Shown here one piece after another: positions 1 to 64,000 of a stretch of DNA of 64,000 nt. Source of the DNA: Halobacteriovorax marinus SJ. GTDB taxonomy: Bacteria > Bdellovibrionota > Bacteriovoracia > Bacteriovoracales > Bacteriovoracaceae. The notes beneath the pieces are model-generated. The model made no database searches, was not told the origin of the DNA, and saw only the letters and a program-made list of their open reading frames with translations. The stretch is from assembly GCF_000210915.2 (NCBI RefSeq), contig NC_016620.1, positions 1,302,001 through 1,366,000 of the forward strand, in the 5' to 3' direction. The position numbers and the translations under genes were made by a program. The first letter of the stretch is position 1. Every line of letters begins with the position of its first letter.

Positions 1-510
1 AATTGATCTCATCAATTTCACTGCGCCTCTTATTCGGGCGATGTGATGATTAGACGAGGACCATGTAAAGTTCTCAAAATGGATATTTTCAGGACAATGT
101 TGTTGCAGTCTCTCTAAGAGTTTAGGATGAAAATTTCCAACTTCTCTGGCGATGAGATTGCTTCCATTCTTCACTCCTTGGCGAATACTTTGAACGACTG
201 TACTTGAGAGACTAGGGAAGGCATTCTGTATAAATGAAATAATATCAAAGGGGTCGTCGCCAACAAAAGTTCCATGAACAAAGTAGACACATGAATAATT
301 TAGTTCTTCTAAGAGTCTTGGAACTTCGTTTTCAATAGAGAGATTTCCTTCTAGTTCTTCGAATTCTAATAATTCATAGCTCGCAGTTTTTGGAATTAAA
401 TCACTATAGTCTTGTAGAACTTCTAGTTTTGAAGTGTTGAACAGCCATAGCGCGAAGAGGTATGAGAAGAAGACAACTTGAATACAGAGGCTAAATAAAA
501 TTATGATCAT
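1..510 (-). CDS. Lipase-like alpha/beta hydrolase, N-terminal part (runs off left edge)
   Basis: The frame is open from an ATG at 510 to base 1 (170 codons) and the 3' end lies outside the window. The first 20 residues are a hydrophobic, probably membrane-anchoring segment. Around residues 76-86 comes a beta-strand followed by V-H-G-T-F-V-G-D-D-P-F, the oxyanion-hole HG motif style of alpha/beta hydrolases. A W-S-S-S-N-H-H-I-A-R stretch near residue 153 recalls a conserved stretch of lipase-like hydrolases. The nucleophile Ser (G-x-S-x-G) would fall beyond the edge, so activity cannot be judged. It is divergent from the globin gene at 557. Family assignment is tentative; that it is coding is much safer, because a 170-codon open frame with a sensible start is unlikely by chance. 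Confidence 0.6.
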   Translation of the reverse strand, partial: MIIILFSLCIQVVFFSYLFALWLFNTSKLEVLQDYSDLIPKTASYELLEFEELEGNLSIENEVPRLLEELNYSCVYFVHGTFVGDDPFDIISFIQNAFPSLSSTVVQSIRQGVKNGSNLIAREVGNFHPKLLERLQQHCPENIHFENFTWSSSNHHIARIRGAVKLMRSI

Positions 511-556
511 CTTGCAAATTATAGCTAATATTTAAACATTGTGATAGAAGGTAGGA

Positions 557-988
557 ATGTTTAAGAAAGTCTTTCAATCAATATTTCCAAAGAAGCTTAA
601 AGAAGAGGATATTACTCCTTATCTACTTATTGGGGAGAGTAAGGGAATTAATAAATTAGTAGATAGATTCTACTTTTATATGGACACTCTCTGCGAAGCC
701 CAAAGGTGTAGAGAACTTCACCCTGAGAGTCTTGAGCCAGCAAAGAAGAAGTTAAAGATGTTTCTCTCTGGTTGGTTTGGAGGCCCTTCATTATATATAG
801 AAAAATATGGTCATCCAAGAATGAGGGCGAGGCATTTGCCTTTTAAAATTTCTTCCGTTGAGAGGGATGAGTGGCTTCTGTGTATGAGAAAAGCGATGGA
901 TGACTTAAAATTAAATAAGGAATTCGATGGCTATCTATGGAAGAGCTTTGAGAGTTTTGCCGAGCACATGAGAAATCAAGAGAGCTGA
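557..988 (+). CDS. Group II truncated hemoglobin (trHbO type)
   Basis: A 143-residue protein with the hallmark of group II truncated globins: F-L-S-G-W-F-G-G-P (69-77), then G-H-P-R-M-R-A-R-H-L-P-F (85-96), where His93 is the expected proximal (F8) heme ligand, and E-R-D-E-W-L-L-C-M (102-110), where Trp106 matches the conserved TrpG8. Aromatic residues in the B helix (F-Y-F-Y near 38-41) match the distal pocket. Family members bind heme and react with O2, NO or peroxide in the cytoplasm; which ligand matters here cannot be read from sequence. It stands alone on this strand. Its last 13 bases overlap the 3' end of the convergent DUF309 gene. Confidence 0.88.
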   Translation: MFKKVFQSIFPKKLKEEDITPYLLIGESKGINKLVDRFYFYMDTLCEAQRCRELHPESLEPAKKKLKMFLSGWFGGPSLYIEKYGHPRMRARHLPFKISSVERDEWLLCMRKAMDDLKLNKEFDGYLWKSFESFAEHMRNQES

Positions 989-1437
989 AGTTCTATCTTT
1001 GAAAATATACCGTCTTTTAATTTATCGCAAATTTTGATTAAATCGTTCGTACTGATTCCACTATCTATCTTTGAATCATCTACCTTTAAGAAAAGCTCTT
1101 CGGCTCGCTCAATGTGGCCTAGTGCTGCTTGTTCAGATGAGAGTTTAAACTTTACTCCAGCGGCACACATTTTTATAAGTGCTTTACAAAAGTCTGCTGA
1201 GTCGCCCTCTCTTTGATGGGCATTCCAGATTGCTTCGAGATAGACGTGAGCTTCCCAGTAGTAGCCATGATTGATGAGATCAATTGCAAAGAGGTAATCT
1301 TTATTCTCCAGTGAAAGGGGAGAGGAGATAACTTCATCTTCGCCGAAACTATGTCCGCCTTCTTTATTGGGATGAATATTTTCTCCAGGGATAAAAGCGT
1401 AGCTTGGAAAACTACGCTCGGGTAAGTAGCGACTCAT
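976..1437 (-). CDS. DUF309 family protein
   Basis: A 153-residue soluble protein. Residues 53-70 (I-N-H-G-Y-Y-W-E-A-H and following E-A-I-W) match the DUF309 signature, a short helical domain usually written as F-N-x-G-x-Y-W-E-A-H-E-x-L-E-x-x-W. The rest is helical, followed by a helix-rich C-terminus. The molecular role of DUF309 is unknown. It starts 2 bases after the stop of the exonuclease gene at 1440, so the two are almost certainly co-transcribed. Its 3' end overlaps the globin gene by 13 bp on the opposite strand. Confidence 0.8.
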   Translation of the reverse strand: MSRYLPERSFPSYAFIPGENIHPNKEGGHSFGEDEVISSPLSLENKDYLFAIDLINHGYYWEAHVYLEAIWNAHQREGDSADFCKALIKMCAAGVKFKLSSEQAALGHIERAEELFLKVDDSKIDSGISTNDLIKICDKLKDGIFSKIELQLS

Positions 1438-1439
1438 CG

Positions 1440-2261
1440 CTACTCAACATACCAATCGAAGTCATAGCCCAATTTTCCTTCTTCAATTAGAATTCTATGA
1501 ACTATTTTTGACCATGTTTTATTAGAAGGATTCCAAGAGAATCTTGCTCTAGAGACTTTGCTCTTTATTCTATTGAACTCATCTACATCTCTTTGGTTCT
1601 TCCAATTAGGTGCCTGTAGATCAGCAATGATTCGTACTTTAGGAGAAGTTGCTAGCGCCGCAATTCTTTCAAAATCGTAGTGAGCGGCCACTTTTAGCAT
1701 AGAGAGAACATCTGTCACTGCTCTATGTGGGAATGGATTAATAAAACCATGAGCATGTTCTAGGGCCGAAAGTGAATTTGCGATAATTCTCTTTGGAAAT
1801 TCAATATCTGTCTTAGAGTCAATCCACTTCATTTCAGGAAAAGGAACTCTAAATCTTTCAAAAAGTGCGCGCAACATTGGAATATCGTAATTAGGTCCAT
1901 TGTGTGCCATGATGAAATCGGCCTTCTTCATAATAATAGAAAGTCTCTCTAGGGCCATTCTAATTTCATCGCCTTGGAGACCGTACTTAAGAAGCATGAT
2001 ATCGTTAATTCCTGTCAGCTCTTCAATCTCTTCTGAAATAGGAAGTCTGTCTTCTTCGTGAATTAATTCTGAGTAAATCTTAATTGGCTGATTAAACTCC
2101 GTATCCCATAGTACAGCGCCAATTTCAGTGACTCTGTCTTTAGCGAGATTTAATCCATTCTCAACTAAATTTTCATTCATTCCCTCTAAATCAATTCCAA
2201 GAATTAACATTTCTGACCCTTTTATTTCGTAATAACAATGAGTTGTACTTATATCGGCCAT
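1440..2261 (-). CDS. DEDDh 3'-5' exonuclease (DnaQ superfamily)
   Basis: A 273-residue protein with the three Exo motifs of the DnaQ fold: Exo I as D-L-E-G near residue 24, Exo II as H-N-G-P-N-Y-D-I-P near 120, and Exo III as H-R-A-V-T-D near 180, placing it in the DEDDh subgroup. Such enzymes remove nucleotides from 3' ends of DNA or RNA using two metal ions. The C-terminal ~80 residues (R-A-R-F-S-W-N-P and onward) are not part of the nuclease core and I do not recognise them. Two starts are possible: ATG at 2261 preceded by AAGAGG, and ATG at 2210 (residue 18) preceded by AAAGGG; the core begins right after the second. Operon with the DUF309 gene. Confidence 0.85.
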   Translation of the reverse strand: MADISTTHCYYEIKGSEMLILGIDLEGMNENLVENGLNLAKDRVTEIGAVLWDTEFNQPIKIYSELIHEEDRLPISEEIEELTGINDIMLLKYGLQGDEIRMALERLSIIMKKADFIMAHNGPNYDIPMLRALFERFRVPFPEMKWIDSKTDIEFPKRIIANSLSALEHAHGFINPFPHRAVTDVLSMLKVAAHYDFERIAALATSPKVRIIADLQAPNWKNQRDVDEFNRIKSKVSRARFSWNPSNKTWSKIVHRILIEEGKLGYDFDWYVE

Positions 2262-2433
2262 GAGACCTCTTTACAATTGTCTTTTGTTCAAAGGAAGTAT
2301 TATTTGCGAATGCTCAATAAATAAGTTCTATAAGGCTTTGAAATTATGAAATATTTAGCCTAGTATAATGACAAGAAATTGACAGGAAGCGGACACAAAG
2401 AAGTGCTTCAATATAGTAACTTTAGTACTGAAA

Positions 2434-4035
2434 ATGAAATTATACTTAGTCCTCATATTTACAGCAATTTCCATGGCCTTTGCCACGGGATATGTCTCAC
2501 TCTTATTGAAGGGGACTTATACTTCAACTCCTGAAGATGAGGAGCAGATAACTAGACTGAAGTTGAATTTTCAAAAGTCAGTGGCCCCAAAATCTATTAT
2601 CAATTTTAATTCTCTCTACTATTCACCTGAGCAGTTTCAATTAATTGATCCTATCTATACCTTACCTGAGCCTGGTTCCGATAAGAGTGTGCAATACTTC
2701 TCAAGCCGCGGCTGTTTTACTGGCCTTAAGTCTCTTTTAAGTCGAATGAACTTTGAAAAGGTTTGGGTTTGGGAAGAGTATAGATGTGGGAAAATTGATC
2801 GACTCAATGATAGCTTCTTTAGAGAAGCGCCTTATATGCACCCAAGTGGAAAGAGTTACGCCTATCTCGCTTATCTTTTGAATAAGAATAATAAGAACAA
2901 TAGAGAGTGGGTCTTAAGAAACCTTCAATACTTTCATGTTACAGAGTTATCAATTATTTCTAGATCAATTGGAGACTTGGGTGGGAAGTTTGCTCTTTTG
3001 GCAAAGCTAGATACTGACTCACTTCGAAAAGTTTCTAGAGGAAGGGGAACAATTCTAACGGAGGACTTTCTTCTTGCAAGAATAACTTATCCATCTTTCT
3101 TCTCGATTTTAGAATACCGCTTCTATGCTCGTGACGACTTGGAGAGTTTTCTAAAGGACTCGCCTTACTTTCTACATAATCACCGCTTTGGAAGAAGTTG
3201 TTTCTATCAAGATGGACAACTTTGTTGGGAATATCGAGTTGGACATATTCTTACTATTGCCAATAAGGGAACCATCATCTTTCTCTTTGGACTGGTACTC
3301 ATTTGTGTGATTGTTGTTAGATTACTCATTATTCGACTTAAGAATCAAAAACATGAGGATGAGAAAAGACGTTTGGCCCTTCGAATCTTGGGACATGAAT
3401 TTCGTACACCTATAACAAGTATGCTACTTCTCATGGAAAAGCTAAATAAGAAGTACGATACGATGGATGATGAAGTTCAGGAAACGTTTCTTAGAATGTC
3501 TAGTGAGGTCTATCGACTTCAGAGGCTAACTGAAACTTCGCGCCACTACCTAAAGGCCAATAAAGGTAAGAAGCTCATTCATATTAATTGTGAAGAGATT
3601 GGCTCAATGAATGATTTCATCTATGAAATTGCGCTTCCTTTCATTGACGAACACGGTGATGATCTTACTTTAAATTTACCACTAGAAGATAGAAGTTTTA
3701 ATGTGGATTCTTATTGGACGCAAATTGTTTTAAAGAACCTCATTGGCAACGCATTCTTTCATGGAAAGGCACCTGTGGAAGTCCGTGTAGAGTATTTAAA
3801 AGATGCCGTAGAAGTTTGTGTGATTGACAATGGTGAATGTCAGTTCCATAGCTTTGCAGAGATGTCTGAAGAGTTTGCAAAAGGAAATAAGAGTTCCGGA
3901 ACGGGGCTTGGGCTAAATATAGTTAAGCAAGTAGTGAAAGAGATGGGAGGAGATATTAGCTTCTCTCCAAATCCAACTACTTTTCGTGTGGTCTTAAAGA
4001 AGAGGCGACCTACTAAAGGAGAGAGTTTGTCATGA
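2434..4035 (+). CDS. Sensor histidine kinase, VxrA-like (DUF3404-type sensor domain)
   Basis: A 533-residue inner-membrane kinase. Membrane segments lie at about 3-25 and 280-300, flanking a ~250-residue periplasmic domain with Cys94, Cys118, Cys256 and Cys264. The pattern G-C-F-T-G-L, W-E-E-Y-R-C and A-P-Y-M-H-P-S-G-K-S-Y-A resembles the DUF3404 sensor of the Vibrio VxrA (WigK) kinase; I am fairly but not fully sure. The H box G-H-E-F-R-T-P carries phospho-acceptor His321; N box N-L-I-G-N-A, G1 D-N-G and G2 G-T-G-L-G-L are intact, so it should be active. The gene overlaps its response regulator by 4 bp (ATGA). A TATAAT box at 2364-2369 sits upstream, without a clear -35. Confidence 0.88.
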   Translation: MKLYLVLIFTAISMAFATGYVSLLLKGTYTSTPEDEEQITRLKLNFQKSVAPKSIINFNSLYYSPEQFQLIDPIYTLPEPGSDKSVQYFSSRGCFTGLKSLLSRMNFEKVWVWEEYRCGKIDRLNDSFFREAPYMHPSGKSYAYLAYLLNKNNKNNREWVLRNLQYFHVTELSIISRSIGDLGGKFALLAKLDTDSLRKVSRGRGTILTEDFLLARITYPSFFSILEYRFYARDDLESFLKDSPYFLHNHRFGRSCFYQDGQLCWEYRVGHILTIANKGTIIFLFGLVLICVIVVRLLIIRLKNQKHEDEKRRLALRILGHEFRTPITSMLLLMEKLNKKYDTMDDEVQETFLRMSSEVYRLQRLTETSRHYLKANKGKKLIHINCEEIGSMNDFIYEIALPFIDEHGDDLTLNLPLEDRSFNVDSYWTQIVLKNLIGNAFFHGKAPVEVRVEYLKDAVEVCVIDNGECQFHSFAEMSEEFAKGNKSSGTGLGLNIVKQVVKEMGGDISFSPNPTTFRVVLKKRRPTKGESLS

Positions 4036-4706
4036 GTAAGGTATTATTAGTTGAGGATGACGATAGTTTAGGTTCCTCTCTAAAAAGCTATTTGACAGGA
4101 GAGGGGCACGAAGTTGTTTGGGCCCAGTCACTTTCTATGGCCAGAGAACTTAAGAGCGACGAAGAGATTATTATCCTAGATTGGATGCTGCCTGATGGAC
4201 AGGGAGTAGACTTTTTAAAAGAGCTCAGAGAAGCAGAGATAAATAAGCCTGTAATCATGCTGACGGCGAGAACTGACTTGATCGATAAGGTCATAGGTCT
4301 TGAGGCGGGGGCAAATGATTATATGACAAAGCCTTTTGAACCAAGAGAGCTCATAGCGAGAATTCGCGTTCAAATTAGAGATCATGCTAAGAAGGATCAC
4401 GACTCAAGTGATGGTGTTCTTACTAGGGGAGATCTAGTCATTAATCAAAATGAGCGAGAGATTCGCTGGCATGGCGAGGTGATTGAGTTTACAAAAATGG
4501 AATTTGATTTCCTTACGCTCTTAGCAGAGAGTCCAAATAGGGCCTTCTCAAGAGAGGAAATTCTCAATAAGGTTTGGGGTTATGAAAATTATCCTTCAAC
4601 TCGAACTGTGGACACACACGTTTTACAAATTCGCCAAAAACTCAGTGATGAATTAATCGAAACCGTTCGAGGAATTGGTTACCGCTTTCGTTTTAACGAA
4701 GGTTAA
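4032..4706 (+). CDS. OmpR/PhoB-family response regulator
   Basis: A 224-residue two-domain regulator. The receiver domain has the acidic pair E8-D9-D10, phospho-acceptor Asp50 (L-D-W-M-L-P-D-G) and the conserved Lys in Y-M-T-K-P-F-E-P. The C-terminal winged-helix domain carries the OmpR-family ending S-T-R-T-V-D-T-H-V and R-G-I-G-Y-R-F. Translational coupling with the kinase at 2434 (4-bp overlap) makes it its cognate partner. If the kinase is VxrA-like, this is the VxrB counterpart, which in Vibrio controls cell-wall stress responses; that transfer of function is inference. A strong hairpin follows at 4728. Confidence 0.93.
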   Translation: MSKVLLVEDDDSLGSSLKSYLTGEGHEVVWAQSLSMARELKSDEEIIILDWMLPDGQGVDFLKELREAEINKPVIMLTARTDLIDKVIGLEAGANDYMTKPFEPRELIARIRVQIRDHAKKDHDSSDGVLTRGDLVINQNEREIRWHGEVIEFTKMEFDFLTLLAESPNRAFSREEILNKVWGYENYPSTRTVDTHVLQIRQKLSDELIETVRGIGYRFRFNEG

Positions 4707-4727
4707 TCCCTCATTTTAAATAATTTT

Positions 4728-4767
4728 GAGAGTGTCAGTTTTTTATCTTAGATAAAGCTGACCTCTC
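4728..4767 (+). terminator. Probable intrinsic terminator of the two-component operon
   Basis: Arms GAGAG/CTCTC, GTCAG/CTGAC and TTTATC/GATAAA stack with small internal mismatches into one long hairpin with loop TTA, starting 22 bases after the response regulator stop. The 3' flank (GATACTTCTTTTT) has a delayed T run. This is the longest hairpin I found in the window. Confidence 0.6.
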
Positions 4768-4864
4768 GATACTTCTTTTTCTATTTCTTAATTTTTCTTA
4801 ATCTTAAACAATATAAAGGTTCTTAGTTTATACTACTATTGTACATAAATTAAGAGGCGCTTCG

Positions 4865-5608
4865 TTGAAGAAAACACTAATTATTTTTTCTATATTTATT
4901 CTCTTGGTCACTCTTTACCGGTGTAGAGATTTTTTCTACTACACAAGAATGTGGTTAACATATGAGCCAAAAACTTTTATGGGAAATATGGAACCACCAT
5001 TTCCTAATTGGTTTGAAGTGATGTGGTCGTTAAAAGGGCCAGATAGAAATAAGAATGGAATTCGTGATGACGTTGAGATTTATATTAATAATGAGTTTAA
5101 AGGTTTAAATGAGAGTGAGCTTATTATGATTTACAATTACGCAAGGTTGAATCATAAGACTCTAGTTTTAGACTCTAGTAGTGAATATAGAGAGAAGTAT
5201 TGGATAGATTATAATATAAATATATTGTGTATTTCGGATTATACTTCGTTTATGAAAAACTCTGATGACAGATTTGGTGAAAAACGAAGTCGTATGTATA
5301 GACAGAAGAAGAGGGCGATATATCATCTGATAATGAATACCTACCTGAGGGAATCTATTTCTAACTTATTTTTGAACAAATTTCATATGTGGGGATTTGA
5401 AACGGGTGGACTTAAAGACATACATAGAGAGCTTAATACATGGAAGTATTGTGGATTTGATAAAATGGAGTCAGAGAGAATCGCAAGTAAATTCTTAGAC
5501 AATAAATTTAAATATTATAAAAAAATCGAAATTTTAAATTTCATTAAATTCTATGAGGATGAATATGGAAAAGTTAATAGAAATATTTATGAAAAGTATC
5601 TTAAATAG
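4865..5608 (+). CDS. Unrecognised membrane-anchored protein with a D-x-N-x-N-G-x-x-D-D-V motif
   Basis: A 247-residue protein starting at TTG (4865) with AAGAGG upstream. Residues 3-18 form a signal anchor. The one recognisable element is P-D-R-N-K-N-G-I-R-D-D-V-E-I-Y-I at about 59-74, a calcium-loop-like pattern of the thrombospondin type 3 or EF-loop style, seen in many exported hypothetical proteins. The rest is rich in Tyr, Lys and Arg with no catalytic motif I can name. It is likely periplasmic, tethered to the inner membrane. It lies with the next gene between two terminators (4728 and 6750), which suggests they form a unit of their own. Function unknown. Confidence 0.7.
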   Translation: MKKTLIIFSIFILLVTLYRCRDFFYYTRMWLTYEPKTFMGNMEPPFPNWFEVMWSLKGPDRNKNGIRDDVEIYINNEFKGLNESELIMIYNYARLNHKTLVLDSSSEYREKYWIDYNINILCISDYTSFMKNSDDRFGEKRSRMYRQKKRAIYHLIMNTYLRESISNLFLNKFHMWGFETGGLKDIHRELNTWKYCGFDKMESERIASKFLDNKFKYYKKIEILNFIKFYEDEYGKVNRNIYEKYLK

Positions 5609-5716
5609 CAAAGATATTAACTATAGTCTCTAGCTCTAGTTGGACTTACGAGTATCAGCTTAAGTGGTTACAATTTGAAAAGTAGTTATGGGGAATTTTA
5701 AATAAGAGGAATATTT

Positions 5717-6706
5717 GTGGTTATTGATCTACTAATACTTAATTTGATTGTGTTTATTTACTTCCGTAGAAAAGGAATGAGTGCAGAAAAGTCTCTTAAA
5801 AAAGGTTTTAAGGCAATGTTAATTGCAACACCTATTAAGTTTGCACTCATCTTTCTACTTGTTCCACAATACTTGCCAATTTATCCTGAGAAGAGGAAAC
5901 TAAGTGAGACTGAAGTTAACATGATTGGAACAGCTATTTGGGGTTATACTATTTTTTACCCTGTTTGGGGATCTTATTACTATGGAATGTCTACCTATAG
6001 AAGTAAATTTAAGCCAGACTTTTACATTGATGAAGATGTTTCGAAGTATGGAGAACTCTGTGAGGATAGTAAATGGAGTGACTTTGAACCCTGTCATAAA
6101 TATATTCAAAACTTAGGTGATCTAAAAAAGTATGAGAGTCGATTTCTTGTAGATGCAAAGAAGTTTCTTACTAAGTTTCCTGATCGAAGATGTGACTCCA
6201 TTCATGCGATCATAGGTGGGTTGAGTAACTTTTCTAAAGAATCATCAGGTGAGAAAAAACAATTGGCTGGTGCTCAGGGAGTCAGCAACTTTGGAGAGAG
6301 GCTAGCAAGTTTATACTTTGGTCACTTTGATGATTTCTTTGCTCCTTATGAAGATCAGTGTCATAAGATAGCCCATAAAAAATTTTATATCTATTTTCAT
6401 AGTAAGAAAGGGGACTATTTTGATAATGATATGAATAATTATCTACAATTTGTATGTGAGAAGTATAATTCGTACTGTTCTAGATATTGGGAACGGTTTT
6501 ATAGTGTTTCTTATGATCAAAATTACGCCATAGCAAATGAGCTTCATCAGGAGTTATGCGAAAAGTGGCCCAAGATGAGAATGTGTCGTACTCCAAGAGG
6601 TCAGTCTATTAAGGAGTATAATAATATGATTGAAAAAATTAGAGAGTCAGGAGATCGTTCGGAAAAGACATCATTTAACAACTTAGATACAGATAAGGCG
6701 TATTAG
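5717..6706 (+). CDS. Unrecognised integral membrane protein with a Cys-rich soluble domain
   Basis: A 329-residue protein starting at GTG 5717, preceded by AAGAGGAA at the right distance. Hydrophobic segments lie at about 2-13, 33-50 and 73-90; the remaining ~230 residues look soluble and contain about nine cysteines (for example C-E-D-S, C-H-K-Y, R-R-C-D, C-H-K-I-A-H-K, C-E-K, Y-C-S-R), suggesting disulfides in the periplasm. No known domain recognised. It follows the TTG-started gene after a 108-base gap and ends 43 bases before the terminator hairpin at 6750. Base and codon use look like its neighbours. Confidence 0.7.
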   Translation: MVIDLLILNLIVFIYFRRKGMSAEKSLKKGFKAMLIATPIKFALIFLLVPQYLPIYPEKRKLSETEVNMIGTAIWGYTIFYPVWGSYYYGMSTYRSKFKPDFYIDEDVSKYGELCEDSKWSDFEPCHKYIQNLGDLKKYESRFLVDAKKFLTKFPDRRCDSIHAIIGGLSNFSKESSGEKKQLAGAQGVSNFGERLASLYFGHFDDFFAPYEDQCHKIAHKKFYIYFHSKKGDYFDNDMNNYLQFVCEKYNSYCSRYWERFYSVSYDQNYAIANELHQELCEKWPKMRMCRTPRGQSIKEYNNMIEKIRESGDRSEKTSFNNLDTDKAY

Positions 6707-6749
6707 TTTTTTATTCTTTTAAATTATTTGTAATTATTTACAGAAAGAA

Positions 6750-6771
6750 CCAGGCGCAAGGAAGCGCCTGG
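6750..6771 (-). terminator. Intrinsic terminator between convergent genes (bidirectional)
   Basis: Perfect 8-bp GC-rich stem CCAGGCGC/GCGCCTGG with a 6-base loop, 11 bases beyond the stop of the minus-strand endonuclease gene and 43 bases beyond the stop of the plus-strand gene. The minus-strand flank is GTTCTTTCTG; the plus-strand flank has a delayed TTGTTTTT. It probably serves both genes. Confidence 0.7.
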
Positions 6772-6782
6772 AGAGATTGTTT

Positions 6783-7829
6783 TTAGAAGTCTTTTACAAG
6801 TTCTACTAGTTCAGGGTAGTCAATAAAAGGATTTCTATTATGTTGTACAGAGAAGACTTTATTATTTCTTTCTCTTTCTTTGTCTGAAACAGGATCTAAT
6901 TTGTGCCACTCTCTAAGTGTTGCTTCTTGCTCTGGATCGATATTCATAGCGTCTTTATTCTTACTATTGAAATATCTCGCTGACATGTAGAACATAGCTC
7001 TTGCGATATCACCTTTTACAGCATCTGGAGCATCCATATAAGTCTTTCCATTATTAGTGAATAACTTTGCTTCGCTATCTGCACAGTATTGTGAGAAGTC
7101 ATTTGTTACAGTTCCACCATTAGAAAGACTTCCAAATGGAAGATTAGATCTCTTAGAGTTCGTTGTAATAAATGAAGGAGCTAAGTTGTGTAGATCTGAA
7201 AGTTTTAAATTGTAATATTTAGAATCTTCGATTTCTTCAAACTTACTTCTAGGCCAAATATGTTCAGCATTGATTGTATTGTAATCAGGTCTTCTCATGA
7301 CGCCGATTGAATATTGTGGGTTTTGAAGATCGTTTGTTGTAAAAACTTTTTGGCAGTAGATTGTATCGAGAGCGAATTCTCCGGCATCATTCTTAAAGAG
7401 ATCAATCTTTCCATAGAGGTAAGTTCTCGCTCTTTGATAATCTCTATAAGTATCAAAATCATGAGAATAACAAGACTCTGACTCTGGAGCACCTTTTGGG
7501 CATCTCTCTGTTGTGTCTCTCTTACCAGGAACTCTTGTGTGCTCCCATTTTAGAACCTTATTAAGTTCTGATTTTAATTTATCAAGGTCAGCCTGAGAGA
7601 TGGTCGCTGGGTTAGAAAGCTTTGATAAGTACTTAGCGTGAAAACCATCGTTGTAGTAATCTGCTGGATTGTCGTGAGCAGTTATCTCTACAATTGCACT
7701 TAAGTTTTGAGTGTTATCTGACTGGAAATTTCCAGTACCACTTCCTGATACAGGTGTATCGAAAGTATGTTTATCACCACAGGCACCAAGTAGTGCAAGT
7801 CCTAAAATAAGTATCGCCGATTTCTTCAT
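6783..7829 (-). CDS. Endonuclease I family lipoprotein (EndA/NucM type)
   Basis: A 348-residue secreted nuclease. Residues 1-17 form a lipoprotein signal with lipobox L-G-A-C (Cys17), followed by a Gly/Ser-rich linker. The beta-beta-alpha-metal core is seen as N-A-E-H-I-W-P-R-S-K-F (187-197, general base His190) and S-D-L-H-N-L-A-P (211-218), then N-S-K-R-S-N, the metal-binding part. EndA-family enzymes cut DNA and RNA without sequence preference outside the cytoplasm. Six cysteines lie along the chain. The fixed anchor is unusual, since relatives such as E. coli EndA and Vibrio Vvn are soluble. A good RBS (GGGGAAG) precedes the ATG. Confidence 0.87.
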   Translation of the reverse strand: MKKSAILILGLALLGACGDKHTFDTPVSGSGTGNFQSDNTQNLSAIVEITAHDNPADYYNDGFHAKYLSKLSNPATISQADLDKLKSELNKVLKWEHTRVPGKRDTTERCPKGAPESESCYSHDFDTYRDYQRARTYLYGKIDLFKNDAGEFALDTIYCQKVFTTNDLQNPQYSIGVMRRPDYNTINAEHIWPRSKFEEIEDSKYYNLKLSDLHNLAPSFITTNSKRSNLPFGSLSNGGTVTNDFSQYCADSEAKLFTNNGKTYMDAPDAVKGDIARAMFYMSARYFNSKNKDAMNIDPEQEATLREWHKLDPVSDKERERNNKVFSVQHNRNPFIDYPELVELVKDF

Positions 7830-7926
7830 TTCTTCCCCTAGAGTTTTTTTGCAAAATTAAAATATTAATTTCAAAGAGTCTAGGAGGCGTGTAAGTGTTA
7901 CTCGACAAGATTCTGTCAGAAAATGA

Positions 7927-9261
7927 TTAGGCCATGGGTACGAGAGTTGATTTAACTACTCGAAATTTAAAGAAAAACACACAGCTTAGCCCAACAGACA
8001 TTATCGTGAGCCCTATGGCGAGTCCCGCCCAAAGCCCTGCTGCTTCCATTCCCTTGCTCGTGGCGAGCCAATATCCAATAGGGATACCTATACACCAGTT
8101 GAAAATGAGGGATAAGATCATTGGATGCTTTGTCTCTTCGAGACCTCTAAGTATTCCCCAGAGTGTGACTTGAATTCCATCAGGAATTTGAAAAAGCCCA
8201 ACATAGAGCAGTAGGCCTGCGCTATAGGAGATAAGCTCTGGATCATCAGTTGCAAAGCGAACAAGAATATCTGGAAAACTTAAGTACATAGCACAAGTTC
8301 CAATCATTATTATAGCAACCATAATGATGGAAGAGAGTGAGTAAATTAAAATCCCTTGCTGGCTACCAGCACCATATTCTTTTCCTACTTTTACAGAGGC
8401 AGCACTTGAGATGGCCAAAGGAATCATAAAAGTACAACTCGCAAGATTGATAACAATATTGTGCGAAGCTGAGGCGATAATTGACATTTTTCCAATCAGG
8501 ACAGTCACTGCTGAAAACATCAGAACTTCGCTTAAAGTTCCAAGCCCAATAGGGATACCAAATTTATAGATTCTCTTAAAGAGTACTTGATTAAAGTTCC
8601 AATCAATTTCAAACTTAGCTTTAGTGTAAATGAAGAGTGCACCAAACATAAGTGTTCTTGAAATAAGAGTTGCTAGGGCCGCACCTTTTATTCCCATTTC
8701 TGGGAAACCAAATTCTCCAAAGATAAAAATATAATTCATTCCAACATTAATTACGTTGAAGAAGAGTATTAGGGAATTTGAGAAGATATTCTTATCCCAA
8801 GCTTGCAGGTATTCTTTTGATATTTGAAAGAGTATCGCAGGTATAATACTAGGTCCCGCTATTAAAATATAATCTTTAATTAGGGGAGTTATAGTAGGGT
8901 TAAAATTAAAAAGTGGAAGCGCTACGATGAGTGCTCCTATGGCCACGAGAAGTCCCACACTAACAGTGAGCATTAAATAATGGGCATTGGCAAAAATAGA
9001 TTTATCTTTTTCGTTCTTCCCTCTGAATTGGCTAGTAAGAGGACCGACGGCAAATGTAATCCCAAGTCCAAACATTAATAGAGGTGCTAAGAGACCATTG
9101 GCCACCCCAAGGGCCGCCACAACATCATTGGAATATCTACCGGCAACTATTATATCTCCAATCCCAAAAAGCATTTGACCAACTTGTCCTGCGATAAGTG
9201 GGATTGAGAAGAGAAAAATCTCTTTTATAGTAGATAGATAGGTCTTTTTCATGAAAATCAT
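7927..9261 (-). CDS. MATE family multidrug efflux transporter (NorM-like)
   Basis: A 444-residue polytopic protein with about 12 membrane helices arranged as two repeats. The N-terminal bundle shows I-P-L-I-A-G-Q-V-G-Q-M and G-I-G-D-I-I-V-A-G-R-Y-S, the second repeat starts at K-F-G-I-P-I-G-L-G-T-L-S-E, both typical of MATE exporters that swap Na+ or H+ for organic cations. Length is the family norm. Two starts 9 bases apart are possible (9261 or 9252); neither has a clear Shine-Dalgarno sequence. The gene stands alone, divergent from the RND-type gene at 9356 across a 94-base gap. Confidence 0.9.
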   Translation of the reverse strand: MIFMKKTYLSTIKEIFLFSIPLIAGQVGQMLFGIGDIIVAGRYSNDVVAALGVANGLLAPLLMFGLGITFAVGPLTSQFRGKNEKDKSIFANAHYLMLTVSVGLLVAIGALIVALPLFNFNPTITPLIKDYILIAGPSIIPAILFQISKEYLQAWDKNIFSNSLILFFNVINVGMNYIFIFGEFGFPEMGIKGAALATLISRTLMFGALFIYTKAKFEIDWNFNQVLFKRIYKFGIPIGLGTLSEVLMFSAVTVLIGKMSIIASASHNIVINLASCTFMIPLAISSAASVKVGKEYGAGSQQGILIYSLSSIIMVAIIMIGTCAMYLSFPDILVRFATDDPELISYSAGLLLYVGLFQIPDGIQVTLWGILRGLEETKHPMILSLIFNWCIGIPIGYWLATSKGMEAAGLWAGLAIGLTIMSVGLSCVFFFKFRVVKSTLVPMA

Positions 9262-9355
9262 TTATCAGTAGTGTTGTTATTATGCAATCTATAGCAGATA
9301 ATTATAATGTTAATTATCAACTTGATTCATCTACTAATAAATATAGAGTAAAAAA

Positions 9356-11644
9356 GTGCATAATAAAATAAGAAATAGACTTGTCGACTTTGCTGTACTT
9401 CATCCTTATAGATGTCTAGTTATTGCACTTCTTCTATTTTTAAGTGGACTGCCATTTCTTTCAAATACGAGAATGGACTTCTCTGCCAAAGTTTGGTTTG
9501 CAAGCCACGACCCCAATATTAAAACTTTAGAGACATTCGAGAGAACATTTGGAAATGATGAGGCAGCAACTCTCATTATCGAGTCAGATAAAGATATATT
9601 TAATCCGCACTTCATGGATATTTTAAATAAGTTAACTGAGAAGATGTGGAAAGTTCCAGAGGTGATGAGAGTTCAGTCTTTAACTAACTTTTATTGGACG
9701 AGATCATTTGAGGATGAAATTCTAACTGAAGAGTTTCTGTATGCTGAAAAATTAAATGACCAACAATATCTTAATGAAAAGAAAGTGTCTGCTCTAGAGC
9801 ACAAAGTCATTCCTGGCTACTATATTAGTGAAGACGCTAAGAGTGCTTCTATCTATGCGTATATTTCTCATAACCCTGATGTCGCTCCGGATTACGCTAA
9901 AATTACTGAGGGATTAAAAGAGGTTACTAAGGAATTTGAAAATGAGCCTGGTATTAAATTTCACTATATGGGACAGCCTCCTCTTTCAGATCGTTTTCAG
10001 AAAGTATCTTTTGATGATTTAGGGACAATGGCCCCTCTTCTAATGTTACTAGTCATTATTTATCTCATCTTTTGTTTTAGATCAGTGATTGGTGTAGCGA
10101 TTCCAACTATTATTATTACGCTATCTCTAATATCTACAACAGCTCTAATTGGTGTTTTTGGGTTTACGATTAATAGTTTAACTTTTGTTTTACCCTCAAT
10201 TTTAATTGCAATTTCGGTGGCCGACTCTGTTCATATTATGGCCGCATTCTACGATGAATTCTCTAAGAAAGGTGATTGCTTTCATGCCTGTACTCACTCT
10301 TTAAGAAAGAATTTATGGCCAATATTTCTAACGACATTCTCAACGATGATTGGCTTTTTCTCCCTTTACTCAAGTGATATTAAGCCAGTTTCAGACCTTG
10401 GAGTCTTAGCGGGAGTGGGTACTTTTCTGGCCTTCTCCTATACGTACTTAACAACAATTCCACTACTCATAATCTTTAATAAGAATAGCGCCTCGAAAAG
10501 CTTAAACACTAAAACTCTTTCCGAGAGTGCTGTGAGAAGTTATCTCAACTTTGTTCGTGAGAAGAGAGTATGGATAATAACATTATTCATTTTAATTTCT
10601 GGATCTTTTACTTATTTAGCTCTTCAAAATGAGATCAACTCTGACCCCTATACTTACTTCTCTGAAAGTGACCCTATTTCGAAGGGAAATCGCTTTGTTT
10701 TAAATTCCTATGGAGGAGTCGGGGGGCCTGAGCTTATTGTTGATTCCGGTGAGCCTGGTGGAATCACTTCTCCTGAGTTCTTGTATAAAGTAGAGCTTTT
10801 TCAAGATTGGCTTGAAGATAAAGAGTATGTGAATAAATCGGTGAGTATAATTAATATTCTCAAAGAGATGAATCAATCTCTCAATGGTGGAAAGAAAGAA
10901 TTCTTCAAAATCCCTGAGAGAAAAGATCAAATTGCTCAAGAGCTCTTCATGTATACCATGTCACTTCCGGTGGGAATGGATTTAAATAATAGGATGGATC
11001 TCTCGCAACAGAAATTGCGCCTCTCCGTGCTGTGGTCTCTCCAAACTTCTAAAGATTCTTTAAAGGGCGTAGAGGATTATGAACAGAAGGCTAAAGAGAT
11101 AGGCCTCAATATCAAAACGACAGGTAAGCCAATACTCTTTCATAGAATGAATAGTTATGTTGTCTACACTTTCTTTACATCAATTGCTATGGCCCTCGTG
11201 CTCATAACAATTATTATGATCTTTATCTTTAAAGATTTAAAGTTAGGTCTATTGAGTCTCATCCCTAATATATTACCAATCGTTTTTGGTGCGGGAGCGC
11301 TTACTCTCTTGGACACCCCCATTGATATTGGATGTGCAATAGTGGCCTCTGTGACTCTTGGGATTGCTGTAGATGATACGATACATTTTCTAAGTCACTA
11401 CAATCTTCTTCGTAGAAGCGGAATGAATATCTATGACTCCATGTTTAAGGTATTCACTTCAACAGGGCTTGCATTAATAGTTACTACCGTAATCTTAGTT
11501 TCTTGTTTTGGACTGTTTATGTTTGCGAACTTAACTCCGAACATAAATTTCGGAATTCTTTGCGCTTTAGTTCTCTCTCTCGCTCTTGTTACTGACTTGC
11601 TCTTGTTGCCTGCTATTATTTTTTGTTTTAAAGACCGAGAGTAG
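9356..11644 (+). CDS. RND superfamily exporter (MMPL / HAE-3 type)
   Basis: A 762-residue membrane protein starting at GTG 9356. Layout: one helix near 20-38, a large periplasmic loop to about 215, five helices to about 370, one near 400-420, a second periplasmic loop, then five helices at 600-760. That is the duplicated 12-helix RND plan. Both halves have conserved intramembrane motifs (A-D-S-V-H-I-M and A-V-D-D-T-I-H-F-L), the latter typical of the hopanoid/lipid and MMPL-like exporters. There is no adjacent membrane fusion protein, which fits the HAE-3/MMPL subgroup rather than AcrB-type pumps. Likely exports a lipid or hydrophobic compound; substrate unknown. Ends overlapping the PilZ gene by 17 bp. 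Confidence 0.88.
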   Translation: MHNKIRNRLVDFAVLHPYRCLVIALLLFLSGLPFLSNTRMDFSAKVWFASHDPNIKTLETFERTFGNDEAATLIIESDKDIFNPHFMDILNKLTEKMWKVPEVMRVQSLTNFYWTRSFEDEILTEEFLYAEKLNDQQYLNEKKVSALEHKVIPGYYISEDAKSASIYAYISHNPDVAPDYAKITEGLKEVTKEFENEPGIKFHYMGQPPLSDRFQKVSFDDLGTMAPLLMLLVIIYLIFCFRSVIGVAIPTIIITLSLISTTALIGVFGFTINSLTFVLPSILIAISVADSVHIMAAFYDEFSKKGDCFHACTHSLRKNLWPIFLTTFSTMIGFFSLYSSDIKPVSDLGVLAGVGTFLAFSYTYLTTIPLLIIFNKNSASKSLNTKTLSESAVRSYLNFVREKRVWIITLFILISGSFTYLALQNEINSDPYTYFSESDPISKGNRFVLNSYGGVGGPELIVDSGEPGGITSPEFLYKVELFQDWLEDKEYVNKSVSIINILKEMNQSLNGGKKEFFKIPERKDQIAQELFMYTMSLPVGMDLNNRMDLSQQKLRLSVLWSLQTSKDSLKGVEDYEQKAKEIGLNIKTTGKPILFHRMNSYVVYTFFTSIAMALVLITIIMIFIFKDLKLGLLSLIPNILPIVFGAGALTLLDTPIDIGCAIVASVTLGIAVDDTIHFLSHYNLLRRSGMNIYDSMFKVFTSTGLALIVTTVILVSCFGLFMFANLTPNINFGILCALVLSLALVTDLLLLPAIIFCFKDRE

Positions 11645-12365
11645 GGTTATTTAAAATTCTTCCAAGGTGAAATTTTTCAATCATGGAAACATCTTCAAAA
11701 TGTAATCCAATACCTTGTGGATAACTTCCTGTTGCTTGTGCCTTTCTGACAACTTGTGCTTTACAGTGAAATTCTACGTCGTCTTTATTTCCAATTAGGA
11801 CTTTTACTTCTTTTCCAAGCTCTAATTCTTTATCCAAGAAGTGATTGGAGTCTTCACTCATGGATATGAAGGCACCTGTCTTTGAAAGATCATGGGTGTG
11901 GGCCAGAACACAGAGATCTTCATCGAGAACTACCCAAATTGGAAGTGTTTTTTGATAGCGCTTAGGTATAAGCCACCATCTCTTATCTGGATTTTTAACT
12001 GTGAATCTCACTGTCTTATTTATAATGAATAGGAGTGCCAGCGCTGTTGCTCCCAGTGATGCAAAGAGAGGAAGATACCACTGTGTGTGTAGAGCATATT
12101 TAAAAACAAAGTAATTATTAATATGAATAGCAAGAAGAAGCGGAACGATAGCAAGGCCAAGTAGTTTATGACCGTTAAAGGTTAGTGATAATGTAATTAA
12201 GCACATTGCTATGACAAACCAGTTAAAAATAGTGATCTGACTTAAAAGAATATCTATATTGAGCGCCGTCACCTGTGTTTGGAAAATAATTTGTAGTGGA
12301 ATTGAAATAACAACTCCAATCAAAACCAAACTTGTAAAGAGTAATAACTTCGGTCTTTGCTTCAT
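11628..12365 (-). CDS. Membrane protein with C-terminal PilZ domain (c-di-GMP sensor)
   Basis: A 245-residue protein. Four hydrophobic helices fill residues 5-110; a PilZ beta-barrel follows from about 125. The second PilZ signature [D/N]-x-S-x-x-G is present as D-L-S-K-T-G near residue 162; the Arg-rich first motif is less clear (K-R-Y-Q-K, about 135-139). PilZ domains bind cyclic di-GMP and pass the signal to a partner. Here the effector would be membrane-bound. It lies 3 bases downstream of the lytic transglycosylase gene, which suggests the two are co-transcribed. Confidence 0.82.
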   Translation of the reverse strand: MKQRPKLLLFTSLVLIGVVISIPLQIIFQTQVTALNIDILLSQITIFNWFVIAMCLITLSLTFNGHKLLGLAIVPLLLAIHINNYFVFKYALHTQWYLPLFASLGATALALLFIINKTVRFTVKNPDKRWWLIPKRYQKTLPIWVVLDEDLCVLAHTHDLSKTGAFISMSEDSNHFLDKELELGKEVKVLIGNKDDVEFHCKAQVVRKAQATGSYPQGIGLHFEDVSMIEKFHLGRILNNPTLGL

Positions 12366-12368
12366 ACC

Positions 12369-13415
12369 TTATTCCTTATCGATAGAGTATTGTCTGCAGT
12401 AACTCTTTACTTTATAGACATACTTTCTAGCTTCTTTTAACTCTCTTGAGTCAAGCCAGTAGATTCCTTTATTGAGTAAACTCCTCTTCACTCGGCTAGG
12501 GCCAGAATTATAACTTGCAAGTATAACGGAGGTGATCTCTTCGCTATTGTCCTTTAGACCAGAGGGAAGGGCTTCTGCATTCTGGGGTCTCTTCCAATAA
12601 TTTGAAATATATTTAAGGTAGTCATAGCCCCCTTGAATAGATTCCCTAGGATTGAGTTTCCAGTCATTATCTTTGTTAATTTTTCCCGTTTCTATGTACT
12701 TCTTTAAAACTGATGCCGGTAGGCGACCCCACTTGGGGTAGGGGGTATAATCTCTATTTTCTAATAATTGTCTTTCTGCAACTGGAGTTATTTGTGTGAG
12801 TCCAACCGCCTTGGCCCAGCTTACGGCCTTTGGGTTGAAGCTAGACTCTTGAGCAATTAGTCCGGCCATGAGAGCGGAGTTCATATGCATATTATTTGAG
12901 ACTTCTTTAAGGGCCCTTTTAACAGATGATCTTGCTCTAATTTTTGCGGCCGAAAGAAGTGGCATTTTTTGTATGTCGCAGTCTGGAAATGGATAGTGCT
13001 TTCCAATAGGGGTTGCGACAGGGCTACTTTTATAGACGACATTAAAGTTATGAGACTCTACTGGAGGTAAAGTTAGGTTGTCGATGCGATAAAGTATTCG
13101 ATCTTTTGTTTTAAATACTTCTGAGATTGACTCTACCTGTTTCGTAATGTCTTTATCATTGTAGAAGAAGTAAACTTGATCTTCTTTGGCATTAATTGGT
13201 CTTTGTATTTCAATTTGAAAGTTTCGACTCTCGTGTAGTACTTGGTACTTGGGAGAGAAAATTATATTGTTGGAGGACTTATAAAATGTTTTCTCCATAG
13301 AAGTACCGAAATACTGTTGCTCTAATTGAGAGAGTGAGTACGAAGATCCAAATGGGTGATAGGGACCGGCGCAGCTTACAAATAAAAGTGAGATGAAAAA
13401 GTAGAGGACTTTCAA
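12369..13415 (-). CDS. Lytic transglycosylase lipoprotein (SLT domain)
   Basis: A 348-residue exported protein with lipobox F-V-S-C (Cys15). An ~120-residue N-terminal domain of unknown fold precedes an SLT domain: A-Q-E-S-S-F-N-P (188-195, catalytic Glu190), A-V-G-L-T-Q-I-T-P and later A-S-Y-N-S-G-P-S-R-V, the three family signatures. It cuts the glycan strands of peptidoglycan, leaving anhydro-muramyl ends, and acts from the periplasmic face of a membrane. It is the first gene of a pair with the PilZ protein, so cell-wall cutting and c-di-GMP sensing are genetically linked here. Confidence 0.88.
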   Translation of the reverse strand: MKVLYFFISLLFVSCAGPYHPFGSSYSLSQLEQQYFGTSMEKTFYKSSNNIIFSPKYQVLHESRNFQIEIQRPINAKEDQVYFFYNDKDITKQVESISEVFKTKDRILYRIDNLTLPPVESHNFNVVYKSSPVATPIGKHYPFPDCDIQKMPLLSAAKIRARSSVKRALKEVSNNMHMNSALMAGLIAQESSFNPKAVSWAKAVGLTQITPVAERQLLENRDYTPYPKWGRLPASVLKKYIETGKINKDNDWKLNPRESIQGGYDYLKYISNYWKRPQNAEALPSGLKDNSEEITSVILASYNSGPSRVKRSLLNKGIYWLDSRELKEARKYVYKVKSYCRQYSIDKE

Positions 13416-13602
13416 GCCACTTCCTTGGTTAAGATGTTAGTAAGTAAAAGGTTTCCATATAGGCACTATACAGAAATAGCTGAGCGAATCACTTTGAAAA
13501 AGGTTTTTTGAGTTATCAGGGGTTTATAGAGGAAATTCGGCACTATTTCTTGGCGCTTATTTTGTGGGGAAGCTAAATTTTGCCTAGAAATTGGGCCAAA
13601 AG

Positions 13603-13630
13603 TTACACTTCTTTTCAATTCTTCTATAGA
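13603..13630 (+). promoter_or_regulatory. Candidate sigma-70 promoter of the moxR operon
   Basis: TTACAC at 13603-13608 and TATAGA at 13625-13630 are spaced by 16 bases. A start site near 13637 would exclude the upstream GTG at 13636 and fit the GTG at 13651 as the moxR start. Read by eye only. Confidence 0.35.
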
Positions 13631-13650
13631 ATAGAGTGATAGGAGATTTT

Positions 13651-14580
13651 GTGAAAGCATCAACATATTTAAATGATAAGGTTTCGCACGCCTTTGAGAC
13701 GTGTAATTCAATATTTCTCGGCAAAGAAGATCAATTAAAGATCGCCTTTATAAGTATGCTCTCGAAAGGGCATCTATTAATTGAGGACGTTCCTGGAGTT
13801 GGGAAGACGACTTTAGTTTACTTACTATCTCATATTTTTGGATTAAATCTTTCAAGGATTCAGTTTACAAATGATCTTCTTGCATCAGATATCTTAGGGA
13901 CTTCGATTTTCGACAAGCAAACAGCGAGTTTTATTTTTAATAAGGGACCTATCTTTAGTCGAATGGTTCTTGGCGATGAATTAAATAGGGCCTCTCCAAA
14001 AACACAAAGTGCATTACTTCAGGCCATGGAGGAGAGGTATATCACTGTAGATGGTGGTGAATATCAACTAGAGGAACCATTCATTGTTGTGGCCACTCAG
14101 AATCCTCTCGATCAAATTGGAACAAACCCCTTGCCTGAATCACAATTGGATAGATTCTTTATGAGTCTCTCAATTGGTCTACCATCAAGAGAGTATGAAA
14201 AGAAAATTCTCTTAGGAGACAATATAAGAGATCAAATTAATGGCCTTCATGCATTTCTAAGTTTAGAGGAATATTTATCAATTCATAAAATGATTCAAAA
14301 AATTCATATTGAAGAAAGTCTCATTGAGTATGTCTTGAACTTCTTAGAGTACTGCCGAGAGAACTTAGATAGTGGTATGAAACTCTCTCTAAGAGCGGGG
14401 AGAGATTTATTACTTGCCTCTAGAGCGTGCGCCTTTTTTGAAAAGAGAGATTTTGTTACTCCCCATGACGTTCAAACGATTGCACCTTATGTTTTGGCTC
14501 ATAGATTAAACTCTAGAATGGGACTTACCTCTTCGCAAGATCAGATACGTGAGGCCTTAGAGAATGTAGCCATTAGGTAA
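13651..14580 (+). CDS. MoxR-family AAA+ ATPase
   Basis: A 309-residue AAA+ protein. Walker A is G-V-G-K-T-T (49-54), Walker B is D-E-L-N-R-A-S-P-K, with the family-specific Q-N-P-L-D-Q-I-G-T-N-P-L-P-E and L-D-R-F segments. MoxR proteins act as chaperone-like ATPases that mature protein complexes and are usually paired with DUF58 proteins, as here. I chose GTG 13651 because AGGAG lies 5 bases upstream; a frame-consistent GTG at 13636 has no such site and would overlap the promoter. It is the first gene of a six-gene run to 21147, abutting the DUF58 gene directly. Confidence 0.9.
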   Translation: MKASTYLNDKVSHAFETCNSIFLGKEDQLKIAFISMLSKGHLLIEDVPGVGKTTLVYLLSHIFGLNLSRIQFTNDLLASDILGTSIFDKQTASFIFNKGPIFSRMVLGDELNRASPKTQSALLQAMEERYITVDGGEYQLEEPFIVVATQNPLDQIGTNPLPESQLDRFFMSLSIGLPSREYEKKILLGDNIRDQINGLHAFLSLEEYLSIHKMIQKIHIEESLIEYVLNFLEYCRENLDSGMKLSLRAGRDLLLASRACAFFEKRDFVTPHDVQTIAPYVLAHRLNSRMGLTSSQDQIREALENVAIR

Positions 14581-15471
14581 ATGAAGTTATCAGCGAATAA
14601 AACCTATATTCTCCCCACTAAGTTTGGCCTCGCTCTTGGTTTTGTAGCTTTCCTCGTTTTTATTATTGCCATTACATTTGGTCATCCATTTTCATACTTT
14701 ATAACTTTTTTCATTGTTGCAATTATTATTGTTTGTGCCTTTTATACTAATAATTCTATCTCTAGATTGAAGTCCTTTTCTTTTAAGGATGAGTACGTAG
14801 AGTTGGGAGTAGATTCTTCAATTCTCTTTGAAGTCTCTTCTAAAGAGGTTGGTGAATATAAGAATATTGAAACGAAGGTTGGAAAGAGAGGAGCTACGAA
14901 AGTGAGCTCGGTTGGTGAGAAGAACTTAAAACTAAGGGCCATGGTAAATCCAAGTCGATGTGGTGTTTTCTCTCTTTGGAGAGTTAGGATTAGCTCCACT
15001 TACCCGTTGGGTCTTTTCTACGCTTGGAAGTATATCATGCCAAATAAAGAGGCGATCGTTTATCCAAAAAGAGTGAGGGATAAGTCATCTAGCTATGAGT
15101 CTGAATATGTTGCAAGTGAAGAAGAGAGCTTAGATTTAAACCCTGAGTCTAATGATGAATTTCTAGATCATAGAAGGTTTAGAGACAATGATTATTGGAA
15201 GCATATTGATTGGAAGGCCTACGCAAGAGGGAGAGGTCTCTTAACTAAGAATTTCTCTGGCACAAGTTCAAAAGTCAAAACTATAAAAATGTCTAGCTCA
15301 GATAATTTAGAGAAATTAGGAATTGTAGTGAATGATGTATTGGACGCCTTTGAGTCTAATAGAGATTCAATTTTAATTTGTGATAATGAGGTTGTCTCTA
15401 GAGGTAGAAATCTTGGACATTTAAATAAGTGTTTAAGAGTCCTTAGTCAATTTGGGGGACGAGTTGAGTAA
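14581..15471 (+). CDS. DUF58 domain membrane protein
   Basis: A 296-residue protein whose ATG directly follows the moxR stop. Two membrane helices (about 15-57) are followed by a beta-rich region and the DUF58 signature R-R-F-R-D-N-D-Y-W-K-H-I-D-W-K-A-Y-A-R, a basic motif preceding a VWA-like fold. DUF58 proteins are the standard partner of MoxR ATPases; their biochemical role is not settled. The chain ends soon after the motif, so any VWA part is short or degenerate. Its last bases overlap the start of the transglutaminase gene. Confidence 0.85.
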   Translation: MKLSANKTYILPTKFGLALGFVAFLVFIIAITFGHPFSYFITFFIVAIIIVCAFYTNNSISRLKSFSFKDEYVELGVDSSILFEVSSKEVGEYKNIETKVGKRGATKVSSVGEKNLKLRAMVNPSRCGVFSLWRVRISSTYPLGLFYAWKYIMPNKEAIVYPKRVRDKSSSYESEYVASEEESLDLNPESNDEFLDHRRFRDNDYWKHIDWKAYARGRGLLTKNFSGTSSKVKTIKMSSSDNLEKLGIVVNDVLDAFESNRDSILICDNEVVSRGRNLGHLNKCLRVLSQFGGRVE

Positions 15472-17383
15472 GATATTCACAAAGATTTCACTTATTTTCT
15501 ATATCTTCTTGATGATCTTCTTTCTTCCATACTTCTCATGGATGAGTATAGGGCTTTATAGTTCAATTATTTTAACGATTCTCTTATATAAGAAATTAAA
15601 ATTTAAATCTCTTCTCTGGTTAAGGATGCCATTTCTCTTAGTATCTATTTTCCTTATTTATAAAGAATACGGAACATGGAGAGGATTTGAGCCAGCAAGT
15701 ATTCTCTTTTCAACACTGGTCATACTCAAGGTATTTGAACTCAAGACGAAGCGAGATATCTACTCTTTGGTTCTCATTCAATTTTTACATATAATTTCAC
15801 TGAGTTTATTAGTTGAAGATTTCTACTACCTCTTCATTATCTTTATAAGCTTAGTCATTTCCTTTTCAAATATTTATATCCTCTCTCAACTCTCAATTGG
15901 AGAGGCCCATTATAGGAAAGGGGTTAAGAAGATATTAAAGTATTCTCTCTATGGTGCTCCCATTGTTATCATTCTCTTTCTTGTTTTTCCTAGGTTTAAT
16001 TTTGGAGGATTTCTTCTCTCTACGACAACTGCTACCACTGGCTTTAGCGAGGAGCTTAAGCCTGGTGATATTTCAGAAATTATTAAAGACCCTTCAGTTG
16101 TTTTTCACGTTAAGTTTACGAAGCGCTTTAAAAGACTTGATATGTATTGGAGAGGACAAATACTCGCTAAGAATAATAATTTTGACTGGTCTAAAACACC
16201 TCTTCCTGAAAGAAGAAATACGGAAACGATATATAAGAAGTTTGACTACTTTGTAACATATGACACTTTGGCGAGTGGTCCACTTTATACCCTTGAGAAG
16301 ACAAGAAAGGTTTCATTAACTTCTGCGGGCTCTGTTATTAGTAGAAAGGGAAATCTTTATTTCTCTACACCTCTTCTTAATCAGAAATCTAAATTTAAAG
16401 GTTGGCTTGGTCCAAAGGTTGCTGCCAAATTATCGAAAAATTATAAGCAAACATATTTACAGGTTGATATTCCTAAGAGTTCCAAAGTTCAAAACTTTAT
16501 TAAAGAGAATGAGAAACTTAAAGGAAAACCAACTGAAGTCGCACTTTTTCTAAAGGACTTTTTTAGAAAGAATTTTCTCTATTCCACGGCCCCTGGTGTC
16601 TATACGGGAGAGAGTGCATTAGATGAATTTCTCTTTAGCCGAAGAGTTGGCTTCTGTGGTCACTACGCGTCTGCAAGTGCTACACTATTTCGTCTCTTTG
16701 ATATTCCAGCTCGAGTGGTTGTGGGATATCAGGGAGGGTTATACAATGATGTAGGGGACTTCTATATTATTACAAATAAAGATGCCCATACCTGGATTGA
16801 GTATTTAGACGAATCGGGTATCTGGACTCGCTTTGATGCCGTTAGTGTTATTTCTCCCGAGCGTATTGCCTATGGTGCTGATGCTTACTTTGAATACGAA
16901 AGGTTTAGAGGTAACTCTACAAATATTGAAGACTTTATCTCCTCTCGTTCAGGTGTGCTCTCCGACTGGCGTCAATATTTACAAAATATCTACTATCAAT
17001 CGGGAACACTATTCTTTAATTATGATTTAGAGGCCCAGAGAGAACTCTTTCGTGGTCTTTTAAGGTACAAGTATAGAGATTCATCAATTGCATTCTATTT
17101 GCCTTATATTCTATTATTTTCTCTCTTTTATTTAATTTTTAGATTTAGGGTAAAATTGCAAAGCGTTTTACTCTACTTCTGTATTCTTAAGTATGAGAGA
17201 ATGAATTGGCATGAATTCAGTGTTCTAAGTGAAGCACAACTTATGAAGTCTATTGAGGGAAGATCAGATCACTTAAGGGACTTACTCTTATTCCATCAAA
17301 GTCTAAGGTATGATCGCGGTGAGTCACTGCTAAAAGAGTTGTCTTTCTTTTTAAGGGCCTTTAGAATTTTAATCTATGGCTAA
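15464..17383 (+). CDS. TgpA-like membrane transglutaminase
   Basis: A ~639-residue protein: a block of about seven hydrophobic helices (to residue ~180), a large periplasmic region, then another helix near residue 550 and a cytoplasmic tail. The transglutaminase core has G-F-C-G-H-Y-A-S-A (Cys398), D-A-H-T-W-I-E-Y and F-D-A-V-S, giving the Cys-His-Asp triad. This matches the TgpA/DUF3488 architecture commonly found next to moxR and DUF58 genes. Start: TTG 15464 has GGGGGA upstream; a TTG at 15452 is also in frame. It overlaps both neighbours by 8 bases. Likely modifies or cross-links proteins at the outer face of the inner membrane. Confidence 0.87.
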   Translation: MSKIFTKISLIFYIFLMIFFLPYFSWMSIGLYSSIILTILLYKKLKFKSLLWLRMPFLLVSIFLIYKEYGTWRGFEPASILFSTLVILKVFELKTKRDIYSLVLIQFLHIISLSLLVEDFYYLFIIFISLVISFSNIYILSQLSIGEAHYRKGVKKILKYSLYGAPIVIILFLVFPRFNFGGFLLSTTTATTGFSEELKPGDISEIIKDPSVVFHVKFTKRFKRLDMYWRGQILAKNNNFDWSKTPLPERRNTETIYKKFDYFVTYDTLASGPLYTLEKTRKVSLTSAGSVISRKGNLYFSTPLLNQKSKFKGWLGPKVAAKLSKNYKQTYLQVDIPKSSKVQNFIKENEKLKGKPTEVALFLKDFFRKNFLYSTAPGVYTGESALDEFLFSRRVGFCGHYASASATLFRLFDIPARVVVGYQGGLYNDVGDFYIITNKDAHTWIEYLDESGIWTRFDAVSVISPERIAYGADAYFEYERFRGNSTNIEDFISSRSGVLSDWRQYLQNIYYQSGTLFFNYDLEAQRELFRGLLRYKYRDSSIAFYLPYILLFSLFYLIFRFRVKLQSVLLYFCILKYERMNWHEFSVLSEAQLMKSIEGRSDHLRDLLLFHQSLRYDRGESLLKELSFFLRAFRILIYG

Positions 17384-17975
17384 ATTACTTTTAATTCTAT
17401 CAATTTTATTTTCTTATTCTGCATTTTCTAAGACAAAAGTTCTCTTTATCGGAGATTCTCTGACCGAGGGTTATGGAGTGGCCAAAGAAAGTGCTTATCC
17501 AATGATTTTAAAAAGCCTTCTCAAAGAAAAGCATAAGAAAGATATCGAAGTTATTAACGGTAGTGTTTCTGGGTCTACTACTGCCAGTGGTTTATCTAGG
17601 CTCAAGTGGTTTCTAAGATCTAAGCCCGAGGTTTTAGTTTTGGCCTTGGGAGCAAATGACGGACTAAGAGGAATTAAATTAGATTCATCTAAGGAAAATT
17701 TAAAGGCCATTATCAAACTAGCAAAAGATAAGAATATGAAAGTTATCTTAGCTGGAATGTATATGCCTCCCAATTATGGACCAGACTATACAAAGAAATT
17801 TAGAAATATGTTTACCGCTCTTAAAGAGGAGATGAAGATTGATTTAATCCCTTTTCTCTTAGATGGAGTGGCGGCCAAGAAAGAGCTCAACCTCTCCGAT
17901 GGTATTCATCCCAATGAACTAGGTCATAAGAAAATGGCCGAGAACTTACTTCCATACTTTAGGTTTTTAAAATGA
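17376..17975 (+). CDS. tesA: TesA-like SGNH esterase/thioesterase, exported
   Basis: A 199-residue GDSL/SGNH hydrolase with a signal peptide (1-18). Block I is F-I-G-D-S-L-T-E-G with nucleophile Ser28, block III is G-A-N-D-G, and block V is D-G-I-H-P-N (Asp175, His178). E. coli TesA is a periplasmic thioesterase, lysophospholipase and arylesterase of the same length. In E. coli tesA also lies beside ybbA and ybbP, the same partners that follow here (there divergent, here collinear), which supports the symbol. Overlaps the transglutaminase gene by 8 bp and the ABC ATPase by 4 bp. Confidence 0.85.
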   Translation: MAKLLLILSILFSYSAFSKTKVLFIGDSLTEGYGVAKESAYPMILKSLLKEKHKKDIEVINGSVSGSTTASGLSRLKWFLRSKPEVLVLALGANDGLRGIKLDSSKENLKAIIKLAKDKNMKVILAGMYMPPNYGPDYTKKFRNMFTALKEEMKIDLIPFLLDGVAAKKELNLSDGIHPNELGHKKMAENLLPYFRFLK

Positions 17976-18643
17976 TTTTAAATTGTCAGAATATAACAAA
18001 GAGTTTCACTCAGGGTCCCAATCAAATTGATGTTTTAAAAGGGGCGAGCTTAAGCTTAGATAGTAAAGATACACTTGCGGTAGTAGGAAAGTCTGGCAGT
18101 GGTAAATCTACATTGCTCTCAATCCTCTGTGGAATTGAAAGTGTCGATGGTGGTCAGATCCACTTCGAAGATAGAGATATCACTAAGTATTCTCAGCAGG
18201 AGATGACGGCATTAAGAGCAAGCTCTATTGGTGTTGTCTTTCAACAATTTCATTTAATAGAGCATTTAAATGCTCTTGAGAACACTATGCTACCTCTAGA
18301 GATTGCAGGGGACGAAAACGCTAGAGAGAAAGCGCTCAGTCTACTTGAGAGCGTAGGATTAAAAGAGAGGGCCCTTCACTTTCCAAATCAACTAAGTGGT
18401 GGAGAAAAGCAGAGGGTTGCTATTGCTAGGGCCATGAGTAATCGTCCTAAGTTAATTCTGGCCGATGAGCCGAGTGGAAGCTTGGATGAAGAAACAGGTG
18501 TAAGCATTATGAATCTTCTCTTTGATCTGGTTGAGAAAGAGGATATGGGACTTATTTTAGTTACTCATGAGATGCAGCTAGCTAAGAGATGTAAGCGCAC
18601 ACTTGTTCTCTCTCAAGGAGTATTGAAGGAAGGCAATCTCTAA
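17972..18643 (+). CDS. ybbA: ABC transporter ATPase, YbbA/LolD family
   Basis: A 223-residue ABC ATPase: Walker [10 protein letters not shown] (39-47), Q loop near F-Q-Q-F-H-L, signature L-S-G-G-E-K-Q-R, Walker B L-I-L-A-D-E-P and the H loop T-H-E. It belongs to the MacB/LolD/YbbA class, which powers permeases with FtsX domains. Overlaps of 4 bp with tesA and 1 bp with the permease gene indicate translational coupling. YbbA/YbbP/TesA have been suggested to act together on envelope lipids, but no substrate is established. Confidence 0.9.
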
Positions 18644-21147
18644 TGGTTTTTAGACTGATTTTTAGAGAATTAAAAAGCTCTCCTAAGTTTTCACTTATTT
18701 TTATTTTAAACCTTGCAATTGGACTTATAGGCCTAGTGGCCATTCAAAGTTTCAAATCTTCATTTTCTGATGAATTAAATTCAAGATCTAAAACAATTCT
18801 AGGTGGAGATTTATCCATCAGCTCTAGACTTGATGTTGATATTAGTAAGGTTAGTGACGTTATAAAAGTTGAAGATCTTACTCGAAGTATTCGTCTCTTT
18901 TCTATGGCAGGCTATTCAGAGCAATCACGTCTTGCATCTATTAGGGTGATAGAAGATAAGTATCCATTCTATGGAAATATTGTCTTAGAAGATGGAAGTT
19001 TTCTCGAATTTAAAAATGACCATGAAGCCTATATTTATCCAGAGCTAAAGAGGCAGCTGAATATCTCTTTAGGGGATGAGCTTATTGTAGGTGAAACGAC
19101 GTTTAAAGTCGCTGGCTTTGTTATTGATGATGGAGCACAGAGCTTCCAAATGGGAGGAATTGCTCCGAGAGTCTATATCACTTTTAAGGGTCTCGAACGA
19201 GCAGAACTCATTAAAGAGGGAAGTACTTACAGCAATAAATATCTATTTAAAGTAAAAGAGAAAATTACAAAAGAGAAGTTAAAGGCAATTAGTCTTGCTA
19301 TTAATGATTCTAGTGCGCGCATAGTGACTCCAGAGAAATCTTCTCAGCAAGTGAGTCGAATCCTTAATTATATAAACGATTTCTTAGGTCTCGTTAGCTT
19401 AAGTGGTCTCTTCCTTGCCTCAATGGCCATGATGTATCTCTTTAGAAGTTTTCTCTATAAGAGAAGAAAAGAGATCGCCATTTTTCAATTTCTTGGGCTA
19501 AAGAAGAGTACTGTTTTCTTTGTTCTTATTGGACAACTCTTTGTTCTGAGTTTAATTAGCTCCCTAATCGCTATTTCATTTGGTCCTGTGATTCTTCCTC
19601 TTATTATTAAATTATTTAATGAGCAGTTGGGATATAATTTACAGCTTACTTATACATTTGCCTCTATTCTTATCCCTCTAATAGTGGGGATCTTAAGTCC
19701 TATGCTCATTGGAGTGGCCTTAATACTTCCTTACCTCAATATTGATTTCAAATTCTTATTCTCTTTCGATGACGAGGGTGAAGGTCAGGGGAGTCGTTGG
19801 TATATTTATCTTCCTTGGATAATCTTCTTCTATATTATCTCTATTGTTATAGGGCACTCTGTAATTATTGGAAGTATATTCGCCTCTTTTCTCTTTCTAT
19901 CACTAGGGCTTCTATTTTTAATTGGGAATTTTATTTTAAAGAGACTCAGAGGACTCTCACAAAGAGGAAGTCTCTCAAGAAAACTGGCATGGGGATTTTT
20001 AACTCGATATAGAGTTTCTTCACTATTTATAATTGCGAGTTTAATGATCTCTACCACAATGATTACACTCATCCCAACTCTTAGAAACGTACTTCTAACT
20101 GAATTAGAAGGGCCTCTCAGAGGAGATGGGCCGGCACTTTTTCTCTTTGACATTCAGCCAGAGCAAGTTGAGAACTTGAATTCTTTCTTTGTCGCAAATG
20201 AAGAGAGTGAAGTTCTTGTTATGGCACCTATGATTCGCTCTCGACTCTCAAAGATTAAGGGGGAGAGAATTCAGTCATCAGTTGAAGAGTCAATGACAAG
20301 AGAGCAAGAGCGCGCTATTCGCATGAGAAATCGTGGAGTTAATCTGAGTTATAGAGAAGGTCTTGATATTTCAGAAACCCTTACCGCAGGTAGGCTCACA
20401 GAGGGAGTCTATGACTTAGAGAAGAGCGAGTTTGCTGAGATCACTCTAGAGCATAGATATGCAAGTAGGCTAGGTGTCGATATTGGCGATACCTTAGAGT
20501 TTGAGATATTTGGAATTCCTTTGGCCACTAAAATTGTGGGACTAAGAGAAGTTAAGTGGACTTCTTTTAGACCGAATTTCTTTATTCAATTTCAAAAAGG
20601 AGTGCTTGAGGACGCCCCTAAGACTTTTGTCTCCGCAGTGAAAGTTAACAAAGATAGTGTGGGTGATATTTCTCAAAAGTTATTTGAAAAATTTCCAAAT
20701 GTATCAGTGGTCGATATTACGAGGGCCATTGATAGAGTCACCAATATAATGGAAAGTATGGTTTTGATTTTAACTTCAATGACTTTACTTGTCTTTATTG
20801 TTGGATTGCTAGTGCTCTATTCATTAATTAGCCATCAGCTCATTATTAGGCTTAAGGATTTAAACTTACTTAAGATCTTAGGTCTCAATGATAGAATGAT
20901 TTTAAAAGTTGTCTTACTTGAAACTTCAATTATCGCATTAAGCTCTTCGATTATAGGGAGCCTTCTCTGTGTTATTTTAGGTGCAATTGTTTCTAAAGTT
21001 GCTTTTAAGTCTAGCTTTGTATTTAGCTTACCAATTGCAATTATGCCAATTATAGGTGTGAGCTTTATCAGTTTAGTGATTACTTACCTCGCTACCAGAT
21101 CAATGCTTAAGAGAAATGCTGCTGAAGTATTTGGTGAAGTGAATTAG
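18643..21147 (+). CDS. ybbP: ABC transporter permease with FtsX domains, YbbP-like
   Basis: An 834-residue permease. One helix near the N-terminus, a periplasmic MacB-type domain (about 40-235), then eight or more helices in the middle, a second periplasmic domain (about 490-690) and a final FtsX unit of three helices. This long duplicated layout is that of E. coli YbbP. Partner ATPase is the gene directly upstream. The last 4 bases overlap the 3' end of the convergent VWA gene, with no terminator visible. Confidence 0.87.
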   Translation: MVFRLIFRELKSSPKFSLIFILNLAIGLIGLVAIQSFKSSFSDELNSRSKTILGGDLSISSRLDVDISKVSDVIKVEDLTRSIRLFSMAGYSEQSRLASIRVIEDKYPFYGNIVLEDGSFLEFKNDHEAYIYPELKRQLNISLGDELIVGETTFKVAGFVIDDGAQSFQMGGIAPRVYITFKGLERAELIKEGSTYSNKYLFKVKEKITKEKLKAISLAINDSSARIVTPEKSSQQVSRILNYINDFLGLVSLSGLFLASMAMMYLFRSFLYKRRKEIAIFQFLGLKKSTVFFVLIGQLFVLSLISSLIAISFGPVILPLIIKLFNEQLGYNLQLTYTFASILIPLIVGILSPMLIGVALILPYLNIDFKFLFSFDDEGEGQGSRWYIYLPWIIFFYIISIVIGHSVIIGSIFASFLFLSLGLLFLIGNFILKRLRGLSQRGSLSRKLAWGFLTRYRVSSLFIIASLMISTTMITLIPTLRNVLLTELEGPLRGDGPALFLFDIQPEQVENLNSFFVANEESEVLVMAPMIRSRLSKIKGERIQSSVEESMTREQERAIRMRNRGVNLSYREGLDISETLTAGRLTEGVYDLEKSEFAEITLEHRYASRLGVDIGDTLEFEIFGIPLATKIVGLREVKWTSFRPNFFIQFQKGVLEDAPKTFVSAVKVNKDSVGDISQKLFEKFPNVSVVDITRAIDRVTNIMESMVLILTSMTLLVFIVGLLVLYSLISHQLIIRLKDLNLLKILGLNDRMILKVVLLETSIIALSSSIIGSLLCVILGAIVSKVAFKSSFVFSLPIAIMPIIGVSFISLVITYLATRSMLKRNAAEVFGEVN

Positions 21148-22007
21148 AATCCGTAGAAAAAACCACCAGACTGCTTTGCTAACTCTTTTAAAAAGACTGA
21201 TGCCGGTGTGGTGGATTGTAGAGAGAAGGCCGCACCAACTCCAATTGTATTGATTTGGATATTCTTAAAATTATCTTTCTTAACTTCTGAAAGTATATCT
21301 TTTATATCGTCATATTCACTTGAGTTCATCTTGGTTGGGGCTCCATCTGAGAGTAAAACCACATCTGTTAAGTCTGGATACTTTGTTAGGGCATATTTTA
21401 GAGCACTACGTGTGGGAGTTGCTCCTTTGGGGTTTAATCTATTTAGGAATCTGTAGACATCTTTCTTCTGGCGCTCTCCTAGTTTCTGAGTATAGCTCCA
21501 TAGAGAGTAATACCTTGCCCCACGTTTGCCTGGAAAGTGTATGACATCTATTTGATAATCGCTTGGCATAGAGGTGATGAGCATTTTTAGGCCCGCCTTA
21601 ACTTGCCCCATCTTATCTAAGGTTTTCATTGAACCTGATACATCGATTAAGAATACAATATTCTTTCCTTTAAATTTAAATCCTACATCTACGTCAAGTA
21701 TACCTTTTGTCTGAACAGCTTCGGTGACAACTTCCTTCTTTACTGGAGGAGTTTCTATTGGCGTTTGCGCCTTTATCGGTATCTTGACCTCATTCTTTTT
21801 AAGCTCTGCCTTTAAGGCGTTCACTTGAGCTTGAAGAGCAGCATTCTTTTCTTTTAACTTTTTCTCCACTGTGATTGGCTCTTTCTTTTTTACTTCTTGT
21901 CCACCTTTAGGGACAGCAACAAAGAGGATGATCACCGCACCTAGTGCGCCAGAAAGTAGATCAAGAAAGGATATATTAAATGCGTTAACTTCTCTTCTTG
22001 AAGACAT
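21144..22007 (-). CDS. Stator-like membrane protein with a C-terminal VWA domain
   Basis: A 287-residue protein. Residues 10-33 form one membrane helix, F-N-I-S-F-L-D-L-L-S-G-A-L-G-A, with Asp16 placed as the proton-binding Asp of MotB/ExbD/TolR proteins. A charged coiled-coil (about 40-75) and a Pro-rich linker lead to a von Willebrand A domain from 115, with an intact MIDAS start D-V-S-G-S (Asp122, Ser124, Ser126) and a later L-L-S-D-G-A-P. Motor B subunits normally end in a peptidoglycan-binding or small beta domain; a VWA there is unusual. The start overlaps the stop of the ExbB-like gene by one base, so the two are coupled and should form a channel pair. Confidence 0.83.
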   Translation of the reverse strand: MSSRREVNAFNISFLDLLSGALGAVIILFVAVPKGGQEVKKKEPITVEKKLKEKNAALQAQVNALKAELKKNEVKIPIKAQTPIETPPVKKEVVTEAVQTKGILDVDVGFKFKGKNIVFLIDVSGSMKTLDKMGQVKAGLKMLITSMPSDYQIDVIHFPGKRGARYYSLWSYTQKLGERQKKDVYRFLNRLNPKGATPTRSALKYALTKYPDLTDVVLLSDGAPTKMNSSEYDDIKDILSEVKKDNFKNIQINTIGVGAAFSLQSTTPASVFLKELAKQSGGFFYGF

Positions 22008-22753
22008 TATTCAATCTCAATTCTATTAATTAAATTCTCAATGACATAATCTTTAATCTTTGCGTGTAGAAGATCGTTCTCTCTTAGAAGGGCATGGTAG
22101 TACCACATGATAATAATACTTAGTAAGAGACTCACAAGTGTTGTGTCGAAGGCAACACCTAGGGTTGCCGTGATGACTTCCATATCCCCACTATTTGCGA
22201 TCATGAGTGCTTGTGAGATTCCTAGTACAGTTCCCACAAACCCGATTGATGGGATAACCCAAGTTAGATAACGTATATTAGATTGATCTGATTCAGAAAG
22301 TTCTTTATTGATATCAGTTTGGATACTAATGATCTCTATCATTTCTGGAATTGATTTTGTTGCTCTAAATTTTAAACATGCCTTAATAATCATCTTGTAG
22401 AGTAAGCTATTCTTTTTCTTATTGAGTGAGGATACTTTTAAGTGCAGTTCACTTATTTCAGAGGGAATGATTAGGTGTTTTTCTTCAGTAGGGAGAATTT
22501 TACTCTTAAAGGCCTTATTTTCACCTAGAATTATTTTAAGTTGATGCTTGATTTCGAAGAAGGCCCAGAAAAAAGCAGTAAAGGTAAGGCATTGAATATA
22601 TCCACCACCTAAGAAGTCTCCTCCAAATAATATGAAGAAGCGTCTAAGTATTCCTTCACTAACAAAGTGAAAGCCAATTGCCATGATAAAAGTAATACTG
22701 ATTGAAATAATTGCGGCCTTAAAGAAGTCTGCTAACTTTTCATTTATCTTCAT
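22007..22753 (-). CDS. MotA/TolQ/ExbB proton channel family protein
   Basis: A 248-residue membrane protein. Two N-terminal hydrophobic segments (about 12-35, 45-68), a cytoplasmic stretch, then the family core: W-V-I-P-S-I-G-F-V-G-T-V-L-G-I-S and G-V-A-F-D-T-T-L-V-S-L-L-L-S, matching the last two helices of ExbB/TolQ. With the VWA-bearing partner downstream it should form an ion-driven stator complex. It lacks the long cytoplasmic tail of ZorA. It begins 66 bases after the SNF2 gene stop on the same strand and could share its transcript. Confidence 0.85.
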   Translation of the reverse strand: MKINEKLADFFKAAIISISITFIMAIGFHFVSEGILRRFFILFGGDFLGGGYIQCLTFTAFFWAFFEIKHQLKIILGENKAFKSKILPTEEKHLIIPSEISELHLKVSSLNKKKNSLLYKMIIKACLKFRATKSIPEMIEIISIQTDINKELSESDQSNIRYLTWVIPSIGFVGTVLGISQALMIANSGDMEVITATLGVAFDTTLVSLLLSIIIMWYYHALLRENDLLHAKIKDYVIENLINRIEIE

Positions 22754-22819
22754 AAATTCCTTACTGTCGTGAATATAGTATTATTTTAATCTAGAAAGTT
22801 TGTCGGACAAAGGGGGAAA

Positions 22820-25800
22820 TTATGAGAATAGAAAGACAAGGTCACTTGAGTCTATATCTTTCAGTACCGTGGAGTCTCCAAAGAAGAGGTTGTCTACCAG
22901 CTTCTTCTTTCTCTTTTGCATTTCTATTATCTTTTCTTCAACAGTGCCTTCACTTAGAAGTTTAATGGCGTAGACTTCGCTCTTTTGCCCAATTCTGTGA
23001 ATTCTATCGATGGCCTGTCCCTCTACAGCTGGATTCCACCATGGATCTAGAAGGAAGCAATACTTTGCTTGTGTGAGATTGAGTCCAAAGCCACCAGCTT
23101 TTAGAGATATTAGAAAAGCAGTTTTGTCGGGAACTTCTTTAAATTCATCAATAACTTCTTCTCTATTTCTGGTTTGCCCATCTAGGTAGGAGAATTCAAT
23201 TCCCTCTGCTTTTAATCTATTTTGAACAATTTTTAAGAATTGAGTAAATTGACTAAATACGAGGGCCTTTTCACCGGACTTAGCAATGACTTTAAGTTTT
23301 TCAACAAGTATTTCTAATTTGGCACTTTCACTATCTAGGTATAAAGGATTAATAAGTCCTGGGTGACATGCGGCCTGTCTCAGTCGAAGCAATGCCTCTA
23401 ATATGTGAACCTTACTCTTCTTGATACCGACCTTTTGTACTTTATCCATCAACTTCGAGCGATAGTGTTCTTTTAATTCATTATAAATTTCATTCTGTTC
23501 AGGGGATAACTCTACTGCCAGTACAGATTCGTTCTTTGGAGGAAGATCTTTCAATACATCAACCTTCATTCTTCTCAAGATGAGGGGTCGTAGCCCTTTG
23601 AGTATATTCTCAACAACACTCTCGTTACCATCAGTAAGATTTTCTTTGGATATCTTTTGTTGATTGAAGACTTTTGGTGAGAGAAATCTAAATAGCGTAA
23701 ATAATTCACTAAGATTATTCTCTATAGGGGTTCCCGTAACAATGAACTTACTTCTAGATTGGAGAAGTAAAACACTTTTTGAGATGAGAGAGTTTTCATT
23801 CTTTATATGTTGGGCCTCATCTAAAATAATGGTGTCGAAATAGACTTCCTTTAAAGTTTCATAATCATTACGAGTGATGCCATAAGTGCAAAAGAGAATA
23901 TCAAAGTCTTCCTCAAGAATATCAACACGATCTTTTCTCGCACCTTCATAGACTCTTGTCTTTAAGTGCGGACAAAACTTCTTCGCCTCTTTCTTCCAAT
24001 TATGTATTAAAGACTTTGGAACAATAATAAGATGCTTCGTTCTCTTTTTCTCTTTTAAAATAGCGAGGTGACAGAGAATCTGAACAGTCTTTCCTAATCC
24101 CATTTCGTCCGCTAGACAGCCTCCAAGAGAGAGCTCATCTATAAAGTTAAGCCACTTTACACCTTCGTACTGATAATCTCTTAGCTTCCCATTAAAAGTT
24201 TTAGGAATACTTAACTCAGGGGCTTCTTTAGCATTTTTGAGTTTTTGGAGTAATTGGCTATAGCTAGGCGGCCTAGTCTTTAATTGTTTTTCTTCGAAAA
24301 GCAGATCTAGATAGAGTAGGTGATCTGCCGCCATAATGACTTTTTCATCTTTCATATAACTCATATACTCAAGTCTTAGATGTTTTCGAAGCCACTCTAC
24401 AGGAGCTAGTCCTAGCTCTCCATTCTTTAGAGGAATGAGTGCTTGTGAGTCTTTGGCCATTGCTAAAATCTTTGGTGTATGAAAACTTTCACCTTCATAC
24501 TCAAGGTTTGATTTCACTTCAAACCAATCATCGTCACTCTCTATAGAAATTCCCATACTCTTTGGTACAGAAACTCTCTTGTTCTTGGCAAAGACCTCTA
24601 TTTCATTATTTATTAATAGTGATATCTTCTCATTGAAGTCATCTACTTTGATTTCAATCTTTCTACTAAAGTCCTTCGTCTCTAGGTTTAAGTCTAGTGT
24701 TTGTGCTAAGAAGTTTAGTAGTTCTAATTCTTTATTACTATCCTTTACTCGTAGAACTCTTTGATCGTCTTGCGTGAGCGGAATAGGGCTTAGGGGAGAG
24801 TGCCAATCATTTTCATAGGTACTAATAATTTGCGCCCAAATGACTGTTCCAATTGGACCACTTGAAATATCTAAGTTCATCCTAATAATAGGCGAGACTA
24901 AGACCTTGTCTATTTTCACGCTCTTTGGAATTTCTACTACAGCTAGACTAGGGTACTTTTTTATAAAGTTCTTTAACTCTTTCTTTGGAACTTCATCTTT
25001 TTTAAAGCTTGTCTTCTCATTTAGAAATTGTTCAAAGAGTGGCCTAAGCCCTCTATAGTCAACTCTATATATTGATCGATCCAAGAGGGCCAATTCAATA
25101 TTTCTTATGCAATAAACTTCACTGATCTCAATGACTCTATCACCTAATTTGAAGAAGGGTGTGAATTTCCACTCATCACTATCTTCTAATTTTCCATGTG
25201 CAACTAGAGTTTCTCTTTCTTGATAGGTGATTACTTCATTCTTAGAATTTACTAGTCCACACTGAGAAATAAGAGGTAAGAGGAATGGAATACTTTCACT
25301 TGGAATTTCAAAGAATGTATTCTTACTTTTGATATTTCTTCTCTGCCAATAAGATTTAGATTGAACACTGGACATTCGTCTAAAAATTTCGACTAGGCCT
25401 CTATCTCTTTCGCTTAGAGATTTAATTAACTTGTCGTTGAGGTGAATGAGTTTCTTATCTATTTGTAAATCTACTCTAAGAGCATTGTCTTGCATTGGAT
25501 AGTTTTCAAATATTTTAAAGCTCAATTCTTTTTCATGTGTTTCTTCAATATTGAATTTGGCCTCGTACTCCTTCTTTTGTTGCTCAAATGCATTTTCTAG
25601 CTTGAGTAGTGCATTGGATTTTGGGGAGGAGTCAACAGGTGGCGCTGGTGTCGGAGTAATGAAGTCAACTTTTTCAAGAGATTGTACTGCATCTGGAAAT
25701 TGCTCGGAGTCAGCACTTTTTATTATGGCCCAGAGGTGAGAGCAACTTGCGCTAAATTGAAACTCTCTACAGTCGCACTTGGCCTTGATCGCCTTATATG

Positions 25801-26011
25801 ATTTTAACTGAATCCACTCTAATTCAATATTATGAATTGTATCAGTTAGAGTGTATGCTTTTAATTCATTGGAACTTGAGTGGAAAATGCGCACCAATTT
25901 TTTACTGAGAAGTGATTCTCCAGATTTTTTTTGATTATTGTTAAAGTAATAGGCACATTTATTAGAAAAATCCACAAGATTTGATACCATATATATTAGA
26001 AACTGTCTCAA
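22820..26011 (-). CDS. SNF2-family DNA translocase with SWIM zinc finger
   Basis: A 1063-residue protein. An N-terminal SWIM zinc finger C-x-C-x8-C-x-H (Cys79, Cys81, Cys90, His92) is followed by a ~500-residue middle region, then a full Swi2/Snf2 motor: D-E-M-G-L-G-K-T near 640, D-E-A-Q near 731, and W-W-N-P-A-V-E-G-Q-A-I-D-R-I-H-R-I-G-Q near 1000. Such enzymes move along double-stranded DNA using ATP and remodel bound proteins; no nuclease motif is seen. The start is unsure: TTG 26011 and ATG 25990 are in frame and neither has a good Shine-Dalgarno site. Divergent from the thioesterase gene; possibly leads an operon with the ExbB-like and VWA genes. Confidence 0.9.
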   Translation of the reverse strand: MRQFLIYMVSNLVDFSNKCAYYFNNNQKKSGESLLSKKLVRIFHSSSNELKAYTLTDTIHNIELEWIQLKSYKAIKAKCDCREFQFSASCSHLWAIIKSADSEQFPDAVQSLEKVDFITPTPAPPVDSSPKSNALLKLENAFEQQKKEYEAKFNIEETHEKELSFKIFENYPMQDNALRVDLQIDKKLIHLNDKLIKSLSERDRGLVEIFRRMSSVQSKSYWQRRNIKSKNTFFEIPSESIPFLLPLISQCGLVNSKNEVITYQERETLVAHGKLEDSDEWKFTPFFKLGDRVIEISEVYCIRNIELALLDRSIYRVDYRGLRPLFEQFLNEKTSFKKDEVPKKELKNFIKKYPSLAVVEIPKSVKIDKVLVSPIIRMNLDISSGPIGTVIWAQIISTYENDWHSPLSPIPLTQDDQRVLRVKDSNKELELLNFLAQTLDLNLETKDFSRKIEIKVDDFNEKISLLINNEIEVFAKNKRVSVPKSMGISIESDDDWFEVKSNLEYEGESFHTPKILAMAKDSQALIPLKNGELGLAPVEWLRKHLRLEYMSYMKDEKVIMAADHLLYLDLLFEEKQLKTRPPSYSQLLQKLKNAKEAPELSIPKTFNGKLRDYQYEGVKWLNFIDELSLGGCLADEMGLGKTVQILCHLAILKEKKRTKHLIIVPKSLIHNWKKEAKKFCPHLKTRVYEGARKDRVDILEEDFDILFCTYGITRNDYETLKEVYFDTIILDEAQHIKNENSLISKSVLLLQSRSKFIVTGTPIENNLSELFTLFRFLSPKVFNQQKISKENLTDGNESVVENILKGLRPLILRRMKVDVLKDLPPKNESVLAVELSPEQNEIYNELKEHYRSKLMDKVQKVGIKKSKVHILEALLRLRQAACHPGLINPLYLDSESAKLEILVEKLKVIAKSGEKALVFSQFTQFLKIVQNRLKAEGIEFSYLDGQTRNREEVIDEFKEVPDKTAFLISLKAGGFGLNLTQAKYCFLLDPWWNPAVEGQAIDRIHRIGQKSEVYAIKLLSEGTVEEKIIEMQKRKKKLVDNLFFGDSTVLKDIDSSDLVFLFS

Positions 26012-26030
26012 TATTAAAGATGAGGATTAT

Positions 26031-26423
26031 ATGTCAAATGATACACCTATGGGAGAGCTCTCCCTCAGAACCCTGGCCATGCCAGCAGATACAAACCCAA
26101 ATGGAGATATTTTCGGTGGTTGGTTAATGTCGCAAATGGATATCGCTGGAAGTATTTACGCAATGAGACATTGTGGAGGGAGAGTCGTTACAGTTGCTGT
26201 TGACTCTATGGTTTTTCATTCCCCTGTCCATGTTGGTGACATTGTTTGCTGTTATTCAGAATTAATTAAGAAGGGGAATACCTCCCTAAGAATTAAGATC
26301 GAAGTTTTTGTAGTAAAGCGTTACAAGAATGAAAGAGTAAAAGTGACTGAGGGTCAATTTACTTATGTGAGAATCGACAAGTCAGGTAAGCCTACACCTG
26401 TGGACGGAGCAGCAGAGAAATGA
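26031..26423 (+). CDS. Acyl-CoA thioesterase, YciA-like hotdog fold
   Basis: A 130-residue hotdog-fold enzyme. The YciA/BFIT signature is clear: M-P-A-D-T-N-P-N-G-D-I-F-G-G-W-L-M (catalytic Asp and helix), then V-T-V-A-V-D-S-M-V-F-H-S-P-V-H-V-G-D. It hydrolyses acyl-CoA to free acid and CoA in the cytoplasm. A GATGAGGA site precedes the ATG. It overlaps the ABC ATPase gene by 4 bp, so thioesterase and ABC transporter are translated together, although no functional link is known. Confidence 0.9.
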   Translation: MSNDTPMGELSLRTLAMPADTNPNGDIFGGWLMSQMDIAGSIYAMRHCGGRVVTVAVDSMVFHSPVHVGDIVCCYSELIKKGNTSLRIKIEVFVVKRYKNERVKVTEGQFTYVRIDKSGKPTPVDGAAEK

Positions 26424-27130
26424 TTTCAGCTAAGAATATAACAAAGAAATATGGCAAGCATGTAGCACTTAATAATGTAAGTCTTGAAGTCTCTAAAGGA
26501 GAAGTCTTTGCGCTGCTTGGGCCTAACGGAGCAGGTAAGACAACTTTTGTGAAGTCGCTTTTGGGACTCGTTTCACTCTCAGGTGGTGAGCTCTCTTTAT
26601 TTGATAAATCGGTTAGTGATTCTTCAAGTCGTGTTGGTGTCTCTTACCTTCCAGAGAAGTTTTCTTTTCACAATTACTATAGTGTTTATGATTGTGTGAA
26701 GTTCTTTGGTCAAATGCATGGATTAAAGGGAGATGATCTTCACCAGAAAGTCCAAAGCGCTATTAGTAGAGTGGGGATTAGTGATATTTCAGATAGTAAG
26801 TTAAATAAAATATCCAAAGGGCAGCTTCAAAGAACTGGAATAGCAACGCTCTTAGTGTCGGATAGTAAGTTAATTATTTTGGATGAACCTTTTTCAGGTT
26901 TAGACCCACTTGGAATAAAAGACCTTAAAGATATTATTGCGAGTTTAGCCAAAGAAGAAGATAAAGCTATTTTCATAAACTCTCATATCCTTTCTGAAAT
27001 GGAGAAGATATGTGACTCAATGGCAGTGTTGAATAAGGGAGAAATTCTAGTTCAAGGTAAGATTGAAGAGATTCTTGCTGGAGAAGAATTAGAAGAATAC
27101 TTTTATAAGTTAATTAAGGATGTAAAATGA
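26420..27130 (+). CDS. ABC transporter ATPase (CcmA/NosF-like)
   Basis: A 236-residue ATPase with Walker A G-P-N-G-A-G-K-T-T (about 34-42), the signature degenerated to I-S-K-G-Q-L-Q-R, Walker B L-I-I-L-D-E-P and switch His in N-S-H-I-L-S. It belongs to the ABC-2 class that drives single-gene permeases, and its partner follows with a 4-bp overlap. The closest functional class I can suggest is NosF-type, but no nos genes are near, so the substrate is open. Confidence 0.88.
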   Translation: MISAKNITKKYGKHVALNNVSLEVSKGEVFALLGPNGAGKTTFVKSLLGLVSLSGGELSLFDKSVSDSSSRVGVSYLPEKFSFHNYYSVYDCVKFFGQMHGLKGDDLHQKVQSAISRVGISDISDSKLNKISKGQLQRTGIATLLVSDSKLIILDEPFSGLDPLGIKDLKDIIASLAKEEDKAIFINSHILSEMEKICDSMAVLNKGEILVQGKIEEILAGEELEEYFYKLIKDVK

Positions 27131-27936
27131 ATTTCCAGATAATAAGAACGCTGACGGAAAATACAATAAATAAGGAGTTCAGAAGTAAGGCCATTACTTT
27201 TATCTTCATCTTTACATTTATTGTGATTACTTTAATCAAAATTCTCTTAGACTTTATTAATACAAATTTTAATATAAGTGGTGGATCTATCGGTGGAGAG
27301 GGTTTCTTCATCATTTTTCTTGGGCTCTCAAGTATCTCCTCAATAACGTCTATTCTCTTAGGACTTAATTGTGTGAGCTCTGATTTTGCGTCATCATCTA
27401 TTTCTCAAATCTTGTCCTTTCCAATTAGAAGGGTGGAGTATCTAATATCTAGAATTCTTGGAGCTTGGATTATTTCCTTAGTTCTCTTCATCATATCTAT
27501 TATTTACTCTATTGTTCTCTTCTCTCTTTACACACCTGGTACGCTTGAGTTTGGAGGATTATTTGTCGCAATAATTTCTATGAGTGCAAATATGCTTACA
27601 CTGGCCACACTAGCGGCATTATCCTCTTTATATATGCCAAAAATGTACGCATTTATTTTTCTCTTTATATTTAGAGTATTCTTATCCTCCGTAAATACGA
27701 GCTTTATGAGTTCTGGTGGACAAGAGCTATTTGCTAATCTCTCTATTTTTAAAGTGATTAGACTCATCTTCTATTTCTTCTTTCCTAGAGTTCAAATTAT
27801 GGACTCGTATGCGAAATCGTTCTTGGGTGGAAGTGATATAGGAGTTAACTTTTTTACCTTCTACGCCCACTACGGTGTAACTTATATTCTTCTCTTTGCG
27901 CTTTTGGCGTTTATATTTTCAAGGAGAGATATATAG
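27127..27936 (+). CDS. ABC-2 type transporter permease
   Basis: A 269-residue protein with six predicted membrane helices (about 20-41, 58-78, 105-134, 140-160, 170-190, 245-262) and the early cytoplasmic lead-in R-T-L-T-E-N-T-I-N-K-E-F-R-S-K found in NosY/ABC-2 permeases. It overlaps the ATPase gene by 4 bp, forming a complete two-component exporter. The 3' end lies one base from the stop of the convergent gene at 27938, with no terminator between. Confidence 0.85.
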   Translation: MNFQIIRTLTENTINKEFRSKAITFIFIFTFIVITLIKILLDFINTNFNISGGSIGGEGFFIIFLGLSSISSITSILLGLNCVSSDFASSSISQILSFPIRRVEYLISRILGAWIISLVLFIISIIYSIVLFSLYTPGTLEFGGLFVAIISMSANMLTLATLAALSSLYMPKMYAFIFLFIFRVFLSSVNTSFMSSGGQELFANLSIFKVIRLIFYFFFPRVQIMDSYAKSFLGGSDIGVNFFTFYAHYGVTYILLFALLAFIFSRRDI

Positions 27937-27937
27937 A

Positions 27938-28309
27938 TTATCTGGTAAGGATAAACTCTAATTGATTGTCGCCCTTAGAGGTCGTAAGAGCAGTGAAGGT
28001 AATCGTCTTGATATGCTTTTTAACTAAGGGCCATTTCTCATTATCTCCGGCCTTTAGTTTTTTGACATCTAATTTAATAAAAGTCCCGTCTGAAAGCTCT
28101 ATATAAACTTCCTTCACTTCTATATTTGCTGTCTTCTTTATGCGTACTTGATTAATGGATTTTGCCCTAATTGAAAAACTCTTAGTAATTGGAATATTGG
28201 CCTGTTCAAGCTTTGCTTGAATGTGGAAATTTTCTTTTATGGCCGCCTGGGCGCTAGTGATTAGCACGAAGAGCGAGAGAAAGAAGAAAGGTAAAAAACT
28301 TTTTGGCAC
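27938..28309 (-). CDS. Small exported protein of unknown function
   Basis: A 123-residue protein with a classical signal peptide (1-22, ending A-Q-A-A). The mature ~100 residues alternate polar and hydrophobic residues (for example V-K-E-V-Y-I-E-L-S-D-G-T-F-I-K-L), which suggests a small all-beta domain in the periplasm. No family recognised and no cysteines. It faces the ABC permease gene tail to tail and is followed upstream by a 125-base gap and the DUF2914 gene on the same strand. Confidence 0.72.
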   Translation of the reverse strand: MPKSFLPFFFLSLFVLITSAQAAIKENFHIQAKLEQANIPITKSFSIRAKSINQVRIKKTANIEVKEVYIELSDGTFIKLDVKKLKAGDNEKWPLVKKHIKTITFTALTTSKGDNQLEFILTR

Positions 28310-28434
28310 TATTAACTCAATTTAAAATAAGGTTCAGTAAATAAAAGCAAATAGTATGCCATTTTAAAGAATGTGAATTTAGCTAGTAGACGCGTTGCGC
28401 GTTGGTGCATGTTGAGACTGTGGACTTTTTGGCC

Positions 28435-29484
28435 CTATTCTTCTGTGATAATATTCCACTCTCTTTCTTGGATTTTAGAAGGGGAGATTGAGAATTCCAC
28501 TCTTGCGACCTCTCTCTTATCAGAGCTCATGACTCTCGCTCTCCATAGACCATCTGAGTAGTTCTTCTTATAAGTAAAAGCTCTGTATCCCCAGAGATTT
28601 CCCCCTTTAATAGAGAGGGGTATTTTATCACTAATCTTCCAAGTCTTATCCCACTTCTCCCACTGAATATATAAATTCTCTTTAAATCCTTTAGGAGCAA
28701 AGATTCTAGCAAAGACGAAAACCTTATCGCCTTCTTTGTATTTAAATGAGTGTCCCTCGAGCCCAAAGTAGTCGAGAAAAGACTTCTCCTTATAGAGTTT
28801 ATAAACACCTTCGCTCTTTTCTATATTGTGGTAGACACCTATCTTCTTCACACTAAGAGGAACAGGCGGGATCAAATTTGTTATATATCCCATTAAAAGA
28901 ATAAAACTCATGGCCACGGCAATGATCTTTGACTCTAGAACGGCTTGGTGTTTTAGCCTTGTGAGAATGATAGGTAGAGTAATGGCCGAGAGAACGAGAG
29001 TAATCAAAAAAATGGTGACACCCATGAGCCCAACTATCACTGGAATATAAATAATAAAGAAAGCGCTCAGGCAAAATTGTAAGAGAATAAGTTTTATTAC
29101 TGGCCCTGTTGATTGCAACTTAGGGGATTCGTTGGCCATGAGTAGGGCAAGAATAAGAAGGATGAAAAGACCAGATACGGATAGCGAGCTACTTTTAAAA
29201 AAGAATATTGCGAAACCACTAAGTAAACTACCCGCAAAGAAGTGGAAGATATCCTTTTGGTAGAGAGCGAATTTATTGAGCCATTGGTAGTCATACTTTC
29301 TTTCTAGGTGAAGAAAACTGGTGATTAGGAGAATGATGTAGATCGTATGACCAAAGAAATTGGCCAACTCATCGACTTGTCCTAGGGTGAAAATATCAAA
29401 GAGAAAACCGCCCGAGAAGAAAATAGCTACGAGGAGGTTGGGGTATTTTTGATGGATTTCTTTGCTCTTAGTGATAAAATTCAT
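28435..29484 (-). CDS. Polytopic membrane protein with C-terminal DUF2914
   Basis: A 349-residue protein. About eight membrane helices fill residues 15-225; the C-terminal ~115 residues match DUF2914, recognisable by F-A-R-I-F-A-P, I-Q-W-E-K-W-D-K, I-P-L-S-I-K-G-G-N-L-W-G-Y-R-A-F and G-L-W-R-A-R-V. DUF2914 is an extracytoplasmic beta domain of unknown role, common in bacteria with large envelopes. The fusion to a multi-helix membrane part is typical of one DUF2914 branch. Monocistronic by spacing. Confidence 0.78.
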   Translation of the reverse strand: MNFITKSKEIHQKYPNLLVAIFFSGGFLFDIFTLGQVDELANFFGHTIYIILLITSFLHLERKYDYQWLNKFALYQKDIFHFFAGSLLSGFAIFFFKSSSLSVSGLFILLILALLMANESPKLQSTGPVIKLILLQFCLSAFFIIYIPVIVGLMGVTIFLITLVLSAITLPIILTRLKHQAVLESKIIAVAMSFILLMGYITNLIPPVPLSVKKIGVYHNIEKSEGVYKLYKEKSFLDYFGLEGHSFKYKEGDKVFVFARIFAPKGFKENLYIQWEKWDKTWKISDKIPLSIKGGNLWGYRAFTYKKNYSDGLWRARVMSSDKREVARVEFSISPSKIQEREWNIITEE

Positions 29485-29556
29485 AAATCTTATTGTATTA
29501 TAATAATTTAGGTAAAATGAATATTTCTAGGTAAAGAAATATACTATAATAGCAAT

Positions 29557-30915
29557 ATGTTAAAATTACTACTTATTGAGTCAGACGAAAGGGTATTATC
29601 CCTGCTAGGAAATGCGTTAAGCACTGACTTTGATGCCAAAATTTTAAGTACATTTATGGCCTTTGATGCGAAGGAGCTAATTGCTCACGAAAGGCCAGAC
29701 CTTATTATTGTACGCAATCAATATAAAGTTGATGATGAGAAAGTCGAAATGGCAAATATCATCATGAATCATCTCTATGATATTCACTCTAAAATCCCTG
29801 TCGTTGTTCTTGGGGATTTTGAATTTCCTTCTGGAAATTTCGAAGTTCTGCCAGATCGCTTTAGAATAGAAGAGCTAAAAAGACTTATCATTAAGTTACT
29901 AAAAATAACTCCTGAGCAGCTTCGTCAGCTGAAGCTTCCTGATTATGTTCCATTGGCCATTCAAAACTTCTATTTGATGGAGTCAACTTCTTGTGACATT
30001 TACATAAAGCTAGAGACTAAGACTCAAGAGAAATTTATTAAGAGAATTAATAAAGGCGATACAATCGATAAGGCTGCTGTACAAAAGTATGAAGATAATA
30101 ATGTTCAAAACTTCTACATTAAGAAAGATGATCACAATCAACTCTTAAACCAACTCTTACAGCAATCACTTGAGAAAATTGTAAAGAGTGCTAAGAGTGG
30201 CAAAGGTGTTCATGAGATTAATTCCGATACTTACAGCATTAGTCAGAATTTAATAGATGCTGTGGGTGTAACTGAGCACACGGTACGCCTTTCAAATTTG
30301 GCGATTGCTGTTATGGCCAAATCTATAGAGGGACATAGTGAAGTCTCTTCTTTAATTAAAGATATATTAGAAAATAAAGGAAGCTATGCTTATAAGAGAA
30401 ATTATCTTATCTGCGCCGTCTGTAGGGAGATTGCCCCTTTAATGGAGTGGGGAGTTGGGGATCAGCTCAACCTGCAACTAGAAAAACTAACCTTTGTTAG
30501 CTTCTTCCATGATATCTACTTAAAGAGTGAATCCCACCTCAAAGTTTTCTCCAATGATGAAGTTAAGAATCTTGATCTCGAGGCTGGGGACCTTGTTCTC
30601 AACCACGCCAATATGGCCTCAAATCTAGTCCAGTCCTTTCCTAAGACACCTGTTGGAGCAGATATTCTCATTAAGCAACATCATGGAACGACTACAGGAG
30701 TAGGATTCGTTGAGAATTACTCTGCTAGTATTTCACCAATGGCAATAGCTTTTATCGTCGTTGAAAAGTATGTTTCTTATATTTTAAACTACAGCTCTAA
30801 TGACCTAGAGGATCTGATTAATAGAAAAGCAATCTTTCACTCTCTCTATGAAGAGTTTAAGCTTCCAAGCTATAAGAAGATTGTCGATATCTTAAATAAG
30901 CTCTCTATCACTTAG
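29557..30915 (+). CDS. Receiver-like protein with degenerate HD/HD-GYP-type domain
   Basis: A 452-residue protein. Residues 1-120 resemble a receiver domain (L-L-L-I-E-S-D-E start) but the phospho-acceptor region reads D-L-I-I-V-R-N-Q, without a clear Asp. A middle helical region leads to an HD-like domain from about 240: E-H-T-V-R-L-S, F-F-H-D-I-Y (HD pair), N-H-A-N-M-A and Q-H-H-G-T-T-T-G-V-G-F where true HD-GYP enzymes have H-H-E-x-x-D-G-x-G-Y-P. Some metal ligands are kept, so it may be an altered phosphodiesterase or a binding protein. The gene ends overlapping the next one by 4 bp. Confidence 0.72.
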   Translation: MLKLLLIESDERVLSLLGNALSTDFDAKILSTFMAFDAKELIAHERPDLIIVRNQYKVDDEKVEMANIIMNHLYDIHSKIPVVVLGDFEFPSGNFEVLPDRFRIEELKRLIIKLLKITPEQLRQLKLPDYVPLAIQNFYLMESTSCDIYIKLETKTQEKFIKRINKGDTIDKAAVQKYEDNNVQNFYIKKDDHNQLLNQLLQQSLEKIVKSAKSGKGVHEINSDTYSISQNLIDAVGVTEHTVRLSNLAIAVMAKSIEGHSEVSSLIKDILENKGSYAYKRNYLICAVCREIAPLMEWGVGDQLNLQLEKLTFVSFFHDIYLKSESHLKVFSNDEVKNLDLEAGDLVLNHANMASNLVQSFPKTPVGADILIKQHHGTTTGVGFVENYSASISPMAIAFIVVEKYVSYILNYSSNDLEDLINRKAIFHSLYEEFKLPSYKKIVDILNKLSIT

Positions 30916-31643
30916 TCAAATTTATAGGTAATACCAGAAATCGCAGTTAGATACCAATCTCTAGCGACAGTAGGAGAATCTTTAATTTTACTACCTAAGA
31001 ATGTTGCCTTAACAGAGTTAAACCAACTTACATTCTTTGATATAAGCCAAATTGGACTAATGGCCACACTATTTGTTCCACTCGACTTTGGTGCGTAGTA
31101 GGGTCTATCACTTGTGACTTCATTGGCGCGAACCCCGTAGTAGTAATTGGTAAATTCTTTGTCATAAAAAGTATGAGAGAATGTATAATTTAAAATTACT
31201 TTACCAAGGAAGAGACGACCATTGTAGGAGATATCCATTATCTCGCCGTGAGATCTTCCTTGAACATCTCTAGAGTAAGAGAGTTTAAACATCAGTATAT
31301 TTGCCCCAACTTCTGCAAACCATGAGTCTTTTCTCCACTCCATTCCTGGTCCGTAGTACCTTTCTCCATCTCTTCCAATACCTATATAGGGAGAGATGAA
31401 TGTCGTTCCTGGTAACTTCACTTTTACATTTGGTCCAGAAATACTAACTGGTCCAATTGAGAGCTGGGCCATTGGGATTGGTGTAACAATCGAATTCTTA
31501 TCTGCTTTATCGTACTGATTATCATCCCTGATATTTTGCTTGTAAATAACGCCTCCACCTAGGGAGAAGGAGTAGCCCTTGCCTTCGTTTGAGTATATTG
31601 TGTTAGAGGTAAGGAGTAGGATGAGGATTGTTAAAATTTTCAT
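30912..31643 (-). CDS. Outer-membrane barrel, MipA/OmpV family
   Basis: A 243-residue protein with a signal peptide (1-18). Alternating strands rich in Tyr and Gly, an early Y-S-F-S-L-G-G-G-V-I-Y strand, the F-T-N-Y-Y-Y-G-V segment and a C-terminal strand ending I-T-Y-K-F-D fit the MipA/OmpV barrel family, whose members sit in the outer membrane and may scaffold murein enzymes. The last residue after Phe is Asp, slightly off the usual terminal aromatic. Alone on this strand. Confidence 0.72.
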   Translation of the reverse strand: MKILTILILLLTSNTIYSNEGKGYSFSLGGGVIYKQNIRDDNQYDKADKNSIVTPIPMAQLSIGPVSISGPNVKVKLPGTTFISPYIGIGRDGERYYGPGMEWRKDSWFAEVGANILMFKLSYSRDVQGRSHGEIMDISYNGRLFLGKVILNYTFSHTFYDKEFTNYYYGVRANEVTSDRPYYAPKSSGTNSVAISPIWLISKNVSWFNSVKATFLGSKIKDSPTVARDWYLTAISGITYKFD

Positions 31644-31744
31644 TTTATTATTATCTGATTATTTTAATTGAACTGCAAGGGGCATGGTTTCCCTTTTGAA
31701 TAATTCTTATGTAGTATAAGGAAAAATTACTTAAGGAGATGAAC

Positions 31745-32428
31745 TTGTATACTGATACATTAATGCTTGGCCATAGAGGAGCGAAGGGTGAAAGGCCTGA
31801 AAATACAATAGACGGTATAACTTACGCTCTTAATTTAGGTCTTAAGGCCATTGAAATAGACATTCATCTAAGTGCTGATAATAGATTAGTTGTTATTCAC
31901 GATGATACTGTCGATAGAACAACTAACGCAAGTGGAGCCGTCGCTAAGATGGATAGTGAGCAACTTCGCGCTTTAGATGCTGGAAACGGTGAGAAAATTC
32001 CTTTTTTAGAGGAAGTAGTCGATTTATTAGATCAGTATTCTTTCACTCTCTTTATCGAAGTGAAGTCAAGTGGATGTGAGAAGTTACTTGTTAAGCTTAT
32101 TCAAGAGAGAGAGATTCATCATAAAGTGATTGTAAAATCTTTTAACCATAGAATCGTTAAGAAAGTTAAAGAGATTGATGCTAAAATAAGGACGGCGTGT
32201 CTTGTCTATGGCCTGCCTGTAAATGCTGTGAATATGATTGAGAATGCACGAGCTGATGGTATTTCTATTTCTGTGGCAACTGTTGATCAAGCATTGGTTG
32301 AGCTTTGCCACCACCATAATTATAAAGTAACAGTTTGGAACGTGAATAAGAAAGAGGACCTAAGTGCCTACACTCAAATGGGCGTTGACTACATTGGAAC
32401 AGACTTTCCTTCTAAAGTTACTCTATAG
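31745..32428 (+). CDS. Glycerophosphodiester phosphodiesterase
   Basis: A ~227-residue GDPD-fold enzyme: G-H-R-G-A-K-G-E-R-P-E-N-T (catalytic His and Glu), E-I-D-I-H-L-S-A-D and V-I-H-D-D-T-V-D-R-T-T (second His), ending in G-V-D-Y-I-G-T-D-F-P. It splits glycerophosphodiesters from phospholipid breakdown into glycerol-3-phosphate and alcohol; no signal peptide, so cytoplasmic (UgpQ-like). Start choice: AAGGAG touches the ATG at 31739 with no spacing, but is 6 bases from the in-frame TTG at 31745, which I prefer. The 3' end overlaps the small convergent gene at 32418. Confidence 0.87.
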   Translation: MYTDTLMLGHRGAKGERPENTIDGITYALNLGLKAIEIDIHLSADNRLVVIHDDTVDRTTNASGAVAKMDSEQLRALDAGNGEKIPFLEEVVDLLDQYSFTLFIEVKSSGCEKLLVKLIQEREIHHKVIVKSFNHRIVKKVKEIDAKIRTACLVYGLPVNAVNMIENARADGISISVATVDQALVELCHHHNYKVTVWNVNKKEDLSAYTQMGVDYIGTDFPSKVTL

Positions 32429-32564
32429 AGGGATCTAGCTGAAAGATCCCTATTTCATCGTTATCAACTAAGAGGTTTAGTTCTTCATCTCGATTGTCTA
32501 AGTAGAGCAATAGGTCAGTGACCCTTTCAACGATACACAAATATAAATCAATAAATAAACTCAT
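32418..32564 (-). CDS. Small acidic protein, 48 residues, unknown
   Basis: A short open frame found by its ribosome-binding site: AAGGAAGGAG lies 6 bases before the ATG at 32564 (a second ATG at 32570 is too close to it). The product starts with a hydrophobic stretch M-S-L-F-I-D-L-Y-L-C-I-V and continues as an acidic amphipathic chain, D-N-R-D-E-E-L-N-L-L-V-D-N-D-E. Codon use resembles neighbours. The stop TAA (32418-32420) is inside the GDPD gene, giving an 11-bp convergent overlap. The first ten bases of its coding tail also form the 32429-32451 hairpin. Coding status rests on the strong RBS and clean frame only. Confidence 0.5.
   Translation of the reverse strand: MSLFIDLYLCIVERVTDLLLYLDNRDEELNLLVDNDEIGIFQLDPSIE
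32429..32451. terminator. Weak hairpin after the GDPD gene
   Basis: AGGGATCT/AGATCCCT, an 8-bp perfect stem with a 7-base loop directly after the GDPD stop. There is no T run (TATTTCATCG follows) and it lies within the small minus-strand gene, so termination is only possible, not likely. Confidence 0.3.
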
Positions 32565-32636
32565 ATTCATCTCCTTCCTTTAGTTATACCTAAGTATTTT
32601 TTGGAATGAATTAGAGCTTTATTTGAATTTAATTAT

Positions 32637-33890
32637 TTAGTGCTCCTTTAACGGGAGAGTGATGCTAAAGGTCGTAAATTCTGTATCAGAAAGAAGCTTC
32701 AATTCACCACCAAGAGTCGAGAGGTTATTCTTACTAATACTTAAACCTAGTCCGGTTCTATTATCTTTATCAGAGTAGAAGGGGTTGAATATTTTCTCTC
32801 TCTTATCTTCATCAATGAGCTTTCCGCTATTGCTTATTTTGATTTCAAGCAATTCATCTACAGTATTAATAAAGATCTTTATCCACTTTGTTTCTTCAAT
32901 TAATACCGCATCATAGGCATTGTTGATTATATTTAAGAGAACGTGGCCAAGCTGGATGGGGATTCTATACTTATCTAAATTCTTAACATTATTAATTAGC
33001 TGAAACTGGATATTTGAATACTTCATTTTTGTTTCACATAGAGTTAATACATTTTCAAAAATATATTCAAAATTTTCTTTGTTACTTTTCTCTTGGTTCA
33101 CTTGATTCTTAGAGAGGTTTTTCATGGATTTAACAATCTTATTAATTCTTTCGGCCATGGCCGAGATCTTCTCAATAGAGTCAAGAACCTCTTTATTTTC
33201 TGAGTTCAAAGCTTTTATCTTCTTTGATTTTACTTTTATAACAGCTAGAGGATTATTAATTTCATGGGCAATACCGGCCGCAAGCTCTCCAAGTTCTGTA
33301 TTTCTAGCTGAGCTTAAAATACTTAATCTCTGTTCTTCTAGTTTTACTCTCATTTTCTTTCGCTGATCTTCGTGAAATAAGCAGAAGACAGTACATATAA
33401 AAGTCACAGATATATACACGAGTACTCTTGAGTAATCCTGTAGAGGAGTCGCTGGAAGATTTAAGTCATGAACTAAAGAGAACTGAGATGTGAATACGAT
33501 AAATATAACGGAGCATATTCCTATGATAATGGTCTTACTTCTTGGTAGGAGAAAAGAGGAGATGATGGGAACAACTGGATACCAGGCCATGGTTGGAGAG
33601 GTTAGTCCCCCTGTCATACTTGCTCTAGCGTAAATGAAGATAAAAGCAAAAAGTAGAGTATAGAAAAGTGATGTTTCGTAGAATCTAGTTTTTTTTACAT
33701 AAATTAATTGGCAAATTAAAACTATAGTTGTGCAAATAATGATATAATTTGATTTGTCGAAATGTGTAGAAAATATCAACTCAGATAGAAACCTTAAGAG
33801 AAGAACAACAGAAGCCGTACTAAGCCCTAAGATTGTTGCTCTACGCTTCCAAGCATATTCTCGAATACTGTCTATTGATTTTTCTTGCAT
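32637..33890 (-). CDS. Orphan membrane histidine kinase
   Basis: A 417-residue kinase. Six hydrophobic helices occupy residues 17-172 (no large periplasmic domain), then a short coiled linker, the H box A-G-I-A-H-E-I-N-N-P-L-A with His209, an N box N-I-I-N-N-A-Y-D-A, and G boxes ending G-L-G-L-S-I-S. The H-E-I-N-N-P form is that of the NtrB/HATPase-type kinases used in many delta-proteobacteria. No response regulator is adjacent. The sensor part would detect something within the membrane. Divergent from the thiolase gene. Confidence 0.88.
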   Translation of the reverse strand: MQEKSIDSIREYAWKRRATILGLSTASVVLLLRFLSELIFSTHFDKSNYIIICTTIVLICQLIYVKKTRFYETSLFYTLLFAFIFIYARASMTGGLTSPTMAWYPVVPIISSFLLPRSKTIIIGICSVIFIVFTSQFSLVHDLNLPATPLQDYSRVLVYISVTFICTVFCLFHEDQRKKMRVKLEEQRLSILSSARNTELGELAAGIAHEINNPLAVIKVKSKKIKALNSENKEVLDSIEKISAMAERINKIVKSMKNLSKNQVNQEKSNKENFEYIFENVLTLCETKMKYSNIQFQLINNVKNLDKYRIPIQLGHVLLNIINNAYDAVLIEETKWIKIFINTVDELLEIKISNSGKLIDEDKREKIFNPFYSDKDNRTGLGLSISKNNLSTLGGELKLLSDTEFTTFSITLPLKEH

Positions 33891-33956
33891 AGATTATTAT
33901 CGGAATTTATTTAGAATTTATTAAAAAAATATAATTGAGTATTATGAGAGGTTAAA

Positions 33957-35231
33957 ATGTCAGAGATTAAAAAGGTATGTATTATTGATGGAACTAGAAT
34001 TCCATTTTGTAGATCAGGATCTAAGTATATGGGGATGTCTAATAAAGAACTGATGAGCACTGCGCTTAAAGGACTTGTTAGTAAACTTAACTTAGAGGGA
34101 AAGGCCGTTGGTGAGCTTTCTCTCGGAGCTGTTTCTAAGCATGCTGCTGACTTCTCTCTAGCAAGAGAGTGCGCAATTGAGAGTGGTCTCTCTTTTGCGA
34201 CTCCAACTTTTGATGTTCAAATGGCATGTGGTACATCGCTTGAAGCGGCTATTCTTGTAGGGAATAAGATTGCATTAGGTCATATAGACTGTGCAATTGC
34301 CGGAGGTGTAGATACTAATAGTGATGTTCCAATTGAGTTTTCAAAAAAGTTTTCAGACAGACTATTGAGATTGAATGGAGCAAAGACCCTAGGTCAGAAG
34401 CTATCTGTTTTAAAGGGATTTTCTCCTAAAGAGTTACTACCAAAGCTTCCAGCGGTGAAAGAGGCGAGAACAGGTAAGTCTATGGGGGAGAGTTGTGAGG
34501 ATATGGCGAAAACTTGGAATATCTCTCGCTTTGAGCAAGACCAACTAGCGCTTGAGTCACACCAAAAAGCTGAAGCAGCTTATCAGCAAGGTTTCTTTGA
34601 TGATCTTATTACATCGTGTGCAGGGGTGAAGAAAGATAATATTGTGAGAGGAGATACGTCTCTCGATAAGTTGAATAAACTTAGAACAGCTTTTGATAAG
34701 AGTAGTAAAGGCACACTTACAGCTGGAAATAGTTCTCCACTTTCTGATGGAGCCTCTTGTGTTTTTCTTTGTAGTGAAGAATATGCAATGAAAAATAAAT
34801 TAGATGTTATGGCCTACCTTACATATTCGCAGTCTGCAGCTGTTGATTATATTAATGAGGAAGGACTTTTGATGGCGCCGGCCTATGCCGTTCCAAAGAT
34901 GTTGGAAAGAGCAGATTTAACATTACAAGATTTTGATTTCTATGAGATTCACGAAGCATTTTCAGCGCAAGTTCTATGTACTTTAAAAGCGTGGGAAGAC
35001 GAGAATTTTTGTAAAGAAAAGCTCGGTCTAGAAAAAGCTCTTGGTAGTATTGATAGAAGTAAGCTTAATGTTAAAGGTGGAAGCGTTGCCCTCGGTCATC
35101 CATTCGCTGCGACAGGAACAAGAATAGTTACTTCGCTGGCCAAGATGTTAAATGAAAAAGGTAGTGGTAGAGGATTAATCTCTATTTGTACTGCTGGTGG
35201 AATGGGTGTTACAGCTATATTAGAAAAATAG
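33957..35231 (+). CDS. Acetyl-CoA acyltransferase (thiolase, FadI-like)
   Basis: A 424-residue thiolase. Active-site Cys91 lies in Q-M-A-C-G-T-S-L-E-A; the H-E-A-F-S-A loop, G-G-S-V-A-L-G-H-P-F-A-A-T-G (catalytic His near 379) and the C-terminal C-T-A-G-G-M-G are all intact. Length and motifs fit the longer FadI-type 3-ketoacyl-CoA thiolases of beta-oxidation more than the ~390-residue AtoB type, but I cannot separate them with confidence. GAGAGG precedes the ATG and a TATAAT box lies at 33930-33935. One base separates it from the CBS gene, so they form an operon. Confidence 0.9.
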   Translation: MSEIKKVCIIDGTRIPFCRSGSKYMGMSNKELMSTALKGLVSKLNLEGKAVGELSLGAVSKHAADFSLARECAIESGLSFATPTFDVQMACGTSLEAAILVGNKIALGHIDCAIAGGVDTNSDVPIEFSKKFSDRLLRLNGAKTLGQKLSVLKGFSPKELLPKLPAVKEARTGKSMGESCEDMAKTWNISRFEQDQLALESHQKAEAAYQQGFFDDLITSCAGVKKDNIVRGDTSLDKLNKLRTAFDKSSKGTLTAGNSSPLSDGASCVFLCSEEYAMKNKLDVMAYLTYSQSAAVDYINEEGLLMAPAYAVPKMLERADLTLQDFDFYEIHEAFSAQVLCTLKAWEDENFCKEKLGLEKALGSIDRSKLNVKGGSVALGHPFAATGTRIVTSLAKMLNEKGSGRGLISICTAGGMGVTAILEK

Positions 35232-35232
35232 T

Positions 35233-36165
35233 ATGCTAGATAAGAACGATGAACATTATCGAGTTATTCATGCAGAGGAGTTTTCAGCTTCTCTGCAAGA
35301 ATTTCAATTTCCTGAGCTAGAACTTCTCCCTAAATCAACCTCTGTTATTGAAGCTATTTCTATCGTAAGAAAATCTAGAGTAAGTGTAATTGCTGTAGGA
35401 GAAAAAGATGTTGAGGGAATTGTTACAGAGGATGATTTCTTAAAGCTCCCTTACAGTGACCCATCTAGTATTGAAGGGATTCAACTTGAAAGTATAATGA
35501 AAAAATCTCCCTCTATTCTCGAAGATAGTGCAACTATCTTAGATGCAATCATCCATATGGGCGAAAAAGATTTAAAGCATCTTCTGATTAGAAGTGGGGG
35601 AAAAATAAAAGTCGTTCTATTAAAGGATCTTTTGAGTTTCACAAAATCTAGATTCAAAAATGATTTAGAGAACTTTGATGAGAAAGTGAAGTGGTCTAAA
35701 GATGGAGTCTATCTTCAGATGAGAACTCACTTTGATGAATTGAGCAATGATGAACCTGAGCTAACAGCTCATGTGTTTGAGACACCACTTCGAAAAGTAA
35801 TGTTTAATGAATCCATCTATTGCGATGTTTCTGATAATTTAAGTGATGCACTCACACTGATGAGAAATGGAGCGACATCTACCTTAGTCGTAATGGAATA
35901 TGAAACCGAGTTAAAGGGAGTTATAACGGCAAGGGACTTTCTTAATAAGGCATATTTGGATTTAGACTTTCAAAGTGTAAAAGTTAGTGAAATTATGACT
36001 CCAGCACCCCATAAATTACTTGAGCAAGACGTTTTGGCCGTGGCAATAAAGAACATGGCTAAATTTAACTACAGAAATGTGATAATATGTAATCAGGTAG
36101 GTTATCCAATTTCTACAGTGTCTATACTTGAGATCTTGAGATTTATTTGCTCTAAAATTAGTTAG
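35233..36165 (+). CDS. Four-CBS-domain protein
   Basis: A 310-residue soluble protein made of two CBS pairs (about 25-80, 82-135, 195-245, 250-305), each with the G-V-I-T-A-R-D-F or G-I-V-T-E-D-D-F type ending. CBS pairs bind adenine nucleotides and sense energy state. Standing alone, such proteins regulate a partner. It starts one base after the thiolase stop, hinting at control linked to lipid metabolism, but the partner is not known. Confidence 0.85.
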   Translation: MLDKNDEHYRVIHAEEFSASLQEFQFPELELLPKSTSVIEAISIVRKSRVSVIAVGEKDVEGIVTEDDFLKLPYSDPSSIEGIQLESIMKKSPSILEDSATILDAIIHMGEKDLKHLLIRSGGKIKVVLLKDLLSFTKSRFKNDLENFDEKVKWSKDGVYLQMRTHFDELSNDEPELTAHVFETPLRKVMFNESIYCDVSDNLSDALTLMRNGATSTLVVMEYETELKGVITARDFLNKAYLDLDFQSVKVSEIMTPAPHKLLEQDVLAVAIKNMAKFNYRNVIICNQVGYPISTVSILEILRFICSKIS

Positions 36166-36177
36166 TCCTTATAACGA

Positions 36178-36735
36178 ATGGGCCATATGAATATCGATCA
36201 AGTTTTTTTTCATTTAACATATGCCTTTCTACTTGTCAGTGCTCTTGCTAAGCTTCCTCCTTTTGCCAGATTCATGCAGGTTTTAGTCGTTCTCTCGCTG
36301 GGATCATTTCTAACTATGACTGATAAATCTGAAATTGTTTGGCAAGTTTGGTCCAGTTCAATTGTCTTATTTCATCTCTTCTTTTGGAAAAACTACAAAA
36401 GTAATAAAAGTAAGTACGAAGACTTAGAAATAGAGATTTGGAACGAATTCTTTGTAGATACTGATGATGAAGACTTTCAGCTATTGCTCGATTGCTCTGA
36501 GTGGAAGAAATTTAGCTTCAGTGCAACTATAACTCTAGATAAGGATTACTTTATTCTCACAACTGGCGAAGATGAGCACACTTGGCTTAGTGCCAGTGTA
36601 GGGACAACTCACTCAGTTCAAAGAGATGATTTAAAATTATTTGTAGACAGAGAAGAGCTCAGAGAAGCAAATGCACTACTAGAGACAGCAATCTTACATA
36701 TCCTTACAATGCCTTCTCAGAAATTGGCTTCATAA
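36178..36735 (+). CDS. Unrecognised membrane protein with soluble C-terminal domain
   Basis: A 185-residue protein: hydrophobic segments at about 10-25, 32-48 and 56-70 and then an acidic soluble domain (D-T-D-D-E-D-F-Q-L-L). The three-helix start followed by a small globular domain resembles the general plan of Popeye-type membrane proteins, but I do not see their cyclic-nucleotide motif and do not claim the family. It follows the CBS gene by 12 bases on the same strand. ATG 36178 and ATG 36187 are both in frame, neither with a clear RBS. Confidence 0.65.
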   Translation: MGHMNIDQVFFHLTYAFLLVSALAKLPPFARFMQVLVVLSLGSFLTMTDKSEIVWQVWSSSIVLFHLFFWKNYKSNKSKYEDLEIEIWNEFFVDTDDEDFQLLLDCSEWKKFSFSATITLDKDYFILTTGEDEHTWLSASVGTTHSVQRDDLKLFVDREELREANALLETAILHILTMPSQKLAS

Positions 36736-36785
36736 ATCCAATCAATTGCTAGATCATCAATAATTATACGTGTTAAGATGTATGA

Positions 36786-38699
36786 ATGGAGCAAGACCAT
36801 CTTTTTGAAAATTTAAGCTTCTCCTTCTTCGATGCTGATGACTACAAAGAGAGCGCGAGGGAAGTGTTGCGCACAGTGTTTGGACATCACGACTTTAGAG
36901 ACCAACAAGAGAAAATTGTTACTGAGGTTCTAGAGGGAAGAGATGCCCTGGTACTCATGCCTACTGGCGGTGGGAAATCTCTGTGCTATCAAATTCCTGC
37001 AATCGTAAGAAAGGGAGTGGGGATTGTCATATCACCTCTTATCTCTCTAATGGAAGATCAAGTTTCTACTTTAAATGAAATGGGTGTTGAGGCCTATTAC
37101 TTAAATAGCTCCTTATCTAGAGAGGAGTCCAATGAGATTGAAGCTAAGCTCAGGCAAGGACAGGTTGAACTTCTCTATCTTGCTCCAGAGAGATTACTAC
37201 AGCCCTATACTCTAAATATGCTCTCATCAATTGATGTTTCAGTCATTGCCATTGATGAGGCCCACTGTGTATCTCGCTGGGGTCCTGACTTTAGGCCAGA
37301 GTATATGAACCTAAATATATTAAGCAATAAATTTCCAAATGTTCCGAGAATTGCTCTGACTGCAACTGCGGATATGGAGTCGCGAAAGATTATTGCTAAT
37401 GAACTCTCTTTAAAGAATGCAAGAGTCTTCTTGAGCAGTTTTGATCGTCCAAATATATCTTATGAAATAGAGCTTAAAAATGAAGACCCTGAAACACAAT
37501 TATTAAACTTCTTGGAAAGATTCGATATTGATGACTCGGGAATTATTTATTGTCTTTCTCGAAAGAAAGTTGAGCAAACTGCGGCCTTCTTAGTTGAGAA
37601 TGGCTTTATTGCTTATCCTTATCACGCAGGAATGTCTTCTACAAAGAGAAAGAAAGTTCAGCAACACTTCCTTCAGGGAGAGGGTGTGATTGTTGTTGCA
37701 ACAATTGCATTTGGTATGGGCATCGATAAGCCAGATGTCCGATTTGTTGGTCATATGGATATGCCAAAAAGTATAGAGTCTTACTATCAGGAGACGGGGC
37801 GTGCAGCTAGAGATGGCCTTGCTGCTCAGGCATGGATGCTATATTCCAGAAGAGATAGTGCGGTACTTAAGCATTTAATTCGAAAAGGAACAAGAGACAG
37901 AACGCAAAGAAAGGTTGAAGAACATCATATTGAACTTATGCTCGGACTTTGTGAAACAACAAGGTGTAGGAGAGAAGTTATTCTGAGTTTTCTAGATGAA
38001 GATTCTCCTGAGTACTGTGGAAATTGTGACGTTTGCCAAGGCTCTTTGGAGGGGCGTGAATTACAAGATGTCACAGATGAAATACTGCTCTATTTGACGG
38101 CCATTTATAAGTTAAATCAGAAAATGAGTTATGAGACAGTTATTTCTTTTTTAACAGGAGACGAATCCTTTCGTTTTCATGAATATACCAGCTTGCCTCT
38201 TTACGCTCAGGGGCAGGGGATAGATAGTTCAAAGTGGAGAGAGATTCACAGAGTTGCTCTTACCTGTGGACTCATTCAAGTTAAATTTGCTGAGGGAGCC
38301 CGAATTGCTCTAACAGAAAAGAGTCTTAAGGTCTTAGATGGTAAAGACAGAATCTATATGCGCTTAGATACTTCTAGGAAAATGCCAACGCTTACTAAGA
38401 AAAGAGCACCAAAGAAGAAAAAGCAAGTAAGAAAGAGAAGCCCCAAGGTTGTAAGCTATCCAAGGGAAGAGAATTATCAATTAGATGGTGAACAGAGATC
38501 TCTCTTTAATAAACTTCGAGCACTAAGAAGTTCAATTGCTAGTAAGAGAAAGATTCCTGCTTATAAAGTCTTTCACGATACGACGCTAATTGAAATTGTA
38601 AAATATCGCCCACAAACACAAGCAGAGTTTTCAAAAATTCACGGCGTAGGAAAAGCAAAATTAAAAAAATATAGTAAGAAATTTATGGACCTAATTTAA
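36786..38699 (+). CDS. recQ: RecQ-family DNA helicase
   Basis: A 637-residue helicase. Helicase core with F-R-D-Q-Q-E (Q motif), M-P-T-G-G-G-K-S-L-C-Y-Q (Walker A, 58-69), D-E-A-H-C-V-S-R-W-G and Q-E-T-G-R-A-A-R-D-G. The RQC zinc site is visible as C-E-T-T-R-C-R-R and C-G-N-C-D-V-C, followed by a winged helix, a Lys/Arg-rich linker (A-P-K-K-K-K-Q-V-R-K-R) and an HRDC domain from about 560. It unwinds 3'-tailed DNA in recombination and repair. The ORF length and all domains are as in E. coli RecQ. Confidence 0.93.
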   Translation: MEQDHLFENLSFSFFDADDYKESAREVLRTVFGHHDFRDQQEKIVTEVLEGRDALVLMPTGGGKSLCYQIPAIVRKGVGIVISPLISLMEDQVSTLNEMGVEAYYLNSSLSREESNEIEAKLRQGQVELLYLAPERLLQPYTLNMLSSIDVSVIAIDEAHCVSRWGPDFRPEYMNLNILSNKFPNVPRIALTATADMESRKIIANELSLKNARVFLSSFDRPNISYEIELKNEDPETQLLNFLERFDIDDSGIIYCLSRKKVEQTAAFLVENGFIAYPYHAGMSSTKRKKVQQHFLQGEGVIVVATIAFGMGIDKPDVRFVGHMDMPKSIESYYQETGRAARDGLAAQAWMLYSRRDSAVLKHLIRKGTRDRTQRKVEEHHIELMLGLCETTRCRREVILSFLDEDSPEYCGNCDVCQGSLEGRELQDVTDEILLYLTAIYKLNQKMSYETVISFLTGDESFRFHEYTSLPLYAQGQGIDSSKWREIHRVALTCGLIQVKFAEGARIALTEKSLKVLDGKDRIYMRLDTSRKMPTLTKKRAPKKKKQVRKRSPKVVSYPREENYQLDGEQRSLFNKLRALRSSIASKRKIPAYKVFHDTTLIEIVKYRPQTQAEFSKIHGVGKAKLKKYSKKFMDLI

Positions 38700-38704
38700 G
38701 TAAC

Positions 38705-39304
38705 GTGACAAAGAAAAGCCTCAAAATCATCCTATTCATTTTTGTAGTTATTATAAATTGTTCTTGTTCAGTTTTTAATGCTGGGACTGTTCATTTAAAG
38801 TATTCAGATATTGATGCTGGTCTTGAGGGCAATAAATATGAGCTAAAGAAGAAGTTGGGGAATATCTCTGCATCGGTTAGGCAATTGGAACATCCAAGCT
38901 TTTATAGGAGGTGGGACTATCTTGTTAAACTCTCTCCAAGTATTCACTTTGACCGATTCAACTTCCAGGCCGGGGCGGCGACTATTTCACCTAATACAGT
39001 TCGTCCTGCCACTGAGCTTAAGTATAGAAGACTTTCTGCACTAGGAAATGTCAAAGTCGAGTTCTTTACTCCTATAGGACAATTTGTCTTCACTGCTGGC
39101 TTTGGTGGCGGAATCTATAGTATGGAGGATAATCACGACCTGAAAACAATTAGAACACGAGAGGTTCGTAAGTTTGATTTGGCCTATAATGCCTTTCTAA
39201 CTGAAAGAGTATTTCTAATGATGGGCCCAAGGTATTATAAGACTGCCTTTGAACAATATACTTTTATCTTTCGAATAGGATATTACTGGGGTGATGTTAA
39301 CTAA
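38705..39304 (+). CDS. Putative outer-membrane lipoprotein
   Basis: A 199-residue protein starting at GTG 38705, 5 bases after recQ, so translated with it. The signal ends I-N-C-S-C-S, giving a possible lipid-attachment Cys at 19 or 21. The mature part alternates hydrophobic and polar residues and ends F-I-F-R-I-G-Y-Y-W-G-D-V-N, resembling a small beta-barrel or beta-sandwich. No family recognised. Its last 8 bases overlap the sirtuin gene on the other strand. Confidence 0.68.
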   Translation: MTKKSLKIILFIFVVIINCSCSVFNAGTVHLKYSDIDAGLEGNKYELKKKLGNISASVRQLEHPSFYRRWDYLVKLSPSIHFDRFNFQAGAATISPNTVRPATELKYRRLSALGNVKVEFFTPIGQFVFTAGFGGGIYSMEDNHDLKTIRTREVRKFDLAYNAFLTERVFLMMGPRYYKTAFEQYTFIFRIGYYWGDVN

Positions 39305-40013
39305 GAAGTCTTTCAACGAGGCGTGGAACTTCTTTGGTGGCCTCGCCTGTGATTTGAATATCAAAGAGTCTAGCCTGCTTGGTTGGTTGTAGGTTTTGCT
39401 CGATTGTCATTGCGCCCAACTCTTTTACATAATTAATAAATGAGGCCGCAGGATAAACTTCACCCGATGTCCCAATTGAGAGAAAGAGGTCACATTTGCT
39501 GAGTTCAAGTTCTATCTCATCAAGCATGAGAGGAGTTTCCCCAAACCAAACTATATGTGGTCGTAAATTACCGGCCTCTCTACAGCAGGAACAAATACTG
39601 CTCTCATTAATATTCGTCTTAATAGTAAAAACTTTTTGCGATTTCTGACAGCGAGCCTTTAAAAGCTCTCCATGCATGTGGATTATATTGTGTGATCCAG
39701 AGCGCTCGTGGAGGTCATCAACGTTTTGAGTAATGATAGTGACATTGCCCTTAAACTTACTCTCTAATTGGGCAAGGGCGTGATGAGCAGCATTGGGAGA
39801 TACTTCTGAGGATTGAAGTTGAGCTTTTCTAGCATTATAGAAATCGTAGACTAGTTTTGGATTATTTCTAAAACCTTGGATTGAAGCTACTTCCATAATA
39901 TCGTGGTTTTCCCATAGGCCATTGCAGTCTCTAAAGGTTTTAATCCCTGACTCTGCTGAAATTCCGGCCCCTGTTAGGATAACAATATTTTTGAAATTAT
40001 TAGGAATAATCAT
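39297..40013 (-). CDS. cobB: NAD-dependent protein deacylase, CobB/SIRT5-like sirtuin
   Basis: A 238-residue sirtuin: L-T-G-A-G-I-S-A-E-S-G (13-23) for NAD binding, T-Q-N-V-D-D-L-H-E-R-S-G and the catalytic His114 in H-M-H-G-E. The F-Y-N-A-R segment places Tyr59 and Arg62 as in E. coli CobB and human SIRT5, the pair that binds succinyl or malonyl groups, so desuccinylase as well as deacetylase activity is expected. The zinc region has Cys122 and C-S-C-C (141-144). Cytoplasmic. Its start codon shares a base with the start of the next gene on the plus strand. Confidence 0.9.
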   Translation of the reverse strand: MIIPNNFKNIVILTGAGISAESGIKTFRDCNGLWENHDIMEVASIQGFRNNPKLVYDFYNARKAQLQSSEVSPNAAHHALAQLESKFKGNVTIITQNVDDLHERSGSHNIIHMHGELLKARCQKSQKVFTIKTNINESSICSCCREAGNLRPHIVWFGETPLMLDEIELELSKCDLFLSIGTSGEVYPAASFINYVKELGAMTIEQNLQPTKQARLFDIQITGEATKEVPRLVERLLS

Positions 40014-40381
40014 TGTATAATAATAACAAAGATACTGTTACTTATCGAGAGCTAATGGAAGAGATTGAAAAGAATCTAGAAGTGGAGAAAATGAAGAAGC
40101 TTATTAAGTATAGGCATTCGACTCAATTTAGGTTTATTTCATTTATCTTCTCTCTGTTACTGTCTATCCATATACAAATATTCTTAAAGAAACACTCACT
40201 TGTAGACTTCTCCACATTAGTTCATTGGAGTAGTGCGCTCTTGTGTGCATTTTTCATTTACTTAGTGACTTTCAAAGTGAGAATGAAGCTCAATATCCGC
40301 GGGCTCATTATGCTCTGTCTCACGATTGTCTTGCTCTCTATTTCACTTATCGCAATGTTTGAAAGCCTGATAGATTTATAG
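40013..40381 (+). CDS. Small three-helix membrane protein, unknown
   Basis: A 122-residue protein. A charged N-terminal helix (E-E-I-E-K-N-L-E-V-E-K-M-K-K) precedes three hydrophobic segments at about 45-59, 69-85 and 96-116. Nothing recognisable. Two starts: TTG 40013, with AGGA 7 bases upstream and overlapping the sirtuin start codon by one base; or ATG 40055 after GAGAG. The 3' end overlaps a small lipoprotein gene on the other strand by 35 bp. Confidence 0.6.
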   Translation: MYNNNKDTVTYRELMEEIEKNLEVEKMKKLIKYRHSTQFRFISFIFSLLLSIHIQIFLKKHSLVDFSTLVHWSSALLCAFFIYLVTFKVRMKLNIRGLIMLCLTIVLLSISLIAMFESLIDL

Positions 40382-40487
40382 AAGCAACACTGCTAGGAGT
40401 AAGTGTACCTAGCTTTGAATTTCTAAGTGCTTTATTTGTAGTACAAGAAGTAAGTGTTAGAAGTAAAATGAGTCCTATTGCTTTCAT
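40347..40487 (-). CDS. Small lipoprotein, 46 residues (entericidin-like in design)
   Basis: A short gene found by its ribosome-binding site AGGAGG (40493-40498), 5 bases before the ATG at 40487. The product is a textbook lipoprotein precursor: M-K-A-I-G-L-I-L-L-L-T-L-T-S-C, lipobox L-T-S-C with Cys15, leaving a 32-residue mature peptide rich in Ser, Thr, Leu and Asn. Such peptides sit on the periplasmic face of a membrane; entericidins are the best-known analogues, but no homology is claimed. A GGGCA-AGA-TGCCC hairpin (40499-40511) directly abuts the RBS. The 3' end overlaps the membrane-protein gene by 35 bp. Confidence 0.62.
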   Translation of the reverse strand: MKAIGLILLLTLTSCTTNKALRNSKLGTLTPSSVASINLSGFQTLR

Positions 40488-40498
40488 GGCGTCCTCCT

Positions 40499-40511
40499 GG
40501 GCATCTTGCCC
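40499..40511 (-). promoter_or_regulatory. Hairpin abutting a strong ribosome-binding site
   Basis: GGGCA/TGCCC with a 3-base loop ends exactly where the AGGAGG of the small lipoprotein gene begins. It may protect the leader or tune ribosome access. Too short and lacking a T run to be a terminator. Confidence 0.35.
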
Positions 40512-40632
40512 TCTTTTCCCAATTTAATTGCTAATAATATGCCAATTGTCCCTCAGAAATATCAACGATTTAGATGAAGCAATATGTCACTAGGGCATAA
40601 CGCACCATTTGAAAATCATTTTGAAAAACTCA

Positions 40633-40660
40633 TTGACGATAGCTTATAAGTGATTAGAAT
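40633..40660 (+). promoter_or_regulatory. Candidate sigma-70 promoter of the dnaA-like gene
   Basis: TTGACG (40633-40638) and TAGAAT (40655-40660) spaced by 16 bases, each 5/6 to consensus, with a start site near 40667 giving a ~40-base leader before the ATG at 40708. The 325 bases between 40382 and 40707 otherwise hold only the small lipoprotein gene; I saw no TTATNCACA DnaA box. Confidence 0.5.
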
Positions 40661-40707
40661 CATAAACCTTAGAAATACAGACCTATTGGAATAGAAGACT
40701 TTTGTTT

Positions 40708-41880
40708 ATGCAGAATAAGAAGGGTAGCCCTAGGGCCACAGCAATCAATAAGAAATTAGTCAGAAATAGAGCGCAAGATGAATCTCAGCTCGACTTGCTG
40801 TCGTATATTTCTAATCAGAATATTGCAGTGTCGAGACCTTCAAATATTACATGTATTAGTAGTGCGAAGAGACCAAAGGCCATTACTAGAAATCGTAAAT
40901 TCTCACTTCCAATTAATGTGGATAGGAATAAAGTCTTTAAGAACTTCATCTGTGGAGAGTCAAACTCAAGGGCCTATAAAGTCATGGAGTCTACTCTTAA
41001 TTCTAAGAATATTGATTACCAAATCATCTATATATGTTCTTTGAGTGGATTGGGAAAGAGTCACTTACTCTACGCAACCGCCAACGCTCTCTTTGAAAAA
41101 ACAGCTAAAAAGATTTGTTACTTTCACGGAAAAGAATTTATTTATAATTTCGATGCTCAAGTCGAGAATTTAGATTCTATTGCTGCAGTATTTGTCGATG
41201 ACTTAGATGAAATTACTTATGATATTGATTTACAAGACCGCTTTTCACGTAATTTTGATTTGCTTAAAAGAAGTGGAGTTCAAATTTTCTTAGCGGGCTC
41301 AATTCTTCCAAAGCATATGAAGATGGCCAATGCTAAGTATGCCAATAGAGTAGGTGGTGCTCTCGTTGAGAAGATTAATAAAATTGATAGAGATTTGGCG
41401 TCTAAGATTTTAGATAATCTCTCAACAATTCATAATTACCAACTGAGTCCAGATGTGAGTGACTTGCTCGTAGATTGCTTTCACTATCATGTCTATGGGC
41501 TTGAGAGTGCTCTTTTAAAGCTCAAGAGTTATAGTGAAACTTTTAGTAGTAACGTCGATATCAAAATTGCACTAAAAGAGCTCAAGATTCTTGGACCTGT
41601 CTTAGATAAGAATATAAATTCAAAGAAGATTATCTGCAGAGTATGTGAATTCTACAAAGTAGATGTCGAGGATTTATTTTCTAAGAATAGAAAGAAAGAA
41701 GTTTCTTTTGCTAGACATGTTTGTATGTACATTTTAAAAGATAGAAATGGTCTATCTCTTTCTCGAATCGCAAGACTCTTCAATAGAGATCATACATCTG
41801 TTCTTTATGGTGTGAATAAGGTTATGGCCGAGATTCAAAATAATAAGAAATTTAGAAAAGATATTCACGAGTTGGTTTAA
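40708..41880 (+). CDS. DnaA paralogue (AAA+ and DnaA domain IV)
   Basis: A 390-residue protein. After a ~75-residue basic, poorly structured N-terminus come the DnaA core elements: I-C-G-E-S-N-S-R-A-Y (compare V-x-G-x-S-N in DnaA), Walker A S-L-S-G-L-G-K-S-H-L-L, Walker B V-F-V-D-D-L-D, and an R-x-x-x-A-L-V-E-K-I-N-K-I-D-R-D segment at the Arg-finger place. The C-terminus carries DnaA domain IV with G-L-S-L-S-R-I-A-R-L-F-N-R-D-H-T-S-V-L-Y-G-V minus small changes, i.e. the box-binding helix. Unlike Hda it therefore keeps a DNA-binding domain. No dnaN, gyrB or rpmH is nearby, so it is probably not the main initiator. Walker A ends G-K-S, not G-K-T. TTG 40702 is an alternative start. Confidence 0.82.
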   Translation: MQNKKGSPRATAINKKLVRNRAQDESQLDLLSYISNQNIAVSRPSNITCISSAKRPKAITRNRKFSLPINVDRNKVFKNFICGESNSRAYKVMESTLNSKNIDYQIIYICSLSGLGKSHLLYATANALFEKTAKKICYFHGKEFIYNFDAQVENLDSIAAVFVDDLDEITYDIDLQDRFSRNFDLLKRSGVQIFLAGSILPKHMKMANAKYANRVGGALVEKINKIDRDLASKILDNLSTIHNYQLSPDVSDLLVDCFHYHVYGLESALLKLKSYSETFSSNVDIKIALKELKILGPVLDKNINSKKIICRVCEFYKVDVEDLFSKNRKKEVSFARHVCMYILKDRNGLSLSRIARLFNRDHTSVLYGVNKVMAEIQNNKKFRKDIHELV

Positions 41881-41886
41881 TAGAAA

Positions 41887-41905
41887 GGCCTCAATCCGTG
41901 AGGCC
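41887..41905. terminator. Bidirectional intrinsic terminator
   Basis: Perfect 7-bp GC-rich stem GGCCTCA/TGAGGCC with a 5-base loop between the convergent dnaA-like gene (stop 41880) and the gliding operon (last stop 41921). The minus-strand flank TTTCTATTAA is T-rich, so it probably ends the ~11-kb gliding transcript. Confidence 0.72.
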
Positions 41906-41920
41906 ATTATGTATTTAATC

Positions 41921-43795
41921 TTAAATTTTTGATTTTTCAGATAAGAAGTTAAGTGGTTGCTTAACGTCTACTACACCGCCACCCTTAGGCTTAGGGAATT
42001 GAATAAGTTTAAGAACACCTGTCATACAATTAGTTCCTTTATTAGAAAATTGTGAACCCTTTGTTTTAATTCTTACTCTTTGAGCTTTACCTGCTGAGTT
42101 GATTCTAAAGTGTAGATCCATTACACCTTTAGCGTGCTCGTTTCTATACTCAAGCTCTTGCTGGTAACAGTGCTTAAATTGTGGCAAGTACTCTCTTAGA
42201 ATCTTTCTAAGTAATTCTGGGTCCATTGAACCAAGAACAACTGCTTTTTGATCTGTATAAGTCGTATCAATTCCAGATTTACTTGCAAGACCTTTAGATC
42301 CTGATGATGTGTCAAAACTTCCTCTGAAATCCTGACCAAGACCACTTGTGGCATTGTTATTTGCTGCCTTTATATCAGATGTTGTTGCACTCTTAGCAGA
42401 ACTTCCTATCGCATTAGCATTTGAGTTTGAGTTCTTAACCACTTTTGCAGATTTTGAACCGGTACTTCCAAAGAATGAGGCCATTGATTTATTCATTTTG
42501 AATTTAAAGGACTTCATCTGTCTCTTACTTTTTACATTCTGAGACTTTGCCGCAGCTTTTGCCTGTTTTTGTGCTGGCTTAGGAGTTTGCTTTGGAACAG
42601 GTTTCTTTTGGGTATCCTGTTTCTTTGCAAATTGAGGTTTCTTATCATTTTGTTTCTCTTTCTTAACTCCTGTATCAACTTCAGTCTTGCTCACTTCACT
42701 TGAAGTTTTAGAGTTATTCTTTTCAGGAGCTTTTACTGCTGGTCTATAGATGACTGCTACTTTTTTCTCCTCCTCTTGTGTCGGAATATCTATAAAGAGA
42801 AGTAGAAGCATCAAACTCATAACAACAGAGAAGACCTTTGCTGTCTGTTTTTGAAAATCTCTGTCTCTTCCAAAGAATGGAGTACTTCTTAAGTGAGGAG
42901 GAGCATCAGCGATCTTAATAAGGACTTGTGTTGTCCCCTTTGTATAAGAGATTATTTCGTCATTCTTTAGGCTATAATTATTTGAAACTTCTTCATTTGT
43001 AAGAAGTGAAGTGCAATTATGTCCATCAATTTCTTTTATTTTAATATTGCTGTCACTTATGCTTAGAAATGGAATATTCTCTTCGCTATCAAAACTTGGT
43101 AGCTGAAAAGTATCTTTCTTTCTGTCGTGTGCAGAGACTCTGATGTCTCCATTCTTAAGTGGGAAGTAATCAATTGAAAGAGCAACTCCCATAGATAGAA
43201 CAGTTATTTGAACTGCCTTAGCATCGTTCTTTCTTGCTATAGGAAGAAACTCTTTAGTTTCATTTACCTCTACATAATTCTTTGGATCAATATTTTCTAC
43301 TAGATTTAATTCGTTTGCGTGAGAGTAATTCTCTTCGTCGAATTTGATGTCACAATATTCTCCATCAATAATTACAAGGCCAGGAACTGGAGGTAAAACC
43401 GGGGTAGGATGTCTATCCTCCAGCTCCTGGATTGTATGAATATCCATATCCTCATCTTCAATGACAGTATCATTCCTTTGAAGTTCATCAATTACTTCAT
43501 CTAGATTAAAAATCTCATTTGCGAATTGAATATTATCTCCAGGATATAAGATTCCTGAGTCTACTCTTTCTGAGTTGATATATGTTCCGTTATTACTTTC
43601 AAGATCGATAATTTTAGCACCACCATCTTGGTTAATTATAAGAATGGCATGATAGGCCGAAATACTACTATCTTTAATTTGAATATCACATTTCTCACTT
43701 GAGCCAACTAAGAGCTTTTTCTTGGTCAATGTGAACTCAAGATTATGTCCCGTTAACTTTAGTCGGCTGTAGTCTTTAGTTTTTGACAGCAACAC
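41921..43795 (-). CDS. FHA/TonB-like gliding machine protein (GltG/PglI-like)
   Basis: A 624-residue protein in three parts: an N-terminal FHA phospho-threonine-binding domain (about 10-95, with S-S-I-S-A-Y-H and N-N-G-T-Y-I-N), a ~220-residue middle region, one membrane helix near 322-340, a long Lys/Gln/Pro/Ala-rich periplasmic linker (350-520), and a C-terminal AgmX/PglI-type domain (D-P-E-L-L-R-K-I-L-R-E-Y, with Cys pairs) resembling TonB ends. This cytoplasm-to-periplasm design is that of Myxococcus GltG, which links the motor to the outer envelope. Last gene of the operon; overlaps the TPR lipoprotein gene by 20 bp. Confidence 0.8.
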   Translation of the reverse strand: MLLSKTKDYSRLKLTGHNLEFTLTKKKLLVGSSEKCDIQIKDSSISAYHAILIINQDGGAKIIDLESNNGTYINSERVDSGILYPGDNIQFANEIFNLDEVIDELQRNDTVIEDEDMDIHTIQELEDRHPTPVLPPVPGLVIIDGEYCDIKFDEENYSHANELNLVENIDPKNYVEVNETKEFLPIARKNDAKAVQITVLSMGVALSIDYFPLKNGDIRVSAHDRKKDTFQLPSFDSEENIPFLSISDSNIKIKEIDGHNCTSLLTNEEVSNNYSLKNDEIISYTKGTTQVLIKIADAPPHLRSTPFFGRDRDFQKQTAKVFSVVMSLMLLLLFIDIPTQEEEKKVAVIYRPAVKAPEKNNSKTSSEVSKTEVDTGVKKEKQNDKKPQFAKKQDTQKKPVPKQTPKPAQKQAKAAAKSQNVKSKRQMKSFKFKMNKSMASFFGSTGSKSAKVVKNSNSNANAIGSSAKSATTSDIKAANNNATSGLGQDFRGSFDTSSGSKGLASKSGIDTTYTDQKAVVLGSMDPELLRKILREYLPQFKHCYQQELEYRNEHAKGVMDLHFRINSAGKAQRVRIKTKGSQFSNKGTNCMTGVLKLIQFPKPKGGGVVDVKQPLNFLSEKSKI

Positions 43796-44660
43796 GATTT
43801 ACCCCTTTTTTATTATTTGCATCCTTGCTGTCTTTTTCTTCCTTAATTCTTTCTAATTCAATATCAATTTTCTTATTTAATTCTCTTGAAGCTGTAGCGA
43901 TTTCATCAATAATTGTCGCTCTTTGTTTTCCGATAATTTCTTTTGCTTCTGCGTAGTTTCCAAGCTCATAATAAAGGAGGGCGACATATAATGAGATATC
44001 TTCTCTAGTTAATTGCTTAGAATTAAATTTTCCCGCCCAGTAATTTGCTCTTTTATAGTCTTTACTAGCAATTTCGATGGTCATCATGGAAAGTATTAGG
44101 TCAACATCACCTTGATTCTTTCTTACTAGAGGAGTGATAAGAGACCTTGCTTTTTCTAAGTGATTAAACTTGATATAAAGCTGCGCCAAGTTATACTTTG
44201 GTACATTAGATGTAGGAGCTAATTTAATAGACTTTTCTAAAAGTGGAAAAGCATCATCAAAGTTTCTGGCCTTCATTGCTACTAGAGCTTTATTATTCAA
44301 AATAGCGGCTTGAGTGTATTTAGACCCAGAAAGGGCGTAATCATAGTAGAAGTTGGCCTTTAAGTGACTTCCATATAATTGATAGCAAATACCAATATAG
44401 AGCCAGTACTTTTCGTTAGTCTTATACTCACCAAGCTTATCTTGAAATGATTTAAGAGACGTCGAAAAGCTCCCACGATAGCAATTTGAGAGTTCTTTTT
44501 TTAAGAAGTCATTCTCATTTACCTGGGTAAGCCTTGTATGTCCAAATCTCATGAATGATTCATTTGAGAATGCATCATCGTTATTATCTAACTTACTCAC
44601 AATCTTATGAGATCCACAACTTGCTAATAGTAGTAGAGATATTACTGTAAGTATCTTCAT
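43776..44660 (-). CDS. TPR lipoprotein (GltE/AglT-like)
   Basis: A 294-residue lipoprotein: lipobox L-A-S-C with Cys15, then tandem TPR helices from about 70 to 240 (for example W-L-Y-I-G-I-C-Y-Q-L-Y-G, A-A-I-L-N-N-K-A-L-V-A, V-P-K-Y-N-L-A-Q-L-Y) and a charged C-terminal coil. In Myxococcus, GltE is a TPR lipoprotein in the outer membrane that connects the periplasmic machine to surface components. The similarity in size, export class and position supports this role. Overlaps neighbours by 1 and 20 bp. Confidence 0.72.
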   Translation of the reverse strand: MKILTVISLLLLASCGSHKIVSKLDNNDDAFSNESFMRFGHTRLTQVNENDFLKKELSNCYRGSFSTSLKSFQDKLGEYKTNEKYWLYIGICYQLYGSHLKANFYYDYALSGSKYTQAAILNNKALVAMKARNFDDAFPLLEKSIKLAPTSNVPKYNLAQLYIKFNHLEKARSLITPLVRKNQGDVDLILSMMTIEIASKDYKRANYWAGKFNSKQLTREDISLYVALLYYELGNYAEAKEIIGKQRATIIDEIATASRELNKKIDIELERIKEEKDSKDANNKKGVNRVAVKN

Positions 44661-47539
44661 TACTTCATACCTTGGTTATCTAATGAAATAACTAATTGGG
44701 ATGCTGGATATCTCATTAATACTTCAGTTCTTATATTTCTTTCATTTAAGAAATTATAATTGTCATAAGAGAGAATATTATTCGCTTTAATTGTATTCTT
44801 AGTCTGCTCTTTATAAGAGTCGACCTCTTTTTTGATCTTATGGTAGAGAGGGGCCATTCCTCCAATAAACATTTTTATTTCTTCAGAGTTAAATCCCTTT
44901 GGTCTATAGGCCTTAATGCTTACTAGGAATTCTTCATACTTCTTAGAGATAAAATAGCTAACTTTAGGAGTCATGATTTGATGTTTGAAGTCTTGAATCT
45001 TAGAGCCTTGTTGAACTATTCTTTTTATTAGTGCGAAATTTGACTCAATCTCTTTGTTAAATATATCCCCATTAAATTCAATATTACTGAATTTAAATTC
45101 TACTTTCTCGTACTGTAGAATATATGAGTTGTATGACATGATTTGATAAACTTTATTTGATTGATTACTTTTTAAAATATTAATCATCTCATTAGCATTC
45201 TTGTATTCGTTCTTTGCGCTATATTGCCAGTATCTATTTTCGGCAAGAGTGTTGATAAGATCTTTCTTGATGAAGTTAGGATAGAGTGCTGTATAAAATT
45301 TTAACTTCTTTAAATCGCCCTCTGTGGCGAAGTCTCTAGCGTATCTCTCAATATCAGTCTTTATAATATCGAGATTAATTGAGCACTTTGTAGATAGTTT
45401 ATTAAGTATTTTAACTGCTTTATAATTATTCTCAATAATTGAATAATTTAAGGCCTTCTTAAAAATACTATTCTTTGATTTAAACTCTTTAGAACAATAC
45501 TTATTTAAAGATGTATAACTTAGAGATAGTGCTTTTTTAAATTCCTGTGCTTGAGCATACTCAGTTATAACTCTGTCAATTGTTGTGATCTCTTTGAAGA
45601 TCTCTTGTTGAGTGTCAATTGATAAACTATACTTTAGCCACTTCCAAGATGTTGCAATATCATTTTGTTTTAAGGCAAGTAGTGAAAGTCTAAAAGACGT
45701 CTGTATTTTAATCTTAAGAGGGTACTTTTCATTTTCAAGTATTGTTAAGTAACTTTGCTTAGCTTTTGCATAATCACCTGATGCAATTGTTTTATCAATT
45801 TCATTAAAGAGGAGACCAGCTAAAATTACGACTGCTTTTTTAATATAGACTTTCTCAAAAGATAGAAAACCTTTATTGAATTCTCCTATCCAGTGAGAGA
45901 TTTCTTGAACATCTTTCATTTTTACATAATGATCAAAGACCTTAGCAAACATTCCTTTCTGTGATTTTATATCCTGTGGGAAGTGGAAGTTGTAGGCCTT
46001 TACAACATTAATTGCTTGCTTTAACTTCTTCTTTTTAAAGTAGATTGTGAAGAGCTTGGGATAGATTAGCTGACTTTTCTTATCTTTAGGCCATAGACTT
46101 ACATGGTTACTGTAAACATAAGTTTTATACTTATAGTTAGATTGACCAGTCTCTTCTAACTTCGTTAATGTGGCCAAGAGAGAGTTTATGACTTTCTTTG
46201 AGAAAGCGTCATCCCATTTTTCTTTCTTTTCCTTTTTCACTAATTCTAAGACTGTAGAGTACTTCTTATAGGCCCTTTCAAATAGTCTCACTGAGTATAG
46301 TGTCTCGGCCTGGAAGAAGAGGTATTCATTCTTCTTGGTAGAATCTATATTGATCAGAATTTCAAAGTAGGTGAGGATATTATTTAATTTCCTCTCATTA
46401 AGTGCACCAGCTGTGAATTGTTCTCTTTTTGAGAGTCTAATTTGTAAATAACCTACGTATGATTTAATTGATGAAATTGAAACTTCTAGTTCTTCATCTT
46501 TTAAATGTTTAAGATCATATATTTTTGAAAGCTCTTTTGCTGAGCTTAAATGCATTTCTTCTTGCTTAAATGTTCTATAGAACTCTAGGTTATAATTATA
46601 ATAAATAATTTGTTCGCTAAATTGCTTTCTTTCTTTTGCTTGGGCGAGTCCTTTTACTAGAATATCATTTACTTCTTCAAACTTCTTTGTCGTCTGAGCT
46701 CTAGTGGCCATTTTTGTAATATATTCTGCTGGTTCTTCAACATTTTCTAGGTAGAACTTTACCCCTTCATTTATTTTATCATTCTGAATATAGAATATAC
46801 TAATGGCGTCTAAGACCTGAGATTCAACAGTTACGTAACGTGGACTCTTACTTATTTGATAGGCCTTAAGAATATGCTCAAGACCTAGGGCCAATCTCTT
46901 AACTTTCAATAAACACCAAGCAAGATTATAGTGATGCTTTGCATACCACTCGTCACCTTCATTCTTAATTACATCAATATAGTACTTGATGGCCCTGCTA
47001 TACTTTTTGTCGTTATAATATAGTTCTGCTAGGGCCGTTTTAATACTGTGTACAATAGGGGATGCGTGAGGAGCTACTCTAAGGGATTTCTTTAAGTAGT
47101 ACTCTGTTTTTTTACCCTTGTTGAAATCTCTCTCATTGAGAGCAAGTGTATAATAGATTGCTCCATTACTTCTATAGTTAGGCCATCTCTTTGTAATATA
47201 GAGACCAAGTTTCTCTACCTTCTTATTTAATAATGCTGATTGCTTGAAGAAATGTCTTTTCTTAAGCTTTGGGTTTCTATTCTTTAAAAACCTATTATTC
47301 TCTTCTTCTTTTATTATTTTTAAATTCTCAGAGTATAGCTCAAGTAGTCTATATTCTAGATTTGGTCCTCTTTTTCTTATCTTCTTAATTGTTTTGATTT
47401 CACCATGAATCATCTTCACCAGGCGATTTCTCTTGTTCTTTTCAAAAGAGAGAGCTTTCTTCTCAGCACTATAAGTGTTTAAAGATATTAAAGTTATGAA
47501 TATGAAGTAACTAATAAATTTCATTATATTAATTCTCAC
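44660..47539 (-). CDS. Large periplasmic TPR protein (GltD/AgmU-like)
   Basis: A 959-residue protein with a signal peptide (about 6-23 from the second start) and TPR-like helix pairs along most of its length, such as L-A-E-L-Y-Y-N-D-K-K-Y-S-R-A-I-K-Y-Y and A-W-C-L-L-K-V-K-R-L-A-L-G. Rich in Lys, Ile and Asn. In the Glt system the large TPR protein GltD forms a periplasmic bridge; size and context fit. The start may be GTG 47539 or ATG 47524; the former overlaps the TolR gene by 11 bp. Confidence 0.7.
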   Translation of the reverse strand: MRINIMKFISYFIFITLISLNTYSAEKKALSFEKNKRNRLVKMIHGEIKTIKKIRKRGPNLEYRLLELYSENLKIIKEEENNRFLKNRNPKLKKRHFFKQSALLNKKVEKLGLYITKRWPNYRSNGAIYYTLALNERDFNKGKKTEYYLKKSLRVAPHASPIVHSIKTALAELYYNDKKYSRAIKYYIDVIKNEGDEWYAKHHYNLAWCLLKVKRLALGLEHILKAYQISKSPRYVTVESQVLDAISIFYIQNDKINEGVKFYLENVEEPAEYITKMATRAQTTKKFEEVNDILVKGLAQAKERKQFSEQIIYYNYNLEFYRTFKQEEMHLSSAKELSKIYDLKHLKDEELEVSISSIKSYVGYLQIRLSKREQFTAGALNERKLNNILTYFEILINIDSTKKNEYLFFQAETLYSVRLFERAYKKYSTVLELVKKEKKEKWDDAFSKKVINSLLATLTKLEETGQSNYKYKTYVYSNHVSLWPKDKKSQLIYPKLFTIYFKKKKLKQAINVVKAYNFHFPQDIKSQKGMFAKVFDHYVKMKDVQEISHWIGEFNKGFLSFEKVYIKKAVVILAGLLFNEIDKTIASGDYAKAKQSYLTILENEKYPLKIKIQTSFRLSLLALKQNDIATSWKWLKYSLSIDTQQEIFKEITTIDRVITEYAQAQEFKKALSLSYTSLNKYCSKEFKSKNSIFKKALNYSIIENNYKAVKILNKLSTKCSINLDIIKTDIERYARDFATEGDLKKLKFYTALYPNFIKKDLINTLAENRYWQYSAKNEYKNANEMINILKSNQSNKVYQIMSYNSYILQYEKVEFKFSNIEFNGDIFNKEIESNFALIKRIVQQGSKIQDFKHQIMTPKVSYFISKKYEEFLVSIKAYRPKGFNSEEIKMFIGGMAPLYHKIKKEVDSYKEQTKNTIKANNILSYDNYNFLNERNIRTEVLMRYPASQLVISLDNQGMK

Positions 47540-48056
47540 TCTTTACAATAAATTTAAACTTTGGAAATCCTGCTGTTGCACTTGCATGCATTACTTTTTG
47601 CATATCTGCGTATGAGAGAGATTGATCTAGTACAATATTAATTTGTTTATTTGATCTCTCTTTACTCTTGATTAGATCTTTATCAACTGATGAGAGATTT
47701 CTACTTTTAAACTCTTTAAGCTCCTTATCTCCCTTCTCTTTTAATTCTTTTAGCTTCTTCGATAGAAAAGCTATATTAGAGTTAGACTTTGGAATTTTTC
47801 CTACCTGCTTATTGTCAATAAAGATCTCTCTACTCTTATTAACTTGTATTGTTACAGATTGGTTACCGTGTAGGGTAGAGATTGAATCTGGTAGTTCTAA
47901 ATTATCAGTTAAGTCCAATTTTAGATCAGATGGGTTATAACTCTTTAATAGAAATACTAGAAGTATAACTAAGATATCTAGTAGAGATGTAATATCTATA
48001 TCTAGATCTTTTTTACTCTTCTTTATAACTGAACGTCTCTTATTTCTAAGTGCCAT
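47529..48056 (-). CDS. ExbD/TolR-type motor subunit (AglQ/AglS-like)
   Basis: A 175-residue protein with a basic start, one helix D-I-T-S-L-L-D-I-L-V-I-L-L-V-F-L carrying the proton-binding Asp, and a periplasmic domain ending in the ExbD-like Q-I-N-I-V-L-D-Q-S-L-S-Y-A-D-M-Q-K-V. A second TolR-type gene lies just upstream. A single TolQ with two TolR-like proteins is the AglR-AglQ-AglS arrangement that powers Myxococcus gliding. Which of the two corresponds to AglQ or AglS I cannot say. A charged insert of about 40 residues (K-E-L-K-E-K-G-D-K-E-L) is extra to the fold. Confidence 0.82.
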   Translation of the reverse strand: MALRNKRRSVIKKSKKDLDIDITSLLDILVILLVFLLKSYNPSDLKLDLTDNLELPDSISTLHGNQSVTIQVNKSREIFIDNKQVGKIPKSNSNIAFLSKKLKELKEKGDKELKEFKSRNLSSVDKDLIKSKERSNKQINIVLDQSLSYADMQKVMHASATAGFPKFKFIVKSEN

Positions 48057-48065
48057 AAAATCACC

Positions 48066-48578
48066 TTATATAACAGTTTCAAAAATAATTTGATCAAATA
48101 AAGTCTTTGTTCTTACAAGTTTTCCCTTCTTCGATTTAGCTGAAAGCTCTGGGAATTCACTTCCTACACCAGTTACTGAATCCATGATTTTTACAATTTG
48201 TTTGTAATTTACACTCTTTGAAGGGCTAATAATGATAGATCTCTCTTCAATATTCTTTAATTTAATATCAATTAAGATCTTTTTAAGTTTGGAGAGATCG
48301 AATTCTTCACCTAATTTTGTAATTTTTGACTTAGTTGTTCCTTCAACACCAGTCTTTATTTCTATTTCGTTATTCGATATCTTCAGAGTTAAATTGAGTG
48401 GCTTTTCATCACTTTTCTGAGTATCAATTGTTGCAATTGCAGGTGCATCACTTCCAATCTCATAGATCTCTACAAATTGAGCACTCATCAGTAAAAAGAA
48501 GATGAATATAAATACTGCATCTAGTATCGGAATTAAATTCAATTTAGGAATTTCTTTCTTTTCTCTTCTTGTTCTCAT
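48066..48578 (-). CDS. ExbD/TolR-type motor subunit, second copy
   Basis: A 170-residue paralogue with helix L-I-P-I-L-D-A-V-F-I-F-I-F-F-L-L (Asp in the proton position) and a ~120-residue periplasmic domain ending with I-I-I-S-P-S-K-S-V-N-Y-K-Q-I-V-K-I-M. It shares little sequence with the neighbouring copy, so the duplication is old and the two probably form a heteromeric motor with the TolQ-like channel. Gaps of 9 and 22 bases to its neighbours put it in the same operon. Confidence 0.82.
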   Translation of the reverse strand: MRTRREKKEIPKLNLIPILDAVFIFIFFLLMSAQFVEIYEIGSDAPAIATIDTQKSDEKPLNLTLKISNNEIEIKTGVEGTTKSKITKLGEEFDLSKLKKILIDIKLKNIEERSIIISPSKSVNYKQIVKIMDSVTGVGSEFPELSAKSKKGKLVRTKTLFDQIIFETVI

Positions 48579-48600
48579 TTTCTACCCCTAAAAAATATCT

Positions 48601-49302
48601 CTATGCTGCTTCGCTAGTGCTCTTTGGCAATGGAGGCATTTTTCTTTTCTTTGTTCCTAGAAGGTCCACAAGCTTAAGTGAGTATTCTTCAATTTCAGCT
48701 ATGATCTTTTCACTCTTATTAGAGAGAATATTATGAATAACCATAATACTGATAGCAGAAATAAGCCCAAATGCTGTCGTGTTCATCGCTTTCGAAATAC
48801 CAAGAGCTAGTAGCTTTGCTTTTGATGATGGGTCAGCATTGGCAACGGCTGCAAATGATTCAATTAGACCGTAGATTGTTCCAAGTAGACCGATTAGAGT
48901 AGAAACGTTAGCAACAAGCCCTAAATAACTCATACGCTTATCTACTTTTGGTGTAACCTCTAGTATCGTTGAATCTACGGCGTCTTGGATTTGGTCTTTT
49001 TCTTGATTGGCCCTTTTAAGACCTGACTTTAATACCATTGGTAAAATGGCCTTAGAGTTAGAACAGCTCTGTATGGCCTTCTCTACGTCATTATTTAGAA
49101 CATGTTTTTTAATCATATTCATTAGTGAGTTACCGTCGATATCATAACTGAAGAGTGACTTAATTCTCTCTAGCGCTATTGCGATACCAAATGTCCAAGT
49201 TGCAAGAATAATCCACATGAATATCCCACCTTCATCCATGAAAATAGCTAATGTTTGTAAGAATGATTGATCCGTCACAGTCTGTGCTACTTGATTATCC
49301 AT
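48601..49302 (-). CDS. MotA/TolQ/ExbB-type channel subunit (AglR-like)
   Basis: A 233-residue membrane protein. A helix near 25-45 (W-I-I-L-A-T-W-T-F-G-I-A), a cytoplasmic stretch, then the conserved pair M-S-Y-L-G-L-V-A-N-V-S-T-L-I-G-L-L-G-T and A-M-N-T-T-A-F-G-L-I-S-A, the TolQ/ExbB channel core with its Thr pair. With the two TolR-like proteins it should form the proton-driven motor. The ORF order (channel, then both TolR genes) matches the aglRQS locus. Confidence 0.87.
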   Translation of the reverse strand: MDNQVAQTVTDQSFLQTLAIFMDEGGIFMWIILATWTFGIAIALERIKSLFSYDIDGNSLMNMIKKHVLNNDVEKAIQSCSNSKAILPMVLKSGLKRANQEKDQIQDAVDSTILEVTPKVDKRMSYLGLVANVSTLIGLLGTIYGLIESFAAVANADPSSKAKLLALGISKAMNTTAFGLISAISIMVIHNILSNKSEKIIAEIEEYSLKLVDLLGTKKRKMPPLPKSTSEAA

Positions 49303-49312
49303 TTTCTACCCC

Positions 49313-49552
49313 TTATCTTAAATTTCTTATGTCTTTTATTGATTCTTCATTAAAGTCGAATTTTTCATAGAGCGCTCGCTCAAATACTTTTCTATCTCTT
49401 TCTTTAACCGATAAATCACCTGGGGCAAGGAGTTGACCTTTAACCTCTAGATTTCCTAAGTCAAAGCTTTCGTATTTCTTATATTCGACAATGACATTCT
49501 TATCATTTGCATATGTACTAAAGCTTAATAGCAAGATTATTAAAACTCTCAT
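49313..49552 (-). CDS. Small periplasmic protein of the gliding operon (CglF-like?)
   Basis: A 79-residue protein: signal peptide (1-15, ending T-Y-A-N) and a short mature part with F-D-L-G-N-L-E-V-K-G-Q-L-L-A-P-G-D and an Arg/Glu-rich helix ending in F-N-E-E-S-I-K-D-I-R. The G-x-L-x-x-P plus R-D-R-K-V-F-E-R pattern recalls short proteins found next to gliding genes in myxobacteria, such as CglF, but the link is weak. Two bases separate it from the TPR gene, so it is surely part of the operon. Confidence 0.65.
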   Translation of the reverse strand: MRVLIILLLSFSTYANDKNVIVEYKKYESFDLGNLEVKGQLLAPGDLSVKERDRKVFERALYEKFDFNEESIKDIRNLR

Positions 49553-49554
49553 CT

Positions 49555-50991
49555 CTACCTCTTACTTACTTTCTTCTTAACGTTTACAGTCGTGCAATTA
49601 GACTTTAGACCGTATGAGTAATCTCCTAGTTCATCGGCCCAGAACGAACCTTCAAAATTCCAGAAATCATCATCTATAGTCATTTTTACGTTATCTAAGC
49701 TCCCACGACTTCTATTTGAGATAAGCTCTTTATTGCTATATAAGAGACTTCTTTTCTTAGACATAATTTCTAATTTGATATTAAACATTTCATAACTATA
49801 TTTATGAATATCGTTAATAAATGTGAACATCTCTTTTTTTACGTAATGATTTAAGTGTTGAGTACGCCAATTAATAGATCTCTCAACTTGCTTAATTAAA
49901 TACTTTGTAAATTGATTTTGCTTTCTCTTATTTAAGTATTTCAGCTCATTCTTAGCTTTCTTAAAGCTCACTAAGTCGACACTAAACTTAACTTTCTTTC
50001 TGATTTGAGTTACAAGATTTCTAATATATGGGTTTAGCTCTTGCGTTTCCTTAAGTGAGCTAAATACTAGATTGATGAAGTAGGTATGTGAGTCTTTATT
50101 TGGTAAGACTATCTTCTTTAACTCATCACTTCTAGACTTAAATACTTTATAGTATTGATCAATAGTAGCTAAACTGTCATTGTAAAGACATAATCTATAG
50201 TAGTTTAACGCATTAAGAACCTCTGACTCTGGAAAGAAATAACTTGAGAGTAGAGGTGATCTATAAGTAACGACTAGACCAAGTGATCTATTAAAGTCTT
50301 CTAGGTAATAATTTGCCCAAGCCTTCTCAATTAATGTGTATGGCCATCTATAAGATGTTTTTGGTATCTCATTATAAGTTTGTATGGCCTTAGCATATTG
50401 CTTTTGCTTGTAGTAAAGTCTTGCAATATGCATTGTGCATGATTCACTTAATACAGTGAAGTATCTCTTTAATTTCTCTTTATCTGATTTTTTCTTATAG
50501 TCATTTGCGACTTTAATACATTTCTCAAATCTATCTTTAGATCTTGAGATATCACCAAGAATTTCTCTTGCTGTACCAGCTGTATATAAGGCCTCTGGTG
50601 CAAAACGGTTATTTAGAGGGATTCTCTCTGCTACAATAACTGCATTCTTATAATTCTTTTGTCTAAACATTTTCAATGCATAGATTAATTGTAGCGTTGG
50701 TGAATCGTGCTTTATAAGGTCTTTATTTGATAGACCGGCAAGAGAATTTGATCCCGATTTTAAAATTAAAATCTCAAGCTTTTCTTCAAAATCCTTATCT
50801 AGTTTCTCTGACTCTATAATGTGTTCTGCAGCGAACGCAAGTGAAGAGAAGTAGTACTTAGACTTAAATAATTCATTAAATATTTTTAGGTTCTTACCTT
50901 TCTCATTCGAAAAGAATGTTTTCTCTGCTACACCAAAATGGGCGTTAGCTGAAAAAGTAAATAAAAGAACCATTGATAGTAGTAATTTCAT
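49555..50991 (-). CDS. Periplasmic TPR protein (GltC-like)
   Basis: A 478-residue exported protein with a signal peptide (1-17, S-A-N-A then H). TPR-like repeats span about 30-330 (A-P-E-A-L-Y-T-A-G-T-A-R, A-R-L-Y-Y-K-Q-K-Q-Y-A-K-A-I-Q-T-Y), followed by a long helical coiled part to about 440. In the Glt model, GltC is a TPR protein of the periplasmic/outer-membrane complex encoded next to GltA/GltB barrels; here a barrel gene also lies 9 bases upstream. Two Cys near the N-terminal TPR region and one near the end. Confidence 0.68.
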   Translation of the reverse strand: MKLLLSMVLLFTFSANAHFGVAEKTFFSNEKGKNLKIFNELFKSKYYFSSLAFAAEHIIESEKLDKDFEEKLEILILKSGSNSLAGLSNKDLIKHDSPTLQLIYALKMFRQKNYKNAVIVAERIPLNNRFAPEALYTAGTAREILGDISRSKDRFEKCIKVANDYKKKSDKEKLKRYFTVLSESCTMHIARLYYKQKQYAKAIQTYNEIPKTSYRWPYTLIEKAWANYYLEDFNRSLGLVVTYRSPLLSSYFFPESEVLNALNYYRLCLYNDSLATIDQYYKVFKSRSDELKKIVLPNKDSHTYFINLVFSSLKETQELNPYIRNLVTQIRKKVKFSVDLVSFKKAKNELKYLNKRKQNQFTKYLIKQVERSINWRTQHLNHYVKKEMFTFINDIHKYSYEMFNIKLEIMSKKRSLLYSNKELISNRSRGSLDNVKMTIDDDFWNFEGSFWADELGDYSYGLKSNCTTVNVKKKVSKR

Positions 50992-51000
50992 TTTATTTCC

Positions 51001-51726
51001 TTAAAAGCTAAAGCCTACTGATAAAATAGCATCTGTTGTTCCTCTCATCTTAGAAGATGATGGAACAGAATTGATAACTGGACCTGGTGCCTTATACATC
51101 GTTCTTTGAAGATCTATTCCGATAAACCAATTCTTAGAAGCGTGTACTCTAAGTCCTGTCTTGGCAACAGCACCTGTGTAGGACTCACTTGTAAATGTTG
51201 AAGATAGGTTAGGGTCTGATACAGTATCCTTATTTGACTCTGTATCTATTTTAGCTACACCTAATCCGAAGCTCCAATCAAAGTAGATAATTTTATTGAA
51301 TGTATTAATCTTTCCATAGAATGGAGACCATACACCCATAATCCCGTAAGAAGATGTTAGTCTTCTAATGAATGGAACACTTTGATTAATTCTTTGAAGG
51401 TTCTCATAAGCTTCATTATTTTTATTTGAGTAGCTATTGTAGAAACCTTCGATGGCCCACTCTTCATTTAGGTAGTAACCTGTTCTAAAGTTAATACCTG
51501 ATGTATCTTGGTATTCTCCACTTAAGTTTGAAAGATATCCAAGTTGGGCATAGATAGTATTTTTCTTCTTATATAATTTATTTTGTAGAACATAAACTTT
51601 CTTGTCAGGATCTAACCAGAGAAATTTATAGAGATCACTTTCATCTGCTTGGACCTTGAAAGATGACGCTCCGATTGTGAGCGCCATCATTGTATATGTT
51701 AATTTTCTACCCCTAGATAATTTCAT
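51001..51726 (-). CDS. Outer-membrane barrel of the gliding operon (GltA/GltB-like, OMP_myx_plus type)
   Basis: A 241-residue protein with a signal peptide (1-27). The mature start D-P-D-K-K-V-Y-V-L-Q-N-K-L-Y-K-K-K is the characteristic lead-in of the outer-membrane barrel family found in myxobacterial gliding loci. About eight amphipathic strands follow and the chain ends in a terminal F-S-F strand, the outer-membrane barrel signal. In Myxococcus GltA, GltB and GltH form the outer-membrane platform. It overlaps the VWA lipoprotein gene by one base. Confidence 0.78.
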   Translation of the reverse strand: MKLSRGRKLTYTMMALTIGASSFKVQADESDLYKFLWLDPDKKVYVLQNKLYKKKNTIYAQLGYLSNLSGEYQDTSGINFRTGYYLNEEWAIEGFYNSYSNKNNEAYENLQRINQSVPFIRRLTSSYGIMGVWSPFYGKINTFNKIIYFDWSFGLGVAKIDTESNKDTVSDPNLSSTFTSESYTGAVAKTGLRVHASKNWFIGIDLQRTMYKAPGPVINSVPSSSKMRGTTDAILSVGFSF

Positions 51727-52976
51727 TAATTAAACTCCTGTGTTTCAACAGCATAGCTAATCTCAATATTTGAACCTTCGTTTGGAACTTTATCTTGTTC
51801 AAACTTGATCGATCTAGACTGATTGTCATAGGTATAACCTGAACTTACTTTCGAACCATTAACACTTACTTCTACCTTGTCTTCATATGGTTTATTAGAG
51901 AGTGCAAAACTATCGATTAAGTTTACAATTTTTCCACCCATCTCTCTTAAAACTTGGTAGAAGTCATTCTTAATATGAGATGTCACACCACCAGTTTTAT
52001 CACTTACCTCAAGGTATCTATGTCCAATGGTCTCCCAGCTATTTCCAGTCTTCTTTGTATTAACAATTGAATACAACTTGATTAGACCCGATGACTTTTT
52101 AAGTTCTTTAAAGAAGTCTACATAAGACTGTGCTGTTGAGGATGATTGATCTTCTTCATCAGATACGTAGACAACAACAAGATAAGCTTCATTTCTCATC
52201 CAATTCTCTAGGTATCTATTTACAAATGATTTAGACGTTCTAAGTCCTTGCTCTCTACCTGACCCTCTTGTCCCCACTTTAATACAGCTTGCAAAGTCTT
52301 TTACAAATTTGCTTTCATTTGAAGTAGCAGCATTAGAGTCAAGAATTCTAAAATCACATACAGATCGACCATCTTTACTACTTGTTCCATCTGTAGTTGT
52401 AATCGCCATTTTAAAGTCGATTTTCTTTTCTAAGAATTCATGTATGAAGACATCAAAGTTATAGGCCAGAGCTTTTTGCTCATCACCCATTGAACCTGAG
52501 TCATCCACAACCCAAAGAATGTCTACTTTACCTTCTTTAGCCTCAGTCTGAGTAAACTTCTCAACCACATTCTTTAAAGTAATACCTGGTTCAGTAGGCT
52601 CAGTTGGTTCTGTCGGATCAGTTGGTTCCGTCACTACTGGGTCCGTTGGATCAGTAGGATTTGTCGGATCAGTTGGTTCTGTTACGACTGGGTCAGTTGG
52701 ATCCGTAGGATTAGTAGGATCTGTTGGCTCTGTTACAACAGGGTCTGTAGGATCTGTTGGAGTCGTAGGGTCAGTAGGTTCCGTTACTACTGGAACTTCT
52801 GGCTCACTAGGATTTGGAACTGGGATCTCAATTTCTGTTGGGAGATCATTATCAGCTACACCTGCTCCATTTAAAAACTTCTTTTCATAGAACTCTTGTT
52901 CATTACAAGAAGTCAGATTAATTAAAAGAGTTAAGAGTAAAAAGGTATCTCGTATCCTTGATGTTTTTAAAACCAT
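51726..52976 (-). CDS. VWA-domain surface lipoprotein (CglB-like gliding adhesin)
   Basis: A ~416-residue lipoprotein, first gene of the operon. The signal ends L-T-S-C (Cys24 from this start). A Pro/Thr/Asp/Glu linker with four 17-residue repeats follows, then a von Willebrand A domain from about 145 with MIDAS D-D-S-G-S-M and a later Y-V-S-D-E-E-D, and a ~50-residue beta tail. Myxococcus CglB is a VWA lipoprotein of nearly the same length that binds the substrate at focal adhesions; position ahead of barrel, TPR and motor genes makes the match convincing. Start: ATG 52976 has GGAG 6 bases upstream; ATG 52988 has none. Confidence 0.8.
   Translation of the reverse strand: MVLKTSRIRDTFLLLTLLINLTSCNEQEFYEKKFLNGAGVADNDLPTEIEIPVPNPSEPEVPVVTEPTDPTTPTDPTDPVVTEPTDPTNPTDPTDPVVTEPTDPTNPTDPTDPVVTEPTDPTEPTEPTEPGITLKNVVEKFTQTEAKEGKVDILWVVDDSGSMGDEQKALAYNFDVFIHEFLEKKIDFKMAITTTDGTSSKDGRSVCDFRILDSNAATSNESKFVKDFASCIKVGTRGSGREQGLRTSKSFVNRYLENWMRNEAYLVVVYVSDEEDQSSSTAQSYVDFFKELKKSSGLIKLYSIVNTKKTGNSWETIGHRYLEVSDKTGGVTSHIKNDFYQVLREMGGKIVNLIDSFALSNKPYEDKVEVSVNGSKVSSGYTYDNQSRSIKFEQDKVPNEGSNIEISYAVETQEFN
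52587..52787 (-). repeat. Four tandem 51-bp units (17-residue Pro/Thr repeats)
   Basis: Coding repeat in the VWA lipoprotein. Each unit reads about V-T-E-P-T-D-P-T-x-P-T-D-P-T-D-P-V; the last unit drifts to T-E-P-T-E-P. It forms a stiff, acidic stalk between lipid anchor and VWA head. DNA copies differ at third positions, so they are not fresh duplications, although length change by slippage is possible. Confidence 0.85.
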
Positions 52977-53307
52977 TACCGTCTCCATAACGGTCGCGAG
53001 ACTTATCTCTATTTGTAGAAATAAATGTGTCTTGCATATCCGGTTTTTCTGAGATTTTGTGGCGGCTTACATACTTTGATAACGAACGTACAACAAACAA
53101 AATCGGAGAAGTTCTTATTCCTTTTCTTACTTGTTAGATTAGCAAATTGAAAAATAGAGTAAATTTTTGAAAATATAATTTTGGACTTTTTTCTTTTTTT
53201 TAAGACACTTAGCTTGGAAAAAAGTGCTAAAAATGTGAAATTTTATTGATAATCTTTTTATCAAAAAATCGCCACGTATTTGTGTGGTAGTTTTATAAGT
53301 TGTTAAT
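52977..53307. promoter_or_regulatory. 331-base AT-rich control region of the gliding operon
   Basis: No credible gene. Just before the VWA gene, ACCGT/ACGGT (52978-52982, 52990-52994) can form a 5-bp hairpin with the GGAG ribosome-binding site in its loop. Upstream lie A/T runs (53160-53200, 53250-53270) and no promoter that I could fix with confidence. The promoter for the ~11-kb operon should be here, since the next gene upstream (53308) is on the same strand and could also read through. Confidence 0.45.
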
Positions 53308-53964
53308 TTATAATAATTTTAGAGCTTCATTTACCATATCTGCATCTAACTCATGTGCAGAGTTTTCTAAGCAAATATAGGAACTTTGCAATTTCGTCCT
53401 CTTTTTTAGCTCTTCAAAGTGTTCTCTAGAATTATCTATTTCAACAATTTGATCCTTTTTCCCATGAATAGAGTAGATATTGTAAGGAAGTTCATCAGGG
53501 AGAAATTGCCATTTATAAGTACAACCAATACCTATAATAGATTCCACTTGATTTAACTCTAGTGCTGCAAATGGGCTTAAGTAGCCACCCTGAGAATATC
53601 CTATAATGGTCTTGGAAGTATTTGCATAGCCTAGAGACGAGACTAACTCTTTAAGTAGGTTAGAGGGAAAGCTATAGTCTATATCATACTTTCCTGTGTG
53701 ACGATCGAAGAAGTACCAGGCGTATCTCTTTTCAATATAATCTCTTCTAATTTTTGGAATGGGGAAAGGTCCATTGGGAATTAGTATATCGAAGTCCTCG
53801 GGGATTAAGTTATGAAAATACTGTTTCATATACTCTGCACTTTGAGCAAAGCCATGGAGTAGAATGAGAAGTTTCTTGCCCTTTCTCTTGTCTAGTTGGT
53901 AATTAATAGGAAAGGGTAAATTTATTTTCAATGCATGTGTTTTCATGGGACAATAGTAATTCAT
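53308..53964 (-). CDS. Serine esterase / carboxylesterase (alpha/beta hydrolase)
   Basis: A 218-residue hydrolase without signal peptide: oxyanion H-G-F-A-Q-S, nucleophile in I-I-G-Y-S-Q-G-G-Y, Asp in G-K-K-D-Q-I-V, and final His in S-A-H-E-L. This spacing fits the phospholipase/carboxylesterase family. Starts at 53964 or 53946 are possible and neither has a clear RBS; the shorter start avoids most of the overlap with the opposite gene. Cytoplasmic, substrate unknown. Confidence 0.85.
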   Translation of the reverse strand: MNYYCPMKTHALKINLPFPINYQLDKRKGKKLLILLHGFAQSAEYMKQYFHNLIPEDFDILIPNGPFPIPKIRRDYIEKRYAWYFFDRHTGKYDIDYSFPSNLLKELVSSLGYANTSKTIIGYSQGGYLSPFAALELNQVESIIGIGCTYKWQFLPDELPYNIYSIHGKKDQIVEIDNSREHFEELKKRTKLQSSYICLENSAHELDADMVNEALKLL

Positions 53965-53990
53965 CAGTAATCAGAAGAGTAGGAATAAAT

Positions 53991-54245
53991 TTGAAGCTAG
54001 AAGAAAAAATTCTGGAAACATTATCATTCTTTAACCCAATGACATTGGAACAAATCTACTTAGATTTTGATGAAGACTTCTTGCTCGAAAATTCAAACTA
54101 TACTTATGAAGATTTAATTTCTGCTTTAGCTCGTTTAGAGAAGTGCGGAAAACTCAAGTCTAGTGGAAAAGAAAAGAGTAAGACTTGGATTCGTGTCTAT
54201 CCAAAGAAAGGATTACTTTCTAGATTGTTGGGATACCTAAAATAG
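53991..54245 (+). CDS. Small winged-helix-like protein, unknown
   Basis: An 84-residue protein read from TTG 53991, chosen because AGGA lies at a good distance and because it avoids running into the esterase gene (the frame is open from ATG 53931). The pattern M-T-L-E-Q-I-Y-L-D-F, Y-E-D-L-I-S-A-L-A-R-L-E-K-C-G-K-L and T-W-I-R-V-Y looks like helix-helix-wing, i.e. a small winged-helix fold, but without a specific family. Its 3' end overlaps the lipid-kinase gene by 26 bp. Confidence 0.55.
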   Translation: MKLEEKILETLSFFNPMTLEQIYLDFDEDFLLENSNYTYEDLISALARLEKCGKLKSSGKEKSKTWIRVYPKKGLLSRLLGYLK

Positions 54246-54909
54246 CAGCAAATAACCATGTCATAAGACCAGTTGCAATTGGAATGGTTAAGTTATCATC
54301 AATTCTTACTGGAATCAGCTCTAGTCCAGTCATTACACTTGCAACGATAAATCCAAGTGCAGAGATGATTATTATATCATTTTGATAGAGACCACTAAAT
54401 ACAGTGATCAGAATGAGAAAAGTTGAAATGAAAAAAGCGAGAGAACCCTCAAGACTTTTTCGTTGCATGATCTTTCTCTTTCCAAAGCGAATTCCTACAA
54501 TAGCAGACATAGGATCAGCTATGGCCAATGTAAAAATGGCACAGAGAGCGACCACTTTTGGAAAACTTAAAAGTGTGAGTAGGAGACCCATGACAAAGGG
54601 CATACCAGCAGACTCTTTAAGTTGCTCTTCTGCTCTTAGAAGATACTTATTAACAATTTTAAATGTCGCTGCATACTCTGGATAATTAATTCTTATTTGC
54701 TCAACAATATAGACGATACATGCAGCTGTTCCAAGAATTGAAACTGCGAGTTGGTGACTAAGAAAACTATAGTAAATGACACCTGCAGCTGTTCCCATAG
54801 ACATGTGAAAAAATCTTCTTGGAAACTGAAGATCGTGTCTTGTTGAGGTTGGCGTAGACTCATTTAATTTCTTATCTTCTGTTGAAGATTCACTAGTTTC
54901 TTTACTCAC
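54220..54909 (-). CDS. CTP-dependent lipid kinase, DGK1/SEC59/dolichol-kinase family
   Basis: A 229-residue membrane protein with about six helices after a 25-residue polar start. Signatures: F-P-R-R-F-F-H-M-S-M-G, A-I-A-D-P-M-S-A-I-V-G-I-R-F-G, K-S-L-E-G-S-L-A and D-D-N-L-T-I-P-I, as in yeast Dgk1 and plant VTE5. Members phosphorylate diacylglycerol or isoprenoid alcohols with CTP. The bacterial substrate is not known. Converges with the small gene at 53991. Confidence 0.85.
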   Translation of the reverse strand: MSKETSESSTEDKKLNESTPTSTRHDLQFPRRFFHMSMGTAAGVIYYSFLSHQLAVSILGTAACIVYIVEQIRINYPEYAATFKIVNKYLLRAEEQLKESAGMPFVMGLLLTLLSFPKVVALCAIFTLAIADPMSAIVGIRFGKRKIMQRKSLEGSLAFFISTFLILITVFSGLYQNDIIIISALGFIVASVMTGLELIPVRIDDNLTIPIATGLMTWLFAAILGIPTI

Positions 54910-54964
54910 ATTTATTCCTTTAATAAGTTATCGGAATAAGTAGTAAATCTTTTAGAGATTTTGC

Positions 54965-56707
54965 TTACTCGACTATCGTCTGAGTCTTCTGGTCAGAGAT
55001 AGCTTGCATTATATCTTTTCTATTAATTGAGCCCAGCAATTCTCCACTTGTTTGATGAACAACTGGAATAGTATGGTATTGGTGGCCTTCAAAGAATTGA
55101 ACAACTTCTTCCAAAGAAGAAGAGCTATGAATTGTAGGAAAAGTAATAGTAATGGCCGTCGCAGTGATGAATGAGTTTTCATCCTCTTGTGATAACTCCA
55201 TGAGTTGAGTTAAATCGATAACACCTAGGAATTTTGATTTTTCATCTACAACTGGATAGTAGGGAAAGCTATGTTGATAAACAAATTTTTGAACATTGAG
55301 AATACTTGTTTTCTCTTTTACGGAAATTATATCCGTTTTAATAAAGTGCTTAATTTCTCTTTTTAAATCTTCATTGACTTCTTTTTTTATATTGAGGTTC
55401 TCTTGTAAGTTATCCATGAGCTGGCCAACACTTACAGAAGTTTTCTTCATGTAATTCTTCTCATCTCCCTTCGCGCCCTTAACTTCACCAGACTGGAAGA
55501 GACTATACTTCAAGCATAGAGGGCCAAGTATTTCAAAAACAAATATGGAACTCATAATAATTGTAACGAGGAGATTAGAACTCGGTGTATCTATGGGCAT
55601 GATCTTACTGACAATTGCTAGGGCAATACCAGCATGAGAGAGAGTTGAGAGTCCAAAGTATTTTGACTTAGGAGCAAATGAGTCAATCATCTTCCCCGTA
55701 AGAATAGATCCAAAGTAGAAGGCAAATGTTCGGCTAAGTACATAGACAATTGCCATCATGAGAACTGCAGGGGTGAATTCTCGCAAATTAATATGAGCTC
55801 CCGCCAAGATAAAGAAGATTGCATAGATAGAGAGCCCCATTTCATTAATCCCTTTATGAATCTCTTTACCGGATGTTGTAGAGTTTACGACAGTAAAGCC
55901 AATCACTGTCGAAATAATGAGTGGATCTGTTTTTAAGAAGTGCGAGAGAGTTTGCCCAAAGAGAATAGTTGAACCAACGAGCATTAAAAACTCAGATGAC
56001 TTCTTCTCCTTTTGTTCCCAGTAGGAGAGGAAGAATCCTAGGATAAAGCCTAAGACTACTGATCCTACTAATGACCATACAAGAAGGCCTAGTTGCATGA
56101 GAGGAGTAACTCCTTCTTTTGCAGGCCAGATATTTAGTATCTTTAAAATCACTTCTATGATTTGTGTTCCTACAAGCGCAACCACCGTGGCCAAGGCGAG
56201 GTAGGTTAGAATAGATCTTTGGAGAGGTCCATTGGCGTTGTATTCTTTCATCACGAGTAGAGTTGTCGGAGGAGCACACTCTAAAGCTACAAAGGAGAGA
56301 AAAGCCGCCACAATGACAGCGAGTTTATAGTCTCCAGTAATTTGCGAGTAGGCCAAGAAAGTTAGAGTAAAGACGATGAGTAAATTAAAAAGTCCCGCGA
56401 GACCGACTTCTTTAAAATTCTTCCATCCAATCTTCTGTAAGAGGTCTCTGTCGAAATCTCCTCCAATATTGAAGAGGATAAGTCCCATGGCAATATCTGA
56501 GAGAAAGTGAAAGCTATGTGCGATATGGGAATTCATTAGGTTTAGTCCAGTTGGACCAAGAAGAATACCGGTGAAGATAAAGGCCGTAACTTTTGGCACG
56601 TTGAGTTTTTTGGAAAACTTTCCAAGGATAAGCGCCGCAATGAGGGCCAGGCCAAGAATTGGAATTTTATTTTCAACTATGGCCGCTGCTGCTTCTGTTG
56701 TTTGCAT
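54965..56707 (-). CDS. CPA2 cation:proton antiporter with CBS pair
   Basis: A 580-residue protein. About 12 or 13 helices (residues 15-400) with CPA2 landmarks I-P-I-L-G-L-A-L-I-A, F-T-G-I-L-L-G-P-T-G-L-N and F-N-I-G-G-D-F, followed by a coiled linker and two CBS domains (about 450-505, 520-575). Kef-type relatives end in an RCK/TrkA-N domain; here a CBS pair, presumably sensing adenine nucleotides, takes that place. It should exchange K+ or Na+ for protons. Stands alone, divergent from the gene at 56908. Confidence 0.85.
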   Translation of the reverse strand: MQTTEAAAAIVENKIPILGLALIAALILGKFSKKLNVPKVTAFIFTGILLGPTGLNLMNSHIAHSFHFLSDIAMGLILFNIGGDFDRDLLQKIGWKNFKEVGLAGLFNLLIVFTLTFLAYSQITGDYKLAVIVAAFLSFVALECAPPTTLLVMKEYNANGPLQRSILTYLALATVVALVGTQIIEVILKILNIWPAKEGVTPLMQLGLLVWSLVGSVVLGFILGFFLSYWEQKEKKSSEFLMLVGSTILFGQTLSHFLKTDPLIISTVIGFTVVNSTTSGKEIHKGINEMGLSIYAIFFILAGAHINLREFTPAVLMMAIVYVLSRTFAFYFGSILTGKMIDSFAPKSKYFGLSTLSHAGIALAIVSKIMPIDTPSSNLLVTIIMSSIFVFEILGPLCLKYSLFQSGEVKGAKGDEKNYMKKTSVSVGQLMDNLQENLNIKKEVNEDLKREIKHFIKTDIISVKEKTSILNVQKFVYQHSFPYYPVVDEKSKFLGVIDLTQLMELSQEDENSFITATAITITFPTIHSSSSLEEVVQFFEGHQYHTIPVVHQTSGELLGSINRKDIMQAISDQKTQTIVE

Positions 56708-56851
56708 AATTACCCACCCGCAATTTTAATCTCTTCAATTATATAAGTTTAGGCCATTTACAGCAAATTTGCTCTTAAGAATCAATGTAATTTAAGTGAT
56801 TTACCAAATTGTCTGGCCTAATTTAATCTCTAAATAAAATCTAGAGTTCTA

Positions 56852-56880
56852 TTTACCATGGGTTTTTAATTGCTTAGAAT
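56852..56880 (+). promoter_or_regulatory. Candidate promoter of the 56908 gene
   Basis: TTTACC (56852-56857) and TAGAAT (56875-56880) with 17-base spacing; the start would lie ~20 bases before the ATG, preceded by GAGGA. The 200-base gap from 56708 otherwise shows only AT-rich sequence. Confidence 0.42.
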
Positions 56881-56907
56881 ATAAGCTCAACTTACTTTTG
56901 AGGATAT

Positions 56908-57375
56908 ATGAAGAAGAAAATATTTTTTACGCTGGCCCTTATTGTCTTAATTCTTGGCGCTACTAGTTGGGGTCTTTTAAATTATAATTATTCAAAGGGT
57001 TATCGTTCTGGAACATTAGTTAAGATAACAACTAAGGGAATGTTCTATAAAACATATGAGGGGACTTTGGACTTAGGCTCAGGGGATCAACTTACGTGGG
57101 ACTTCTCAATTCATGATCAAGAGTTGGGTAAGCAGTTAGAGAAGAACGCAGGACGTATGGTACGCTTAGAGTATAGGGAGCTCCTCTATAAGGTTTTCTA
57201 CTCAACTAAGTATGATGTCACTTCATGGGCCGTTGTAAGAGAGGCCGGTACGGAGAATTTCTGTCGCTTAGTTAATATTATGAGAAAGAGCCGCATTGTA
57301 GTTGAGAAAGTGAAGTCTCTTATGTCTACATATGATGCCTCTCTCTTAGAGCAAGTGAGAAAGTGTCAGAATTAG
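56908..57375 (+). CDS. Conserved hypothetical membrane-anchored protein
   Basis: A 155-residue protein: a signal anchor (3-25), then N-Y-S-K-G-Y-R-S-G-T-L-V-K-I-T-T-K-G and F-Y-K-T-Y-E-G-T-L-D-L-G, a pattern I know from a widespread family of small conserved hypothetical proteins, especially in Bacteroidota. The mature part looks like a small beta barrel of unknown role, with two late cysteines. GAGGA precedes the ATG. No operon partner. Confidence 0.75.
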   Translation: MKKKIFFTLALIVLILGATSWGLLNYNYSKGYRSGTLVKITTKGMFYKTYEGTLDLGSGDQLTWDFSIHDQELGKQLEKNAGRMVRLEYRELLYKVFYSTKYDVTSWAVVREAGTENFCRLVNIMRKSRIVVEKVKSLMSTYDASLLEQVRKCQN

Positions 57376-57447
57376 ATGGCACTATTTCTGAGCTATTGCC
57401 AATGATAGCAGTCAGATTCACCTTAATTTCACCCCTAATTATTTAAC

Positions 57448-57480
57448 TTGTTCTCCTTCTCTCTTTTGCCATAATGGCAA
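57448..57480 (+). promoter_or_regulatory. Candidate promoter with overlapping palindromic operator
   Basis: TTGTTC (57448-57453), 16-base spacer, CATAAT (57470-57475). The -10 lies inside TTGCCATAATGGCAA (57466-57480), a perfect 15-base palindrome. A repressor site overlapping the -10 is a natural reading. The start codon of the next gene is at 57497. Confidence 0.4.
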
Positions 57481-57496
57481 GAGGTGGGGGGAATCT

Positions 57497-58138
57497 ATGC
57501 GTGAAAATTCAGTGAATAAATTCTATACAGGTCATATTAATAAGTACTTTGGTTTTATTCCTGAGTTTAGAACTAGTGATTTTGATAGTATCTTAGAGAA
57601 GTCCATCTCTCATAAATGGAAATTCATTCACCCGAGCTATCTAAGTTCAAAAGAAGCTCTAGTTCTTGGAATTAAGATGATGAATGGTCGCGGTGAAAAT
57701 AACTTTGGCCATGAGCAGGCCCACGATATGTTTGATCTGGCCTTAAATAAATTTAAAGATAGTGGCGAAGGTCATAAGCTCTATAGTCTCGCGATGGGAA
57801 TTTACTACTTTCAAAATGCTCTAAGTATTAATGAAAGAAATAAGCAAGTGAAGATTATTCGTCTTGCTAAGCACTTCATTGATGAGGCCATAGCAGAGAA
57901 TGAGGAGTGTTTACTAACAAGGCTTCACTTAGTTTTAGTTCATGTAGCATTGGACAATATGAATATGGCAGTTAAAGAGTTGGTCAAGCTAGGTAGGGAG
58001 TTAAAAGATAGAAATATCTATAACGTCTTATTTCATATATACGAAAAAATGGGGCATTCAAATATTGCTCTCTTTTACAATCTTAAAGCTTCAAAAACTA
58101 AGGACAGGGTTGAGTTAAGACAATCGCTCGCGGCTTAG
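57497..58138 (+). CDS. TPR-like helical protein, unknown
   Basis: A 213-residue soluble protein. After 40 residues it is all helical; repeating helix pairs (A-L-V-L-G-I-K-M-M-N-G, Y-S-L-A-M-G-I-Y-Y-F-Q-N-A-L, A-K-H-F-I-D-E-A-I-A-E-N, M-A-V-K-E-L-V-K-L-G) look TPR-like. No signal peptide. RBS region GAGGTGGGGGGA. The stop abuts the stop of the convergent gene at 58139. Confidence 0.68.
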   Translation: MRENSVNKFYTGHINKYFGFIPEFRTSDFDSILEKSISHKWKFIHPSYLSSKEALVLGIKMMNGRGENNFGHEQAHDMFDLALNKFKDSGEGHKLYSLAMGIYYFQNALSINERNKQVKIIRLAKHFIDEAIAENEECLLTRLHLVLVHVALDNMNMAVKELVKLGRELKDRNIYNVLFHIYEKMGHSNIALFYNLKASKTKDRVELRQSLAA

Positions 58139-58753
58139 TTACTTTTCAATATACTCAATGGGACTTTTCGTCTTCCCTTCAAGACTGAGTTCAATCATGG
58201 ACTCAGCAACTTCACTGGCCCAGATAGGGGCCTTTTCTTTTAAGATTTTCTTAAGCGTTTTGTGAAAGGGTTCTACAAGGAGGGTAGATACTTTTTCAAG
58301 CGCTCTAAATTCGTCTCTCTTACCTAAGAGAAGAGAGGGTCTAACGATGATAATTCTTATCTCTCCCTCTAGTGAGTTCTCCATCTCGCCCTTAACTCTA
58401 TTATAGAAAAAACGTGAGTTATGATCTGCACCAAGGGCACTAATAACACAGAAGAACTTCCCGCCACTTTTCTTTGCGTAGTCAAAGCATTTTAAAATAT
58501 AGTGATAATCGACTTCTCTAAATGCTTCTTTAGAACCCGCCTTTTTAATAGTGCATCCAAGGCAGCAGTAGACACCATCGTATTCTTGAAGGGAGAATTC
58601 TTCAAAACGTCTATAGTCTATTTCTCTTGTAACAAAGTTTTTCGATTTAATATTAGGTGTTCTGACCGCAATGTGAACTTCGTGTTGAGTACTTAGTTTT
58701 TCAACTAGAGATTGTCCAACGAGGCCTGTTCCACCAAAGACGAGAAACTTCAT
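58139..58753 (-). CDS. NAD(P)-binding Rossmann protein (TIP30-like SDR)
   Basis: A 204-residue atypical short-chain dehydrogenase: G-G-T-G-L-V-G-Q near 8-15 binds the nucleotide, V-Y-C-C-L-G-C-T and V-I-S-A-L-G-A fit the HTATIP2/TIP30-like branch, then R-V-K-G-E-M and R-P-S-L-L-L-G-K-R. Reaction unknown; some members only sense NADP(H). Start overlaps the stop of the thioredoxin gene by 4 bp (three-gene operon with the reductase at 59175). Confidence 0.82.
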   Translation of the reverse strand: MKFLVFGGTGLVGQSLVEKLSTQHEVHIAVRTPNIKSKNFVTREIDYRRFEEFSLQEYDGVYCCLGCTIKKAGSKEAFREVDYHYILKCFDYAKKSGGKFFCVISALGADHNSRFFYNRVKGEMENSLEGEIRIIIVRPSLLLGKRDEFRALEKVSTLLVEPFHKTLKKILKEKAPIWASEVAESMIELSLEGKTKSPIEYIEK

Positions 58754-59172
58754 AGAAAGATTAATAAGAGAGCGAAGAGAATAATTCCAACAACGAGTAG
58801 AGGAATGAAGAGATCTCTCTTCTTTTCCACGGCAAATGAGCCGTGCTCTCTTAGATGAGGATCATTTATATTTTCGATTGTATATTGCAAATCTTTAAAG
58901 GGAGTCAGACCTGTGAATTGAATGATAACTTCTCTATTTTCACAGAAAAACATAGTGGGAACAGAGCGAATCCCAAAGTGGGCAGCTAGTTCGGGGGATT
59001 CGTTAGTGTCAATTTCATAGACTGGAAAGTCAGGGTTTTCGCTAGCGAGTTTCTCTAGAACAGGTTTCATCGCGTGACATGGGCCACAGGTAGTTGATCC
59101 AAACTTTAAAAGGTAGGGACCAACGCTAGTGTCGACAATTGTATTAAAGTTTTCGCTATCGATTTTTTTCAT
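58750..59172 (-). CDS. Thioredoxin with C-terminal membrane tail
   Basis: A 140-residue protein: thioredoxin domain (1-105) with active site C-G-P-C (Cys29, Cys32) and cis-Pro in R-S-V-P-T-M, then a polar linker and one membrane helix P-L-L-V-V-G-I-I-L-F-A-L-L at about 122-139. With no signal peptide the active site should face the cytoplasm and the protein be tail-anchored, an unusual form. Operon with an SDR and an aldo-keto reductase suggests a redox role. Confidence 0.87.
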   Translation of the reverse strand: MKKIDSENFNTIVDTSVGPYLLKFGSTTCGPCHAMKPVLEKLASENPDFPVYEIDTNESPELAAHFGIRSVPTMFFCENREVIIQFTGLTPFKDLQYTIENINDPHLREHGSFAVEKKRDLFIPLLVVGIILFALLLIFL

Positions 59173-59174
59173 AT

Positions 59175-60182
59175 CTAGTGCTTCTTCCAGTCAATATGAG
59201 GTTCTGGTCTATTATTAGTGATAACTTCAATGGACTCCATCAGCTCATCGTCTAGGAGATGAATAAAGTCTAAGGCCTTTAGATTATCTTCTAATTGCTC
59301 TAGTCTAGAGGCTCCAAGTATGACTGAGCTCACATTTTGATTCTTAAGACACCAAGCTAGAGAGAGGTGAGTAAGTGTTAAACCTTTTTTAATGGCCAAC
59401 TCGTGAAGCTCATTGGCAATTTTTAACTTCACTTTACCTTCTGGAGTGTCATACATCTCTTTAAGCCATGAGAATTTTTCTAAAGAGAGTCTAGAACCCT
59501 CTGGTATTCCTTGACCATATTTTCCTGTTAGGATTCCTGAGCTCAGAGGTGACCAAGTGGTTGTTCCCATTCCATATTTCTCATAAAGAGGAGAGTACTC
59601 ACGTTCAACCCTTTCTCTATGGAGAAGATTGTACTGAGGTTGTTCAACTGTTGGAGGAGTAAGGTGGTATCTCTCTGCTAGAGTGTAGGCCTCAGTTATT
59701 TGTTCTGAAGACCACTCACTTGTTCCCCAATAAAGAATTTTTCCTTGTTGGATAAGTGTATCCATCGCTCTTAGAGTTTCAATAATTGGCGTGTCTACGT
59801 CAGGTCTATGACAGTAGTAGAGATCTAGGTAATCAAGTTTAAATCTCTTGAGAGCATTATTACAGCCTTCAATCACATGCTTTCTATTAAGTCCTTTTTG
59901 AGTTGGCTTATCTCCACCCCAAAAAACTTTTGAAGAAACTAGGTAGCTATCTCTACTCCAATTTAACTTCTTAAGAGCATCGCCCATAATTTCCTCGGAG
60001 AGGCCGTCGGCATAAACCTCTGCATTATCAAAGAAGTTGATTCCTTGATCATAGGCATAGGACATCATCTCAATTGCTCCATTGAGGTTGACTTGATTTT
60101 TAAAGGTAACCCACGATCCTAGGGAAAAACTACTTAGAAAAAGACCTGAGTTTCCAAGTCTTCGATACGTCATTTCTGTCAT
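59175..60182 (-). CDS. Aldo/keto reductase (Kv-beta/YghZ type)
   Basis: A 335-residue reductase: Y-R-R-L-G-N-S-G-L start, tetrad elements F-D-N-A-E-V-Y (Asp, Tyr), a Lys in S-S-K-V-F-W-G-G and His in Y-C-H-R-P-D, then the Kv-beta-like W-S-P-L-S-S-G-I-L-T-G-K-Y. It reduces carbonyls with NADPH in the cytoplasm. First gene of a three-gene operon. The start region (ATG 60182) lies directly behind a hairpin, and GTGAG in that hairpin is the only RBS-like sequence; ATG 60173 is an alternative. Confidence 0.9.
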   Translation of the reverse strand: MTEMTYRRLGNSGLFLSSFSLGSWVTFKNQVNLNGAIEMMSYAYDQGINFFDNAEVYADGLSEEIMGDALKKLNWSRDSYLVSSKVFWGGDKPTQKGLNRKHVIEGCNNALKRFKLDYLDLYYCHRPDVDTPIIETLRAMDTLIQQGKILYWGTSEWSSEQITEAYTLAERYHLTPPTVEQPQYNLLHRERVEREYSPLYEKYGMGTTTWSPLSSGILTGKYGQGIPEGSRLSLEKFSWLKEMYDTPEGKVKLKIANELHELAIKKGLTLTHLSLAWCLKNQNVSSVILGASRLEQLEDNLKALDFIHLLDDELMESIEVITNNRPEPHIDWKKH

Positions 60183-60202
60183 AAAAACTCACTTGTGAGC
60201 TT
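60183..60202 (-). terminator. Hairpin with T run before the aldo/keto reductase
   Basis: On the minus strand AAGCTCA/TGAGTTT (one G-U pair) with loop CAAG ends in T5 directly before the ATG at 60182. It can end the cbb3 operon transcript behind the 39-residue gene, or act as attenuator of the reductase operon, because it also covers the only RBS-like bases. Confidence 0.5.
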
Positions 60203-60218
60203 AAATTCTACTGCTAAT

Positions 60219-60338
60219 TTACTTATATGAGAAGTAGAGTGTTAAACCTGCGCTTAACAAAGGAAGAACTGCCAGAAAGAACCAGAAAAATATATCAAAC
60301 ATACGTTGCTCAAAGCTCAATTTCTTTTTTTGAGTCAT
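60219..60338 (-). CDS. 39-residue single-helix membrane protein of the cbb3 operon
   Basis: A short gene found by its RBS AAAGGA, 7 bases before the ATG at 60338. The product has a basic start (M-T-Q-K-K-K), F-E-Q-R-M-F-D, and one membrane helix (about 17-37) ending in S-Y-K. It begins 11 bases after the SafE-like gene and so should be the last gene of the oxidase operon. It does not look like CcoS or CcoH. Small single-helix proteins are often oxidase subunits or assembly factors, but here that is a guess. Confidence 0.55.
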   Translation of the reverse strand: MTQKKKLSFEQRMFDIFFWFFLAVLPLLSAGLTLYFSYK

Positions 60339-60349
60339 ATTGATATCCT

Positions 60350-61054
60350 TTAATGGCAGTGTGCGCCATTAACATAGTAGAAGTTCCAGAGTCTATAAGT
60401 GACTGTACTGGCCCCTAGACAGATTAAGAGAAGTCCACTGGCCTTAGGAGCAAAATTTTGCATGGGCGTAAAGACTTTCATCATAAGTGTAGGAGCAAAG
60501 ACCATCGCTGGGAGAGTTCCAAGCCAAAAGCCTATGACTCCTAAAAAACCTACAAGGGGAGATTGAAAAGTCATCAAAGTGATGAGCACTCCGTAGAGAA
60601 ATCCACATGGAAGCATTAGAGATAGCGATCCAATGGAAAAGCCTCTAAGAGATTTTGGAAATTCATTTGAGTTGAATTTGCTAAAGAGTCCTTGATAGAT
60701 TCCAGTGACGGCCCTTGGGAGTTTCATCTCAAACTTTCGTCCTCGAATACTCTGAGCGCCCCAGAAGACAAAGAGAAGTCCTAAGAAAACTCCACCAATC
60801 AGAGGGATATATCTAGTGACACCTGATTGCTGTATGAGGCTTGAAGTTAACATAGCTATAAAGGCCAAAATCAAGTAGCTAAATAATCTTCCAAATTGAT
60901 AGGAGATATTGCTCTTTGCTCCTTTTCCTACACTGAGGACTAGTCCTCCGCACATTCCGATACAGTGAAGACTTCCCGTTAAACCAATCATAAACGCAAG
61001 CATTGGCGCAAAAACTGGTAGGGCTGATTGTATTTTACTCAATTGGTCCAACAA
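60350..61054 (-). CDS. SafE/TauE-like membrane protein of cbb3 loci
   Basis: A 234-residue protein with about six membrane helices. The start G-L-T-G-S-L-H-C-I-G-M-C-G-G is the conserved Cys motif of the DsbD-like/UreH-like family found beside ccoG, and M-L-P-C-G-F-L-Y-G in the second half repeats it, giving a paired Cys arrangement suited to electron or copper transfer. It overlaps the ccoG gene by 20 bp. Role in oxidase or copper assembly is probable from context only. Confidence 0.8.
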   Translation of the reverse strand: MLDQLSKIQSALPVFAPMLAFMIGLTGSLHCIGMCGGLVLSVGKGAKSNISYQFGRLFSYLILAFIAMLTSSLIQQSGVTRYIPLIGGVFLGLLFVFWGAQSIRGRKFEMKLPRAVTGIYQGLFSKFNSNEFPKSLRGFSIGSLSLMLPCGFLYGVLITLMTFQSPLVGFLGVIGFWLGTLPAMVFAPTLMMKVFTPMQNFAPKASGLLLICLGASTVTYRLWNFYYVNGAHCH

Positions 61055-62438
61055 GTTGTACCTCCACTTCTTTTATTAATTTCTTATTCTTAGGATTAAT
61101 AAAGTTTAATTTAATTTTCTTAGATCCATGCTCAAGAAGCGTTGGCGAAAATCTAAAGAATATATTTGTTTGGTTAATTCTCTCTTTTAGTACCACTGGG
61201 TTTCTTGGAACAATGAGTTTTATTTTTTTATTTTCTACAGCGAGAAGAACTTTATCTAAACTATTTCCTTCATAGGATAAATTCACTTTAAAGTGATTCG
61301 CCACCACCTTACTCTCTCCTGAGCCGATGATACTAAATGGTGTTTTACTTCCTCTTAAAAGAACAATATCTAATTCCTTAGTTCCTTGGATTTGTAGAAA
61401 GAAACCAAGGAAGAGTAGAATTACAGTAGAGAGGTAGAAGATATTTCTGATAGAGAATGTCTTCGCCTTTTTTCCTTTTAAGCCTTGTTCAGTTTCAAAA
61501 CGAATGAGTCCAGTGGGCTTGTTAATTTTTAACATAACCTCATCACAAGCATCGATACAATTAGTACAGGCGATACACTCTAGTTGAGTTCCTCTTCTTA
61601 TATCAATACCAGTAGGGCAGGCCTTTACACACGCGTAACAATCTACACAGTCAGCGTGCTCATCTTTCTTTTGACCTTTCTGTCTTCTTGGTTCCCCTCG
61701 GTTATAATCATAGGCCACAACCATTGAGTTCTCATCCATCATAACAGATTGAAATCTACCGTATGGGCATGCAATGAGACAGAATTGTTCTTTAAACCAA
61801 GCAAAGTCAAAGAGGATAATTCCCACAGCACTCCAAGTGGCACCAAAGAGAGCAATATTATCAAAAGGAGATTTTAGAGTGATTCCTACTAAATCTCTTA
61901 CTCCTACAAAGTAGCCAATAAAAGAGTGCGCAATATGCATAGATGCAATGATAAAGAGCGTCCACTTAATAAACTTCTTAATAAACTTTTCTAAATCCAG
62001 CGCAGATTCATCAAGCTTCTTGCGCTTTCTTGCATTTCCTTCAACGAGGATTTCAATTTTATTAAAAATAGCGTCGATGAAGACTGTTTGCGGACAGGCC
62101 CAACCACACCAAACTCTTCCCCATATACTTGTGACAAAGCCAATTAAAAAGACGAAGCCAAGGAAGACAAAGATGAGTAGAGGTGCATCGTGACCCAAGA
62201 GTGTCATCCCAAAGAACGTAAACTCTCTTCTAGAAATATCTAAGAGTATAGACTGTTTTCCTCCAATATTAATCCATGGAAGAAAGAGGTAGAGAAAGAT
62301 TAGGAAGTAGTAGACGAAAGTTCTTCTCGTTCTCCACTTCCCTTTGACATCTTCTGGATAAAGATAGACTCTGTGTCCATCTTCATCAGTTGTTGCCAAT
62401 CTCTCTTCATGTAGTTCGAATGGATTCTTTGTGGCCAT
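61035..62438 (-). CDS. ccoG: Cytochrome oxidase accessory protein CcoG (FixG/RdxA)
   Basis: A 467-residue membrane iron-sulfur protein: helices at about 40-55, 85-108, 160-180, 195-210 and 335-352, the motif G-R-V-W-C-G-W-A-C-P-Q-T, and two 4Fe-4S clusters in C-V-D-C-Y-A-C-V-K-A-C-P and C-I-A-C-T-N-C-I-D-A-C. The C-terminal ~110 residues are the periplasmic Ig-like FixG domain. CcoG reduces copper for the oxidase. It begins 9 bases after ccoP. Confidence 0.93.
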   Translation of the reverse strand: MATKNPFELHEERLATTDEDGHRVYLYPEDVKGKWRTRRTFVYYFLIFLYLFLPWINIGGKQSILLDISRREFTFFGMTLLGHDAPLLIFVFLGFVFLIGFVTSIWGRVWCGWACPQTVFIDAIFNKIEILVEGNARKRKKLDESALDLEKFIKKFIKWTLFIIASMHIAHSFIGYFVGVRDLVGITLKSPFDNIALFGATWSAVGIILFDFAWFKEQFCLIACPYGRFQSVMMDENSMVVAYDYNRGEPRRQKGQKKDEHADCVDCYACVKACPTGIDIRRGTQLECIACTNCIDACDEVMLKINKPTGLIRFETEQGLKGKKAKTFSIRNIFYLSTVILLFLGFFLQIQGTKELDIVLLRGSKTPFSIIGSGESKVVANHFKVNLSYEGNSLDKVLLAVENKKIKLIVPRNPVVLKERINQTNIFFRFSPTLLEHGSKKIKLNFINPKNKKLIKEVEVQLVGPIE

Positions 62439-62447
62439 TTTCTTTTC

Positions 62448-63053
62448 CTAGATCTCTTCTACCTTTTCACCTTGGGCCTCTTTCGCTTTAGGCGGAGTTG
62501 TACCCTTAAGTTCCATGATGTGAGCAATGGCCGCATAGATCTCTTCTTTACTTAGGATTTCGCCCCATGCTGGCATACCTTTTTCTTCAAAACCATCTCT
62601 AATGAATGGAAAGAGCTCTTCTGGTGATCTATTCTTTAAATGAATCCAATAACCATCTGTTAGGTTTGGTCCAATATCACCACCACCTCCAGCGGCGTGG
62701 CAACTAAAGCAATTCGTCTCATAGACTTCGTCGCCCATTTTCTTAGAATCATTCTTCTCTAGCCACTCATTATAGTGAGCGATATCAAAGTTTGAAACAT
62801 CGGCTGCGGCAATGGCCTTAAGTTCATTTATTTTAACCATATTTCTAGCCAGCTCTTCTGAGGAAGTTGGACCTCCCGCGAAGTGGTAGAACATAACGTA
62901 AGCGACACTAAAGACAATGGATGCCGCCCAACACTTCATCCACCAACTTGGTAGAGGGTAGTTGAGCTCTTGAATTCCATCGTAGTCGTGGTCAAGTAGA
63001 AGGTCTCTTTCGCCTTCAAGGATATGGAGTTCTTCTTTATTATTTTCTTTCAT
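62448..63053 (-). CDS. ccoP: cbb3 oxidase subunit CcoP, single-heme form
   Basis: A 201-residue protein. The N-terminal FixP part D-G-I-Q-E-L-N-Y-P-L-P-S-W-W and a membrane helix (about 40-60) are followed by one cytochrome c domain with C-F-S-C-H (about 115-119) and distal Met in K-G-M-P-A-W-G. Canonical CcoP has about 300 residues and two hemes c; here one cytochrome domain is absent. AAGGAG lies 6 bases before the ATG. Its first 14 bases overlap ccoQ. Confidence 0.9.
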   Translation of the reverse strand: MKENNKEELHILEGERDLLLDHDYDGIQELNYPLPSWWMKCWAASIVFSVAYVMFYHFAGGPTSSEELARNMVKINELKAIAAADVSNFDIAHYNEWLEKNDSKKMGDEVYETNCFSCHAAGGGGDIGPNLTDGYWIHLKNRSPEELFPFIRDGFEEKGMPAWGEILSKEEIYAAIAHIMELKGTTPPKAKEAQGEKVEEI

Positions 63054-63219
63054 TTCTTACTCCTTCCTCAAGAGCTAGGTTCTGGGCCTTTTTGTAATAT
63101 CCATTTGATCCTTTTCTGTTGATCCAAAAAAGCATAGATATAAAGAGGGCCACAAAAGTAATAGTTACTAAAGTTTGTAAAAGAGAGTAGTCAAAGTTCA
63201 TCATTGTTTCTTTAATCAT
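63040..63219 (-). CDS. ccoQ: cbb3 oxidase small subunit CcoQ
   Basis: A 59-residue protein: one membrane helix (about 14-31) then W-I-N-R-K-G-S-N-G-Y-Y-K-K-A-Q-N-L-A-L-E-E, the CcoQ/FixQ tail pattern. GGAG lies 7 bases before the ATG (63219). It overlaps the stop of ccoO by 8 bases and the start of ccoP by 14, so all three are translated as a unit. CcoQ stabilises the oxidase complex in other species. Confidence 0.82.
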   Translation of the reverse strand: MIKETMMNFDYSLLQTLVTITFVALFISMLFWINRKGSNGYYKKAQNLALEEGVRNERK

Positions 63220-64000
63220 TTTGATTCTCCTCTTTTGCTTTAGCTTCCTCTTGCATCTTTAAACTCTTTGCCCCATCAACACCAAGTCGCTGAAGGTAGG
63301 CAATGAGAGGAATAATTTCTTTAGATTGCATATTCATATCGACGCCATCAGCACTTAGACCTTTAGTGATCTCAAATGCTTGTTTACTAGCACTATCAAT
63401 AGAAGAGGCAATTTCTTCATCGCTATATGGGACTCCGAGAGATTGCATAACTCTTAATTTCTTCGGGAGTGACTTTAAGTCATACTTCTTTTTAAAGAGC
63501 CAAGGGTAAACTGGCATAATAGACTTTGGAGTAACTTCTCTTGGGTCTAGCATATGGCGGTAGTGCCACATATCATTGTATTTACCGCCAACTCTTGCGA
63601 TATCTGGTCCAATTCTTCTAGAACCCCATTGGAAAGGTCTGTCATATACAGACTCTGAAGCCCTAGAGGCAGCACCGTAGCGCAAGATTTCATCGGCCAT
63701 AGGACGAACATGTTGAGAGTGACAAGTGTAACAACCTTCTTTGATAAAGATATCTCGTCCAACGATCTCTAGTGGAGAGTAAGGTTTAATATTGGCATCT
63801 TTCTCAACGAACTTATCACTAATAAGAGATGGAACAATCTCAACTACTCCGCCTACAAGTACAGCGAGGAAAGTAAGAATTGAAAAGAGAGTAGTGAGCC
63901 CCTCTAGCTTTCTATGTCCCGATTCTCCTGGCTCAGTGTGAGAGTGGTCAATTGCTGGTGCCATATACTCGTGTTCTTGAACCCCATCAGAACTCTTTGC
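63212..64000 (-). CDS. ccoO: cbb3 oxidase subunit CcoO, possibly the second half of a CcoNO fusion
   Basis: At least 262 codons. A membrane helix (L-F-S-I-L-T-F-L-A-V-L-V-G-G-V-V) precedes a monoheme cytochrome with E-G-C-Y-T-C-H-S-Q-H-V-R-P-M, typical of CcoO/FixO. The frame stays open through ATG 63964 to the right edge with twelve further codons (A-K-S-S-D-G-V-Q-E-H-E-Y), and no ribosome-binding site precedes that ATG, so the chain probably continues leftward in sequence into CcoN. Free CcoO would have ~200-240 residues. If the fusion is wrong, the start is ATG 63964. Confidence 0.87.
   Translation of the reverse strand, partial: AKSSDGVQEHEYMAPAIDHSHTEPGESGHRKLEGLTTLFSILTFLAVLVGGVVEIVPSLISDKFVEKDANIKPYSPLEIVGRDIFIKEGCYTCHSQHVRPMADEILRYGAASRASESVYDRPFQWGSRRIGPDIARVGGKYNDMWHYRHMLDPREVTPKSIMPVYPWLFKKKYDLKSLPKKLRVMQSLGVPYSDEEIASSIDSASKQAFEITKGLSADGVDMNMQSKEIIPLIAYLQRLGVDGAKSLKMQEEAKAKEENQND

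Follow-up and report, generated by a model that had tools for sequence, protein, structure and literature searches.

Ten closely packed genes in a 64,000-nucleotide stretch of the Halobacteriovorax marinus SJ genome (the window, C1:1302001-1366000) raised the question of which envelope machine they encode, and what that machine does for the cell. A first-pass annotation had read them as a complete Agl/Glt-type gliding machine contained in a single operon, representing the minimal gliding unit.

The ORF list placed all ten genes on the minus strand as one tight run from 52976 to 41921, transcribed in the order V-A-C-F-R-Q-S-D-E-G (letters as in Table 1). Spacings were -1 (V/A), 9 (A/C), 2 (C/F), 10 (F/R), 22 (R/Q), 9 (Q/S), -11 (S/D), -1 (D/E) and -20 bp (E/G), confirming the ORFs, strand and order described in the first-pass annotation, and with them its overlaps or gaps no wider than 22 bp. 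The start of V was placed at 52988 by the ORF finder and at 52976 by the earlier reader. As several V relatives start at this MVxxT position in the alignment or close to it, and as GGAG precedes the ATG at 52976, the latter is the better candidate and most likely the true gene start, judging from these sequence features. Upstream, approximately 0.3 kb free of genes separates the operon from the hydrolase gene at 53308; a promoter scan of this intergenic region gave no confident match. Terminator-like matches in the region were about as numerous as in shuffled sequence, and therefore the main argument for the stem downstream of G was its position. The only other minus-strand match lay at 52994-52978, at the very start of the operon, so that no terminator-like match fell between operon genes.

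Table 1. Features of the ten-gene operon and its borders (positions in the window)
Feature	Positions	Strand	Basis
Intergenic region, expected site of promoter and 5' leader	52989..53307	-	No ORF of at least 60 aa confined there
V, lipoprotein: lipobox, CNEQEFYEK motif, low-complexity tether, VWA/MIDAS domain (DDSGS)	51726..52976	-	NCBIfam, alignment, AlphaFold2
51-bp repeat array, the Pro/Thr/Asp-rich tether of V	52586..52793	-	Tandem Repeats Finder score 227
A, outer-membrane barrel of 8 strands in the GltA position (adjoins gltC)	51001..51726	-	TIGR04565 OMP_myx_plus 1.7e-32, above cut-off
C, GltC-like exported TPR protein	49555..50991	-	NF033756 GltC 4.1e-36; 125 bits vs cut-off 450
F, 79-aa exported GltF/CglF-like protein	49313..49552	-	Profile chain via L225, L238
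R, AglR/TolQ-like channel	48601..49302	-	PF01618 1.2e-27
Q, first TolR-like subunit, membrane Asp20 kept	48066..48578	-	PF02472 2.3e-13
S, second TolR-like subunit, membrane Asp27	47529..48056	-	PF02472 1.2e-15
D, large exported TPR protein, GltD position	44660..47539	-	Weak TPR matches (Pfam); relatives' profile
E, TPR lipoprotein, GltE position	43776..44660	-	TPR_19 1e-12; profile chain to GltE
G, GltG-like: FHA, membrane helix, Lys/Pro/Ala-rich linker, AgmX/PglI tail	41921..43795	-	NF033760 GltG 3e-31
Bidirectional terminator-like stem at the end of the operon and of a convergent dnaA-like gene	41887..41905	-	Consensus scan

The order V-A-C-F-R-Q-S-D-E-G (type 1) recurred exactly in 23 loci of the family, whose named relatives are Bacteriovoracaceae and Halobacteriovoraceae; after removal of two contigs counted twice, 21 distinct loci remained, in all of which the order was fixed. 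Such an arrangement of the same genes in the same order is not due to chance, and the ten genes do make up a single operon.

Profile searches of the individual proteins bore out the assignment of the key proteins to Agl/Glt families. The set R, Q and S has the make-up of an AglRQS-type proton motor, with a TolQ-like channel and two TolR-like subunits that both carry a membrane aspartate. Thr142 and Thr176 of R (numbered from Met1) were conserved in 134 of 134 homologues, as was Asp27 of S (134/134), and Asp20 of Q was present in 89 of 134. Because the membrane aspartate is kept in both Q and S, the motor of the window looks competent, as far as its residues can tell.

The predicted structure of A consisted of eight strands and folded like OmpA, OprF and OmpW. 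The tail of G matched the AgmX/PglI model NF033768 above cut-off (1.5e-15), and its FHA domain was recovered by Pfam at 1e-15. D, E and F yielded no direct Glt match in NCBIfam and were linked by profile chains, D and E being assigned through their relatives and position. A profile built from D relatives reached the D genes of Myxococcota and of Bdellovibrio-type clusters at approximately 1e-80 to 1e-120, while E homologues matched NF033758 GltE at 9e-30 (L216), 1e-26 (L225) and 1.6e-7 (L238). The F profile retrieved proteins from L225 and L238 whose matches to NF033764 CglF were 3e-16 and 4e-13, respectively; CglF, the name borne by the NCBIfam model, is the same protein as GltF (PMC4488436). 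All seven core genes of Luciano et al. (GltC, D, E and G with AglR, Q and S) thus lie in one cluster, together with the Group A additions GltA and GltF, indicated by the OMP_myx_plus match and the CglF/GltF link. Scores did not reach the M. xanthus-type equivalog level (GltC, 125 of 450 bits; GltG, 109 of 650 bits), and the window proteins are therefore related to the M. xanthus parts without being their one-to-one equivalents.

Matches to TolQ, TolR and a TonB-type tail are generic, and the FHA domain of G also matches TagH weakly (6e-5), which raised the question of whether a Tol-Pal, TonB/ExbBD or type VI-like system had been taken for Glt. The best matches fell neither in unrelated families nor in Tol-Pal or type VI secretion. 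TolQ reached 77 of 221 bits, TolR 32 and 30 of 127 bits, and TagH likewise stayed far under its cut-off; the operon holds no tolA, tolB or pal and no sheath, baseplate or TssJLM gene, and separate TolQ/ExbB-type gene sets are found elsewhere in the genome. Together with the GltC, GltG, AgmX-tail and OMP_myx_plus matches, these results refute such a mistaken identity, whose remaining probability is very small. By its profile matches and gene content, the operon is an Agl/Glt-like trans-envelope complex, neither Tol-Pal nor type VI.

The description of the machine as complete was not supported. M. xanthus (gene list from PMC3169522 and PMC4488436) shares with the operon the motor, the GltA, C, D, E, F and G types and a VWA outer-membrane lipoprotein, the putative adhesin of the operon, but its genes are spread over the G1, G2, M1 and cglB loci, and GltB, H, I, J and K are needed there as well. 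A search of the whole H. marinus genome gave no second AgmX protein of GltJ type, the sole two proteins with AgmX/PglI tails being GltG-like, and Pfam and NCBIfam searches found no GltB, GltH, GltI or GltK within the operon, which also holds no second barrel. What the ten genes encode is a real, strongly conserved Agl/Glt-like proton-driven envelope machine, and not the complete Myxococcus machine. Nor does compactness set the operon apart, as had been proposed: outside Deltaproteobacteria the core Glt genes sit in one region (Luciano et al. 2011, PMC3169522), and compactness was usual among the loci compared here.

In NCBIfam, V matched a MIDAS adhesin (2e-21) and CglD (2e-9), both far under cut-off; the score against NF052240, the Bdellovibrio MIDAS family adhesin, was 76.6 bits, short of the 700-bit cut-off, and all 18 V relatives also matched this model (best E 1.7e-23). 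V has a VWA/MIDAS domain, as a possible counterpart of M. xanthus CglB; its comparison with known adhesins covered the CglD and Bdellovibrio MIDAS models, both matched weakly. In the alignment of 18 V sequences, the lipobox Cys, the EF and Lys of CxxxEF[YFL]xK, and MIDAS residues Asp158, Ser160 and Ser162 were invariant. The tether between the Cys and the MIDAS ranged from 67 to 214 residues among relatives and varied in composition (Pro/Thr/Asp, Gly/Thr/Ser or Asp/Asn/Ser). The AlphaFold2 model showed a confident domain from approximately residue 133, with a disordered tether. By structure comparison the VWA part matched the integrin I-domain fold (Z up to 17.5, rmsd 2.9, 184 aligned), and the top Foldseek matches of the model were integrin beta headpieces, with TM-scores of 0.3-0.4 that are low because the rest of the structure fails to superpose. 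PDB sequence searches returned only repeat-driven matches for the whole of V, and none for the VWA part alone. An invariant anchor combined with a free tether fits the need of an adhesin that is held by a platform and displayed at the surface, and we consider V a putative surface-displayed adhesin whose exposure is predicted from its sequence.

The association of V with Glt genes extended beyond the family. Among the 30 best V-profile loci from 192 Bdellovibrionota genomes searched, V adjoined A and C in every one. In Bdellovibrio-type loci (family f6, genus g70, taken as Bdellovibrio in part from four AglR-type copies and their layout), V stands first in the motor/scaffold cluster in seven loci (L196, L198, L200, L227, L229, L230, L235) and last in four (L239, L240, L243, L244); the f6/g70 layouts comprise one V-x-R-Q-S-D-G-A-...-C, two R-Q-S-D-(F)-G-A-C-V and one A-A-C-D-E-F-G-R-Q-S without V. 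In four myxobacterial genomes (G040, G043, G044, G046), a V-type gene precedes A-C, two positions upstream of the gltC copy that scores best with the M. xanthus model. This adjacency in Bdellovibrionota and in four myxobacterial genomes marks V as a frequent, not accidental, Glt neighbor. Some V-type proteins are nevertheless encoded a long way from any Glt cluster, for example at 3,315 kb in the H. marinus SJ genome, and the linkage is thus common but not exclusive. The pattern points to VWA adhesins as regular Glt partners in Bdellovibrionota and part of Myxococcota, and not as an oddity represented by M. xanthus CglB. More tentatively, and with rather less than even odds, the VWA lipoprotein could be an ancestral and regular Glt part in two phyla, a tethered integrin-like adhesin encoded together with its proton motor, M. 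xanthus with its unlinked CglB being derived. If so, the operon would be a self-contained module of motor and adhesin that moves predators along surfaces and prey.

A second cluster type in the family (type 2; 12 complete loci and more incomplete ones) consists of A-C-D-E-F-G and convergent R-Q-S, with no V in the stretch examined. H. marinus SJ itself carries such a cluster (G000:C1:277k-290k, L047/L006), whose A-C-D-E-F-G and R-Q-S paralogues are approximately 27-58% identical to those of the window; it differs in having no VWA gene, in its convergent R-Q-S set approximately 3 kb away, and in an F that adjoins G rather than R. In the tree of R, read as an unrooted grouping because the TolQ/ExbB outgroups are extremely long and with M. 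xanthus itself not among the loci, type 1 formed one group (99/92) and type 2 another (94/56). The Bdellovibrio V-first clusters with their allies formed a further group (90/93), and the clusters resembling Bd0828-Bd0838 and the V-last clusters two more (both 100/100). The R of the window grouped neither with the Bd0828-0838-like clade nor with myxobacterial AglR. Two loci, L218 and L221, were rejected as separate aglRQS-type motors, as each holds the R gene alone, and they are therefore uninformative on M1.

The state of Q differed among these clusters. Its membrane aspartate was kept in type 1 and type 2 clusters and in the Bd0828-like and V-last Bdellovibrio clusters. In the C-D-E-R-Q-S-G core clusters, as in the Bdellovibrio clusters with V first, Asn, Ala or Ser stands in its place. 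These differences bear on the idea that the operon moves envelope polysaccharide or other cargo, in the manner of the core complexes or of the Nfs machine, with the VWA protein as a periplasmic or outer-membrane assembly factor. Nfs proteins serve spore coat assembly, and we know of no VWA adhesin in the Nfs machine. The C-D-E-R-Q-S-G core is found in many bacteria not known to glide (PMC3169522), and the M. xanthus Nfs proteins are paralogues of Glt proteins, NfsA and NfsB being barrels and NfsC a TPR protein (PMC4488436), a likeness taken here from their published description. The operon, however, includes the Group A genes GltA and GltF and a MIDAS adhesin, its Q keeps the aspartate unlike most core clusters scanned, and the neighbors tested with Pfam are not polysaccharide genes, which makes a role in cargo movement improbable.

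We instead favor, at a probability of roughly 55%, a force machine of Agl/Glt-like type that spans the envelope and comes with a lipid-anchored adhesin of its own, likely used for gliding. Proton flow through R-Q-S would move G and the periplasmic TPR scaffold, G serving as a putative transducer by way of its cytoplasmic FHA domain and TonB-like periplasmic tail. The scaffold would engage the A-C outer-membrane platform, which may hold V by the EFYEK anchor and thereby present the VWA domain at the surface; V would then be dragged along as it grips the substratum or prey by way of a metal ion. Slow gliding on surfaces, prey or biofilm is the likeliest use, perhaps together with firm attachment during invasion. 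Bacteria with AglRQS and GltA-G have been proposed as potential gliders (Luciano et al., PMC3169522). Against gliding stand the placement of R outside both the Bd0828-0838-like clade and myxobacterial AglR, and the lack of GltJ in the genome and of GltH, I and K in the operon, all of which are required in M. xanthus; the second, VWA-less paralogous cluster could be the gliding engine instead. Our literature search found no reports of gliding, localization or expression for the operon or for H. marinus.

Bdellovibrio provided the closest points of comparison, with four expanded core complexes that are without GltH, I, J and K (PMC3169522) and whose four agl operons, listed by Lambert et al., differ in expression patterns in B. 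bacteriovorus (PMC2797640). Bd1473-Bd1483 of B. bacteriovorus resembles the operon as a compact cluster with a TolQ/TolR/TolR motor, GltD-, GltG-, GltA- and GltC-like genes and a VWA lipoprotein, Bd1483, at its end, which belongs to the MIDAS family (PMC11003981). In the Bdellovibrio-type genomes it corresponds to the V-x-R-Q-S-D-G-A-...-C layout. It differs from the operon in gene order, in a V of approximately 355 aa without a long tether, in a first TolR-like subunit without the membrane aspartate, and in an R that falls in a separate clade. The best Bdellovibrio gliding candidate according to Luciano et al., and the closest to AglRQS, is Bd0828-Bd0838 (PMC3169522). It is likewise a single cluster, A-A-C-D-E-F-G-R-Q-S in L238 and L242 (probably matched, from position and layout), but it has two barrels, falls in a separate clade and lacks a VWA gene both within it and next to it. 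As the operon is no ortholog of this cluster, and direct evidence of gliding was not found, we did not retain the term minimal gliding unit.

The main rival of the gliding reading is a Glt-like motor for adhesion or invasion that does not drive gliding; it would concentrate or pull the VWA adhesin at prey contact, with gliding left to the VWA-less paralogous cluster. The presence of two paralogous clusters in the genome and the differing expression of the four Bdellovibrio operons are consistent with this division of labor, as are the role of the VWA/MIDAS protein Bd0875 in prey invasion (PMC11003981) and the failure of prey attachment in an aglS (Bd0838) mutant (PMC6561027). The comparable Bd1473-1483 cluster, however, is tied to surface and biofilm behavior: insertions in aglR (Bd1481) or the VWA gene Bd1483 reduced biofilm predation (PMC2277423), Bd1480 is surface-induced (PMC9140294), and Bd1473-1483 mutants still produce lytic halos on prey lawns (PMC2277423). 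On this evidence we regard a purely adhesive or invasive motor as less likely, though it is the alternative to be taken most seriously. The mutant and induction results on Bd1481, Bd1483, Bd1480 and Bd0838 can also be cited in favor of gliding.

One operon combining motor, scaffold and VWA gene was already on record, if piecemeal (PMC3169522, PMC2797640, PMC2277423, PMC11003981). What is new here is the fixed ten-gene order, the V-A-C adjacency, and a V in which a hypervariable tether joins an invariant anchor to an integrin-like MIDAS domain. A 2026 review describes as unidentified the gliding motor of Bdellovibrio, its adhesins and its force transmission (PMC13104615). The operon offers candidates for all three in one transcription unit of invariant order, and is a testable candidate for the gliding/adhesion motor of Bdellovibrionota, with one MIDAS residue and two membrane aspartates as targets for single-residue mutation.

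Elsewhere in the genome, recR is followed by a 168-aa mglB-like gene and mglA, corresponding to the recR-adjacent mglB-like BMS_0053 (168 residues) and BMS_0054 (mglA) reported for B. marinus (PMC3983030), and their presence speaks for gliding.

The membrane aspartate was lost from the first TolR-like subunit (Q) in the Bdellovibrio-type clusters that open with the VWA/MIDAS lipoprotein gene V (L196, L198, L200, L227, L229, L230 and L235), and the core clusters with the gene order C-D-E-R-Q-S-G likewise lacked it. In contrast, the second TolR-like subunit (S) always kept this residue. Because the aspartate was absent from the first subunit, one of the two motor subunits in both cluster types may not carry protons. 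A different arrangement was found in a relative's locus, L211, where the AglR/TolQ-like channel (R) and S were displaced and had strongly diverged (8e-22, 2e-7), indicating a possible replacement of the motor.

In the window, the DnaA-like gene and the ten-gene Glt-like operon were convergent and had one terminator in common. The DnaA-like gene kept its position beside the operon within the same genus, as well as in the relatives' loci L016 and L058.

Features in the window, elsewhere in the H. marinus SJ genome and in related loci
Feature	Location	Strand	Description
DnaA-like protein	window 40702-41880	+	392 aa; DnaA ATPase and DNA-binding domains
V-A-C-F-D-E cluster	L211 (G017) 789-10800		R and S between E and G
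Second V-type VWA protein	G000:C1:3315458-3316363		35% identical; distant from Glt clusters
V-type gene pair	L215 8225-10990		side by side; 453 and 462 aa
Split V	L018 (contig also L060) 5713-6854		one MAG; two ORFs

Further V-type genes were also observed: the second VWA protein is encoded in the same genome as the window, and no Glt genes lay beside the L215 pair in the fetched stretch. The split V was found with the remaining operon genes present; either the reading frame is shifted or the sequence is misassembled close to the repeat tether. No tRNA or tmRNA genes were found across the whole 64-kb window (1-64000), and the GC content of the Glt-like operon (33.4%) was below that of the window (36.3%).
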